64,000 nt of DNA from NCBI GenBank assembly GCA_028554795.2, contig CM068827.1:71831809-71895808 (forward strand), in the 5' to 3' direction. The notes under the pieces were generated by a model, which saw only the letters and a list, made by a program, of their open reading frames with translations, made no database searches and was not told where the DNA came from. This document shows, in pieces, positions 1-64,000 of the stretch; within the stretch, counting starts at the first letter, position 1; each line of letters opens with the position of its first letter. The DNA comes from Sinohyriopsis cumingii (Eukaryota; Mollusca; Bivalvia; Unionida; Unionidae). A program made the position numbers and the translations under genes.

Positions 1-2289
1 TTATGTTGTACTATTGTATTATTTAAGAGGTCAAACATTTGTTTGGACTGTTCAGTAGAAATAGAAAATGTTCATATTTTTGGACAATAATATTAGTTTG
101 GAACTGTTTTGAATTATTCAAATGAGTTCTGGACAACGCTATTTTGACAACGTCACGATTCTTGACGGACCAGTACTTTTCCGGTTCTGAATTTTCTACG
201 GAACCTTTGGACCGTCTTAGAACCTTTTCATGATTGTTTTGGATTCAATTTATAATACTCTAAGTTCCTCAAAGATTTTTATTTATAACTTTGACAATCA
301 AATTATTTGTTAAGTTTTAGAAAGCTTGTTGGTTTTGCTTCTTTCTTTGACTTAGTTTATGACCACAGAGTTGTAGCAAAATATACTGCATGCTTTATGT
401 ATCATCTATATATTCTTGTCACTGGTGTCATGTATAGTATCAATTATCTTGCCCGTATTGATGTAGGTAATTATTCAAACTTTCCCATAACTAACTTGCC
501 ATGTTCTTGTGAATAGGAAAATTGGATTAATATCAATGGAGAATGAAAGATGAATACAAAAAAGCAAATAAAGGACAACGGCGTTATTATTATGTAACGA
601 AAGATGGAGCTGTTAATTTGTCTACACATTTAAACTATATTTTCAATATTTTATGCGATTTTAATGATCAATAATATGTTATACTTTGGCGACGGTTTTC
701 CAGTCTGTTAGGTATTTACTTTTGAAAATATTAAGCGGCTTATATTTGAAGTCAGTCTTATGTAGTGAGTCTAAAACTCTGAAGATTTCTGTTCCACCAT
801 GCTTTGAGCAATTACTTCAATTATTTCATGTTAATGATATGCAGTGCCAGGTAGAAGAAGTGTTCCCTCCTTTTAGAATGGTTCTGTGCTTTACCTTTAT
901 TTCGCGTGGGTCATAGTGCCCTTTTTAAGCACCAGACCCTTTTTGGGGCCTTCCTCATTGCCGTGTAGTCTCTGGGCCAACTTCTGCTCCTATTCACTTC
1001 ACGAGCAGAACATATCGGCCATATGACGTAGAAACTATATAGGTGTTGGATTTTTGTAATCAACTGGATAACAATAACTAATAAAGGTATTATCGATAAC
1101 AAAAATATATAATTTTTTATTATTATTTCCAATCGTTTTCCGTATGTCATGAGCAAAGTCTCTTAGGTCTTCAAATTCGATCAGTTTATGTTTCTGAAAT
1201 TTGGCAAAATACCAAAACGTTGTCAGTTGTCTTCATGTTCAGACGACAAATCTAAACGCAGCATATCAAATATCCATCACCATTAAATCGTATAGATGCA
1301 TATAGAATTGAGCATTAATTTTACTAACAGCCATTATACAATCATTGTTTCAACTTTACATGATGTCTCTTCTGAATATCATTATCGAAAGGATAGTTAT
1401 AATATCCAAAGATGACAGTTTTCCCCAATCTTAGCTTAAATTTCATCCATTACAGTATTGATATTCATAGCCGATTCATTTTGTATTCCACGTTAAGCGA
1501 TGAAAAACGTCAGTGTGTAATATTACGCAATTTATCACCATAAAAATATCTTTAATATTAAACATATTTCCCGTGAGAACAAACTGGTCAGCAGATGAAT
1601 ACATTATTTATATCGAGAAAAATAATTCTGCATGGCTATAAATATCACTTGCATTTTCTTTTTCTCCTTGGAATAGTTTTACATATGACATACGGTGTCA
1701 AAGGCAATTAGTAGAAGATTTTACCCTAAATAATCCAGAACGGAAGTCTTACTCTGGTATATACGGTACACATTTTCAATGGATAAATATGGGTCCACAG
1801 AACGTAACTCTTAATCTGTTATATACGATACAGGGGTCTCTACAGATATTATGAACCTCTGTGAGAATAGCAGATGTAAGGTGAATTTTGCATCTGCAAC
1901 ATGCACAGTGGAGAGAATGTTGTCATAGCTCTGTTACTTTCATGTACTGTGGCTGAAATTTCTTTGGATATTCTACTTGTGGGAATTGTTCGTGATCTAA
2001 GCACACAGTTAACCATAATGACTGCTTCCATATGGTGGAAAAAGCAGCCTGAATTAATATAAAGTACACTATCTTTAGCAGTTATTAAAATATGGAAAAC
2101 GAATTTTGCCAGACTAGACAATGCCAGCTTCTGAAAAAAGTGCAGTGAATGAAGTGCAAAAAATATAAAATGTAAAAAAGCTAGAAGCTCTTTCTTTTAC
2201 AATTTAACTTCGACATCCAGGAGGTGAAATGACCAAACTGAGCTGGCAGTTTTTGATAGGGGCACATCTTAAATAAGGCCAAGCTGTAA
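1..2289. other. A+T-rich host DNA without a recognisable gene
   Basis: No frame here resembles a known family. The only structure seen is a weak terminal-exon-like block on the minus strand near 1.92-2.05 kb, which is discussed under findings. Confidence 0.5.
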
Positions 2290-2646
2290 ACCCATCGAGC
2301 ATGTTATGCCACGTCTGCCCAACGAGCGTGTTATGTCAAGTTCACCCACTGAGCATGTTGTGTCAAGTTTGTCATAAGAGCATGTTATGTCACGTCTACC
2401 ATAAGAGCATGTTATGTCACGTCCATCAAACGAGCATGTTCTGTCACGTCTACCCAATGATCATGTTATGTCAAGTCTACCCAACGAGCATATTCCGTCA
2501 TGTCTACCCAATGAGCATCTTATGTCACGTCTACCCAAAGAGCGTGTTATGTCACGACTACCCAAAGAGCATGTTATGTCAAATCTACCCAACGAGAATG
2601 TTATGTTAAATCTATCCAACGAGCATGTTATGTCACGTTTACCCAT
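2290..2646. repeat. 27-bp minisatellite, about 13 copies
   Basis: A unit built on gagcatgttatgtcacgtct followed by acccaa recurs every 27 bases with scattered substitutions. Because 27 is a multiple of three, several overlapping frames stay open on both strands and look like 9-residue repeat proteins. These are by-products of the repeat and not genes. The copies differ enough to suggest an old array. Confidence 0.9.
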
Positions 2647-5600
2647 GTCATGAACGGTTGGTTTTGCATCGTAATATAGAGGATAAAGCTCTTACATATT
2701 TGACAGCAATCAAAACATCTCATGGTGAACGAAAGTGTACTCTTGGCACCACATGCACCAAACAATCAATCATCTGGAATTCATATCAGGTACTTTTAGA
2801 TTCAGGCGCAACGCTCTTTTCGTTAGGAAAGAAAAGATCAGAATTAATAAAATGTTTATAAGTGTCCAGTGAAATTAGTTTGCAATTCAAGTATCTAATT
2901 CTCCTTTTCACTGAAATCACAGACTGAAAACTAATCTTGGTAGGCGTTGAATTTGAATAAATCTTCATCGAACTCTTGTGTGGAAATTGAGATATTGGCT
3001 TCCATGTGTATTACGGAGCAATGTTAATACCGAAATCAGGTAATTTCTCGTTCATCGTTTCCCTTTCATGAGAACAGCGTCAAAATGTTATAGCTATGTT
3101 CCCGTTCAGTTTGCCAATTTTGCGGAGAAAAGGAGAGAACGATATTAAGTCGTCGCTAAAAGATCAAGACTTCCTTTGGATTATTGTTCAAATTATCTAA
3201 TGTCTATAGAATGCTTCTTTACATACCACGTAATTAGTTTTACCATTTACCAAGAAACGCACGATGCCTAGCATGTTTAGCGACATTGTTGAAGCCTAGA
3301 TCAACAATTTTTGTATGAGAACTTAATTTTGCTAAGAATATTGCAAAGACAAGGGCCTGAACATTTAAGTTCAATTATAATCGGCCACATTAAAGTGGAA
3401 AACAAAATATATATCAAAACACCGTTGAATACATCATCTAAGATATGTTGCAATAAAAAAAATACGTTCTGGCCAAGATTAATAAACTTAGAAAATATAT
3501 ATAGGCAAGGTTCTCATTATATGGGTGGTTCTAAAACTATATTCACACGCTTTCAATATTTATTCGCACTGTATAACCGATTAGTGGATGCTTAACAAAG
3601 AATTTCCTCATGTAGTCTAACTTCACTGATCGCCTGTTTCTGAAGGACATGTCCGTAATGCGAAAAGGATAGAAACGAATGTGAGAAAGCGAAAGATAAA
3701 ATTATAAGAGAGATATAAATAAAAACTTTTCCAAAAAAATACAGAAGACTGGACATGTGACGTATTCAGGTTATGTGATCTTTAGGACCTACTGCCTTTT
3801 AGTACTATCATGTATTTTTTTTTTTTTAGGTGGAGGTGGATTCGTAACATTTTCAGTCATTTTTTCATACCTATAACGTAACCTCGATGTTCATTTCAAC
3901 GGGACTCCAAAAATGTTGCGGAATGTTCTTAAAAGAAATCTTACTTGTAACAGTTTCGCGGAATAAAACTTGAATAGCCAAGAATACATACAGGAATGAA
4001 AAAGAATGTTTGCTAAATTTATCATGTCCTTGACATTCACGGTTCGACTACGTAACATAGATATGTTACTAAACAACTAATCTCATGTACGTGATTTTTT
4101 TTTATACTTTACAATCTAACAAAACTCAGTTCAGCCTATAAGCCGAGTGCAACTGGACACAACATAGATCCTGATCGGCTGTAGCATATGCGGCTGCAGT
4201 TCAGGGTCTGTTTTATTTATTCTACTGATTATTACTTAAAAAAATATCATATACCCAGATCTTCCGGCGCATGATGCGACGGCAGATCTGAGTCTGTACA
4301 GTTTGCGGTTGGGCTCGCGTTATAAGAGAGTATATACGGTACTAGCCTACAATAGACATAACTGGAGTTGCATTCGTTACAGAATATAATTTGCCTGTCA
4401 TTAAGTACTGAATTCCAAATCTGCAGCGAAACGAAAAATATGGTAATCATACAGGGAAAAATGCTAGTAAGTAAACAACACTGATGAGCAGGAGATTACA
4501 TTCAATATGGTCTTTTCTACGAAATGAGCTGATTTATTGCCGCCTTATCCATCATAAAACTAAAAGATAAAAAAATGTTTAGTATCCAAGGAACCCAAAA
4601 GTATAAAACACCCAGAGGAAGTGGTTAAAAAAAAAACAGAATTCGCTATCAATAGTTTTACTTAAAATGACATGTTGATCTCGAGAACCAGGGAGGGGAG
4701 GGAGTGAAGTTGGCATAACGATGTTTGCATCAGTACGAGCGTTACTGTCCGCAACATGCCCCTTTATCTAACCATTTGCTGCCCACTCTTTGATAACGAT
4801 GGATAACTATGTTATTATGAGCTTTACTGTTGCTGACATGAGCCTTCAATTTAGGGGCTCCAGCGAATTATTTTCCGGAGGAGGGGGGAAACAAGCACGT
4901 AGTGGTCAGCTATTACGTTTCACGGATGTAGGTCAAAACATGTTCTGAAGTGAAATCGGGGGTTGGGCAAGTCCTCTTTCCACCCCCACCCCTTGTCCCA
5001 ACGTGTGGGCGCCCATGCTCAAAAGATATAGTTCATACATCGTTCCAAATAGACCAATAGCCACAAAAAGAATAATACATCGTTCCAAATAGACGAATAG
5101 CCACAAAAAGCATAATAATGGTTGCCGATTTGTTTCTAAATGTCCAAAACAATCTTTTTTGGAACAAACAAGAACAAAGCTGCACCCACTAAATAGTATT
5201 CAGTTTACCAAAATGAAAGGGATTTAAATAAAGTAGTTCATCTTTGGTTCACTAATCAAATTCCAAATTGCTGCTTTCAAAAGAGTCATGTTAGACCAGA
5301 GAGAATAAAACAAACAGGGGAATAAAATAATACCAACGCGATTCACACACTGGATTCAGATCAGACCCGGCATTTAAAAACAACTTAAATACATTGCACA
5401 TTTGAGGTCTTAACTTTGTTAAGATGCTGATTGTGAGAATTCTTCGACATTTCAACTAGCCATTTAAAATAGATTGTATTCAATTACGTGAAGTTATTAA
5501 CATCTGTTAAAAGGAGCAATTTGGAAGCCCTATCTAAAAACATTTTTATAAATCAAGAATTAAAAAGAGATATAAGAAATCCGAAAATATAGAAGAAAAG

Positions 5601-5942
5601 ACTTTCTTTAAAATATATCGCACGCACATCTCCAACGTTACTCTTCTCCCACCCAAATAAATTGTAAGGAAAACTTACATTGCATGGGACACTATTGCAG
5701 ATAGAGTCAAAACAATAGTACAGAACGTCAGGAATGCTGCTGATTATACGTGGAAATGTTAGGTTACTTACTTCCTTCTATGTGAACTAAAATATGCTCT
5801 CGCACGAAAATCCTCACAATAAAATCATGCAGAGTCATATACTGCGTCTAGGGTCGTGAACGATGAATAACATTTGCCTTATGCCGTAATTTGTAGTCTC
5901 GTGTTTGATACATAAATTCGGATTGAACATCTCTATCAACGG
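2647..5942. other. Intergenic host DNA with one small tandem duplication
   Basis: No gene is recognised. A 40-bp unit starting catcgttccaaatagac is repeated head to tail twice at about 5038-5117, differing at a few positions. Short poly-A and poly-T runs occur near 3.82 and 4.63 kb. Nothing else stands out. Confidence 0.5.
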
Positions 5943-6345
5943 TCATAATAATGTAACAGTAAATGGATATGTAAAAATGTAAAATAAAATGGATATGTAA
6001 AAATATAGCAGTAAATGGATATATAAAAATGTAACAGTAGATGGATATGTAAACATGTAACAGTAAATGGCTATGTAATAATGTAACAATAAATGGATAT
6101 GTAAAAATGTAACAGTAAATGGATATGTAAAAATGTAACAGTAGAAGGATATATAAAAATATAACAGTAAATAGATATGTAAAATGTAACAGTAAATAGA
6201 TACGTAAAAATGTAACAGTAAATGGATATGTAAAAATGTAACAGTAAATGGATATGCAACAATGCAACAGTAGATGGATATGTAAAAATATAACAGTAAA
6301 TAGATATGTAAAAATGTAACAGTAAATGGATATGTAAACAATAAC
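5943..6345. repeat. 26-bp minisatellite, about 15 copies
   Basis: The unit atggatatgtaaaaatgtaacagtaa repeats across the interval with point changes and a few 1-base indels. Three copies make 78 bases, a multiple of three, so all three minus-strand frames stay open and give Tyr/Phe/Leu-rich translations. These have no start context or codon signal of a gene and are treated as repeat shadows. Confidence 0.9.
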
Positions 6346-7587
6346 CAGAGTATGACCATAACATGTGAGACGATGAAGTTGGAAGCCTGTACATGTGGTT
6401 TCAATAAACCTTGTCCCTGCTTTGTGACATAATGGCATTCATTCTGCAAGTCAGATGTTTTGATTTTTTTTCTTCTCAAAATGTCTACTTAATGAATCAA
6501 GTGACAGTACCAGATGGCCAAGGTTTTGTAAGTAAATAGTCTCTAACTGCAGTGTATGCCGTTTACAACTGGATGAAGAACGTGTTCGCATATTCAGTTA
6601 AAGAGTACAGTAATTGTATCCAAAGTTAGCTTTGAAGTCTTGACCTATTGATTTCTCAGAAAATAATCGGGTGTAAACACAGAATTAAACAATCTGAGTG
6701 TTGATGCTTACTGTGTGTTAATGCTTACATTATAATGTATGAAAAATTACAATAGAAATAGTGAAGTGTTTGCTTATGATACAATGGGAGTGCACCAGTC
6801 TGACGAAGGAGTTCTGACATGAACGCATAAGCAGAAGTTAAAGATTCATGGACATTCCAATTACTCTTTGGACTAACGTTCTAAGCAAAGAAATCCATGT
6901 AGTCCGAAACAAGGGGTCTTGAAAGTTTCCCTAACATGAAACTAGTGTGTTTATCAGTAGAGATTACCTTGTTAAATCATACGACATTTCACAATAACAA
7001 GTCTGTGTTAATAATAAGACTGCATTAATCGTTCAACGAGGGAACAACAGTTATATGATTGCTTCAACTGTGGAGATGAGTCTGACGGAAATAATAAATC
7101 AAATAACCGGAATCTCTGCACAGGGATTTATTAGAAAATGAGATTTCACGTTCAGTCAACTCAAACACAGAATCATTAAATGTGGAGGTAGTCTGACGTC
7201 ATTTCATGTCCCAAGTTCAATGATATCCTACACAGAGAAGAATAAGAACAAAAACAGTCGTTCATTGTGAAGCAAAATCAATACGACAGAGTTCTTTTAA
7301 ACTCAAGGATTGTTTGCGGCTTAATTATCAAAAACGGACATGTATAGAAGCGTTCTTAATTAAAGCAGATTAATTATTCATTTCCAGGATAATTAAGATA
7401 TGACACAGACTTAAAGTGCTCATTGATTGCTAGTTTCGTTTGCGAATAAATGCACATAAACAGCTCTTCGGAAAGTAAAAATATAATCTTAAAACGTCTT
7501 GGTATTTTCCAGATGAAAGCACAACTCAGAATACAATCGAAATTCATAATCAACTCAAACATTTTTAACATGGCAATAGGAAACACA

Positions 7588-7589
<2 letters not shown>

Positions 7590-7618
<29 letters not shown>
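7590..7618. repeat. (CT)n microsatellite
   Basis: A pure run of ct dinucleotides. The flanking DNA from 6.35 to 8.28 kb shows no recognisable gene. Confidence 0.95.
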
Positions 7619-7622
<4 letters not shown>

Positions 7623-8299
7623 AATATTATTGAATGACAATTTGTGGTCCAATATCTAGTCATGTATAATTATATATAATACACCATAAATATATGTTTA
7701 AAGTCAACAATACATAGTTCTTTCTTCCAGATTAGCAAACATTCTTTTCTTTATTCCCTCGTTCAAAATCTATAAATCTATGAAACCGAATCAAGTAAAA
7801 ATGAAAAGAGCAAATTATTTATTTTTCTGACAATCGAGTTGCTGCTTAGCATTCTCCGTACGAAATCAATCCTATCTGCCTAAACCACTGAAAAAGTGTT
7901 GAACCTTATCTGAATTTGTTTGATTTTCAAGTTAAATTTTAATTTTTCTCCTATACTTTTATTATTAGGTATCGAACAGGTTTACTTACTGTTTAATTTT
8001 ATTAAACAACAGATTTAGTTAGTGAATACATTTCCTGGCATAGAACAGATATTGATATGCAAGATTGTCATTATTCCGTGTCAGTTACACAGAAATTGTT
8101 TTGTTTATTTGCACAGTCAGGAAAAATGAATAGCTGACTTCCACTGCATTAAATACGGACTAGATACAATGAATTCTATGTTGAGTGTGATAAATGGACT
8201 GTACTCTTTATGCGCATCGAATTTATTTGGTCAGCTCGTTTGTGCTGATTATAGCAGGATGGCATCATACCTAAACGAATGACATTAGTACGTATTTAT

Positions 8300-8475
8300 A
8301 ACGGATTCAGCCAATGCGGGTATGTGAGAAAGCTTGCCAGTACCTTCTCGTGGGTCGGTGGTTCTTTCTTGGGTTTTGCCCGGTTCTTCCTCCACCATTA
8401 ATACTGGCCACCATGTATAGTCTATCGTGTGCTGAAAAATGGCGTTAAACCCTACAACAACAACAACAACATATT
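8300..8475 (+). mobile_element. SINE-like repeat with conserved 3' tail
   Basis: A relatively G+C-rich block with text such as gggttttgcccggttcttcctccacca ends in atggcgttaaaccctacaac followed by a (caa)n run. This tail style, a ggcgttaaaccc motif followed by a simple repeat, is typical of abundant SINE families in mollusc genomes. The 5' tRNA-like head is not visible, so this is probably a truncated copy. Family assignment is from general knowledge; a repeat-library search would be decisive. Confidence 0.5.
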
Positions 8476-8520
8476 CATAATGGATCAATTCGAACACGAT
8501 GCCTAAAATTAGATGTCACT

Positions 8521-8542
8521 ATTATTATTATTATTATTATTA

Positions 8543-8600
<58 letters not shown>
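8521..8600. repeat. (ATT)n microsatellite
   Basis: A run of about 26 att units with a single interruption (atc), just after the SINE-like block. Confidence 0.95.
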
Positions 8601-8603
<3 letters not shown>

Positions 8604-11600
8604 CCTGTATCTGAAAACATTGGTATTTTCATTAACAGTAGATGGAAAATATAATTTTGTTATGAACATATGCACGTTAGAAACAGATATTTGAACGAGA
8701 GAAGAGTCTTGAATCTTCTCAATCGTTCACACATTCTTCCAGATACAAAATTGTACATTGGAATTATGGGAAAGATTAACAATTTCTTTTACCAAAAAAA
8801 TCCGACTGTGGAAAAAAGTTTCCGAACTATATTTAGTTTCATTTTTCGCAGAGCAAAATATATTATTATTTTTAATAAAATACTATTTTGTATTTAGATT
8901 CTAATCTAGTTCAATTCATTCAATGAAAGTATGATCATTGTCATGAATCAGTTTATTATGACTCAGTTAGAATTGTTAAACATTACGAAGCAAAAGTATT
9001 TTGAGTATGTATTCTAAGATATACTTTCAATCATTTTTGGGATATTGCTTTTATGAATTTTCACCTTTACTCGATGCAGTAGTATTCGGGTTAAACGACT
9101 CCGAAATGAGATATAAAGTGTGAAGAACAAATCTTTATTATTGACCGTTATACGGATTCCTTTCAGATCTGTATTGCAAAGTTTGCACAACCATCCGAAG
9201 TTTCAATGACGGAAAAATAACGAACTTAAACATTTTATGGTGTGTGATGATTTGGGAATAGATATTTACGCAACCATTCATGCACAACCATCTGAAGTTT
9301 CAATGACGGAAAAATAACGAACTTAAACATTTTATGGTGTGTTTTGATAACATTCAACATGATCTTTTCTCTAATACTACAATATAAAACTTTTTTATGT
9401 TATGTTTTGATAATTGTACAATTATGCAATCAAATTTTTATCTGTCTCAAAAAGCTTATTTGTTCAACCTAGTGATATACCCTCAAAGACTGAGATTTGG
9501 GTTTTGCATAACGGCCTGAGACAGGATGGTAAGAGTGACGGACAAAAACTCTATAATTTATATAACAAATCACATGAAGGGATCAATTTTTATATAAGCT
9601 AGAAACCTAAAGCCTAGATCACATTAGTTGCCTTCAACAATCCAAAGGAAGAAATGTCTCATCAATGAATATTTAATATTCATAGCCTATTTTATAAAAC
9701 CACCTTCAGCTAGACTGGTCCGCTGTCGTACTTATACATATATGGGTGGTAGCTACATTAGGACCGGGAACCTGGCTACCACCTCACCAGCTTCAATCTC
9801 CTCCATCACCACCAACCCCTGATAGTATGGAACGTTTTCGGTAAGGTGAACAAGTAGCTAGGTTTAAAAAGCGGTCACACTTTTTCAAAGATAAATTAGT
9901 AAAGAATGAATTCATCGTTACCTCAATGCCAATAATAGCAGTATTAAAAAATGAAGAACGCATATTTAATCATTACGGAAATAATCATGGTATGTGCTGT
10001 TTATGTCGCATCAAAAGGTGATAAACTTGAGTAATATTTATCAATTCCTAATAGTAGTATGGTAAACCTGAAGATAATTCACGTTCTCTGGACCATCTAA
10101 CTAGTCATATTATCAAGAAAGAAAAATATCACAAATAAGCTCCTAGTTGACAGACTGCATAACCGTGTACAATCCGTCTCGGAGTTAAAGACTATTTATT
10201 TTTTCATGTAAGCCTCAGCGGCTTGAGTGATTGACAGAAGTGACAGCCTTTGATATAACCAATGGCCATTAGAGAGGCAAATTAGCAACAAATAAACCGA
10301 CATAGTGTCAACATCCTGGAGGATATAGTATAAAAAATCTCATTGCTTTTTCCTTTGTTCAACTCAAAGGCGCCATTTAAAGTGATGAATATTCTGATGT
10401 TTAAAGTCAACAAGAGTCCTAAGTACAAAGAGGCTGGGCAGATCACGGGCTTTGTGCTCAGTAACGGGTTTAAATCAATTGTTACGGATAGCTGTAATAT
10501 ATATTAATTGATAATTTAGTTTTAGTTAAGTCGTTTGGGTTTATGACATTTATATTTTAATTCTTTAAAGTCAGTGGCTGGCTTGTGTTACAGTAAAAGT
10601 GCATGTGCAATACGTAACAAACTTCATTCATAAATAAAGACCTATTGCCAAGGTCAAGCTAACAACTATTTCGGTCAAATACGCCACGCATTATTTGAAT
10701 GTAGGTCATGTCAACTTAGCGTGTTATAAGGAGCACACTTGTTATCTAGAGATATAATGCACTCCTTAGTTGTTAATTGGCTCAATAATTTGAGAATATC
10801 AGAAATATAACTGTTAATTATTTTACAATTTGAGGATTAAATGTTATAGAATCTTTTCAATGATTCAGATTTATGTTGATTTGGTGTGCACACAGGGTCT
10901 ATATAAGAGAAGTATGGCACCATTTGGGGATTTTTCAGTTCATATGCCAGTTTGGATGGTACTATTTTGAATAATATTCTAGGAATGCATATATCATAAG
11001 TTATTTTTAATTCTTTCATTTTGTTTGATTTTATATTTTATATTTTGGAAAGCTGAATGTTTGCAAGGACCCACCTTGTCATGTCAGATTGTTTAAGCCC
11101 CTAGACGTAACACTAATGTGCACACACACACACAGACACACATACACTCACATTATATAAAATACACTATAAGAAACAACGTAAATGAATGTATGCCGTA
11201 TTCCAAAATAAATACACAAGCGCAGATTCTTCATTACACAACAAGAACATTATTAATGCGCACATAACTCCGCCCAGATAAATTTGAATTTGTCTCGTGC
11301 TAGAAGTAAGTTTCGAAAGAAAATGGCGTTTTTGTCTACTTAAAATTGAAATTTGGAGTCATAATGTGTCTGAATGCGCATTGCAACAAGTTTTCCATTT
11401 GATCTGGAATGAATAGATTTTGGTATTTTTGTCGATTCTACGAAATTTCGTGATTATGGACTGGATTCAGCTATGCAAATTGTCCATGAAATACATCGGA
11501 TTGGAGAAGCGCGGCAGAAGCGTGCTTGCATCTGCAAGTGTGTTTGTTCTGTCATTGACTATTTGAAATCATAATGTGGGAAAACTATGAAGTGTTTCAA

Positions 11601-14600
11601 TTGCAATTATCAAAAAGACGCTATTGAATTTAATGGCTTTTTTTCTCTTCATATTTAGTGCAGTAAGGCGGATGTAATTGCACTTGGAATATAGTCGAAA
11701 TTACAGTACGATTTCGAAATGTGTAATCGAGCTTGAAAACTCATGACATGGCTCATGTAATTCGGATTTGCAGAGCTAAGAAAGTACATTTTGAGGAAAT
11801 TCAGAATGTAAAACTGTAAGTATATTTTTTGCCATTCTTATTACCAGCTAAAGGAGACAGTTAATGGCTTCATAACTTGCATGTTATGAAATCTGGTGTC
11901 TAATGCCAAAATCCTAAACAATGTATCAAAAAAGTTAACGCGGAATGTAGCAAAGCAGCTGGTATGTGGCAGACCACGAAACATCTGCTTTAGTTCATTC
12001 AGAAACAAATTTAATCAACCAAAACGTGAAGCGTCTGCTACACTAGAGTACATGATTTGTTTGCAAAGTAGTTCCTAATGTACTATTGGGCACACGTGTC
12101 CTGCGCGTGGATGTAATATGAAGGTGTGCAATATCGTAAAATACTGAACGATTCTGATAATGTAAAGTTAACGGAGATAAAATGAGCATATAATAAATAT
12201 ATATAAACAGGATATCCCGCACCCTTAATAAATGTATTCATAGCATACCATAACATTAAAATCTTGCAATGCTTGCACACATTCTGATCTTTGCAAACTA
12301 AAATTATATATTCGGTCATCCTGAGAAATATTCACCAAATGTTTTGACATAAACGTTCTAGATCTATTAGATAATGAAGCAAGTGTACAGATGCATAAAA
12401 GCAATCATGTTTTAAAATATCCGAATATCGGCAAATGGCAATACGCAAGACTGAACACATTTTCATTTGCTTTTGATTCAGGCACATTTTTAAAGGTGGA
12501 TCAATTTTTTTGTCACTTTTTTAGACAGTTGAACATGTACATAAAATATATGTTAGGTAACACCCTATCCGCTTTTGCGATAAGGGTTTCTGTTTGAAGA
12601 TGTTAATACACTTTTGATTTGCTTCTACACTTATAATCTCACTCTTGTAATTTTACGTATTTCCTATGTTGGTACTGTGAAAACAGATCAAGAAACTTTG
12701 AACGCAATCCATCAACTCTTTTGTCATATTATAAAATCAGCAATTACTGACACTATGGATACTATTTCTTGCAATGTTCTCCTGACAAAATTATTAACTC
12801 CTCGAGGATGCCATTTGAGGTCGACTTCTACAAAAAATTCACAGCATCACGGATTATTTAAAGCAACGTCTAGACGCAACAGGTAGTTGCAGAATGTAGA
12901 CATAAAATGGAAACACGACGATTTTTCTGGTTCGACGTTATACAGTATGATTGGAGTTAAAATTGACATGTTCCCAATAACTTCTGATGCTAGTTCATAA
13001 CATTTTAATCAATATGAGTCTTGACTGGCTTATGAACATTCCCAAAATGGAATAAGCCAGTTTCATATGCAGGTTGTAAACTGGTAGCTAAAATATGGAT
13101 ACACTCTGTGCCACTATGATTCAGGGAGAAAATAGAAAGGAACAACAACAAGGAAGAAAAGAGAAGCAGCGTATAGGGAAATATTATCCACTTGAAACTT
13201 TAAGTCCGTTCAACCTGCTTAAATTTTAGTTTTCATTAACTAATACACCTTCCGATTATCGTATTGGTTCATTAATACTTATTAACCCTCACTTTATATT
13301 TATAATACACAATATTGTCATTATATCATTAACTGCATCCCTAAGGCAGTGGCCGTAGTGACAACGTGAAGACTACATATTTCATGATTGTCTGGGATTT
13401 TCCGGTCTCTATTAAAATGATTAACTAATTATTCTCAAAAATACTTCCACTTCCTTGTAAGAAATTGCTATATTTTCATTTTAAATTCAGATTTCATTTG
13501 TCACAACAAAATTTGTTTATGCAGCAAGGATTCACCTCCAGGCGTAATTTTTTAAGACAAATATCGAACTTCAGTGCAAACATGGATAAGTCTCGTCATT
13601 TTAGGCTATCTGTTACATATTTATCTACATATTCAATGTTGCAGACACTACTGGTTACGAATGAAAATGAAAATAATATCGTAATGACAGTATGGTGCTA
13701 GAGTTTCTACTTACGACAAATAATATACATGTAAGTAATACCATACGTTCTGGAATACTCCTCCCTACCATGACCAGTATGTAGAATAGGCGCGTTGAGG
13801 TAACTTCATTGAAAATATTCAACTGAATAGAGTTTCTTAATTGCTTGAGTAGATCAGTATGTGCAGTTTTGACACGAGAAATTCAACAAATATATGCCCC
13901 TGTGTTGGGCTTAAATGTGGGTGGACAACATAGTTAAGGAAATAATAATCTCATGTTATGGGAACATCAACCAAAACAACCAGCAGTGTGAGACCTGGTC
14001 TCAAATGACCACGAACAATTCAACCAACGATTCGGACGAGGAACGTCATCACTGAATCCAAAGATGTGGACCAATAACTAACTAAGACATCACCTTCTGT
14101 GATGTCTAAAGAACCTTAAGGCTTTATTTGGGAGCCAAGAAATGTAAAATAAAACTTCCTTTATGCCAACTACTTGAAGACTAATTGCAAAGGTTCAGTC
14201 TGATAATCTACTTTGCACTAAACAGTTTGTGAAAATACCCATTTAGGTATTTCCTTGCAAACATATCAACTCGACAAGAGGTTTTGTTCGAAAATCTCAG
14301 CCCTTAGAATGTCTCACAAGTGAAACGAACCAACACTCGTAACGACAAGGCTATTCTCACCAATACTTGAATACTGATGTTTGTTGCTCACCTTTGCATG
14401 CAGCCATTAAAGTTGGGTTATTGAACATCTCTGTCATCCTCAGTCCTTGTGGTGTTTCAACTTCCCAAAATATGTCTACTAAAAAGTCTGTCCTAGATGT
14501 GGGAATGAGGATTTTGGAATGATTTTTCTTCTCTGAAAAAAAATATCTTGTTATAACTTTAAACATGAGAAAGTAATCAACTCGTGAAAGAGGAGAAAGG

Positions 14601-15119
14601 CGCATGTTTTCCTAAAGCCTAGAAATTTGTGGAAGTTACATCTCCACTTGACACCTTCTACAAATACTATTTGTAACCAGATTACATGGTCATTATATCA
14701 AACTAGTTACACCAAAAATGTGCTAGAAGCGATGTAAACCGGGATGAAGTAAGTAAAAAAATGAATGTGACAGCAAAGTAAATGAGAGACTTAAAAGACA
14801 AACCATATAAACAGCAGCCAATTATTGGCCAAAGTGGTATAATTGTATCACACACGATCTCGTACTCTGCTTAACATCCCATTAAAACTGCTCCACTAAA
14901 AGAGTGATAGATCGCTGACGACAGTATAAATGCATGATCTAAACCAAACAGCTTTTAAAATATTTACTAGACCTCACTGACGATCCCGTGAAACTCTTTC
15001 ATATGTCTAGCGGGTATTGAAACTGGATAAATGGCAAATATTAACATCTTGAAAGGTGTCACCATTTCTATCAGTTTTTCAAGAAATACGTTAATGCTTC
15101 CGACGGAATGTCCGTCGTC
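8601..15119. other. Intergenic host DNA, no complete gene
   Basis: A 60-bp sequence beginning gcacaaccat is duplicated at 9185-9244 and 9282-9341, separated by 37 bases. A short CA-rich tract lies near 11.12 kb. One exon-like block on the minus strand at 14.39-14.53 kb is listed separately. The remaining frames are short and without family resemblance. Confidence 0.45.
14392..14532 (-). other. Candidate internal coding exon of an unidentified host gene
   Basis: On the minus strand a T-rich tract (ttttttttcag) is followed by 141 open bases and then a strong donor, AAAG/GTGAGC. 141 is a multiple of three, so the exon would be symmetrical in phase. The translation has ordinary soluble-protein composition, including DIFWEVETPQGLRMTEMF, unlike the low-complexity translations around it. 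I do not recognise the protein. No companion exons could be placed with confidence, so a chance arrangement or a relic exon remains possible. Confidence 0.3.
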
Positions 15120-17550
15120 ATAAAAAATAAACGTCCTGCCAGTCAGATGAATCAGAATATTGAACTGGCTGCAGCCTTTCGTGTGTCCCTACTTCAAACT
15201 CATGCACTCTGCTCGACATATCCCCTCCAGATTCCTTAGTCATCAATCTGAGCTTGACCATCTTATTGACCAGCTACGATCACCTTTTGTTTTACTTGTC
15301 GACAGGTACGACCACAATACACCCGTGACTGTGAAGGATATCAATGACAGCGAGAGAGAAGATTAAAGTAACTTTGTTTCAAAACACAATCTTGCCTTTT
15401 AATAATAATCGTGTACCTAATTGTATGTTGCCACATTATACTACTCGTCGTTGTATTTATGATCAATCTCGTTTATCTGACTTCTCATGGTGACAACCTA
15501 AATGGATGTGATTTTTTTCTAATGTATTTAAGATTTCCAAAACTCAAGGGCACCAGTAAAGAAGGTAATTGAACAAAACTTAGTGGAAAACGTTTCAATC
15601 CGTCTGAGATATGATACAAATCATGTAATGGCAGCTGTATTAAAGATTAAACTAAATATGATAGAATGGCCAAAACCGTACCAGACTCTCAAATACATTG
15701 GCCGAAACATTTTTAAAAGGTCATCGCATAAGAACTATTCTGAAAACTTCCGCCATACCTAAAAGTATTAAAGAAACGTTTCCTTTAAATGTTAACTTTG
15801 AAGTTGCTGAAGATTACAGTAAACCTTTCATTTTAGAGAAGTACTAGACTCTCTTGATGGAGGCCACCAAACATCATCGGGGCCAGATAATATTCACCAT
15901 CGACTTTTGAAACAATTATCGAACACAACTCTCAATAAAAAGTTTCAAAAAATATGGGAAATCGGGAATTTCATGTCGCCCTGTCATGAAACGACAGTAA
16001 TAATACACAGACCATTCCAACTATTTTCCCATATTATTACCAAGCTGTATTTGCAAAACCACGGAACGGATTATAAGGAAAGTCTACTCTGATATTTAGA
16101 TTCCAGCAAAGTATCAAACTTTCAGTGTGCATTCAGACAGTAGAGAAGCACAATACACAGTCTTGTCAGACTTGAAGTATATATTAGAACAGCTTTCATT
16201 AAAGAAAGAACGTATCATTACCGTCCTTATCGACTTGGAGAAAAGGTTTTGCACCAAAAGGAAGTACGGTGTAATGAACGTCTTATGTCTACAGGGCGGC
16301 CTACCTCACTTTGTTTCCAACTTGTTTGAAACTTTTCACAGTGAGAGTCAGCAGCACACTTCCTGAAAGCTATCTTCAGCAGATAGAAGTACCTTACGAC
16401 AGCGTATTGTCAACCACCAAATTTAATATCACAGTTAACTGCATATTTAAAAAAAATGTCTTAATCCATTACCTGACGGTGCATTGTATGTTGGCGATTA
16501 ATTAATTTGCTATACATCAAAGAGTACGTATACTATTGAGTACGTATACTATTGAGTACGTATTTTTATGAACGCCACGTACAGATAATTTTAAATAACT
16601 TTCGGAGATGAACAGGAGTAAATGGTCAAACATTTACAAGTCTAAAACTTTGCGTGTGCATTCTAAAGATACAACGTATTTATGACAACCCAAAGCTCTA
16701 TCTTTAAGGCTGACGTTCAAGAGACCAAAGTTTAGTGCTATATTTCCATCATAAACTAACTTTCGCATATTACATTCATCAGGAACAAATGTAAAATAAA
16801 ATTCTCTAAAACCTTCATTTAATAAAACAATAACTGGGGAGCAGATCAGAAAGTCTTGCTTCGGTTGTACGGATCGTTAGTAAGATCTAAGCTCGATTGT
16901 TCACGGATCAACCTGCAAATAGGACCTGCAGATGCTTGATCTGATATACAGTCAGGGACTTAGATCACATTTAAAACTTCCCCTTACGAAAACCTCCTTG
17001 TTGAAGCAAACGAATCATCACTTTATCTCAGACGAACGGTAACATCTCTTCAGTATGCTACCAAAATATCGTTTAATCCATTACATCCTGCCAAATTATC
17101 GTTTAATGCATTAAATCCTGCCAAATTATCATTTAAACTATTATTTCCTACCATATTATCATTTAATATATTACATATTCCATCCGATATAGTCTTTCGG
17201 TCTACTTACCAAACACCGACAGCTCAAAAACCGCGTATCACTCCACAATTTCACGTACTAATTCGACCGCACAAAGAAGCAGAAAAATGGGTATTGGATA
17301 CATTGTAAAATTTATAAATTCCCATATCACCACCGTAGTTTTAAAAACCTCACAAAATAATAATCTAATTTTGTAAATTGAAAAAGTCCTTTACGAATCC
17401 TCTTCTTTATCAGAGTAAAATCAACGAAATCATACTCGCCTACCGTAGTCATACATCTGTTATATAAGCGGTTTGAAAGATTTAGACGATACAGGAGCTG
17501 ATATTTCAACACAGCAATGCACGAAACTGAGACGGTTACAGAATAAGGTG
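15120..17550 (+). mobile_element. Decayed Jockey-type LINE (endonuclease and reverse transcriptase remnants)
   Basis: Pieces of a non-LTR retrotransposon ORF2 appear in order but in shifting frames. An apurinic-endonuclease-like part near 15.16-15.48 kb includes SPFVLLVD and KDINDSERED. A linker near 15.6-15.85 kb follows. Reverse-transcriptase parts include SSGPDNIHHRLLKQL at about 15.88 kb, VLIDLEKRF near 16.21 kb and KYGVMNVLCL near 16.26 kb, where functional copies read a DLEKAYD-like motif. Many stops and frameshifts show that the copy is dead. Within it, a degenerate unit of about 31 bp (ccaaattatcgtttaatgca) repeats four times at about 17.06-17.17 kb, and a 17-bp unit containing gagtacgtatactat repeats at 16.52-16.56 kb. 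Clade assignment to Jockey is from motif style; the edges are approximate. Confidence 0.75.
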
Positions 17551-20369
17551 TCGATTCTTCCTACAGAAATTACAGCATTCCTAATAGCAATGAACTAAAT
17601 TTAAACGTCTTAAGATATAAATTTCTTCTTCATTCGCAATCCAGTTCCTCATAGAAAGTCTTGCTAAATCTTAAAATGACATGGCTAGTCAAATTCGTAC
17701 TAAGGCTAATGAAACGGGCAGATAATTCAGCCTAATCTGACCTTTAGTCACCGTTTCCGAATTGAAGATTCCATATAGTGGCTTCCAATACTAAATGAAT
17801 CAGCATGTTCGTCACATGTAGCAAAATATTTGGATTAAAAACTCCACAAACAAAGTTAAGAAAATCAAACCAAGTGTTGAAGAGTAGCGTCAATCGCATA
17901 GAACAAACAGCAGAGGTGAAGTGTTATTGTGCCGGTTTCGTATCGGATACATATACCTGAAACTGCGTACGTCCTGAAAGGTGAACCTCACATTGAAGAC
18001 CATTGTTTTTGCGTGTGCTAACTTCCAACTTGTGAGAGAGAAATATTTTGACAAGAAGTATTTGAGAAAAATGTATGATGATGTACCACCAGAGTAAATC
18101 TTGGATTGTTATAGTAAATTTTGTTTACATAACAAGCTTGGATTATATGTTATAATCATTTTATGTGTCTTACCATTATAGTTTACTTAATAAACATCTT
18201 AAATAATTTTAACATCTGTACGATTTATCTTTTGTCTTGTTGTACTTGATGTTTTACATTTATTTGAATGTTTTATCTTCCTCAACTTCTGTGCATTTCT
18301 TTCGACCTTTATCGAACTTTACCTGTATTTATCACCATATAGACAATACTGCGTCGAGCTGCCGTAAAGCGCTGTAAAATATTTCCCTACTCTGATTTAT
18401 CTTGCATTGAAGATGATTTGTAGCAATCATTCTAAGTCCAAAGTACATTTCTTGTTATTAACAACCTGAAGTACACAAATCTTTATGCTGATAATTCTAG
18501 GTGCCGCCCCATTTAAAGTCAAGTCTGGTTATTTGATATTCTTACATTGCCAAAGGTCAGATATTACACTGCACAAGAAGTCAAAATGTCCCAGTTTGAT
18601 GTAACATTTTAAGCGAGCGGAAGCTCAGAAAGTGTATTGGGTGCATGACTTTCGTCAATAAAGGTCTTTAATAAAGATCAATAGGTTGAAGTGGATCATT
18701 AATAAAGATCAAAGGTTGATACAGATCATCTGAATCAATGAATTATCGCGTGGACAACGTTTGTTGCATCCTTGCGTAAATATTCAAAATTCTCGAAACG
18801 TAAGCAACATCGATCCTCTGCAACACTAAGATGATTTCTATTATTGAAATGTTAGGTTGGCATTTTATTACGTACAAAAAATGTTCACTTTTGATTTACA
18901 TTAGGAATGGTATCAAACGATACGATGTTTATTTTGTGCAATTAAAAACAAATTTAAAAATTCATATATGATGCAATCTATGCATTTAAATGATGACAAT
19001 CCACATTGGAATGCAAACATACAATGCAATGTTTGTTTGGTGTCTGTGAAAAAGCTCAAGAACAAACCATACATATGTCAACAGCAAAATCTCTAAAACT
19101 ACGCTATTTGTGCCTCTTGTTTGATCTTCCTCCACAAGGCACGATGCAGTGTTACACAGTGTCAGTCTGCTTGCTCGTTACTAATACAACACATTTACTT
19201 TGCAGATGGTATTCCTCGTGAAGATCATGAGATCTTTTCTGACTTTAGGTAAGCGCGTCTGGCCATCTTCGACATGTTTTGGAAAAATGAAGAAAATATG
19301 CTTTCGTTTACAAAATGACATCATCGCAACGAAGTATAATTTACATGACCATGTTTTGAACAAAGCAATGTGCTCAGTACAACAAGCCTTCATTTCTCTT
19401 GTCAAAATATTGATAGACTAATCTGAAATCCAAATGTTGGCTAAACGATTTGGGTCGCCATTGTTGAATCATGCGTTTACCAGACACTGATGGATTTAAA
19501 GCCTTCTTCAATTGTCTCCAGGTTGGAGTGATTTATACATCGCCTTTCTTGCTTTCGCCTACCATCTAAACAAAAAGTATAAAATATAAACACCATCATT
19601 CACTTTCACCCTCCTTTACATTATTCAATATTACCTTCAATTTCCATCCCCTCTGCAAGATCAGTTCATTAGTGGATTAGATGTGCCGGGACAAGTTGGG
19701 ATTGGGTTTCTAGGATGAGTAATTATTCGTTCGTTTCTACATTTGGATCCCAATACAGTAGCCAGGGTCAGAAAAGCAAACCTATAACCAAAGTACAAGA
19801 GCAAATATATAAAAGAATAGTTGTAGTTAGTTCACACCCAAAATCATCTTTCAAGAACACGAAGACCTCAACTTCACTACCAAGAAAATGAGTCACTACC
19901 GCTAGAATGTATACGTACTCACATAAACCTTTACATGTAAGCACATCGACACCGGCTGTAGTCTCATCCTTGATCCCTCTGTTATTGGTGATGCCAGCGA
20001 AATATGATTGAAAATAAGTGTTTTAAAAGCTGCTGACAACTAGTCCACAACGACACCCATATTTAAAGTGACTTCTACTCCGCATCTTTGTATGTTGCTG
20101 CTTCCAAAAGGTAGCTCATCCCTAGAATAGTATACAAGTTAAAACAGGGGTGTTACAAACATTTAATGGGTTTGTCCGAAACATGAACTCAAGTCGAAAA
20201 CAACTTAGTTGTCTCGGCGTTCTGTGTCCAAGTCAAAATTATTAAGACAGCACAATTACCAGGGAAAGCGAAACCCTGCATAAAAAAGAAGCTTGGATAG
20301 AGATGACTTCAATTCTCTGGTCAATATGTCCTGCTTCAGGAGTTCACAGCAAACAGCATGGTAGTCAAA
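17551..20369. other. Intergenic host DNA, no complete gene
   Basis: No recognised gene. A possible 43-base microexon on the plus strand (acceptor tttactttgcag before 19206, donor gtaagc after 19248) is discussed under findings. The rest is A+T-rich and unstructured. Confidence 0.4.
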
Positions 20370-20665
20370 AGAGTCCTCAAAACAAAGGAAAAAGGACTTT
20401 CCTCTTCATTTAGCCAAATATATGGATGTATTGTTGGTACTTATCAAAACGAATGCAACCATTAACAAAAGCCAGTCCAAAAGGCTACAGAGGACATCAT
20501 TTGAATGGTATGTGAATGTTGTTTGAACGAATTGAAAGATATCAAAAGAGTCTTTGATACATGGTGGATGATAAAATTCAAGTTAATCAAATAAAAATAT
20601 TGCACGTTCAAAGAGATTTTTTTCCCGACGCTGATAAATTAGTTGCTTGCTAAAGTTACTGCTTT
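20370..20665 (+). pseudogene. Fossil copy of a recurrent Polinton small-protein gene
   Basis: Three neighbouring frames together recall the same family as the element gene at 56018-56422. First comes an N-terminal helix-rich stretch (AKYMDVLLVLIK) near 20.41 kb. Then, after a frame change and one stop, comes MVCECCLNELKD near 20.50 kb. The intact element gene reads TVCECCLNVLKG at the equivalent place. After another frame change, a basic stretch is followed by HVQRDFFP near 20.61 kb, where the element copy has MLVHRGGILP. Order and spacing match, although no single frame is open. The family occurs widely in Polinton-like elements (from memory). No other Polinton gene was found nearby, so this is either a lone remnant or part of a much more eroded copy. 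Confidence 0.55.
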
Positions 20666-21884
20666 CATGTCATGAATAATAGTCGGTTCTCTTTTACTAG
20701 GAGTGTTGGTGTGAAAATAAAAGGAACAGTGAATTCTGGAAGGACATCTATACTGTACCGCTTCACTTTATAGAAGGACGAAAATTGCTATATTATTTCT
20801 CTTTAATCAGTTTCTAATAGTCTTATATTACAATCATAGGAATCTTTGCCACCCAACGTTTCATGTGAATGTCAGATACAATCAAGACTCTTTGATAAAA
20901 CTAAATTAGCTGTCATATTTTTGATTGATGAAATAATTTCATTGCCATAGATTTTTTCTTGTAACATTAGGCATGTGTTCCAAGGGGAAAATTTAAAAAT
21001 AAAGCATTGGAATTTTGTTCTGCTCTATGTTGGACCACTTTACGTTGTGACATCGTCGAGATTTGATTCGAAACAACATTGACACTGGATATTGCATGAA
21101 CTATCCAAATGGAACATCATGTCCTACTGTTGTCATTAAGACAAGGCTAAATTCATCCAACATGATTACTAATCTTTAATATTATCCTCATTGTCATTAT
21201 TTGGGATTGTTTGATAAAATCATGAAATAAATAATGTCTTTCAAACTGACAGCATTAGCTCGTCGTGAACGTTGAAAAGATCCAAAATTTAAGTTTGCAT
21301 ATATCTTGGATATTTTTCTTTCTCTTGTGTATTCTAAGACACGAAGGTAGCAATTTTTGTAACATTTAGAAAGTTTCAGAAGGTTTTTCACAAGAATAAA
21401 TAATCGTCCTAAAATATTCAGTAAAATCAGTTTAATTGAAGTCGCCATGCTGTGCAAGTTATAATTGCTGTTGTTGATGCCGAGGGCTATAAAAATGATG
21501 ATCATGATGCAGATATAACGATGTTGATAATGGCGTTAAAGTTTGATTCATCTTGATATTGTTTATTATATATTTGTTTATTGAATATAAAATCCATGAT
21601 TTAAGCATAGTATTTGGTTTGCATGGATGCTTTCACAATATCAATCAAGAGAAACTGTATGAAAAGTAAGACTCTCTCTCTTCAATTAAGTATTTAAGCG
21701 TCAAACTGTTCAATGCAAGTAGTAATCAACAATGTAGGCTTCACTGCCTCCATTTAAGGGATTACCGGTGCCATATGATTTAATAACAACTAAATATCTT
21801 AGATTATTTGCCAACTGCACTGTAAACAGTAAAGCAAGCAATAATCGTGTCTGTCCATAACATTAATGAAACGCAATATCCGTT

Positions 21885-21988
21885 ACATTTCCTACAGGGA
21901 CGGATGTCTAAAACATTTTACATTTCCTACAGGGACGGATGTCTAAAACATTTTACATTTCCTACAGGGACGGATGTCTAAAACATTT
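21885..21988. repeat. 35-bp tandem repeat, three copies
   Basis: The unit acatttcctacagggacgga continuing through tgtctaaaacatttt is present three times with almost no differences, so the duplication is recent. Confidence 0.95.
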
Positions 21989-22101
21989 GCAACTCATGAA
22001 TTTTTTATTTAACGTCGTTTGTTTGTTTTAACATAAGGTCTGTCTCAAGGTAACAAAATAACTAAATATCATAATCTAAACAATGCTCATAGTAATTTTG
22101 C

Positions 22102-22102
<1 letters not shown>

Positions 22103-22134
<32 letters not shown>

Positions 22135-22159
22135 TGTGTGCTTGTGTGTGTGTGTGTGC

Positions 22160-22195
<36 letters not shown>

Positions 22196-22235
22196 GTGTG
22201 TGTGCTTGCGTGTGTGTGTGTGTGTGTGTGTGTGT
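22103..22235. repeat. Compound (TG)n microsatellite
   Basis: Long tg runs are broken by ct and cg variants. The Thr-His and Cys-Val repeat translations on the two strands are artefacts of this tract. Confidence 0.95.
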
Positions 22236-25200
22236 TTTGAGAACCTGATTGCATGCACAATAATAGTCATGGGCAAAATGACTTGTCTCCTTACTTTCAA
22301 CCCATGAGAATCTGTGCGATTTATGAAGACAAGCAGAAATACCACCGAATACGGCAATCAAGTAGAGATGTGTAATAAAGCATGGTATGAAATTAGTATC
22401 GAAGTAGTTGGGAACAAAATGGGTCTTGCAAATAATATCGTAACACAGTGTGACATACACGAGACATTTTCAAGCCGAGATAATCTGAGAATTTCGCAGA
22501 ACTCTAAAAATGTTGATTTGATGCGTTGTCAAGTATTTCTTCCTAAACGCTATGTCGGTTCAGTGCATGAAACTAAATGCCTCTCCGATAGTTTTAGCAT
22601 AAAAGACATTCGTCAGAAAATGAGAGAATGACAAAGATATAGAACATGTGCGAGACTAAAAGACACATAAAGAAAATAACTAAATTTGTCTTTCACAGAC
22701 AACCTTTATAGAGAACAATTAATACTTTTTCTTGGTATTTCTAATTTATATAGTTTTAATTTTTGTTATTCCATATTTATTTGGGATCTTATCCTCAAAG
22801 AACATTTAACTGATATTTGCTCAGTTATGCTCAAATTGTTATATGTGGGGAAAAAGACAACTAAAACTGAAACAGAAAAGAGGATAAGTGGTAAAAAGTT
22901 AACATTTTAGATTCGTTATTTCAGGCAGAATAACCGTATTTCTTGTCGAAATCGAACAAAGTCATAACGTAAAGTGAGCGAGAATTATCTGTTATCTGTC
23001 AGTATTTATTCCTGGCCGCATACATATCATGACCACAAATAAGTCATGCAAGCATTTGCCTGAATCCCTTGAGTATATGGCGCGATTAATACGCTAATCA
23101 AATCTGGAAATTGATAAGCACTTTACACCATCAAGAATATTATTTACTTGAACGCCTACGTCATTTGTCCATTTTTCGAATCCAAATTAGGACAGTGTGC
23201 TGTTGTTGTTGTTGTTGTTTTTATTTATTTTATTTTTTCGTGTTGTTTATTTGCATGTTTGAATTTTACTTTGTTTGTTTGGGATATTTTTGTTTTATTG
23301 AAAGATCATTAATCGATTGTTCTAGTGTTAGTGAATGAAAACAGAGAATGGTCACTGTTTATAGTTTTCAGTAAGATTTATTTAGGCTTTAAAATGGACA
23401 TCCGCTGATTGAAGATGAACTTTATCTTTCTTTAATTACGGGCCCGTTTGCATATATAAATAGTTCAAACCAAATAACTGGTACGCTCAAATTGTTCTGT
23501 ACCCAATAGGTCACTCCGACAGTTAAATGTGTAATAGATTTGATTAGGGCCATATTAAGATGAACACATAATGCGTCGACATTTTACTACAACAAGCAGC
23601 CTAAAGCTTGAATTAGGACTGGACGAAACTGTTGGTACTATCCTATGATCAGGTCCTAGGGTGCATTTATATACCAAATTAGGTCCGGCTTTTCTGATAT
23701 GTAAATTAGGGCAAAAATATAAAGTTTTCAAACTAAGAGAATTTCTAAAAGATTGTACTACATAATAAATATAGCTTATAGAAAACGTCCGTGGTTTTAC
23801 ACTTGCATGCATTTAAGCAATTTGTTGTAATCAAAAGCGTCAGGAAATCATTGCACATTTCTTAGGAATCTTTTATGCTGTACATATGGTTTCTTAAAAG
23901 ATTTTCCATAATTATTATGTCCAACACAATCGGCAACGGTAAACATAATTCGTTCAAAAGCATATTTCAGTTACAAATTTAATACGTAATACAGACTGAT
24001 AATTGTAATTTCAACCCAGTTGATTGTCATATCTTGTCAATTTTAATATTTCAGTAAACTCTGTCAAAGTTGGGAATAATGTCTCGACAGTGTGTGGAGT
24101 AGGAATATATAGAAAATCTTGACAGTTTGAAACTTGCTATCCATACCCAATGTTAATAATATCACCTGATGGTTCTTTGCTTAAATCTTACATAAAGTTG
24201 TTTTGTGAGCATTTATGAATATATTCGTTCTATTTACATTACCAACGCCCTTTCCCAAAATGTTCATTCGCTCTATTTAACTGAATATGCCAGTCTATGA
24301 AGAATGGATATATTTAAATTAGGTCAGATTCCGTCCATCCAATTTCCTATAAATCGACGTGCCGCGAATCATTTGTTCACTGAATTAACACAATATGTGA
24401 ATTGTATGATGGATTTTGGCCCTCCAGTAGCAAAGTCTATTGCAAAGCAAATGCTTTGGAAACTACTTGTTTCGCTGTAGCTGCTGAAACCAATATTATG
24501 TCTTAATCAATTACATGCAAAAGCGCATAGGAGCGTCGTAAACGATATTCCTTCACAAGGTAATTACGTTAATGTGTATGAGGAAGAAGTTTGATATTAT
24601 ATATCTCCGTTTAATAAGTTCATTTATTGACTTTTATCCCATCTTTAATTTTAAAGATTAGTAATGTATACTCTCCAACAAGCTAGGAACGCCAACTTAT
24701 AATTCAGAAATAGAATGTTAGTCCTAAAATTCTCATTTCGAACGTTTGTAATCCTGAAGAATAAAAGGGAAAGCTGTTCACTAGAAGCAATTTAAACATC
24801 TAATTATCTTAACAAAACGATTACGGGTATATTACTACTTTCGTCGCTAGAAATAATGTTTAATCATTACAGCCTAGTTTATAACAGAAACATAATCGAT
24901 TGGTGGGCGACTGGATGAATGTGTAGGCAGACAGATAAATATATACTGTTACTGTCTGCCTGTTCTTATGCTATGTGTTTAGGCTCGAAACATCAGTAAT
25001 ACAAGAAAGAGTGAAATCAACAATTTTTGAAAAATATAATTTATTTTCCTGGAACAATTCTGTAAAAAGGAAAAAATATGAACTTACCGTTTTAAGAATC
25101 AAATCCTAAAATAATCCAAGAATAATCCACGAATAAAATTTTAGAAGTCCGAATAACAAAATGTTCTAATGATTTCAAGTTCGAGTCCCGACGAAGAATC

Positions 25201-26836
25201 CAAGATGGAAGAAGATGACGTACGCTGTAACTTGTAGTTTTGAAGTCTACAGTTCCTTGTAGAAACAAGAAATATTACTCCGGTTTATGAAATCTGAATA
25301 AAGTTTTACAAAAGATATCCTTGCTGAACAATTTCATATATGCACACGTATTTTACAGGAAAAAAAGAATTAATTTCTTTTGAATCCAATTAATTTGAAA
25401 CAACTCCAAACGACACAACACCTTTCAGTGTAAAGAAAAAGCCCATCTGAGATTATTTCTCCAGAACAAAGGTATATCGTATTCTGAAACGCAAAAAGTG
25501 GGGTCACGTGGTCATGTTCCAGAACCTCGTCGAAATGTTTTACTTGTTAAAAATAAAGAATACCCAGTGTGGACCTGATGAAAACCAATCATTTTACTCT
25601 AAGAAGTAAATTTTTTTTTAAAAATGTTTACATTTTAAACCACGTAGTCCAATGATGACCTCGACAACAAGCAATCATTTTAAAATAAAAATATAACTTA
25701 TTTACGTGGTTGCTACTAATTTTGAGTCAAGTCAGGATCTAGGTCAACACCCGGTGTTTACTAAAATGAGGAGTCAAGATCAAGCCATTTTCTAAACAAA
25801 ATATTAAGTTCCTAACAAACAGAACTACATTATTGTGACACACAATGAATTTATTTGAAGATTCTATAACTTACAAGCAATTAAATCAGATATAATTAAA
25901 ACAAATATAATACCACTGTAGTGCTAATCAACTTTCTTCTGTTAAGGTTTACGTTCTATTCATGAGACAAGGGTGTTGGAATAAGAACCCTGTACAAGAT
26001 TATTAATTTCAGATATCTTGTATGAAAGTAAAGTCGTTGTAAAATAACATATGGTGTGTGTCGTATGTTTTAACTCAGTAGGATAGGTGAGCGGAACTGA
26101 GAAGCAGGAATGAAAAATATATCTTCAGGTATGCTTATGTTAGAGATTAAGTACGTACTTAATTGAAACCCTATCAGAAGTTACAAAACACACTCTGGCG
26201 CTAGAAGAACATAAATATAAGTATACACTGACATACCGAATTGCTGGCCAGTAGGTAGATATATGTAGATAAATAGTACAGACAAACAACCGCAGTGATA
26301 GGTGGATGGAGTTCTATGTCGTGATTGTGACATTATAGAAATGATTATTTCGTCAGGTTAAAGTTTTCGTTTGTTTTCTGTTGTTTATATATGCTTTAAT
26401 AAACAAACAATGTTGCATGAAGACGTACATCTTATCTAGAAAGTTCATAATTTGAATATTATTTCTTGTAATCGTATCAAATATATGAATGTATGTGTGT
26501 CTCATTTATTGAATGAATCATTATTACTTCAAAAATTTATTCTATGAAATTATTCTTGCCAACTCAAACACAGCTCATATCTACTTTGTTCATGGTCATG
26601 TCACTTTACGAGAGGGATTTCTATGGTTTTAAGCCTTTTCTCCGTGGATTGTGTCCAAATTATTTGTTGAAATTTGTATATTATTTATTTCACTGTCTTG
26701 CCAAAAAAATATATATCTTTATTATTATACAGGAATAAATTGCAATCACTTTGAAATTGAAGCTTATTAATCTTCAAAACCCCTCGTGCGAAATAAGAAT
26801 CTAAGTAAGATTCAATTCCATTAATTACACGTAAAA

Positions 26837-26838
26837 TG

Positions 26839-26894
<56 letters not shown>
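26837..26894. repeat. (TG)n microsatellite at the end of a SINE
   Basis: A tg run with one tt interruption. On the minus strand it reads (ca)n and lies directly after the 3' end of the SINE-like copy at 26900-27065. The other copy of that SINE also ends near a ca-rich tract, which suggests the microsatellite grew from the SINE tail. Confidence 0.9.
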
Positions 26895-26895
<1 letters not shown>

Positions 26896-26899
26896 TTTG

Positions 26900-27065
26900 G
26901 ATATTTAACGTAGCTTTAACAATTATTCAATCCTATTGCCTCGATATCTGCATTGTAACAGTTTATAGTGATCTCTAGCATCATGCTGCAGATATGTGGC
27001 ATCAAGTCCCACCGAGTCACATTATCCTAACACCAGGCCGACAGTCCTAACACTAATCTCTTGCA
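26900..27065 (-). mobile_element. 5'-truncated SINE, minus strand
   Basis: The reverse complement matches the 3' half of the SINE at 39770-40105 over about 160 bases with moderate divergence. Shared landmarks in order are ttagtgttaggact, cctggtgt, aggataatgtgact, a ctgcagcatgatg-like block, tataaactg, and ttgttaaagctacgtt close to the end. The tRNA-like head is missing. Confidence 0.75.
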
Positions 27066-30000
27066 CGTAAAGAAGAGTAAAAGCAATAAGTGTAGTAACT
27101 ATAGTATCATCTCACAATAACGACTGTGAGAGAAACCTCTAGCGTACATCTATTTCTGTGTATGCCACGATACATAAAGATTCCCGCCAAGTCAACGGAT
27201 TTTGTTTGTGTGCAATACAACAATATCCAGTCTCTGGAGCTTTCTATGGAGGCACTATGAGACAGAAGACTGACACTTATTGGCATCAGATCCAATAAGC
27301 CCTTGATGTATTATCTTGCAGTTTCTCTGATCCGGCGTAATTACTTTCCTAGTACCTTCAGGAAAGGCCTTTCAGGCATTTTGTTTTTATCGTCTAAGAT
27401 CCTCACACAATCTTTGTATCGTAATGTCCTTTTCTAACATACACACATGTACTGAATCCTAATATACTTTTCTTGCTCAGCTAGAACAACAGTTTGCAAA
27501 GGCTGGGTGAGTTTGATTATTCTTTAAATCAGTCATATTGTGTTTACCTACATCCTGAACAGACTGATAAATTTTCTGAAATGTCCTTGATTTTCTTGTT
27601 CTCCTTGCGATTCAGATTGGCTGATTGAAACCTCAGCAACTGATAGATTTTATATATTAATAGGAACTATATTTTGTGTTGTTTAAAGTGTGGGGGAGAC
27701 AATTAAGAGAAAAACAACAAGCAGCGCGGATCGGGATAGAAAGAAACAGCCCCTACCTACCATTTATAATTCCTTTGAACACCATAAGGGTAATTGAAGG
27801 ATTAGGGTTGAAATTAGCCTCCAGATGTAGCCCCAGGTCATAAGCGAAATGAACGACCTTAATCCGTATATGCTAAGACGCAAAAGGCAAAGAAAATCGA
27901 CTAAGAAGAATTGAGGGAGAAAGACTACGGAAACCACAGTCATAAACAAGAACGGGATGAATAGCCCTGGCATGTCTAAAACGTCAACTTCCAAACAACA
28001 CACAAAAGCATCAATAGATACTAGAAGGAAGAACCCCTCCACTTAGACTCGAATTCCCAACTTAGCGACTTTCGACCCCCATGCTAGTTATAACTGTGGG
28101 TCTTAGCGTTTAAGAGTATGTTGTTTACTTGATAAATTACTTATTCTGGCCTTAACATCTTGAGGTAGAAACAGTCTTGTTGCTGTGTTCAGATTTTCAT
28201 TTGGGTGGAATTATTTATTCCAGTTATTCACTGGAAATTCAAAGTAATATTATTGGACAGAAACATTAATTTTGTACTATCCAAATATACTAATCAAGAC
28301 AGCCAAAAATATCACAGTCAATTGTTTTCTCAAATTGGTACGCCTTTTAGGTAACAATGTACGCTAAGATCCGACATTTTCTCAAGTGTGTGATGATAGA
28401 TAACGTTGACAACTATATGATTGCATATTATTTGCCTATTTTGCCCATGTTGGCATAGGAAACTGGGCATAATTTGATTAATTGCGTGTATGTCCAGAAG
28501 GCAGCAAAAGAAGAAAGCAAGAACGCAGCAAATGCGCAAACTAAGTAGTGCGCAAAAACGTACATCTTAACGATGTCGCGCATGTCTATAGGAAGATAAG
28601 CAACTCAAATTCAGTACAACAACAACATTTTATTGTTTTATTTTACATAGCAAGTAAGAATGGGCTTATCCGTGTATTACCACACAACTGATCTTTTTAA
28701 CACCATACAGCAGCACAGAGCTTGGTCATTTCAAGAGTAAGAAATGTAATTGCTGCATATATATTGTTCGACTAATTCATTATCTCACAGTTGAATCACT
28801 CATATGCAAAATACCTCTCTAAGGATGTTCCCAGTCATTCTGTCAAGAATTATCTTCGTCTGCGAATGAAAAACTCGGATGAATACAATATGGGCATGCA
28901 GAGATTCGAATTGTCAAAGTGTTACTGTAATTGCAGGTAAGTCAGTTTATTGATACATATATCACATATAAAATTTCCGTATACTTTTATCTGTCTTGAT
29001 ACAAACGACTCGTTAAATATTTATCGAAATTAGAGAAACCAACGTTTGGTTTTCTTTGGAGTTTTACAGTACAGCAACACATGAAGGTTATTTACTAACT
29101 AGGCAATTCGAGCAAAGTGCATTGCAAATTTACGCACGACATTAGCCGATTTTGACTTATACGATAGAATAGTGTATTCAACAATAGTCTTCCAAAACAG
29201 TCAACAATGTAAACAATGGACAGGACGAATGGATATTTTTCTGAATTTGGTTTATAATCCTCAACGTGAGAAATTAAATAAGAGCAGGGAGATCTTGTCA
29301 TATTGAGATAAATAGTCCAACTGACTTAATAATTTATCCATGCCTATTTCTTGCTTTACGATAAACATTAGGTTTTCTCGATTCATTGATAATTTTTACG
29401 TTATGTTGAATGCGTGATCAGACAAATTGATTAATGAAGATAGAATCGTTGTCTCATTTGTGAATTGCAAACTGTTTGATTTAACATCCATTTCGTCGGC
29501 ATATTGGAAAACATGAGAAGAAGAAAGTAAGGATTTGTTATATTATGTCGCTATCATTGTCAAAATTCTCTTTAGTTAATCTCTTTTAGTAAGCTCGGTC
29601 AGGGAGAAATTCCAGTATAAGATGACAGTAAGACATTTTATTGTCGTAAACTGATAGCTAATTTGGGATGGACATTTTTACAATATGTCCACCATATTCA
29701 AGAAGAAAAGAAAAAAAGATATATTGTTCACATGTGAAAATATAGGAATTAAAAAAATATGAAAAATATTTCGCCACTGAGTCTCTATATTTCTCTCCTC
29801 AGTATATAATGAAATGATATGTTAAATACTTGAGTGTGAAATACAGAGACTTATGTGCGAAATAATATTTCACGTGTGAAAATATAGGATTTTAAAAAAT
29901 GTCGGCTGCACTCTATTGTGTGTGGCCACAAAAGTTGTACCTGCAAAAAAAAAAAACGAGTACTTTGTGAGCTAGAACAAAATAATTAGAAACTGCCTTA

Positions 30001-31129
30001 CATTTCAGATATGGAAATTGATTTTTGCTAAAGTAATTTGACCAGGGGCCGCTCTAGTACATCTGAAATTATTTCCCCTGCTTCCTTGACAAAAACAGCA
30101 AACCAACTGTGATGCATTGCTGAATCGGACTTGCATTGTTTTCAGATAGGGTCAAATAGTATACAAAATGACAAAATATAATTTATTGCGACAGATTAGA
30201 TAAACCCATTCCTACCACTTTCTTAAGTAACGTATATTAATATGATCAGGTTAGGAAAGTAATGTGAATTTACGAAAAGGGGTTTTCAGTATTGTACCGA
30301 AGACTATGTTTACTCTTCTAAACTTCGATTCTGGATCGAGTTTAGTATGTAATAAAAATAGCATTTTCTTTCCCTTCGTTAATACCGGATATGTTTTATC
30401 TTGTGATACCAAAACCTATAAATTTTAACTCGTGGCTTCGCCATTCCTCCAAATGTCATGTTTTGGTACCACACGATCAAATATATACGGTATTAACATA
30501 GAAAAAGAAATTATTCTGTTTAATTCGTTCTTTTGATCATAAAATACCGTCAATGTTTTGTTTGTTGTCTTTATATCTTATAATCTTGATTTGATGATAA
30601 CCCGAACGTAGGCTTGTGAATAAATAATTTCTAAAGGTAAGACTAAAATTACTTTTTCTTTTATCATTTTTTCGGTTTGTTAAATTGTCTTCAAGCTATG
30701 ACGAGACAGTAGATATAATTAACAAATGATAAACAACGAAGCTTTTACATATTACCCGAATCATTATAAATACAGTATGTGCAAATATTTGTTGACAATT
30801 TTTTCTCATAAGATGCCATAAATATAATGTAGAGTATATGACGGCACATGAAGTTAGAGGATGATAATATATAACGCATATTTGATGTCTACTGGATTAA
30901 TACCGAACAATGGTAATTATTCATCAAGAAGTAATGCTTCTCAATGCCTTTCAGCTTAGGCTCAATAGTGTATATCGGCGGTTGTTGAGGATTATATAAC
31001 ATTAACATTCAACATTGTCATTGCGAGAAATGATTGAATATTTAGGCAGTTATCACGATGAGTCTTCCACGTTGAATGAACACATTGAGAATTGTTGACC
31101 GAAGATACGATTAATTTTCATATAGAAAA

Positions 31130-31161
<32 letters not shown>

Positions 31162-31565
31162 ACAAATATTTATCCTCCTTCTAATCTAAAAATCCACCCT
31201 TTGGAATATTTAGAACTTTTATACAGAATAATGCACGAAAATTTATGATGATAAATTTAGCACTGTTTACTATGAAAGCATTAAATTCTAGAAAATGTTT
31301 CATCATGAAGTTGTTACATAGATCTTAGATATCTTAATATCAAAATAACATAACGTCTTCTTGCTCCTTGTGTACTTTAGGGTTCTCTTTAATTTACATT
31401 AGGTGATTATTAGAACAAAGTTACAATCATGAGGCCTGTACAACATTTTTAATATATACGATGTTCATCTGTTAGACATTAAAACACTGTTTGTACCGCA
31501 TAATGTATCATGAGCAAGTAACCTGTATTACATTTATACACTTTCATTATTATTATTATTATTAT

Positions 31566-31598
<33 letters not shown>

Positions 31599-34500
31599 CC
31601 ATCAATTTCCCAGTGGATCCATTAACCCATGTCAATGGCATGTCTATTGTAAATAGGTACTAATATAATTGTTTGCAGAATGGGTATTTATTCATCGCAT
31701 TGTATAAAGATGAGTTCCCGAATAGTTTTAAGGATAGCAATATGTCAATCAATAATTCTGTGGATTTTGCAACACACTTAACCTAATAATCGTAAACCCA
31801 TCACCTGTGTAAGATACGGTACAGTAAGGTATATATGGAGGAAATGAATGATACTTAATAAGGTCCATCCGATAACTGTGTCAGGTTGACGGGTGAAATT
31901 TTTGTTGTTTGTGAAGAATGACAAGGCTTGAAATTTTGCAGAAACAGCCATTCTACTTGCTGAAATATTTGTCATAAGTTGAAACTTTGCAGAGATAAGC
32001 TTATTAGGAAAATCGGGAAATGATGTTAAATCCTAGATGGGCGTGTGTTAATTGTGGCGGTTAAATAAACCTAAAATCCTGATTGGCTACTCTAACAATT
32101 AAAGCTATATTTCCATGCAAACTTTTTTGTTTTATAAATATCGTATGTGTCAAAATTTGTCAATGTATTCTGAGGAAGACACACAGTCTTGACTCCGAGG
32201 AAATTAGAGGTCAAAGGGACGTGTATTGGAAATCTTGGAAGACTATTCTGTAAACTGGGAAAAAAAGAGCAAGTATCGTATCTTAGTTTTAATCAATTTT
32301 TGTTTCATATGTGTCTGAAAATAGTTGTTTGCTTTTATTTGCCTTGATTTCATAATTTTTCCTTGATATGAGTCTTAAGACAATTGTTGAATCCAGTTTG
32401 TCTTGGATGTTAAAGTAATGTATTCTATGAATTTCATACATTATTGATATGAGTCTTAAGATAATTGTTTGAATTTATTCGTTTATGTCATACGAATAAT
32501 GTATGCAAGGAATTTATCACTATTCTTAGCTCTGTAGCATGTTTGTGTTGATGAATTGTTAGCAAATAATGTAGTTATGACAATAAGTGAATTTCGTTAA
32601 TTCATTTGTATAAATAAGATGTGAGTTCTTTTAACCAGAATTAATTGTATTCGCATTGGAGCAAAACTAATGGGTTTATTAACTGTCGACCATATGTGTA
32701 CATGCGTCCGAGATTAGTCAAGATAGTGATTAATTGCTCACAATGAAGGGGGTAATTGTATCAGTCACGACCAGACTATGATACAGATAAATTAGTAATG
32801 TTACATAGTTCTGTTAATTAAATACATTAATCTTCCTGTACTATGTTTGTTTAAGGAATCAGCTGAGCTAGAACCTATATGGCATAATGCCAGGCTTCAA
32901 CCTAAAACCATATTATCAGTTAGTGCCTGGTTGAATAAAGATATGATGATATCTGGCGATACGAGAGGGGAGAGATTTTTCTATCCAAGAAGAAAAGACC
33001 GAACAAACTATTTAGGTTGAATATTTATCTGTTTTAAAAAGGATGTAGCTCCACGGGGAGAAGTAGAAGAAAGACAACCCTTCTTGCAGTTAATGACCCG
33101 TAAGATGCTGGATATGAGTGAGAGGTCCTTGTAGGCAGCAGTAAAAGGGAGCTAGAGGCTCCCCAATCTACTACTGGTGATGAATCTGGTATGACTTGCA
33201 ACCATTGATCATGTCATGCACACATGCTGGACAATTAAATTCGCAACACTCATTCGATTTTATGGTGAAATTTGCCATATGTGTAAACGGAACTGCTCAT
33301 TGTGTTTTTTAAAATAACTTTCGGTAATTATTTTCTAGTAGAAGTATATATTTCAAATATCTTGTACAATTTTGTATATCCTCAGATCTCCGTTTATTCT
33401 ATCCATTAATTTCATATTTTTATTATTAACTCAACCAGGGCAATAACACCGAAGTCGATCATCCGCAAGACATCCGCAACTACCAACACCCCATACTAAT
33501 GACAAATTTGATTAAAGGACTGACTTACAAAATGAACAAGTCTATGAACAGATAATATTTTCATTTGGAAAATATTACCGTCGATACACACGTAAAGTGT
33601 CTATCATATATTTCCATCAGGAGTATTAATCTTAATAGACTTGTTGAACTCCTCTTAGATATGAAGTAAAGGAAGAAACGTTTGCTAAAGGCCTTTAAGT
33701 TTTTTAAAGATGTTGTTTCTGAAGGACTGTTGCTGCAATAGTCCTTTGCATACAAAGAAACATAAACTTCGGCTACTCACAAACTGCGAAGAATATATGT
33801 CAATATTTAGTTATGACGCATAATATTATATAGATATAAGACTCCCGCTCATCGTTCTTTTTAAAAACATGTACCGAAAAGGCCATTCATGACGAACCTT
33901 AGAAAACCATCAAATTCAAACGAATGGTGTCACCAAGGTTTGTTCCACAATATTATTGAAAGCATCGCACAACGGAAGTCGTGGAACCTTTAATCTTGCA
34001 GAAGTTTGTCATCCCATAACAACCGTTACTGTCATCTATTACAGAGAGACAGACAGACAGACAGAGACATAGAGAGGTGGTAGATGGGACCCAAAGCAGA
34101 TGGGAAAATATTGCTATATGTCACGGCACCTACTAATTATTTTAGATTTTGATATACGTGACTGGGTCTTGTAGTATGTGCGTCAAAACGTTCGGTTTAC
34201 TCCGTTCTTACCGTGAATATTTCCTTGAATGCTTAAATGCCATAATCACTGAATTTATTAAAATGTATATTGAAAAGCATGGGATTCAATCTTAAAATGC
34301 ACATTGATGTAAACATTTAAGATCTTCACAGACCAGTCGCAATTTACAGATGAAAGACTTTTTTCCTTACATGATTTCTCTTTCATTGTTATTTTTGTTT
34401 TGCATTTCTTGTTTTCATATTCTGTCTTTTCTTATTCTTTACTGTGTTTGTCGTCCTTGTTGAGCAAAATCATGCGGATATGTGATAACACAGGCACTAC

Positions 34501-34819
34501 TCAACTAACTAAGTGTATATGTATAGTGTGGATATGGTATGACTGCTCTTCATGGTGGCGACTAGTTTGTTTCTTCATCGACTTATGACAAATACATGAA
34601 ATCTTGTATAATCAATAATGTTCCCATCATGATTTTATATCCTTCGAATCTCAAATTTACACAAATGTATTATGTTTTGATTGTGTTCACGATTGTACTA
34701 CATCTATTGTTTTTAAGTGTACATGTTCTTGCTGCTTTTATATAAGTTAAAACTGTTTGGTAATTCTAGACGTGCTCTAGCGAAAACGTCGCAGTCAAGT
34801 AATATCAGTTTCAGGCATT
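27066..34819. other. Intergenic host DNA with microsatellites
   Basis: An (aaat)n run lies at 31128-31160, and an (att)n run followed by (agt)n at 31545-31598. A stretch near 29.73-29.90 kb contains two copies of a gtgaaaatatagga-type sequence. Around 33.15 kb is a short hairpin (gggagctagaggctcccc). No gene is recognised in this interval. Confidence 0.45.
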
Positions 34820-37350
34820 TTCTCGTGTGTGTTCTGTTTACCCTAGATCTAACCACCTGGTTGATGAACTTATAACAGCCGGTGACATTCATCACAACCC
34901 TGGACCAGATTTTACCTTCGCCTTCAATATTTCCTCATCTAGATCATCAGTTTCTTCTCATAATCGACATGTCACATCACCTTTCTTCACTCGCTATATT
35001 GTTCAAAGTCCTTGCCTATTGTATGCAAAATTGCAGGAATTTTTTATTTTGACATTGACTAAAACTTGGCTTGATCTCTCCATTTCTTCTTAATATATTT
35101 CTCTCCAACTTTACCATAACCCAGTATGAAAAGGTGGTGTAGATGATACTATCGGTGGCGTCATAATATACGTGAAAGAAACACTTCATTCCCAAAGGCG
35201 ACAGGATCTTGAACTAAATTCTTTAGAGCGCTTATGGCCTAATGAATACACATCCACATGCAAACAACGCGTATACTTCAATAATAGAAGACTCCACACA
35301 CCTTACTGCTGATAGATGGATTAGAGATATCTTGTAATAAGCTACTTTAACTTCAGTATGCTAACTCAACTCTCTAGTCAAAATTGTAATCACTATATGG
35401 TGAGCTTTTCTATCACCACTGCATTAATCAGCCGACTCATTTTACTGAACATTATTCTACCTTGATAGATCTATGATCAATGAACGTTTAATTCTCAACG
35501 GGGTTAGGGATTCTTTCCTACATCAAGATATTAGACATAGTTGCACTATTTATGGGATATTTAACTACAGAAAACCGAGGCATGTATAGATATAGGGACA
35601 AAGCGAGTACAATCGCCTGAGACATAAATCATCAACTACTGACTTGGATTGCTTAAAAATGTGACAATATTCACAAATATACCCAAATGAATCACTGACT
35701 ATATAGTCTTGATATCTGGCAAATATATTCCAATCAGAACTGATAAATGAAACCATCAAGCCCTCTATTGATTACACGGCAATCAAAAGGTCAATACACA
35801 CACGTAAGAGAGCCTATCGAAATGTCTTGCAATCTAACGTGTCATCTCACCGGACTAAATTTCTTTCCTTGAGGAATAAAACAATTTATATGATCCGATA
35901 ATCCAAACAGCTATATCGTGACAAATGAGCACAGAAGCTGAAATCATCGAATGACTGATGATGAGTCCTTAAAAGCTTCGTCAGCCCTCACCGTACACAG
36001 TCAATTCCATTCCTTCGACATACAGGTTCAATAATTACTGATGGAGCTGACAAAGCTGAATTTTTAACGATTTGTTTACAGAGCAAACCCAAACTAAATG
36101 AAGCAACTGTTCACCTTCTATATATACCTCTACATAAGGATGTGAACCTAAGTTCTATGGAACTAACGCCTGACGAAGAACAACATGTTCTTAAAAGCCT
36201 TCCTCTTGGGAAGGCTTCTGGTCCCAGTGTACCAGATATATGTATGCTGTATAATGAACTTTCACATCTACTTTGTTCACTCCTTAGCAAGTATCTAAGA
36301 GAAACCAACTTTTCATGACATTTGAAAAGAAGCAAGCATTTGTCCAATTTTGTATATGGGGACCCTTGCATCGTATCGAATTACAAACTAATATTGCTTC
36401 TTAGTATTGTTGGCAAAGTTGTTGAACGACTCATTTTAAGCACGTATTAAATTAATCCCTTTAAAATAATATTCTTACACCTTTCCATTCTGGTTTTAGT
36501 CTCGGTGATTCTACATTTAATCACTTAGCATACCCCTATGATATTTAATGGAAAGCAATAGGTTCCGGTAAGCAAATAAGAGTTATGTTTTAAGACAATC
36601 GTAAAGATTTTGACCAAGTGTGGTATAAAGGACACGCTGACAAATTAAAAGCTATGGGTATAACAGAAAGCCTTGTAGAATGGATCTCTAATTATCGCAA
36701 CAACAAAAAAACAGAAGACAACAAGTGATGCTTTCAGAGCGTATTATCAGAGTGTATTAGAGCTGGTGTGCCCCAATGATCCGTTTAAGGGCCCTTACTT
36801 TTCTTGATATACATAAGTAAGGCTGTATGTTATAAATTTCAGCAAAGGTGTAATAGCAAATAATACAAGTCTGTTCCCGATCGTAGATAATCCAGTCCTA
36901 ACAGCTCATAAAATCAACTCTGGCTTGGACAAACGTTCTGAGTGTGCAAATAACTGGCTTGTATTTAAAACTGAATCATTAATAATTTAAAGGAAAATTA
37001 ATAAAGCCTGTCCTCTACCAAAATAAATGCTTAACCAAAGGAATAATGAAGCTTACGCACACAAACATTTTGTTTTTTTCTCTCTCAAATGACTACCCAT
37101 GGCACAATCAAATTTCAAATTCGTTTTGCCTAACTTAGGAAAATTGCAGTTCAGATCACTTAATTAACATCTATTTACAAAGAATATAATGGGATCACCG
37201 ATATGAAGATTTGGATCTGTAGAAAATACACAATGCCTCCTATTATCTTACGTTTGTTACCATGAACAACGAATCGAACTGTTTCAGTTACACACCCTAC
37301 ATGGTAATTTAACCTTAAATATCTTCTTATGTGGTGCTATAAACGCTTTC
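34820..37350 (+). mobile_element. Decayed CR1-like LINE with a 2A-like NPGP motif
   Basis: The 5' part encodes ITAGDIHHNPGP near 34.88 kb, a motif of the 2A-like (ribosome-skipping) type found at this position in several invertebrate LINE families. Endonuclease-like text follows (TLTKTWLDLSI near 35.06 kb, GGVIIYVKETL near 35.16 kb). Reverse-transcriptase remnants lie at 36.0-36.8 kb: SLPLGKASGPSVPD near 36.20 kb, VGKVVERLILS near 36.41 kb and LVEWISNY near 36.67 kb. Stops and frameshifts occur throughout, so it is inactive. The 3' end is not sharp; T-rich DNA to about 38.1 kb may be its untranslated tail. The clade call is tentative. Confidence 0.75.
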
Positions 37351-38829
37351 GTATGAAATAAACATTCGCATTGTCGAAGCATCTCATAAAGATATTGAAA
37401 CGCCAAAAAGATTTACTTAAGCGCATTACCGTCATGTATGCACTTCCCCGAGTTACGAACAGAACTTTCCCCTATCTTTCCAAATATTTCGCCATCGCCG
37501 CCGCAATTACTAGCTCCATAAAGAGAGACTGTTCACGTTTAATCTTACTTTGTTTTGTTCCTCTATATGAATTTGTTTATTTTTTTATTTATTTCTCTCC
37601 CGTATCTTGTATCCCTATTTTCCCAACTTTATATACAATGTTTGACACATTTAATTGAACATTTCCCATTTTAACTTCATTTTTTCTTTTTCCTTGTCTT
37701 TCTCTTACTCCCTCGATGTTCATCCTCTTTATTTACATACGTTAGCTAAATGCTGATAATACTTAACCAAGATACTCTCCAATTTGACTATTAAAATATT
37801 TAGCTTCTTGTCATTAAAAACTTTTAATCACCTGCTTGATATTCATATATAATTACAAGTTTTGTATCGTAAAAGGAGACCTTTATATGCCATTGACTTT
37901 CATTCTTATCCTTTATCTTCAATATTGTACAGCTTATAATTTCCAATTACAAATTAATAAAATAAAATATATTTAAGGCAGCATGATATTTGTTATTTAG
38001 TGATAAACAGGAAGGGCGGTCTACAAGGATTTTGTTCACTGCCACATTATATAAACCTAAGGGATAAACAACAAGTAAATCAACTCTTCGAATGAGCAAG
38101 GGCATTTAAATAGCGTGTGTGGTTTTTTTAGCGATGGCTAGTAATGACGTCATAGTAAATATTATGAACAGATTATAAGCAGCCCAGCAAAGAATTACCA
38201 ACAATGCTGAAAATGTGGCAATTGCATACAAACAAGAAGAAAACGAATTAAATCGGTAAAGAATGGTAAGAAGATAATTCAGATAGCTCTTTATGAAAAA
38301 CATACCGACCATAAAGTTAATCCCTATATATTCTCTCTTTTTGTCAAGAACACAGTCTTTTATTATCAAAACTGTTTAAAGTTCAAGTCCGAAAGTTTAA
38401 AGTTCTATAACTTTGATTAGAGTGAAATTAGACTGATAAATCTTTCAAGATCTTCTAAAGTTTGTATCATCTGTCAACATGCAAATATTACATCATTATT
38501 TCTTGCAAATTTATTTTGGGATTTTGAGCTTGTGGTTTAATTCTTTCTTTTTAAAAGTTTCGAGAATACAAAGCATAACACGAATATCACATTCTTTGGC
38601 TGAATATAAGTATTAGATTCTATGTCAGCCAATCACAAGGAACGTTGTATTGCATCGTCACACGGATTGGTTGGATTGGTTGAAAATGAACAAATTATGT
38701 CAATCTCATGCCCAGACCCAAAGTTTATGATCTCCGTCCTAGTTCTCAAGCCTAATACCCCTATTTACACAGACCCATATTCTTGAATAATAACAAGGTG
38801 AAAATGGTTAGTGTAGATTATTCTCTTTG
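37351..38829. other. Spacer between two LINE relics
   Basis: T-rich, possibly including the 3' untranslated region of the upstream LINE. No gene is recognised. Confidence 0.4.
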
Positions 38830-39765
38830 CATAGATATAAATTTAAATTTTGTTCATAGGTTACTGGATCAGATGAGATTAGTGACAAAATATTAAATAT
38901 TAATTAACTCCCTCTATCTCTGATCTCTTTAATAATTTCTTAAAGACTTATTCATTGCATGACGCATTGAAGGAACCGAAACTTTATCCTACTTATAAAG
39001 GCGGACCAAATACTGACCTGTTACATTGTACTCCTAATTCTATCATGAATGTCATTTAAAAACTACTTGAGAAATAGATTTATACCCTCATATTTTGCTA
39101 TCTCAATAAATATAGACTTCTAAATCGACCTCATTATGGATTCTGACAAAATTACTCCTGTCAAACTGATGCGACTAAACTAATAGACGAATATATTAAC
39201 GCAGATCCAATCACTGGTATTGTCAATATAAATTTCGAAAAGGTAGTTGATACTGATGATCAATATATTCTTCCGAGGTAATTGGCAGTCTATATATTTT
39301 AACTATTAAACGCTCTTTACTGAAGACTTACAGGACTCAGAGTGTAAGGATTAATAATCACTCATCAGCATTAAAACTAGTTAAGTTCTGGCATGCCGCA
39401 AGGCCCCATTTTAAGACACGTGTTAATCTAACGTTTGCAAACGATCTGCATCTGTATCTTAAATAATCTAATTCTGATATATTCGCTGATGCCAAACTAG
39501 TCTACTATTCGTACAGATCTACATCTTTTGCAGATCGTTATCTGAAGACGTATGTTCAATCTCTTTAAATATCGTGCATGCCAGTGCAATTCACATTAGT
39601 CCTTCTATAACTACCTGAATAACAATTGGAAAAAACTCAAATACTATCAACAACTCCTGCATCAAAACGTATGCTCAATGACCTGGAACTTGCATTTGCA
39701 TGCTCTCTAAAATTGATCGGTATTTTCATTTATACTTGTCTTCAATGGAACACCCAAGTTACTCA
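38830..39765 (+). mobile_element. Decayed LINE reverse transcriptase fragment
   Basis: Reverse-transcriptase landmarks occur in order with frame changes: TGSDEISDKILN near 38.87 kb, SIMNVI and KLLEK near 39.04-39.08 kb, TDATKLIDEYI near 39.17 kb, GIVNINFEKVVDTDD near 39.22 kb and SGMPQGPIL near 39.39 kb. The catalytic box region that follows is degraded. It differs from the other two LINE relics in this window. The fragment ends where the tRNA-derived SINE starts. Confidence 0.7.
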
Positions 39766-39769
39766 CATT

Positions 39770-40105
39770 TGAAACCGCTTCATGGCCTAGTGGTTAGGGC
39801 ATCCGCCCCGGATGCGGGAGGTCGTGGCAGAGTCATACCAAAGTCGATCCCCGGCAGAGTCATACCAAAGACTTATAAAAATGGTGCTAACAGCTGCCTC
39901 GCTTGGCTCACAGCATTAAGAGGTTAGTGTTAGGATTGGTCTGCCTGGTGTCAGGATAATGTGACTGGGTGGGACATCATGCTACATGTCTGCAACATGA
40001 TGCCCCAGTGCTAGACATCATTATAAACTGCGACACTGCAGACATCGTTGCGATATGACTGAAAAATTGTTAAAGCTACGTTGAAAATCCAAGTTCCACA
40101 TACAC
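39770..40105 (+). mobile_element. tRNA-derived SINE with internal duplication
   Basis: The head looks like a tRNA gene. An A-box-like tggcctagtggttagggc is followed by a B-box region (ggtcgtgg ... gtcgatcccc) that should be continuous. It is interrupted by an 18-base segment, ggcagagtcataccaaag, that occurs twice in a row around the gtcgatcccc part. The body runs through ttagtgttaggattgg and ends at ttgttaaagctacgttg, then a CA-rich tail. A second, 5'-truncated copy is at 26900-27065 on the other strand. Confidence 0.8.
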
Positions 40106-40224
40106 ACACTCACATTTGTCTTTTAATGACATGATATGTGAAATTTATAAACATTCTTTGAAATTCCGTTTCTAAAAATATTATAAAAATATATTGCAAT
40201 GGCTATATTTTCCAAATCTTATTT

Positions 40225-41062
40225 TATGAATGCACCATTTGGAACAAATGCCGTACAGATATTAGGTTATACTTGAACCATGTCTGGCAACTGCCGTTTA
40301 AATCTTAGATAATAGTACAAAATCTTTGAATTTGGGTGTACCATTTGGGACAACTGCCGTACAAATCCTTGATTATGGGTACCCCATTTGGGGCAACTGA
40401 AATAAAATCTTAGATTATGAGTGTACCTTTTGGGATAAATGACGTGCAAATCTTATATTATGGGTGTACCGTTTGGCGCAATTGCAATACAAATATTCGA
40501 TTATGTGAGTACTATTTGTATTAACTATCGTTAACTGTTAGATTATGGACGTACCATTTGAGGCAACTTCAGCATAAATCTTAGATTATGATTATACCAT
40601 TTAGGAAATCCGCCGTACAAATCCAAGATTATGGGGGTACTTTTAGTGACAACTACCTACAGTCTTAGATATTGCAGGTGTACCATTTGGGACTAATGCC
40701 GTAAAAATCCTGTAATCTTTGTGCACTGTTTGGGGCATCTGCCACAGCAAATCTCAGATTATGGGTGTACTATGTGAGGCAACTGCTGTATCAGTTCTAG
40801 ATTGGAGGGTACTCTTATGGATAACTGCCATACAAATCTTATGTTATGTGTGAGGCTGTGTTGGGCAACCGCAGTGCAAACCTTTGATTACGAGTTTACA
40901 TGTGGGACAACTGCAGTACAAATCCTATTTTATGGTGTACCATTTTGGTACATCTTCAGTAAAAAAAATCTTAGATTATGGATGTACCATGTGGAACAAC
41001 ATGCAATACAAATCTTAGATTATGGGTGCAACGTTTGGGGCAACTGCCGTACGAATATAACA
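40225..41062. repeat. Diverged ~43-bp minisatellite, about 19 copies
   Basis: Each unit contains a core taccatttggggcaactgcc followed by gtacaaatcttagattatgg. Copies differ by substitutions and small indels, so the spacing drifts around 43 bases. Open frames in the interval are repeat artefacts. Because a unit runs from atg to taccatt and back, it can give short translations such as MDVPCGTTC, but no longer product. Confidence 0.9.
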
Positions 41063-46909
<5,847 letters not shown>

Positions 46910-47056
46910 AAATGTAATGCACAATCCAGTGTTTAGAAATATATGTAATGTACAATGCAGTATGCAGAAAATATATATAATGTACAATGCAGTATATAGA
47001 AATATATATAATGTACAATTCAGTATGTAGAAAATATATATAATATGCAATGCAGT
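46910..47056. repeat. 32-bp tandem repeat, about 4.5 copies
   Basis: A unit containing gtacaatgcagtat and agaaaatatatataat repeats just outside the putative left end of the Polinton. Confidence 0.85.
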
Positions 47057-47070
47057 ATGAGTAGTGAAGT

Positions 47071-47268
47071 GTGCCACCCTAAGGTCTATGGGAATTAGCA
47101 TTAAAAACACCCCTGGGCCACTCTAGGGTCTATGTAAATTTAACATGGACAAAACCTCTGGGCCACTCTAGGGTCTATCGGAATTAACATGGACAAAAAT
47201 CTTGGGCTGGTCTAGGGTCTATGTAAATTTAACATTAATCACCCTGGGCCTGTCTAGGGACTAGGGGA
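47071..47268. repeat. 45-bp direct repeats at the probable left boundary of the Polinton
   Basis: Four to five imperfect copies of gggccactctagggtctatg, continuing through taaatttaacatggac, lie head to tail; the outermost copy is the most diverged. The motif gggtctatgg recurs once more at about 47.33 kb, inside the palindrome. Polinton ends are long inverted repeats that often include such arrays, but the matching right end is beyond the window, so assignment to the element is inferred. Confidence 0.7.
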
Positions 47269-47278
47269 AATGGAACAG

Positions 47279-47326
47279 GGTCGGGACCCTATTTTAATAT
47301 TTTAATATTTTAATAGGGTCCCGACC
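47279..47326. repeat. 48-bp palindrome with 15-bp perfect arms
   Basis: GGTCGGGACCCTATT pairs exactly with AATAGGGTCCCGACC around an A+T-rich centre (repeats of attttaat). It stands between the 45-bp repeats and the first element gene. It could be a terminal or subterminal hairpin of the Polinton, or a small independent insertion. Confidence 0.85.
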
Positions 47327-47426
47327 TGATGGGTCTATGGAAATGGAACATACGAAAATTGAAACAGGGAGGGGTCTCTATTTTTTTTTTTAAAAAAAAT
47401 AAAAAAATGGGGTAGGCAATTGAAAG

Positions 47427-47468
47427 TCTATCTCTTTTCGAGAAATGTGGGTGGCCCTGAAAAGGGCC
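47427..47468 (-). terminator. Histone-type mRNA 3' end signal (stem-loop plus purine-rich element)
   Basis: On the minus strand GGCCCT TTTC AGGGCC (47453-47468) is preceded by CCCAAA and followed by ACCCACA. This is an essentially perfect metazoan replication-dependent histone stem-loop. A purine-rich stretch, CGAAAAGAGATAGA (47427-47440), begins 12 nt past the stem, where the U7-binding histone downstream element normally lies. It sits 27 nt after the stop codon of the small gene at 47496. Confidence 0.85.
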
Positions 47469-47495
47469 TTTGGGTTTCTTCTTCTTCTTCTTCTT

Positions 47496-48076
47496 CTAAC
47501 TCCTCCACTTCTTCCACCAAGTTCTCACTTTTTCCATTATTCCTTTCTTCTTCCTCTTTTCAGTTTCTGTTATCCAGTCAGGATGACCCATCGCTCTGAA
47601 TTTCTGTTGGATCTTCATCCAGTTGTTATTCAATCTTTCAAACTCTAATTTCTTCTTCTTATTCTCTTCTTCCTTTCTCTTTTTGCTCCATTTTTCTTTT
47701 ATCTTCATCACCTCTACTTTCATTACCTCTCTAATTAGTTCTTCTGCTTTTATCAACTGGTTAAAACCCCACTTTACGTACCACCAGTCAGTCCAATAAA
47801 AGCTACTTTCTAGGAAGCTCCTGACTTCTATGACATGATCCAAGGCTTAATTTAAAGTACCTACTCTCACGTAAGGTGGGTCAATGAATCCTCTGATTCT
47901 TTCTACTTCTTCCTCAATCATTCCCCCATTAGATCTTTTGCTACTCCAAGACTCTTCGCATTGTTCAGGCTACCTTCAAATCTTCCTTCCTTATTCAATC
48001 TTTCTACTACATAAGTCCCATCCATGATCCAAAAATAGCTATGTCTCAAATCGTTAAATAATTTTGTCACCTCCAT
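47496..48076 (-). pseudogene. Left-end small coiled-coil gene 1, broken
   Basis: The main open part (47496-47843) is a very charged, Lys/Glu-rich protein predicted to form a coiled coil (EKWSKKRKEEENKKKK), with many Trp residues near both ends (FYWTDWWYVKWGF and TWWKKWRS). Upstream in the same frame is a 24-codon open stretch ending in TAA at 47847-47849. Before it, a first ORF begins at the ATG at 48076 and ends in TGA at 47918-47920, overlapping the next ATG by four bases. Promoter element and TATA-like box lie just upstream of 48076, so I infer one original gene of roughly 190 codons with one frameshift and one nonsense change. Small overlapping ORFs are an alternative. A histone-type stem-loop follows 27 nt after the stop. 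Function unknown; it resembles its two neighbours in size, position and signals. Confidence 0.6.
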
Positions 48077-48124
48077 CTTCTTTGTTTATTCCTTAGAATG
48101 GTGCGAACGACGAACACTGTGGGT

Positions 48125-48230
48125 TCTTATAGTTAAAGCGCGGACGTGAAGGAAAACATCCCCCTAAAACAAAATTGATATTACCTAGATTATCACTTAA
48201 AACGCGCGGACGTGAAGGAAAACGTCCCCT
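48125..48230 (-). promoter_or_regulatory. Shared promoter element, two copies, with TATA-like box
   Basis: Copies at 48135-48170 and 48203-48230 of the plus-strand text gcgcggacgtgaaggaaaac (read on the minus strand as gttttccttcacgtccgcgc). The nearer copy is followed on the minus strand by ttaactataag, a TATA-like box at about 48126-48131, some 50 bases before the first ATG. The same element precedes the two other left-end genes. The palindromic acgt core resembles CREB/ATF or bHLH sites, but no factor can be assigned. Confidence 0.65.
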
Positions 48231-48501
48231 ACTTTTCTCATCTCATATTATCTACTATCCACATACGTGAAGCAGCAATAAACAAACCCCCAAATCTACT
48301 ATTCACACGCAAAGCATTAAAATTAAACCCAAATCTACTATCCACACTAACCAACTTAAGTTCTTACAAAACCCAATAATCTACTATCCACACAAACGTA
48401 CGTGAGCGCTTACAAACACACAAACACAAGAAAAAAGAGTCAGTGTTTATATTCACACTACTCTACATACACACATTGGCAAATCGATTACTATTTCATT
48501 T

Positions 48502-48870
48502 CTAGAGTATTGGGTAGCCCTGAAAAGGGCTGTTTGTTTTTTGAACTCCAGTGACACCTGGTAAATGATGGCACCTTCCAGGCCTGGCACCACACACACA
48601 TCTTCTTCCCCAGTCTCCTTTTACTTTTTTTCTTGGGAGTGCAGAGGCGGGATGATTGGCTTCAGCACCCCAATCCTCTGTCTCTGGTATCTTGTAAGTC
48701 ATCCTCTCTCCTATTTTCTTTTCCTCCTCTTCCCTCTGTCTTCTCTCCTCCTCTTCTTTCTTTATCCTTGCCTCTTCTACTATGGTCTCTGCAGCCAGCT
48801 CATTCACTATACGCCTGGCATATTCCAGGTGTACATGAAGTTCAAGCAGTTTTGCTAGTCTGGTGTTCAT
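48502..48870 (-). CDS. Left-end small coiled-coil gene 2
   Basis: Starts at the ATG giving MNTRLAKLLELHVHL, 122 codons; a slightly longer frame uses no ATG. The N-terminal 25 residues align with gene 3 (MCSKLAKLNEAYVNL), so the two are paralogues. A highly charged Glu/Arg helix follows (KKEEEERRQREEEEKK), then a tail with a CVCGARPGRC cysteine pair. The frame runs through the histone-type stem-loop and stops at TAG 48502-48504, whereas genes 1 and 3 stop before theirs. The original stop may have been lost, or a late frameshift has changed the C-terminus. Promoter element and TATAAAT box lie upstream. Function unknown; no enzymatic motif is seen. Confidence 0.6.
   Translation of the reverse strand: MNTRLAKLLELHVHLEYARRIVNELAAETIVEEARIKKEEEERRQREEEEKKIGERMTYKIPETEDWGAEANHPASALPRKKVKGDWGRRCVCGARPGRCHHLPGVTGVQKTNSPFQGYPIL
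48516..48531 (-). terminator. Histone-type stem-loop of left-end gene 2
   Basis: Minus strand AGCCCT TTTC AGGGCT: 6-bp stem and 4-nt TTTC loop, preceded by AAAC and followed by ACCCAATACTC, then a purine-rich tagaaatgaaatag. Only the first base pair differs from the histone consensus (A-T instead of G-C). Confidence 0.8.
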
Positions 48871-48917
48871 TCTCTTGATCAATCAACAAGGGTAGCTAGA
48901 CTGCCGAGCGATTTTCA

Positions 48918-48983
48918 ATTTATACTAAAAGCGCGGACGTGAAGGAAAACATCCCCCTAAAACAAAACTGATTTTACCTAGAT
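48918..48983 (-). promoter_or_regulatory. Promoter of left-end gene 2
   Basis: The shared element (plus-strand gcgcggacgtgaaggaaaac) is followed on the minus strand by TATAAAT at 48918-48924 and, about 25-30 bases later, by cagtctagc. That sequence is matched by cagtctaac at the same place before gene 3 and is a likely initiator. The similarity to the gene 1 upstream region extends over about 56 bases (to ttacctagat), showing that promoters were duplicated along with genes. Confidence 0.65.
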
Positions 48984-49324
48984 CATGACCAAACAACTTG
49001 CGGACTTAAAAGAGACACTCACTGACTTTTTTATACTACCCATCACTATTCTAAAAAAATTTCATTTAACCAATAATATACTATCCACATACGCAAAGCA
49101 GTCAAATCAAACCCCAAATCTACTCTCTAGGCACGTCAAACAGCAAAAAAAAAAAAACATGATCATAATCTACTATTCACACAAACGTACTTTAGCGCTT
49201 ACAATCACACACACACATAAACATATACAATCACACCACAAAAGAGTGAGTGTTTATATTCACACTACTCTACATACACACACATTGGCAAATCGATTGT
49301 TATTTCTTTTCTAGAGTATTAGGT
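48984..49324. repeat. Spacer duplicated between left-end genes
   Basis: About 100 bases before the stem-loop of gene 3 (catacacacacattggcaaatcgatt onward) closely match those before the stem-loop of gene 2 at about 48.43-48.53 kb, including the purine-rich element. The actatccac and cacaaacgtac texts are also shared. The plus-strand frame across it is not considered coding. Confidence 0.7.
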
Positions 49325-49340
49325 AGCCCTCAAAAGGGCT
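49325..49340 (-). terminator. Histone-type stem-loop of left-end gene 3
   Basis: Minus strand AGCCCT TTTG AGGGCT, preceded by a long A-run and AAAC, and followed by ACCTAATACTCTAGAAAAGAAATAA. Stem length and loop size match the histone signal; the last loop base is G rather than C or A. It lies 36 nt after the stop of gene 3. Confidence 0.75.
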
Positions 49341-49376
49341 GTTTTTTTTTTTTTTTTTTTTTGCTATGGCAATCTT

Positions 49377-49745
49377 TTAGTTTCTAAGAATGCGACGTCC
49401 TCTGACGATAGACTTTCTGACGATAGGTCTGCTTCTTCGGAAAGAGAAGAAGAACTCTTTGGTGTCGATACGACAATAGACAAAGCCTCTGTCAGGTTCA
49501 AGTTGCTGATGCTGTTGTTGTTGTTGTTGCTGTTGCTGCTCTCTCTGCTGTTTCTGAAGTCTGTACTTCTCTGTCCATTCTTCTTTCTCCCTATTCACTT
49601 CTTCTCTGAAGAGCATTTCTATCAGGTCTTCAGTGACTTTTAACATTCTCACATTCTCTGTCTCTTCTGGCTTCGGTATCAGACTGTGTCTGACCCTATG
49701 CAAATTCACGTAGGCTTCGTTTAGCTTAGCTAGTTTGGAGCACAT
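49377..49745 (-). CDS. Left-end small coiled-coil gene 3 with polyglutamine
   Basis: The start is taken at the ATG of MCSKLAKLNEAYVNL, because that is where similarity to gene 2 begins; an upstream in-frame ATG at 49766 would add MTHPPTK. 122 residues: an N-terminal helix shared with gene 2, a long charged helix (EEVNREKEEWTEKYRLQKQ), a run of nine or more Gln near residue 80, and an Arg-rich C-terminus (RRSRPIVRKSIVRGRR) that could bind nucleic acid. The stop (TAA) is followed by an A-rich run and the stem-loop. Promoter element upstream. Function unknown; most likely an early or regulatory accessory gene, by inference from position and signals. Confidence 0.65.
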   Translation of the reverse strand: MCSKLAKLNEAYVNLHRVRHSLIPKPEETENVRMLKVTEDLIEMLFREEVNREKEEWTEKYRLQKQQREQQQQQQQQQHQQLEPDRGFVYCRIDTKEFFFSFRRSRPIVRKSIVRGRRILRN

Positions 49746-49798
49746 CTTCGTAGGAGGATGAGTCAATAATGGATGGTTAGACTGGAGGCTACCCCGGC

Positions 49799-49838
49799 TT
49801 TAAAGTTAAAGCGCGGACGTGAAGGAAAACATCCCTCC
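49799..49838 (-). promoter_or_regulatory. Promoter of left-end gene 3
   Basis: Fourth copy of the shared element (plus-strand gcgcggacgtgaaggaaaac at 49810-49829), followed on the minus strand by a TTTAAAG box and then cagtctaac, the presumed initiator. The element stands at the same distance from the ATG as in gene 2. Confidence 0.6.
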
Positions 49839-50064
49839 ACGGATTTCGAGCCGGAACGTTCAATGAGTGTCATGAGAGGGATAGTAAGAAGTCAAAGAGC
49901 ATGAATCCAAATTCTTATAGCCAAACAAAACACAAAGTAATTTTTTTTCAAAACAACATTTTTTTATTCAAAATCACTTAACACTAACAAACAACTATAA
50001 CAGTTTTAACAATATAACATCAAACATTTTTTTTAAATAGCAAACATTTTTTCCAACTCACACA
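49839..50064. other. Spacer between left-end module and structural genes
   Basis: A+T-rich with several T-runs; no ORF or repeat recognised. It probably contains the 3' end signals of the protease transcript. Confidence 0.4.
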
Positions 50065-50625
50065 TTATTTTGGACAAGGCTGACAACGTGGTGAATGAAA
50101 TTGTGATTTCCACTGTTGGAAGTCATTAGGCCATTGATGGACACTACGTTTCCTAGCTTGAGACAAAAGATAAGCATAATGGTCACAAAACCATTGATCT
50201 ACTTTCACATCGTTTCTAGAAGAAGAACGAGGATCAAAATGAGTCACTAAATGTTCTAAGGAATAACCCAGGCTGCGATGATGCAGAAAATACACACAAT
50301 ATTGTCCACACACCAAGGAATCTGTGCCTGGTAATTTCACATTATTGAATCGGGTGGTATGAGCATTTCTTCTCATAAAGTCAATGATATCGTCTTCCAA
50401 AGGAGGCAATCCATACGAATCGAAATATTCCACACATCATTCTTGAGGAAAGTAGACGGCTACCCAGTGGGTTCCTGGGAGATGACTGTCGTCCGTGTTG
50501 ATCACATAAGCTAGATGGTCTTGAGGTTTACGATGAGGGAGTTCATCTTTAGCACAGACGACAGGATTCCAAGAAGCCGTGTACGAGCTGTGGTTCAAAA
50601 GGTAATAAAGTTCCCAGGTATCCAT
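50065..50625 (-). pseudogene. Adenain-like cysteine protease, split by an in-frame TGA
   Basis: Polinton virion-maturation protease of the adenovirus protease type. The start is the ATG of MDTWELYYLL. The catalytic His is seen in GTHWVAVYF, the acidic residue in VEYFDSYG, and the nucleophile in VCGQYCVYFLHH, in the correct order and spacing; the family cleaves capsid precursors at Gly-containing sites. A TGA at 50437-50439 interrupts the frame between the His and Asp segments, with no shift in frame on either side, so the full gene would be about 186 codons. The gene starts just inside the end of the upstream zinc-motif gene, as expected for a structural-gene block. All triad residues remain, so this lesion looks recent compared with those in the polymerase. 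Confidence 0.85.
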
Positions 50626-50651
50626 GTTTTGTGTGGTTTTTTTCTTCTTCT

Positions 50652-51158
50652 TCACAGGTAATGATAAGTGATCAATTCGATCCTGACTTTTTGCTTGAAA
50701 ATGTCTGACAAGTAAAAGGCGTTTAGATCCGACTTCTTACTCTGGTCAAAGAGGGATTCGATGCGACGGCACTCCAGAGACGTTAATGGAGGAGAAGAAT
50801 GTTTATCCAAACCTTTACACCACTCGTTCAACACCAATTCTATTTCGATGTGATCCCAAGCTTTGTCCAGATATCCGTCCAATTTTTCTTTTTGACTTAA
50901 CATCAGACATTTGTCGTGTTGAATTTGACTGGGATGATCGTTGTGACATCCATAGCACTCTTCCTTGATCAATTCTTTCATTATATCTGCCAGGACTGTA
51001 GCAAAACAGGAAACTAAATGTGATTCTTGTTCTGGCCATCTTGACTTCATCATGATGACTTCTTCGTCTTGGGATTCTTCTTCTTCTTCTTCCACGGTCT
51101 CCTCACATTCCATCTTCAAAGTTTCTCCACTAGGTAAAGAGGGATAACAGTCTTCCAT
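50652..51158 (-). CDS. Polinton zinc-motif protein of unknown function
   Basis: 168 residues from the ATG at 51158. An acidic N-terminus (EEEEEESQDEE) is followed by a helix and a cysteine/histidine block, CYGCHNDHPSQIQHDKCLM, at about residues 68-86. This block looks like a small zinc site (C-x2-C, H, H and C) and recurs in proteins at this position in other Polinton-like elements, from memory. The remainder is helical with no enzyme motif. The gene starts only a few bases after the capsid gene's stop and ends next to the protease start, so it is probably expressed with the late genes. It may be a virion or assembly protein; this is inference only. Reading frame intact. Confidence 0.65.
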   Translation of the reverse strand: MEDCYPSLPSGETLKMECEETVEEEEEESQDEEVIMMKSRWPEQESHLVSCFATVLADIMKELIKEECYGCHNDHPSQIQHDKCLMLSQKEKLDGYLDKAWDHIEIELVLNEWCKGLDKHSSPPLTSLECRRIESLFDQSKKSDLNAFYLSDIFKQKVRIELITYHYL

Positions 51159-51163
51159 GGCTT

Positions 51164-52476
51164 CTAATAATCTAGAATGACTTCTCTCAAACTGTTGATT
51201 TCTATGGTATTGTCAAATTCTGCATACAGAAGGACGTTCACTGTGTGATCTGGAGGTGGATTTGCAAACTGAAGTTCCACACGAATCTGACCCGATTTTA
51301 TAGGGTGGAAATGTCCCTCGTCGCTGCCTTGGTCTGGAGTGAAATCAAAACCCCACAAAGCATAGCCTCCTGCATAATCGTCGTACGAAATACCGTGACT
51401 GGTGTTGGTTCCTAACTGTCCCGTGGCTTCGTACAGGGACAAGTATGATCTCAAATAATTCTTCGCGACACCAAAGTTAGGCTCAAAGGGTCGGGTACAC
51501 AAGGTCTTGCCGTCGCTTCTGACTTCGATCTTGGACACATTGTAATGTTGAAACTCAAAAGGATTCCGTTGAAGGCTGAATTCCTGACGATACCAACGAT
51601 CAAACGCTTGGGTAACTGTCCTTGGAACAGATGATCTTCGATCATAGATCGCTGTCCAGCGGGAATGGTGAACGTTTTCACTTCTACGCGTCGTATCGGA
51701 TACTTGGCGGTCGTTCTGCTCAACGTCTGACTGACGTCGTTTCCCACTTTAGGTAACACTTCCACACGACGCACGTAAAGTCGGGCTTCTTGAGTGATAG
51801 TTTTGCATTCATTGGCATGGGCCATCAAATGGAAAGCGGTACTGCTACGATTCAGTCTCAGACGGATATCCACCCCGTTCAGCCAATACTTTTCTTGTAA
51901 CCACATGTCCAAATGCAAACGATCCATCAGTTCTAAACTTCGCCCTTGCAGAATTTTCTTACGACGGTCGTTAAACCCCACATTGTGAGGATTGTCATCT
52001 TCTGTCAGGACTGTGTCGCTAAACGTGCCTACACCTGCCGTGTCAGGTTTCCATACCACGCAAGCATCCAGATGAGTGTTCTTGGCTTCTTTTCCTTACG
52101 TCAAGAGATTTTCCAGGTAGACACGATATGGGTAAGTATCCATGCTGCTGCTGACCAGTTTGTTATTCAAGTACAAGTCCACTTCGCTGAGCAAGGAATG
52201 CATGAAATTGTTGACAGGAGCTACTCTAGCATCGCCTCCTGGATCGGTGTTGTCCGTTTTGATCACTTTCACTTTCAAATACAGGTAACTGCTATTCAGA
52301 TCGATGTAATCTTCGGGCTGTCCTTTGATTTCAAACTCGATGGGAGCGGAATCCGTCAAAGAGGAGACGGGATGAAACTCCACCCACTGGGATTCTTGCA
52401 TCGTCATCATCGTGGGGGGCATGGCAAACAAATCCAGTTCCGACTTGGAACAAGCGCAAGACTCTCGGTGCATCAT
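51164..52476 (-). pseudogene. Major capsid protein (hexon-like, double jelly-roll), two lesions
   Basis: Matches the family known in invertebrate genome annotation as F54H12.2-like, which corresponds to the Polinton/adintovirus major capsid protein. The N-terminal part begins MMHRESCACSKSELDLFAMPPT and includes QWVEFHPVSSLTD and a PVNNFMHSLLSEVDLYLN segment. The middle part includes a MDRLHLDMWLQEKYWLNG block, and the last part FEPNFGVAKNYLRSYLSLYEATG and YAGGYALWGFDFTPD. A TAA at 52096-52098 stops the frame in place, and a single-base type frameshift near 51560-51575 divides the middle and last parts. Overall length, about 437 codons, is normal for the family. The stop TAG lies 5 bases before the next gene. 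Confidence 0.8.
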
Positions 52477-52489
52477 TTTTCTCTGTGTG

Positions 52490-52915
52490 TCAATAATCGA
52501 AAACGTCTAAGTCTCGGACTGTTCTTCTTTTCTTTGCCTTTCTAGCTTTAGAAGTGTGAAGTCTGGTGAAAGGGTGTTTTCTTCGTCGTCTCTTTCTGCC
52601 TTGTCCTTGCTGAATGCCTGACTCGGTAGCGTGCAGGGCATTTATAGGTGTTTCTTGTCGACCCAAAAGGTCTTTGCCCGTTTGCAGCAAGACATTTTTG
52701 CCTGCCCTCATGAAGGCTTCTTTAGGGTTTTGTTCATCGATGATGACATTTTGGAGAAATTCTTTGCCTTGCGTCAGTGCGGCATCTTTCAAGGCGTGCA
52801 ATCCGCGTGTCACCATCGGTTTCAACACCGGGGCCACCGAACGAAAGGCCGATTTCAGCATATCTCCTAAACCGTGTCCTCGCTGTCGAGCAACCCCTCG
52901 GTACACTGGATACAT
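52490..52915 (-). CDS. pVI/pX-like basic virion protein
   Basis: 141 residues, intact. It starts MYPVYRGVARQRGHGLG, a pattern common to small virion proteins of adintoviruses and Polintons. GHGLG resembles a site for the adenain-like protease, and the following stretch (MLKSAFRSVAPVLKPMV) can form an amphipathic helix, like the membrane-active part of adenovirus protein VI. The C-terminal third is strongly basic (GRKRRRRKHPF and KARKAKKRR), suited to DNA binding or nuclear import. It sits directly between penton and major capsid genes, three bases after the penton stop. The proposed role, a core or lytic virion protein processed by the protease, follows from the family and not from direct evidence here. 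Confidence 0.7.
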   Translation of the reverse strand: MYPVYRGVARQRGHGLGDMLKSAFRSVAPVLKPMVTRGLHALKDAALTQGKEFLQNVIIDEQNPKEAFMRAGKNVLLQTGKDLLGRQETPINALHATESGIQQGQGRKRRRRKHPFTRLHTSKARKAKKRRTVRDLDVFDY

Positions 52916-52918
52916 GAC

Positions 52919-53845
52919 TTACGAGTCGTGAGAGAACCGTTTTCGAAAATGAACGGTGACTTTTCCTTTGGTGAATGGAATATTTTGTTCCAGATCTCCT
53001 TTTATAGCAATATTGACCGTGTCCAAATATGACTTGCTGACAGGCAAATAATGAGGATGTACAAATTCGCGGTGAACGTGGTAAGTGTTTCCACCTTCCT
53101 CGTCAGCGTTCGTGGCAGAATCCACTTTGAAAGGAATGACACGCAGTAACGGCACAGAGGTGTGTCCCACCACGTTATACTCCACCACATCGGAGTACAC
53201 AAAGATCAAATTCAGTCCTTGGTTCAGTTCTACCGGGGCACGAAATAACTTGCTAAAAGACTCGTTGTCGTAAATGATTGGTAATTCGTTTTTCTTGAGC
53301 ATGGCCATTCTCATGTCCATGTCTCCGCAAAACATGTCAAACAATTCAGGACAAAATAAAATGGACACGATTTTACTCCCGTCAAATTTCATCAAGAAGC
53401 GACGAGCTGATTTGTGGTATTCCATGGTGACACTTTTTTTCACACTTTCCAAAGCTTTCAGAAACACGACATTAAACAAGGAGGCTATGGTGCTCACCAA
53501 ATGTTGACCACTAAAATAATAGCCTGGGGGAATGAACAAGTGATAGGTGGTGTACTTTTGATTTTGTGTGCCAGGGGGTTTTATGTTATATTTGCCATGG
53601 GTATCCAAGTACTGTTGCATTTGCTCGTCATGAACTTCCACATCAAAAAAGTTTTGATTGGGAAGGACATTGAGGACTTGGGTCGGGTGAATGATTTCTA
53701 CTAAAGCCACTTCCCAATGGGCTTCGTGATCTAATGGGATGGTCTGAGGTAATTTGGCCGTGTAACAGCACAACGTGTTCTTGGGAAACACCTCCATGGA
53801 ACTGTCACTGGGTAAGGTTAAGTAAAATTGGTTTTGGTGACTCAT
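52919..53845 (-). CDS. Minor capsid (penton-like, single jelly-roll) protein
   Basis: 308 residues with no lesion, the longest intact gene of the element. It begins MSHQNQFYLTLPSDSSMEVFP and has the family's features: an early beta-rich block (TLCCYTAKLP, HWEVALVEIIHP), a middle block with FIPPGYYFSGQHLV, and the C-terminal DTVNIAIKGDLEQNIPFTKGK followed by a basic end. In Polintons this protein is expected at the fivefold vertices of the capsid. The ATG overlaps the stop of the upstream two-helix gene by four bases (ATGA), and the stop is three bases before the next ATG, showing a tightly packed late block. Assignment as penton rather than another capsid accessory is from family knowledge. 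Confidence 0.75.
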   Translation of the reverse strand: MSHQNQFYLTLPSDSSMEVFPKNTLCCYTAKLPQTIPLDHEAHWEVALVEIIHPTQVLNVLPNQNFFDVEVHDEQMQQYLDTHGKYNIKPPGTQNQKYTTYHLFIPPGYYFSGQHLVSTIASLFNVVFLKALESVKKSVTMEYHKSARRFLMKFDGSKIVSILFCPELFDMFCGDMDMRMAMLKKNELPIIYDNESFSKLFRAPVELNQGLNLIFVYSDVVEYNVVGHTSVPLLRVIPFKVDSATNADEEGGNTYHVHREFVHPHYLPVSKSYLDTVNIAIKGDLEQNIPFTKGKVTVHFRKRFSHDS

Positions 53846-54252
53846 AATTCCAGAGTTCTGTGGCTGTCCGAGGGGTTACTGGACGTCAGAGGAGTGTCTC
53901 CGCCCAAAATAGGGTTGTTGTTGTTATCGGAATGGTGACTGACACTGGCAGTAGACACAAGGTTCCCGTTGTTCCCGTTCGAGGATAATTTCAGGGAGGG
54001 ATTGGGAAGCAGGTAACCGATGCAACTGCTCAATAAAATGGTCCACAATTGTTTGTCTCCTTGTTGCAAACTTAAATTAGCTATGGCTGCCCCGATGACA
54101 CAATACACCACGAAGATTTGACAGAAAAAAACGATTTGCGTTTTAGGCACACGTTCTCCACACCACACCCACAAAGGTTGTTTTTGTAAATCTTGCAGAG
54201 AAGAACTAGGTGAAGAAGTGGTCGACGTAGCTGCGTCTGTGTGAAAGGGCAT
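53842..54252 (-). CDS. Two-helix membrane protein of Polinton type
   Basis: 136 residues from the ATG of MPFHTDAATS; a longer frame reaches 54261 without an ATG. A Ser/Thr-rich N-terminus is followed by a hydrophobic helix at about residues 39-60 (IVFFCQIFVVYCVIGAAIANL) and a second at about 70-83 ending in the family signature GYLLPNPSLK. A polar Asn/Ser-rich C-terminus follows. Small membrane proteins ending this hydrophobic part with LPNPSLK recur beside capsid genes in Polinton-like elements, from memory; their function is unknown, perhaps an internal virion membrane or exit role. Frame intact. The gene overlaps the penton start by four bases and begins five bases after the integrase stop. 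Confidence 0.7.
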   Translation of the reverse strand: MPFHTDAATSTTSSPSSSLQDLQKQPLWVWCGERVPKTQIVFFCQIFVVYCVIGAAIANLSLQQGDKQLWTILLSSCIGYLLPNPSLKLSSNGNNGNLVSTASVSHHSDNNNNPILGGDTPLTSSNPSDSHRTLEL

Positions 54253-54257
54253 GATGG

Positions 54258-55336
54258 TCACTTCTTTTTATAGTCGATGACTTGCGAAGCGTCGATCCAA
54301 GAATCAAAACTGGGTGGATATCCTTTCCAACGTACTTTGACTTCTTTGACACGTCGTTTGCCCACTTTACGGTTTCTGCGTTCGAGAATGCTTTCGATGA
54401 CGTACACGTCGTCTTCTTTTTTGGTGACACGTTGTAACTCGGGTAAGTAAAACGTTCCTTTGAGCACTTCTCCGTTCATGTCCTCCAATTTATAGACGGC
54501 AGGATGACGGCCATGCACTCGTCCAGTGACACGAAACAATTCGGTTGTCCAGTTAGGTAAGTAACCTTTGTCGAAAGTGCGTTTGGTTTTGCCAATGGGT
54601 ACCCAATCTCCTACGGTCAACACTCCACTTTTCTTGGGGGCAGCCCTCGTCGGGGACGTACCAAACAGGCGCTCAAACACCAACACTTCGTTTTCGGGAG
54701 TCACTTCTTGCGGGGCACGTCCGATGCTTCGATGGTAAGATTGGTTGTACGCTTGCACCAGGTGCGGTAAGATGTCGATGTACTTCAGAGTGTGGTGATG
54801 CGTAAAATATTTCCCCATGCGTTCTTTCAAAGTGCGTTGAAAACGTTCCACGATGCTGGCTTTGGTGTCTGGATTCTCGGTGGTAAAAAAATGTATGTCA
54901 CGTTTCTTTAGTTCTTTTTGGAACGCTTGGCTCGAAGAGGGTGACGACCCCTTTGTTTCAACACTCGTTGCAGGGCTCGCACTAACTCGCTGCTCGATTT
55001 GGAAGTCAAGGGTACGACCCAGGCAAATTTGGAAAAGACGCTGATGACACAAAACAAATGTTTGTAGCCACGATTGTAGCTGGCCAAATGAGAGACATCG
55101 GCTAAATCGGCTTGCCATTGATGATGGATGCCTTCCACTCGGGTGCGACTTCTGGAAAACTTGCGTCGAATGGGCTTATGTAAAGTGTAGGTAGCTTGTT
55201 CTTGTAACCATCGTTGCACTTGAGGTAAACGGAGACTTTTCAGTCGCGTTTTGTCAGCACGATACAATTTTTGAACTCCTGCGTAACCTGCAGGATGGGA
55301 GGGATAGTAGTAAATGCTGGCTAACACTTTTTCCAT
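54258..55336 (-). pseudogene. Retroviral-type integrase with chromodomain, internal deletion and frameshift
   Basis: The start is the ATG of MEKVLASIYYYP. The N-terminal part has the YPSHPAGYAGVQKLYR helix and the linker ATYTLHKPIRRKF, both usual in Polinton integrases. The catalytic core starts with the first Asp in WQADLADVSHL. The stretch that should follow LKQRGRHP and hold the second catalytic Asp is missing. At that point (about 54908-54950) the frame shifts, and the core resumes at AFQKELKKRDIHFF. The catalytic Glu is in ASIVERFQRTLKERM. The C-terminal chromodomain is visible as VYVIESILERR and VKVRWKGYPPSFDSWI. Without the second Asp the enzyme cannot join DNA, so the copy is immobile. 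The gene starts within the last bases of the upstream coiled gene. Confidence 0.85.
54266..54274 (-). promoter_or_regulatory. TATA box of the late block (membrane protein, penton)
   Basis: Minus strand ctataaaaa lies within the last codons of the integrase, about 14-22 bases before the ATG of the two-helix gene. This is close for a TATA box, so the transcript may start beyond the first ATG and mainly serve the genes downstream. Confidence 0.4.
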
Positions 55337-55350
55337 TTTTTCTTTCTGTG

Positions 55351-55968
55351 TTAATAAGGCACCCACTCTTGGAAGATGCTACTCTTTTTCTCTTGGGGTA
55401 CTTTCTTGGATTGCAATGCTTTGCGTGTGCGACCAGCAATAGGTGTCGCAGAGGAGGATGTCTGAACAGGGGATATCGGTTCTTGTTTCACTTTTGTCTT
55501 CACTTCTGTCTTCACTTTCTTTTTCTCTTCTGATGAAGAAGGAGTGCTCATCATCTTTTTAATCCATCCATTTCTGGAGGTAGGTGGTGTTGTTAACTTG
55601 CGTACTTTTTCTGGTGGAGTTTCAAACCCTTCTTCTTCTTCTTCTCCTTTTTCTGTCTTGGTCACTGGTAGTGGTGATGGTGCTGAACTTTTCATCAAGG
55701 TCTTAAAATCTTTCAGAGTGGGAAGAGTTGTTTCGTCTGAGGCTTTCTGGTGAAAGAGTTGCAGTCGTTGAAAGAGTTGACCGTACTTTTGCGATTTTTC
55801 TGTTTCGGACAAATCTTGGCGATTCATTAAGGACTGCAATTCGTGTTGTAACTGGGACATCTCGCTCAAATTGGGATTGGGAGGTAAATGCGGGGTGCGT
55901 TGTTCTTGCCAACGATGGTATTCCATCCATCGTTCGTAAGGCACTAAAGCTAGTTTTCGTCCTTCCAT
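55351..55968 (-). CDS. Conserved Polinton protein with charged tail
   Basis: 205 residues, intact, starting MEGRKLALVPYERWMEYHRW. The LVPYERW pattern near the start, followed by a helix with Leu-rich spacing (SETEKSQKYGQLFQRLQLF), recurs in a Polinton gene family usually found close to the integrase; this is from memory. The second half is low-complexity and basic, with a possible nuclear targeting segment (EEKKKVKTEVKTKVKQEP), and it ends IFQEWVPY. A TATA-like gataaaaa lies about 50 bases upstream, inside the end of the previous gene. No enzyme motif is seen. A DNA-binding or virion core role is possible but unproven. Confidence 0.6.
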   Translation of the reverse strand: MEGRKLALVPYERWMEYHRWQEQRTPHLPPNPNLSEMSQLQHELQSLMNRQDLSETEKSQKYGQLFQRLQLFHQKASDETTLPTLKDFKTLMKSSAPSPLPVTKTEKGEEEEEGFETPPEKVRKLTTPPTSRNGWIKKMMSTPSSSEEKKKVKTEVKTKVKQEPISPVQTSSSATPIAGRTRKALQSKKVPQEKKSSIFQEWVPY

Positions 55969-56014
55969 GGGGTTGTCAGGGGTCGATTCTGAGATCTTGG
56001 GACTTCAGAGGGCC

Positions 56015-56022
56015 TTTTTATC
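56015..56022 (-). promoter_or_regulatory. TATA-like box before the LVPYERW gene
   Basis: Minus strand gataaaaa, overlapping the stop of the upstream gene and about 48 bases before the ATG at 55968. Confidence 0.4.
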
Positions 56023-56422
56023 TTGCTCCCACCAGTCCTCCCAACATGGTTCCCAAGACTCCTTTCAGTAATGGGCCTAACAAGAGGGGTAAAATTCCTC
56101 CACGATGGACCAACATCTTCTTTTTTTGACGAATGGGGATTTTATTTTGAACGATTTGGCGAAGAACGTGACGATGTTTGCCTAAGCATTGTTTCTGGTG
56201 TTTGGACAAAGGGATCGTGCCTTTCAACACGTTCAAACAACATTCGCAAACGGTATCGATGACCTCTTTGGAGGCTGATTGAATGAGTTTTTTTCGTAGG
56301 GGTGGAGAAGCTTTGGACAGGACAGATAACATGTCCCCATGTTTGACTAAACGAGGAGGTAGTCCTTTCCTTTTCTTTCTTTGGGGTTGTTTAGAAGAGG
56401 GATGTTTTCTGGAGGGTGACAT
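56018..56422 (-). CDS. Recurrent Polinton small protein (CECC family), copy A
   Basis: 134 residues from the ATG of MSPSRKHPSS; the first five codons of the longer frame have no ATG. Layout: basic N-terminus; a helical region with DMLSVLSKASPPLRKKLIQ; the family core EVIDTVCECCLNVLKGTIPL; a second basic helical part with HRHVLRQIVQNKIP; and the C-terminal KKMLVHRGGILPLLLGPLL, ending in a Gly/Leu-rich hydrophobic tail. This core is one of the most widely repeated sequences in invertebrate Polinton-like elements (from memory), yet its function is not known. The hydrophobic tail suggests membrane or capsid-interior interaction. A paralogue lies immediately upstream and a fossil copy lies in the host part at 20.4 kb. 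TATA box tataaaaaa upstream. Confidence 0.7.
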   Translation of the reverse strand: MSPSRKHPSSKQPQRKKRKGLPPRLVKHGDMLSVLSKASPPLRKKLIQSASKEVIDTVCECCLNVLKGTIPLSKHQKQCLGKHRHVLRQIVQNKIPIRQKKKMLVHRGGILPLLLGPLLKGVLGTMLGGLVGAR

Positions 56423-56466
56423 CTTCAGGAGCACCAAAACACTGATACCCTACTTGGTCACACACC

Positions 56467-56475
56467 TTTTTTATA
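56467..56475 (-). promoter_or_regulatory. TATA box of CECC-family copy A
   Basis: Minus strand tataaaaaa, about 45-53 bases before the ATG at 56422. Confidence 0.5.
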
Positions 56476-57431
56476 CTGGAACGCGTCGCCACTGATTGTC
56501 TTTACGTCGTATCAACTTCAGGACAGGCATGACACGTCGTGCAGGGGTACGTAACGAACTAAATCGTGCCAGTTCTTGCTTGGACAAATCCAGTAAACTT
56601 TGTAACATGCCCGATCTTTCTTGAACTTTGATTTTGGGAGCAGGTACTTTGTGAGCAGCAGCCACTACCACTAAATTGGAGGGTTCTGCCACTGGGGAAG
56701 TTCTTGGGGTCATCAGCGGAGAAGTTCTTGGTGTGATCAACGTCTCCAAGTACTCTTCAGTTCTTGGTGACATCAACGGGGAAGTGGATGAACTTGAGGC
56801 TGCCGGAGACGCGGTCACCGTCGTTGCAGGTCGTGGTTTGCGAGTGTAAGGTTGCGTCCTGGCCGAAGTGCCTCTCTTGCGACTAGTTTTCTTCTGTGGA
56901 CTTTTCTTTTTCTGGGGACTTTTTCTCTGTTTCTTTTTCCTGGGGGCTTCTTTTCTTTTTCCGGGGTGGTGACTGGTAAGAGGAGGGTCCCGCCACTGGA
57001 GAAGTTCTTGGAGACACGGGTCTCCTTGGGGACCTGGTCTTTTTCTTCTTCTTGGAACTTCGTTTGACATTTTTCTTGGGGAGAACTTTGGGGGCATTAG
57101 GATCCCATCTTAAGAGAGAGCGAATGATGACCCCTCCTAGAGTACCGCTCCCTCCAGGTTTTAAAATGATTTGTTTTTTGGTTTGAGTGTCGATGCGAGG
57201 ATCGGCCAGTTGGGTCAAAGCGACTTTGTTTCGATCAAAAAAGCGTTTGGTTTGATGAGGAATCTGAATGATCCCTTGTAGTAACTGACATGCAGTCACC
57301 GTGAACCATCGTAAGACTTCTTTGAGACTAGCTTCTAAGACACGAGCCCGTATTTGTGGATTTTTTTCTCGACTGATGCCATACAAGGCACGAATCAATT
57401 TGACGGTAAGATGCGACTGAAGGGACGTCAT
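56471..57431 (-). pseudogene. CECC-family copy B with long Ser-Pro/Lys tail, one frameshift
   Basis: Start at the ATG of MTSLQSHLTVKLIR. The first 110 residues follow copy A segment by segment: RARVLEASLKEVLRWF, CQLLQGIIQIPHQTK, KVALTQLADPRID, KKQIILKPGGSGTLGG. The cysteines and the hydrophobic end are less conserved. Instead of ending there, copy B continues into a basic, low-complexity tail with SPRTSPVAGPS and KKKRSPQ. Around 56940-57000 the frame changes, and a second frame carries on to 56471 with more SPRTSP-type repeats (TPRTSPVAEPS, TSPLMSPRT) and a basic end, WRRVPV. The repeats on both sides of the frame change support one original gene of about 320 codons. The tail resembles protamine-like or core DNA-binding proteins in composition only. 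TATA box upstream. Confidence 0.6.
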
Positions 57432-57470
57432 GTTCAAACTGTGTGAGACAGACGAAAAGTGTCTGAGGTT

Positions 57471-57477
57471 TTTATAG
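57471..57477 (-). promoter_or_regulatory. TATA box of CECC-family copy B
   Basis: Minus strand ctataaa, followed by aacctcag, about 40 bases before the ATG at 57431. Confidence 0.5.
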
Positions 57478-57496
57478 ATTTTTTTGTGGAGTGAAG

Positions 57497-58225
57497 TTAA
57501 GTCGAGGACGGAGACGTGTACAGGACAGGCCCTCCGTCTTGGCACCAGTGGTGAAACAAGTGGGTACGAAATCGCAAATCCTCGGGGGTCGTAGGTTTCA
57601 AATCGACGAGTAAATAGGCGTGTGGAGTTTGAGTGGCATCGTCGTACGCCTGAGTCAGCCAAGGCGTTCCTAACTGTTTGGCTAAGACTTGCACTTGCAA
57701 TTTATCTCGAGGGCTTTTAAACAAGACCACGTAATGCGCATTGAGACTGATGGTGCGATGGGCTTTACTTTATTGAAACAAATTTTGAGTGATGTAAACG
57801 ACACTGGCATTACGGTGATGCCCTTTGTGCGTGAACCAAAGTTTAATTTCTTCTTCGTCTTCTCCTAACATGTCGTCGAAAATGACCAAATGGGTTAGAC
57901 GGGAGTCAGAGACGATGCCGTCATCTTCTTTAGGAATGCCTTCCACAAACACGATGGAATCGCCTTGACTTTCTCGCAAGAGGCTGTACGCCGATTGCCA
58001 CTCTTTGTAACACCACACGATGCGTTGAGGTGGACGATCGATCAAATGATGTTTATCTTCGATCAAACGTTTGACGAAATCGTTTTTGACTGAACCGCTA
58101 GGTCCAGCAATGAGCATGTTAAAGGGATGGCGAAGATACAAAGCCTGCCAACTGGCACGATCTAAGTGTTCGTCGATGACTTTGACAGTGGAGGAAGAGG
58201 GAGCAGAGACAGCAGAGGTAGCCAT
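57497..58225 (-). pseudogene. A32/FtsK-like genome-packaging ATPase, in-frame TAA and altered Walker A
   Basis: About 242 codons from the ATG of MATSAVSAPS. The P-loop region HPFNMLIAGPSGSVKND at residues 34-49 is recognisably that of the Polinton packaging ATPase. However, the Gly before the catalytic Lys reads Val and the Ser/Thr after it reads Asn, so nucleotide binding should be impaired. Walker B (LVIFDD) is intact near residue 115. A TAA at 57770-57772 follows VVYITQNLFQ; the C-terminal part continues in the same frame with the family signature HRTISLNAHYVVLFKSPRDK. The protein would pump DNA into the capsid. TATA box upstream. Two independent kinds of damage indicate that the gene has been without selection for some time. 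Confidence 0.85.
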
Positions 58226-58271
58226 AGTGTTAGGAATGTCACTTGTGACACGAAAACAGACAAGACAAGAG

Positions 58272-58279
58272 TTTATATA
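58272..58279 (-). promoter_or_regulatory. TATA box of the ATPase gene
   Basis: Minus strand tatataaa, preceded by ctgaaaaag, about 47 bases before the ATG at 58225. It lies just past the stop of the upstream membrane protein gene. Confidence 0.55.
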
Positions 58280-58307
58280 CTTTTTCAGAACACGTTTATT
58301 GAATGTT

Positions 58308-58610
58308 TTAAACGTGAACACGAAAGACAAAAATACATAAAAGCCAAAGGCTTAAGTACAACGATAAAAGGCACATGAAAACCATCAACGTGGAATAAAG
58401 ACAAGTGTCTGTACAACATGTTTTGGGTAATGTTCTGACCAGTTCTATAGGGGGTAAGGTCACACAAGTGTCCTCCGGAAAGGGTCTTTCAGGCATGTCC
58501 ACGACAGTCCTGTCCTGGGTGACGGGTTCTTCTGGTACGGTCACTAACACAGGTTGAAAAGTAACTTTTTTCTTTGGACGTTGAAAGGAAGGATCACAAC
58601 TCTCGAGCAT
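58308..58610 (-). CDS. Single-helix membrane protein
   Basis: 100 residues from the ATG of MLESCDPSFQ. A basic KKKVTF motif at residues 13-18 and a Pro/Val/Thr-rich ectodomain-like or cytoplasmic part are followed by a C-terminal hydrophobic helix at about residues 71-96 (LMVFMCLLSLYLSLWLLCIF). Small one-helix proteins with a KKVTF-type motif are common in Polintons and adintoviruses (from memory); function unknown. The start overlaps the end of the upstream gene by 17 bases, suggesting both are read from one transcript. Confidence 0.55.
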   Translation of the reverse strand: MLESCDPSFQRPKKKVTFQPVLVTVPEEPVTQDRTVVDMPERPFPEDTCVTLPPIELVRTLPKTCCTDTCLYSTLMVFMCLLSLYLSLWLLCIFVFRVHV

Positions 58611-58839
58611 ACTGGGCCACTTCTTGGGTCCAAGCCTCAAAATCCCATTCTTTCCAGGCACGGACATCTGTCCAATGGGGGTGTAAGTCACAAGCTACAC
58701 ACACATCGTCATACACGTCTTGGGTAGCTAAAAGTTGACGAATCTTTTTTTCCCGTAGAGGTCGAGAAGTATCCAGATGAAAACGCAAGGCTTTGAGCAA
58801 AATGAGTCTCTCGTGAACATTTAAAGGCACCACTTTCAT
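58594..58839 (-). CDS. Small protein of unknown function
   Basis: 81 residues, MKVVPLNVHERLILLKAL at the start. A predicted helical N-terminal half and a C-terminal half with two cysteines and many aromatic residues (CVACDLHPHWTDVRAWKEW). The ATG overlaps the upstream stop by four bases (ATGA). I do not recognise a family. The chosen start removes a longer frame that would duplicate the sequence of the overlapping neighbour. Confidence 0.5.
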   Translation of the reverse strand: MKVVPLNVHERLILLKALRFHLDTSRPLREKKIRQLLATQDVYDDVCVACDLHPHWTDVRAWKEWDFEAWTQEVAQYAREL

Positions 58840-59060
58840 GTTGAATGGGGTGGTAAATACTGTTCGTAAAGAGTCCACAAGGAATCGGCTGGTAAACGAA
58901 ATCCCAGAAAATAAGTCACTAAGACACACACTATGCGTCGTCCCAAATTGATTGGATACAGTTCTTGTAATAATTGATGGTAATGATCCACGGTTTGAAT
59001 ATGGTCATTGAGTTCATTCCACGGAATCTGTTCAATCACATGTGATAAAAACCTCGGCAT
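58836..59060 (-). CDS. Small helical protein of unknown function
   Basis: 74 residues, MPRFLSHVIEQIPWNELNDH at the start, helical throughout, with aromatic and Leu residues towards the end (YFLGFRLPADSLWTLYEQYL). TATA box tataaaaa lies about 12 bases before the ATG, too near to be the sole promoter for this ORF. Its 5' end overlaps the end of the larger F-box-like gene by 29 bases. The IPWNELNDHI segment vaguely recalls the F-box-like motif of its neighbours, but the match is too weak to claim. Confidence 0.45.
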   Translation of the reverse strand: MPRFLSHVIEQIPWNELNDHIQTVDHYHQLLQELYPINLGRRIVCVLVTYFLGFRLPADSLWTLYEQYLPPHST

Positions 59061-59523
59061 GACAGCCTGTTTTTATACTCTCTTTGTTTCTGATGCAATA
59101 CAAGTACTTTCTAGCCAGATATCTTCGTTCTCCAGTAGGAAATCTAAATCTTGCATACTGTAACCTACACTTCAGAGTTCGTTTAGGAGTTTCCTCTTCC
59201 GCTAAGTAGATTCCACGTAAAATATGTTGGTAATTCATTAACTTGTCTTCCTCAATGCGTTGCACTAGGTGAATCTCGAAGTAACCAAAATAATCAACAT
59301 GTCGATCATTGGCGACCTCAAAGTTTTGAACAATGTCTGACCACTGAAACAATTTCTGACGAATCAGTTCTTTTATACCATTCAGGTACCAGTGGTTCAA
59401 ACACCGGTGACCTAACGGATGCAACTGTTCTTTACGTTTGACTTGTATTTTGACCAGCTCTCGGTAAATGCGTTCTCTAAACTCCACAGGCAAGCCCAAA
59501 ATGTTCTCTTGTAAAGTATCCAT
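59032..59523 (-). CDS. F-box-like accessory protein 1 (longest paralogue)
   Basis: 163 residues from the ATG of MDTLQENILGLPVE. Residues 9-28 (GLPVEFRERIYRELVKIQVK) have the pattern of an F-box core helix (Leu-Pro-x-Glu-Leu/Phe, Ile, Leu spacing) used to bind Skp1 in ubiquitin ligases. The rest contains GIKELIRQKLFQWSDIVQ, a VDYFGYFEIHLVQ segment and an Arg-rich C-terminus. The next two genes share this motif, and the first 30 residues are nearly the same as in paralogue 2. Viral F-box-like proteins often redirect host ubiquitination; that role here is an inference. Frame intact. Confidence 0.5.
   Translation of the reverse strand: MDTLQENILGLPVEFRERIYRELVKIQVKRKEQLHPLGHRCLNHWYLNGIKELIRQKLFQWSDIVQNFEVANDRHVDYFGYFEIHLVQRIEEDKLMNYQHILRGIYLAEEETPKRTLKCRLQYARFRFPTGERRYLARKYLYCIRNKESIKTGCHAEVFITCD
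59071..59079 (-). promoter_or_regulatory. TATA box inside the end of F-box-like gene 1
   Basis: Minus strand gtataaaaa, upstream of the three overlapping small genes at 58308-59060. Confidence 0.5.
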
Positions 59524-59758
59524 AAGTATATACACTGTTTTTGGAATCCTTGGGTGGTGGCCAATAGCCTCGTTTACCTTTGTGCCTGATGTAATATCCA
59601 CTCATAATCAGTCTTCTTATACTTTGGAACAGAGCATAATTTAAAAAAGGATGAATAACTTTGCGTTTGCGTTTCACTTGTATTTTGATCAGTTCTCGGT
59701 AAATGCGTTCTCTCAACTCCACAGGCAAAGCACGAATGTTCTCTTGTAAAGTATCCAT
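59477..59758 (-). CDS. F-box-like accessory protein 2, probably truncated duplicate
   Basis: 93 residues beginning MDTLQENIRALPVELRERIYR. About 91 bases from the ATG are roughly 90% identical to the start of paralogue 1, so this is a fairly recent tandem duplication. After RRLIMSGYY the frame runs into the promoter and start of paralogue 1 in another frame (NSVYTYGYFTREHFG is its out-of-frame reading). The original C-terminus is therefore lost, and the product is probably non-functional beyond the F-box-like motif. It starts 22 bases after the stop of paralogue 3. Confidence 0.45.
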   Translation of the reverse strand: MDTLQENIRALPVELRERIYRELIKIQVKRKRKVIHPFLNYALFQSIRRLIMSGYYIRHKGKRGYWPPPKDSKNSVYTYGYFTREHFGLACGV

Positions 59759-59779
59759 GAATAGGTCAGTCCGTACAAT

Positions 59780-60172
59780 TCACAATCTTCTCCTAGAGCA
59801 AAAGTAATCCACATAGTAAGTAATTTCTGACCACTGCCATTCAGGGTAACGTCCAAAAATCTCACTGAACTCTTTTGATGTAAACGGTCTAGAGTGATAT
59901 AATAGGATGAATGCACACTTGACCCAGAGAAATCTAACACACTGGTTGACTTTTTTCACTTTCCTCTTGTGAATTTCTCGGCACAAAAGTTCTACAGTCA
60001 CCCATTGAGATTTCACTCTGGCAAACCCCTGCCAAACTTCCTTGTAAATCTTCTCTTGCAGTTCTTTAGGTAATGATTCAATATCGTTTTTGAAATGAAG
60101 TTTAAATACTGGTCTCGGTGATGTCCAACATTTGACTCCTAGCAAGTCTGGTTTCTTCTTCTTCAACGACAT
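59780..60172 (-). CDS. F-box-like accessory protein 3
   Basis: 130 residues from MSLKKKKPDLLG. After a basic N-terminus, the F-box-like motif reads ESLPKELQEKIYKEVW at about residues 32-47. The downstream region has EWQWSEITYYVDYF, which parallels the FQWSDIVQ and VDYFGYF blocks of paralogue 1, so the whole protein, and not only the motif, is related. The stop is 21 bases from the next ATG. I infer a lineage-specific expansion of one accessory gene. Frame intact; function unproven. Confidence 0.5.
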   Translation of the reverse strand: MSLKKKKPDLLGVKCWTSPRPVFKLHFKNDIESLPKELQEKIYKEVWQGFARVKSQWVTVELLCREIHKRKVKKVNQCVRFLWVKCAFILLYHSRPFTSKEFSEIFGRYPEWQWSEITYYVDYFCSRRRL

Positions 60173-60183
60173 GGTAAGTTACT

Positions 60184-60819
60184 TTAATGTCTCGGTCCCA
60201 CTAAGGGTAAGTAATGACAATTCGGTGACCAACGAGCATGTTCTAGGTAGGCCGAATCTTGCGGTTCCCAGTGGTGAAGTGACACACCGCAACTGAAGCA
60301 CTTGACTTTATCCCCTTCACCCAAGTAGTAAAATCCGGCTCTGGCTAATTCTTCGGGGGTCGGTCCTAGCAGATACTTAGGCCATTTTCCTTTGAACGAT
60401 TGAAGACGATTTTCAAAGTCTCAGTATTCCGACAAACGCACAGGGAACGAATATTCGTCTTTCACAGGTTCGTTTCGATGAGGGTTGGGTGACATGGACA
60501 GGAGTTTGCTCAGGACTGGATGACATCCGTAGGGAGGTAGACGTGAAGGTAGACATTCACCTTTAAAACGAAACCCAGTAAAGTGCCCAAGAGGACGAGT
60601 GGCATCGCTTTCGCATCCCTCAGGTTTGACACGCACAGCATCACTTTCCATGATAGGGGTAGTGAGAACAAAGTTCCCATGATGCTTTACGGCATCGCTA
60701 AGGTCACAGCGTACAGCATCGTTCCCATCGCAAGACTCACAATCGCATTCCACTTCAAAGCCCCCAAACTTGAATTGTGCCTTTATGAACTTGTTTTGTG
60801 TTTCTCTGAAAGTATTCAT
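60184..60819 (-). pseudogene. BIR-domain (IAP-like) protein, interrupted by an in-frame TGA
   Basis: The N-terminal 132 codons (from MNTFRETQNKFIKAQ) are unusual: FGGFEVECDCESCDG, then repeated DAV/DAT units (NDAVRCDLSDAV, SDAVRVKPEGCESDAT). They end in TGA at 60421-60423. Directly after it, with no frame change, 78 codons encode a complete baculovirus-IAP-repeat: NRLQSFKGKWPKYL, PEELARAGFYYLGEGD, then CFSC, 16 residues, H, 6 residues, C (CFSCG...EH...NC), which is the canonical zinc-binding spacing. BIR proteins block caspases or regulate cell death and are known from baculoviruses and other large DNA viruses. Here a cell-death-blocking role for the element is inferred. A TATA box stands upstream. 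Confidence 0.8.
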
Positions 60820-60851
60820 CTTGTTCGCTTGGTCTTGGTAGTCACAATGAA

Positions 60852-63800
60852 CTATCGATCTTGCCTAGGGTTCCTTTTTATATACAGACCAATACCGACG
60901 TGTCCATACGGTAAGGTGAAATGATTGGGAAGCCGCACTCGTTTCTGGTACACGATTTGATAGACTTTTTCCAAGGGTCGACTGACGATGTGGTGAGTGG
61001 GTAAACGTACAATCTTGCTGGGCTGATAGGTGGTCACTTTAAAGTGTTCATCTTCTCTAGACTTCAAGGCTTCTTTCAATACCCCAAAGTTCACCACTCG
61101 ACTGGTACGATAATTCAGAGTCAATCCTTTCACTTTGTACTGCGTGTGCACTTCTTGTTTGTCCCGGTATTCGTAACCGTAATTTTTAGGACCACCACTG
61201 GCGAAACTTAGAATCTTGTCGTCGTTGTCCAGGCTCCTAAACGGTCTCCTTCGATGTCAGGGTGCTGTTGACTAGGGAATTGGATGTAAATACAACTGTC
61301 CGTGTCAAAGTACAGGACACGTTCCCCTAACAGTTCTAAAGCTTCGTACAATTTTAAGCGAGCATGAGCTGTCACGTAAGCCGCAATGATGACATTTCCA
61401 AAGGGGTCGTCTTGTACAAAGTCCAGATCTTCTTCGTAATTGACCAAGATCAAATTCTCGCGAACGACGTCCACGTGTTTCATGAATTTGGTTTTGTCGT
61501 GAATCATCTGGAAATAGCGGGAAAGGATCGGTCAAATATTCCGTCTTGGGTAAACACGGTCGTTGTGCCATTTTTCCCCACAAGCAATTTAACATCACTT
61601 TAGCAAACGATCGCCTGCCTTCGTTTTTTTTCGATGTGATCTAAAGTGATGCCTTCTTGTGCCCAGTATTTCTCCTTGAATGTCTTTTGGTCTTCGGGAG
61701 TGTGACACCAGGAAGGATAGCCACTGGCTTCTTGCTTCAGTTTCAAAAAGGCATCCACGTAGTCTGCGAAAATGCCTTTCTGCGTGGGGTCACCCTTGTG
61801 GTATTGTTGTGTCTTGGGAAAGTGACAAATTTCGTACACTTCTAACAGTTGGTATCCCATGTCCAAAGCTTTGAACAATTCTACGCTGACACACGTCCCC
61901 GTCAAGGCCCGTTCTTCCTGTGTGTGATGACAAGGTTGATCTTGGTTGCACGTTTCCGCACAAGTACGGCACAAAGGAAACATCAGTTTGCCTTGGCAAT
62001 GGTGAGGTAGCACGGGATGTTAAAATTCCGTGGGAGGCAAGACTTTGCACTTGATCAGACCTTCGTATTGTCGAATGTTTTTCAGGTCGATGTGTTCCGT
62101 GAACAATTGTGGGTGCCCTGCAGGAAAGCGACAATATTTGCACACGTAGGGATAGAGCGAACACACGTAAAAGTATTTCATTTCTTCTCCTTTCTCTTCG
62201 TCTGCTTGGTACAGCAAACAGGTACCATTGGTCCTTCCTCCGTACAAACTATCCCTCGGGTTCAGCGGGTCCATGAACTGGTAACTTTCCACGAGGCGTT
62301 TAAACTCGGGATCGGTTTTCAAACGGTGATTGTATTCGTGTTCCCACATTTCCACCACTTGGTATCCTTCCTGTTCTAACTTTAGGCGTCGCTGACAAGT
62401 GGCCTGGTACAAGTCTTCCATGGTTTGTTGTAAAAACTGATTTTTAGTGCCGCGATCAGGGTAACAGACGGGGCATCCGTGACATAAGCAACCGTTAAAC
62501 TCGTACACGATCTTGGAGTTTTCTGAGTCCCAGCCATCGACCGAATGCGTTCCGATGGTCTTCTCGCCCCCTCCGTTGCGGGCATGCTGAATCCATTCTC
62601 TTCCTTGTCGCACAAGTAATGTAACCAGCGTAGAGCTTTGACCGAGTATTGACGTTTGACATAGTTGGTCGTCTGAGGACTGATGACAGCTACGGTGTTT
62701 TCAGGCATGAATCGTTGTCGGTACACTAAGGAACACGCTTTGGCAATGGTGCAAGCTTCTTTCAAAGGATCGACCCCTCCGTGTTCCATGAACAGTTCTC
62801 GAAATTTTCCACAGCATCGCCGTAAAATGTCCACGTCGGAACGACAATACTTTAACATTTCTTCCTGAAAATCGAAAGGGTCCGAGGAGTGAGCCTGGTA
62901 CCAAGCGTAGAAAGCTTCTCGTTGTTCGATACGCATGTTTTCGGGGTCGTAATAGTGAGCCTCAGGCAAATGGGGTTGAACGGCTTGTTGGTTGACTTCC
63001 GTATTGAAAAAGTGAGGAAAGTACCCTTTAGCCATTTCTGTCATTCCAAACGTTTTAGGCGTTCGACTTAAAGGCATGGCCAAGTAACTCATCGAATCTT
63101 TAAACTTCACTTGTCCCACTTGCATGAAAATGATTTTGGCTCTGTTCAAAGTGACTTTAGGACGTTCGGTGCCTTGTTCCGTATAGTACCTCAAAAGAAA
63201 CTGTCCATCGTATCCGGAGAAATTGTGAGCCATCACTGTGACATGGCGATGACAATCTCCGTAACGTTCGATGTCCTCTTGGCTCGACTTCTTGTCGATG
63301 GGGTCTAAGACCCATCGGGCGAAATCGGCTAGCGTGTTCGGCCCTCGAAAGATTTTTTCACGTCCTCCAGGAATCTTACTGCAGTGAGGGCAATAACTCA
63401 AGATAGGTTCTTGAATGCACTTTTCGCACGCTCGATGAGCCACGCAGAAATTAGGAATGTGAACGCCGGTCTCTTGCATGCATTCGAAATCGAAAAAGAT
63501 GAAATTGCCTTTCTTCTTGTGACCATCCTCTTTCTCTGGTTGGAATTGGTATTTTTGCACGTAGCATTGATGTTCCAAGTCTACGATGTGGTGACAAATG
63601 TGACATTTTTTCTTTCCTGGACATACGTGTGCCTTGGCATTATTGGTACGTATGCCTTGGCCACAGGTAGGGCACAATTTCAGGAGTTAACAAGCACATT
63701 TCTTCTGTGAACCTTGCGCCTTCAAATGTTGTTGGTATCAGGCAGGGCTGACAAACGTGCGCTGACAAGTTGAACAATGCACTGGTTCTTGTCCTTCGCT

Positions 63801-64000
63801 CAGACAGGGTGGAGAGGCCAAACATCCTGAGCATTTCGAGCCACAATGCTTGTGTTGCTCTCGATTGTTATAGCTATAGTCACATTTCTCACAGTAATAT
63901 CTGTATCCCAGGAATCCGGTGATGGTGGTAATGGTATCGAAGTGGTCATCGTGATGATAGACATGAATGTATTTTCCATCCTTAAAGTCTTTCCCTCGAG
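60852..64000 (-). pseudogene. Protein-primed family B DNA polymerase, multiple lesions, 5' part outside window
   Basis: N-terminal zinc-finger-like region: YYCEKCDYSYNN, then CGSKCSGCL, CSTCQRTF and CPTCGQGI. Exonuclease motifs follow: FFDFECMQE, MAHNFSGYDGQFLLRY and YCRSDVDIL. Polymerase part: GGRTNGTCLLY, motif A as YVCSLYPYV, motif B as AKVMLNCLWGKM, motif C as YFDTDSC, and a C-terminal SGGPKNYGY block. Lesions: in-frame TGA at 63738-63740, in-frame TAA at 63687-63689 and 62020-62022, and frameshifts near 62605-62620, 61620-61635, 61515-61525 and 61225-61240. In motif A the position normally held by the metal-binding Asp (62167-62169) reads Tyr. Motif C still has both Asp residues. Family: the Polinton polymerase that starts from a terminal protein. 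Damage to polymerase and integrase together makes autonomous replication impossible. The gene continues beyond 64000. Confidence 0.92.
60875..60884 (-). promoter_or_regulatory. TATA box of the BIR gene
   Basis: Minus strand tatataaaaa at the end of the polymerase gene, about 56 bases before the ATG at 60819. Confidence 0.55.

Follow-up and report, generated by a model that had tools for sequence, protein, structure and literature searches.

Histone-type 3' signals on non-histone genes of a Polinton-like element in the bivalve Sinohyriopsis cumingii

To our knowledge, the histone-type 3' end serves practically nothing besides replication-dependent histone mRNAs. In metazoans, the 3' end of these mRNAs is formed through a pathway involving SLBP, U7 snRNP and CPSF73, as outlined in passages of PMC7614891. 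Among mobile elements, the systems nearest to the locus described below are the Polintons/Mavericks and the adintoviruses, the latter taken as defined in part of PMC11071296; the term stem-loop has no occurrence in the passages of that paper on adintoviruses, and the open-access literature yielded no account of such 3' ends in Polintons or in mobile elements of other kinds, in line with the first-pass annotation of this DNA, which knew of no such description for Polintons. The Xeno-class adomaviruses, a group of animal DNA viruses whose Histoid gene is histone-like according to the part of PMC11071296 concerned with them, are likewise connected with histones, although in their case the likeness lies in a protein and in the present element in the 3' signal only.

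The window, i.e., the whole stretch of DNA analyzed, comprises 64,000 nucleotides of the forward strand of contig CM068827.1 (assembly GCA_028554795.2, positions 71,831,809 to 71,895,808). It contains an element which resembles Polintons/Mavericks and adintoviruses in having PolB, an integrase with a C-terminal chromodomain, an A32-type packaging ATPase and terminal inverted repeats (Table 1), the first three of which are indicative of an adintovirus-type Polinton. The PolB piece at 61208-61507 had no DNA_pol_B_2 match. The ORFs at 52096-52476 and 52919-53845 we take to be candidates for the double jelly-roll major capsid protein and the penton, respectively; neither had a Pfam match and the family of the latter, penton-like ORF had no PDB match either, none of its relatives was named penton, and none was confirmed in IMG/VR or in prokaryote genome contigs. 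The ORF next inward of gene 3 (50065-50376) looks to us like the Polinton protease. The left end of the element was placed at about 47060, as 31 of the 40 loci listed align up to 47055-47060. The same left-end stretch recurs at the right ends of 27 loci, where the similarity starts at 47476-47480 and reaches 47055-47060 in 19 of the 27; terminal inverted repeats are thus present, and the gene 1 stem forms the inner edge of the repeat, since the right-end similarity begins just there. The right end of the window copy itself lies beyond the window, which stops inside PolB.

Table 1. Features of the element in the window (positions counted from the first letter of the window), with the loci in which a PolB start follows gene A
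Feature	Position	Strand	Remarks
Left terminal inverted repeat	47060..47477		plus strand begins AGTAGTGAAGTG
Gene 1 histone-type 3' signal	47428..47473	-	stem 47468-47453, purine element 47439-47428; RF00032 42.5 bits
Gene 1, interrupted in the window copy	47496..48082	-	tblastn with gene 1 of L006 and L010
Promoter-side 20-mer before gene 1, first of two	48138..48157	-	exact match
Promoter-side 20-mer before gene 1, second	48204..48223	-	
Gene 2 histone-type 3' signal	48490..48536	-	stem 48531-48516, purine element 48502-48491; RF00032 31.4 bits
Gene 2, up to the end point of its relatives	48565..48870	-	window frame continues to 48502
Promoter-side 20-mer before gene 2	48931..48950	-	
Gene 3 histone-type 3' signal	49300..49345	-	stem 49340-49325, purine element 49311-49300; RF00032 28.0 bits
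Gene 3, intact frame	49377..49745	-	122 aa; nine relatives, 67-84% identical
Promoter-side 20-mer before gene 3	49811..49830	-	
AATAAA after ORF 50065-50376	49963..49968	-	contrast to the stems
Neighboring ORF inward of gene 3, no stem	50065..50376	-	no Pfam match
Penton-like protein	52919..53845	-	81 relatives, best 67% identity
Integrase with C-terminal chromodomain, two frames	54258..55336	-	Chromo 9.3e-8; rve 8.7e-6, below cut-off
A32-type packaging ATPase	57770..58225	-	Pox_A32 3.7e-5, 23.7 bits vs cut-off 22.8
PolB, several pieces, runs off the window	61208..63998	-	DNA_pol_B_2 1.2e-16, 2.3e-8 and 0.0023 for three pieces
Gene A followed by PolB start, nine loci	L012, L013, L032, L038, L039, L040, L041, L044, L045		

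Three genes at the left end are followed on the minus strand by hairpins of the sequence GGCCCT-TTTC-AGGGCC (gene 1), AGCCCT-TTTC-AGGGCT (gene 2) and AGCCCT-TTTG-AGGGCT (gene 3), which continue with ACCC, ACCC and ACCT, respectively. Each has a 6-bp stem, a 4-nt loop, an ACC flank and a downstream purine element, and the likeness to the histone mRNA 3' end includes the A-rich 5' flank, the ACC(C)A, the placing of the purine element some 14 nt past the stem and the stop codon close by. Stop and stem are 27 nt apart in gene 1 and 36 nt apart in gene 3, which bears out the 27-36 nt of the first-pass annotation for these two genes; the three stems with their TTTC, TTTC and TTTG loops were also found where it had placed them, and so were its purine-rich stretches, except that these begin 14 nt 3' of the stem (GAAAAGAGATAG, GAAATGAAATAG and GAAAAGAAATAA for genes 1, 2 and 3) instead of 12-13 nt. 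A scan of positions 44001-64000 against 4227 Rfam families listed all three as matches to the covariance model of the histone stem-loop, RF00032, with E-values of 9.9e-10, 1.4e-5 and 2.7e-4 for stems 1, 2 and 3, and no further RF00032 match was listed in this region at E <= 5. Stem 1 alone exceeded the gathering score of 34 bits, being the sole Rfam match at gathering within the 64 kb, while stems 2 and 3 scored below it. An sbrA match on the opposite strand was discarded, as it arises from one of these hairpins when the A-rich flank is taken for a run of T.

As stated in the first pass, the products of genes 1-3 are not histones: there was no histone match for any of them in Pfam, where, as in PHROGs, only weak matches were obtained, and no histone fold in the predicted models of genes 2 and 3, which consist of long helices at moderate confidence (mean pLDDT 71). 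Gene 1 was recognized by tblastn with 62-63% identity at 47927-47523 and 38% at 48082-47924 in differing frames; PolB, the integrase and gene 1 are all split over several frames and the window copy is therefore damaged. The gene 2 frame of the window reads through its own stem, while five related proteins (P0091-P0095) all stop 20 residues earlier, and the stem begins 33 nt past this end point. Profile comparison of genes 2 and 3 showed a likeness limited to the first 15 residues (probability 4.7). Gene 3 had 150 scored places in its own genome, and no relatives of it were confirmed in IMG/VR or prokaryote genome contigs.

The search of the own genome (2.9 Gb, 1138 contigs) started from 589472 first-look RF00032 candidates and gave at least 75 scored places, a top slice only, because the stems of the window are themselves absent from it. 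Among the best 75, 54 places were examined with flanks of approximately 0.8 to 2.5 kb, and 53 of these carry genes of this element. Scripted sorting assigned 41 of the 54 to gene 1 or to one of two further genes, A (182 aa) and B (77 aa), which form a divergent pair, each with a downstream stem. The remaining 13 included nine with gene 2, mostly together with gene 3, that terminate in a diverged ORF in the position of gene 1, three with A, B or gene 1 that nevertheless fail the stem pattern, and one of 1.6 kb (L066) with only the end typical of the diverged ORF at the gene 1 position. Rfam analysis of ten other loci (48055 bases) produced 26 RF00032 matches, 17 of them at or over gathering, including seven which had not been selected by RF00032 before; the nine below gathering were eight of the gene 2/3 type and one changed gene B stem in L013. 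Two more gene 2/3-type stems in these ten loci had no Rfam match at E <= 0.01.

Neither A nor B is present within the window. At nine loci PolB begins approximately 1.7-1.8 kb past the gene A stem, downstream of gene A and in its orientation, and A and B are therefore assigned to the opposite end of this type of element. The signal, ascribed in the first pass to the left-end genes, is thus indeed found on genes 1-3 and reaches wider, to A and B near PolB. Two loci were arranged differently: in L029 PolB adjoins gene B with no gene A, and in the left-end locus L046 a piece of PolB lies approximately 2.2 kb beyond the end. No gene A relatives were confirmed in IMG/VR or prokaryote genome contigs.

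The placement of the stems follows a simple rule. In a census of 66 loci covering 274384 bases on both strands, the window region included, 109 of the 121 core stems were located on the same strand within 160 nt downstream of a recognized ORF piece of the five non-histone families, and the remaining 12 come after the diverged ORF that occupies the position of gene 1. Stem starts, numbered from the first nucleotide past the ORF so that the stop codon is counted, are at 18-32 nt in gene 1, 29-41 in gene 2 (excluding 15 and 18 nt in L043 and L021, which come from alternative alignments), 31-44 in gene 3, 25-32 in A and 23-30 in B. Gene A is oriented inward, while genes 1 and B are oriented outward, so the stem tracks the gene and not the element. 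This bears on the reading that the hairpin is a feature of the terminal repeat at the DNA level, such as an origin or a site for integrase or packaging, and resembles a histone signal incidentally. Its appeal is that the terminal inverted repeat is bounded on its inner side by the gene 1 and B stems, yet genes 2, 3 and A carry the stem internally, in gene direction and at a fixed short distance past the ORF, which makes it improbable.

Among matches reaching the C-terminus, the strict stem was present in 7/7 copies of gene 1, 15/17 of gene 2, 9/12 of gene 3, 26/30 of A and 16/17 of B, the counts being biased by selected stems for gene 1 (six of seven), A (9/30) and B (8/17), as most loci were chosen by RF00032. 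In the gene 1 count, all copies were stem-selected except that of the window. For gene 3 copies chosen by protein alone, window included, the stem was found in 11 of 12; in the single exception, L055, the region is deleted. Other copies thus mostly keep the stems, a point on which the first pass had seen its proposal as refutable. Three of the gene 3 copies (L059-L061) are near-identical neighbors on one contig.

Among unselected copies, the 16 nt of the stem-loop showed a pairwise identity of 0.962 for gene 2 (n = 26), 0.961 for gene 3 (n = 23), 0.953 for A (n = 21) and 0.986 for B (n = 9); in gene 1 it was 1.0 in six copies, all of them stem-selected. Non-coding windows as conserved as the stem numbered 0 of 204 for gene 1, 12 of 188 for gene 2, 15 of 187 for gene 3, 53 of 199 for A and 0 of 191 for B. 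This is a strong test in the case of B, where the terminal repeat contributes, and a fair one for gene 2; it is weak for genes 3 and A, whose copies are too young to reveal selection on the stem, and biased for gene 1. Conservation extends to the purine element, with an identity of 0.87-0.93 in unselected copies vs 0.68-0.86 at positions +6..+11 (0.891 vs 0.676 in gene 2). Between the five families, which are not independent because 1 and B share the signal via the terminal repeat and 2 and 3 share a spacer, identity averages 93% for the stem, 92% for +1..+5, 57% for +6..+11, 83% for the purine element and 38% for the upstream stretch.

These figures also weigh on the possibility that the hairpin acts through some other RNA-binding factor of the host or the element, in RNA stability or translation, and not through SLBP/U7 cleavage. 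It draws on the A-U first pair of the gene 2 and gene 3 stems, which departs from the usual histone form and is the usual one for both genes in other copies as well; against it, ACC(C)A is kept too, and so is the purine element, spaced as in histone mRNAs and alike even between families, and we consider such a factor an unlikely explanation.

Comparison of copies without an internal stop gave silent and non-silent differences of 0.438 and 0.184 for gene 2 (19 copies), 0.422 and 0.092 for B (16 copies), 0.108 and 0.023 for gene 3 (16 copies) and 0.097 and 0.045 for A (18 copies). Silent differences exceed non-silent ones in all four, which are therefore real genes. Change in the stem is far smaller than at silent sites in genes 2 and B. 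A histone 3' end captured once, copied around and now functionless would agree with a single ancestral-looking 3' module common to all five families and with the stems broken in some copies; such a relic is still less probable than the two preceding readings, given the conservation of the gene 2 and B stems far above silent sites and ORFs under purifying selection, by which the lineages were active.

An insertion of the element into a host histone locus, or the pick-up of one, which the first pass had named as a way to account for the stems, would suit the usual association of RF00032 with histone genes, yet is very hard to maintain with loci spread over many contigs and a tblastn search (E <= 1e-3) that detected no H2A, H2B, H3 or H4 in the sequence flanking 54 of the best 75 RF00032 places. 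Chance hairpins are just as implausible: the strict core pattern does match twice in IMG/VR, but without an Rfam match at E <= 0.01, and the window has three matches in less than 2 kb in an arrangement that recurs in other copies. The two IMG/VR contigs, phage-like by their ORFs, were rejected as relatives.

The poly(A) signals are distributed differently from the stems. Within the window, there is no AATAAA or ATTAAA between the gene 3 stem and gene 2, the first signal of this type past the gene 2 stem is at 48090, just before gene 1, and past the gene 1 stem an ATTAAA is present at 47314-47298. Across the loci examined, 1 of 43 stems of the gene 2/3 type and 10 of 76 of the gene 1/A/B type have an AATAAA in the 200 nt downstream, the latter frequency being near the shuffled expectation of 14.6%. 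In contrast, the stemless gene on the same strand inward of gene 3 has AATAAA 90-113 nt past its end in 12 of 16 copies, searched within 260 nt.

On the promoter side, genes 1-3 have in common a 20-mer with four exact copies in the window and none in 100 shuffles. With up to three mismatches, it precedes 7/7 copies of gene 1, 23/23 of gene 2 and 17/19 of gene 3, sitting 60-72 nt before the ATG in genes 2 and 3, and had no match in IMG/VR or prokaryote genome contigs. Divergent promoters with CCAAT and TATA boxes are frequent in histone gene pairs. The promoter between A and B, of about 220 nt, contains CCAAT in 29/29 cases (two on average), TGACGTCA in 26/29 and TTTATA in 29/29, with a TATA on the A side in 26/29, and the element is like histone genes in this divergent arrangement and in the compactness of its genes. 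It is unlike them in that its genes encode no histones and belong to a mobile element, and the use of SLBP and U7 is here something we infer.

The proposal of the first pass that the histone 3' code is present on non-histone genes of a Polinton is well supported for a Polinton-like element, judging from the RF00032 matches, the position rule and the retention of stems in other copies. We hold it to be probable that a Polinton-like (adintovirus-like) element has placed accessory genes at its ends under the replication-dependent histone 3' code of the host. Genes 1-3 on the left and A and B on the right all end some tens of nucleotides before a stem with ACC(C)A and a purine element; host SLBP would bind the stem of the element mRNA, U7 snRNP would pair with the purine element and CPSF73 would cut directly after ACCCA. 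Processing by host SLBP and U7 in the manner of a histone pre-mRNA is the most likely course, and would therefore lead to mRNAs without a poly(A) tail that peak in S phase, the gene next to gene 3 retaining its ordinary poly(A) signal. Searches for SLBP and U7 of the host gave no match, as did the same searches in prokaryote control genomes. Expression in S phase, the tie to host DNA replication that the first pass had suggested for the left-end genes, may let the element exploit the replicating nucleus. Slightly favored, and with less assurance, is the fuller version in which the element would imitate whole histone units, with compact end genes, a histone-style A/B promoter and a complete SLBP/U7 code lying partly in the terminal repeats, its genes being run by the S-phase pathway without poly(A) tails.

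If true, this would be a natural transfer of the histone 3' code to several unrelated non-histone genes and would explain how a virus-like element times its genes to host replication. Transcripts of these genes would then be missed by poly(A)-selected RNA-seq, and an RF00032 match in a genome of this kind does not necessarily indicate a histone gene.

All 54 examined places with a histone-type 3' stem-loop (Rfam RF00032), of the 75 listed for the mussel's own genome, belonged to or resembled the Polinton-like element, and no host histone stems were present among these 54; their absence may reflect a search only among the matches listed. Three loci (L018, L015 and L041) each contained stems from several genes, in L018 of the gene 1 type and of the A/B type (from the other end, beside PolB) at most 3 kb apart, and this co-occurrence suggests nested or neighbouring element ends.

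The left terminal inverted repeat included tandem repeats and a palindrome, and stretches resembling the tandem repeats were located downstream of stems in other element copies. Two adjacent ORFs were 88% identical in their initial stretch and constitute a small duplicated gene family of the element.

Features of the element (positions within the window)
Feature	Position	Detail
Tandem repeats	47073-47235	44-nt unit
Palindrome	47279-47326	23 bp, around TATTTTAA repeats
Spacer 3' of gene 2 stem	48376-48542	
Spacer 3' of gene 3 stem	49165-49351	
Initial stretch of first adjacent ORF	59431-59528	
Initial stretch of second adjacent ORF	59666-59763	

The spacers that follow the stems of genes 2 and 3 were near-copies of each other, despite an alignment of the two ORFs limited to a short start. 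At the gene 1 position, a different or strongly diverged ORF was found in nine other copies (L003, L007, L008, L022, L024, L026, L027, L043 and L046), while the 3' end type behind it remained unchanged, as if ORFs had been swapped onto a fixed 3' end.
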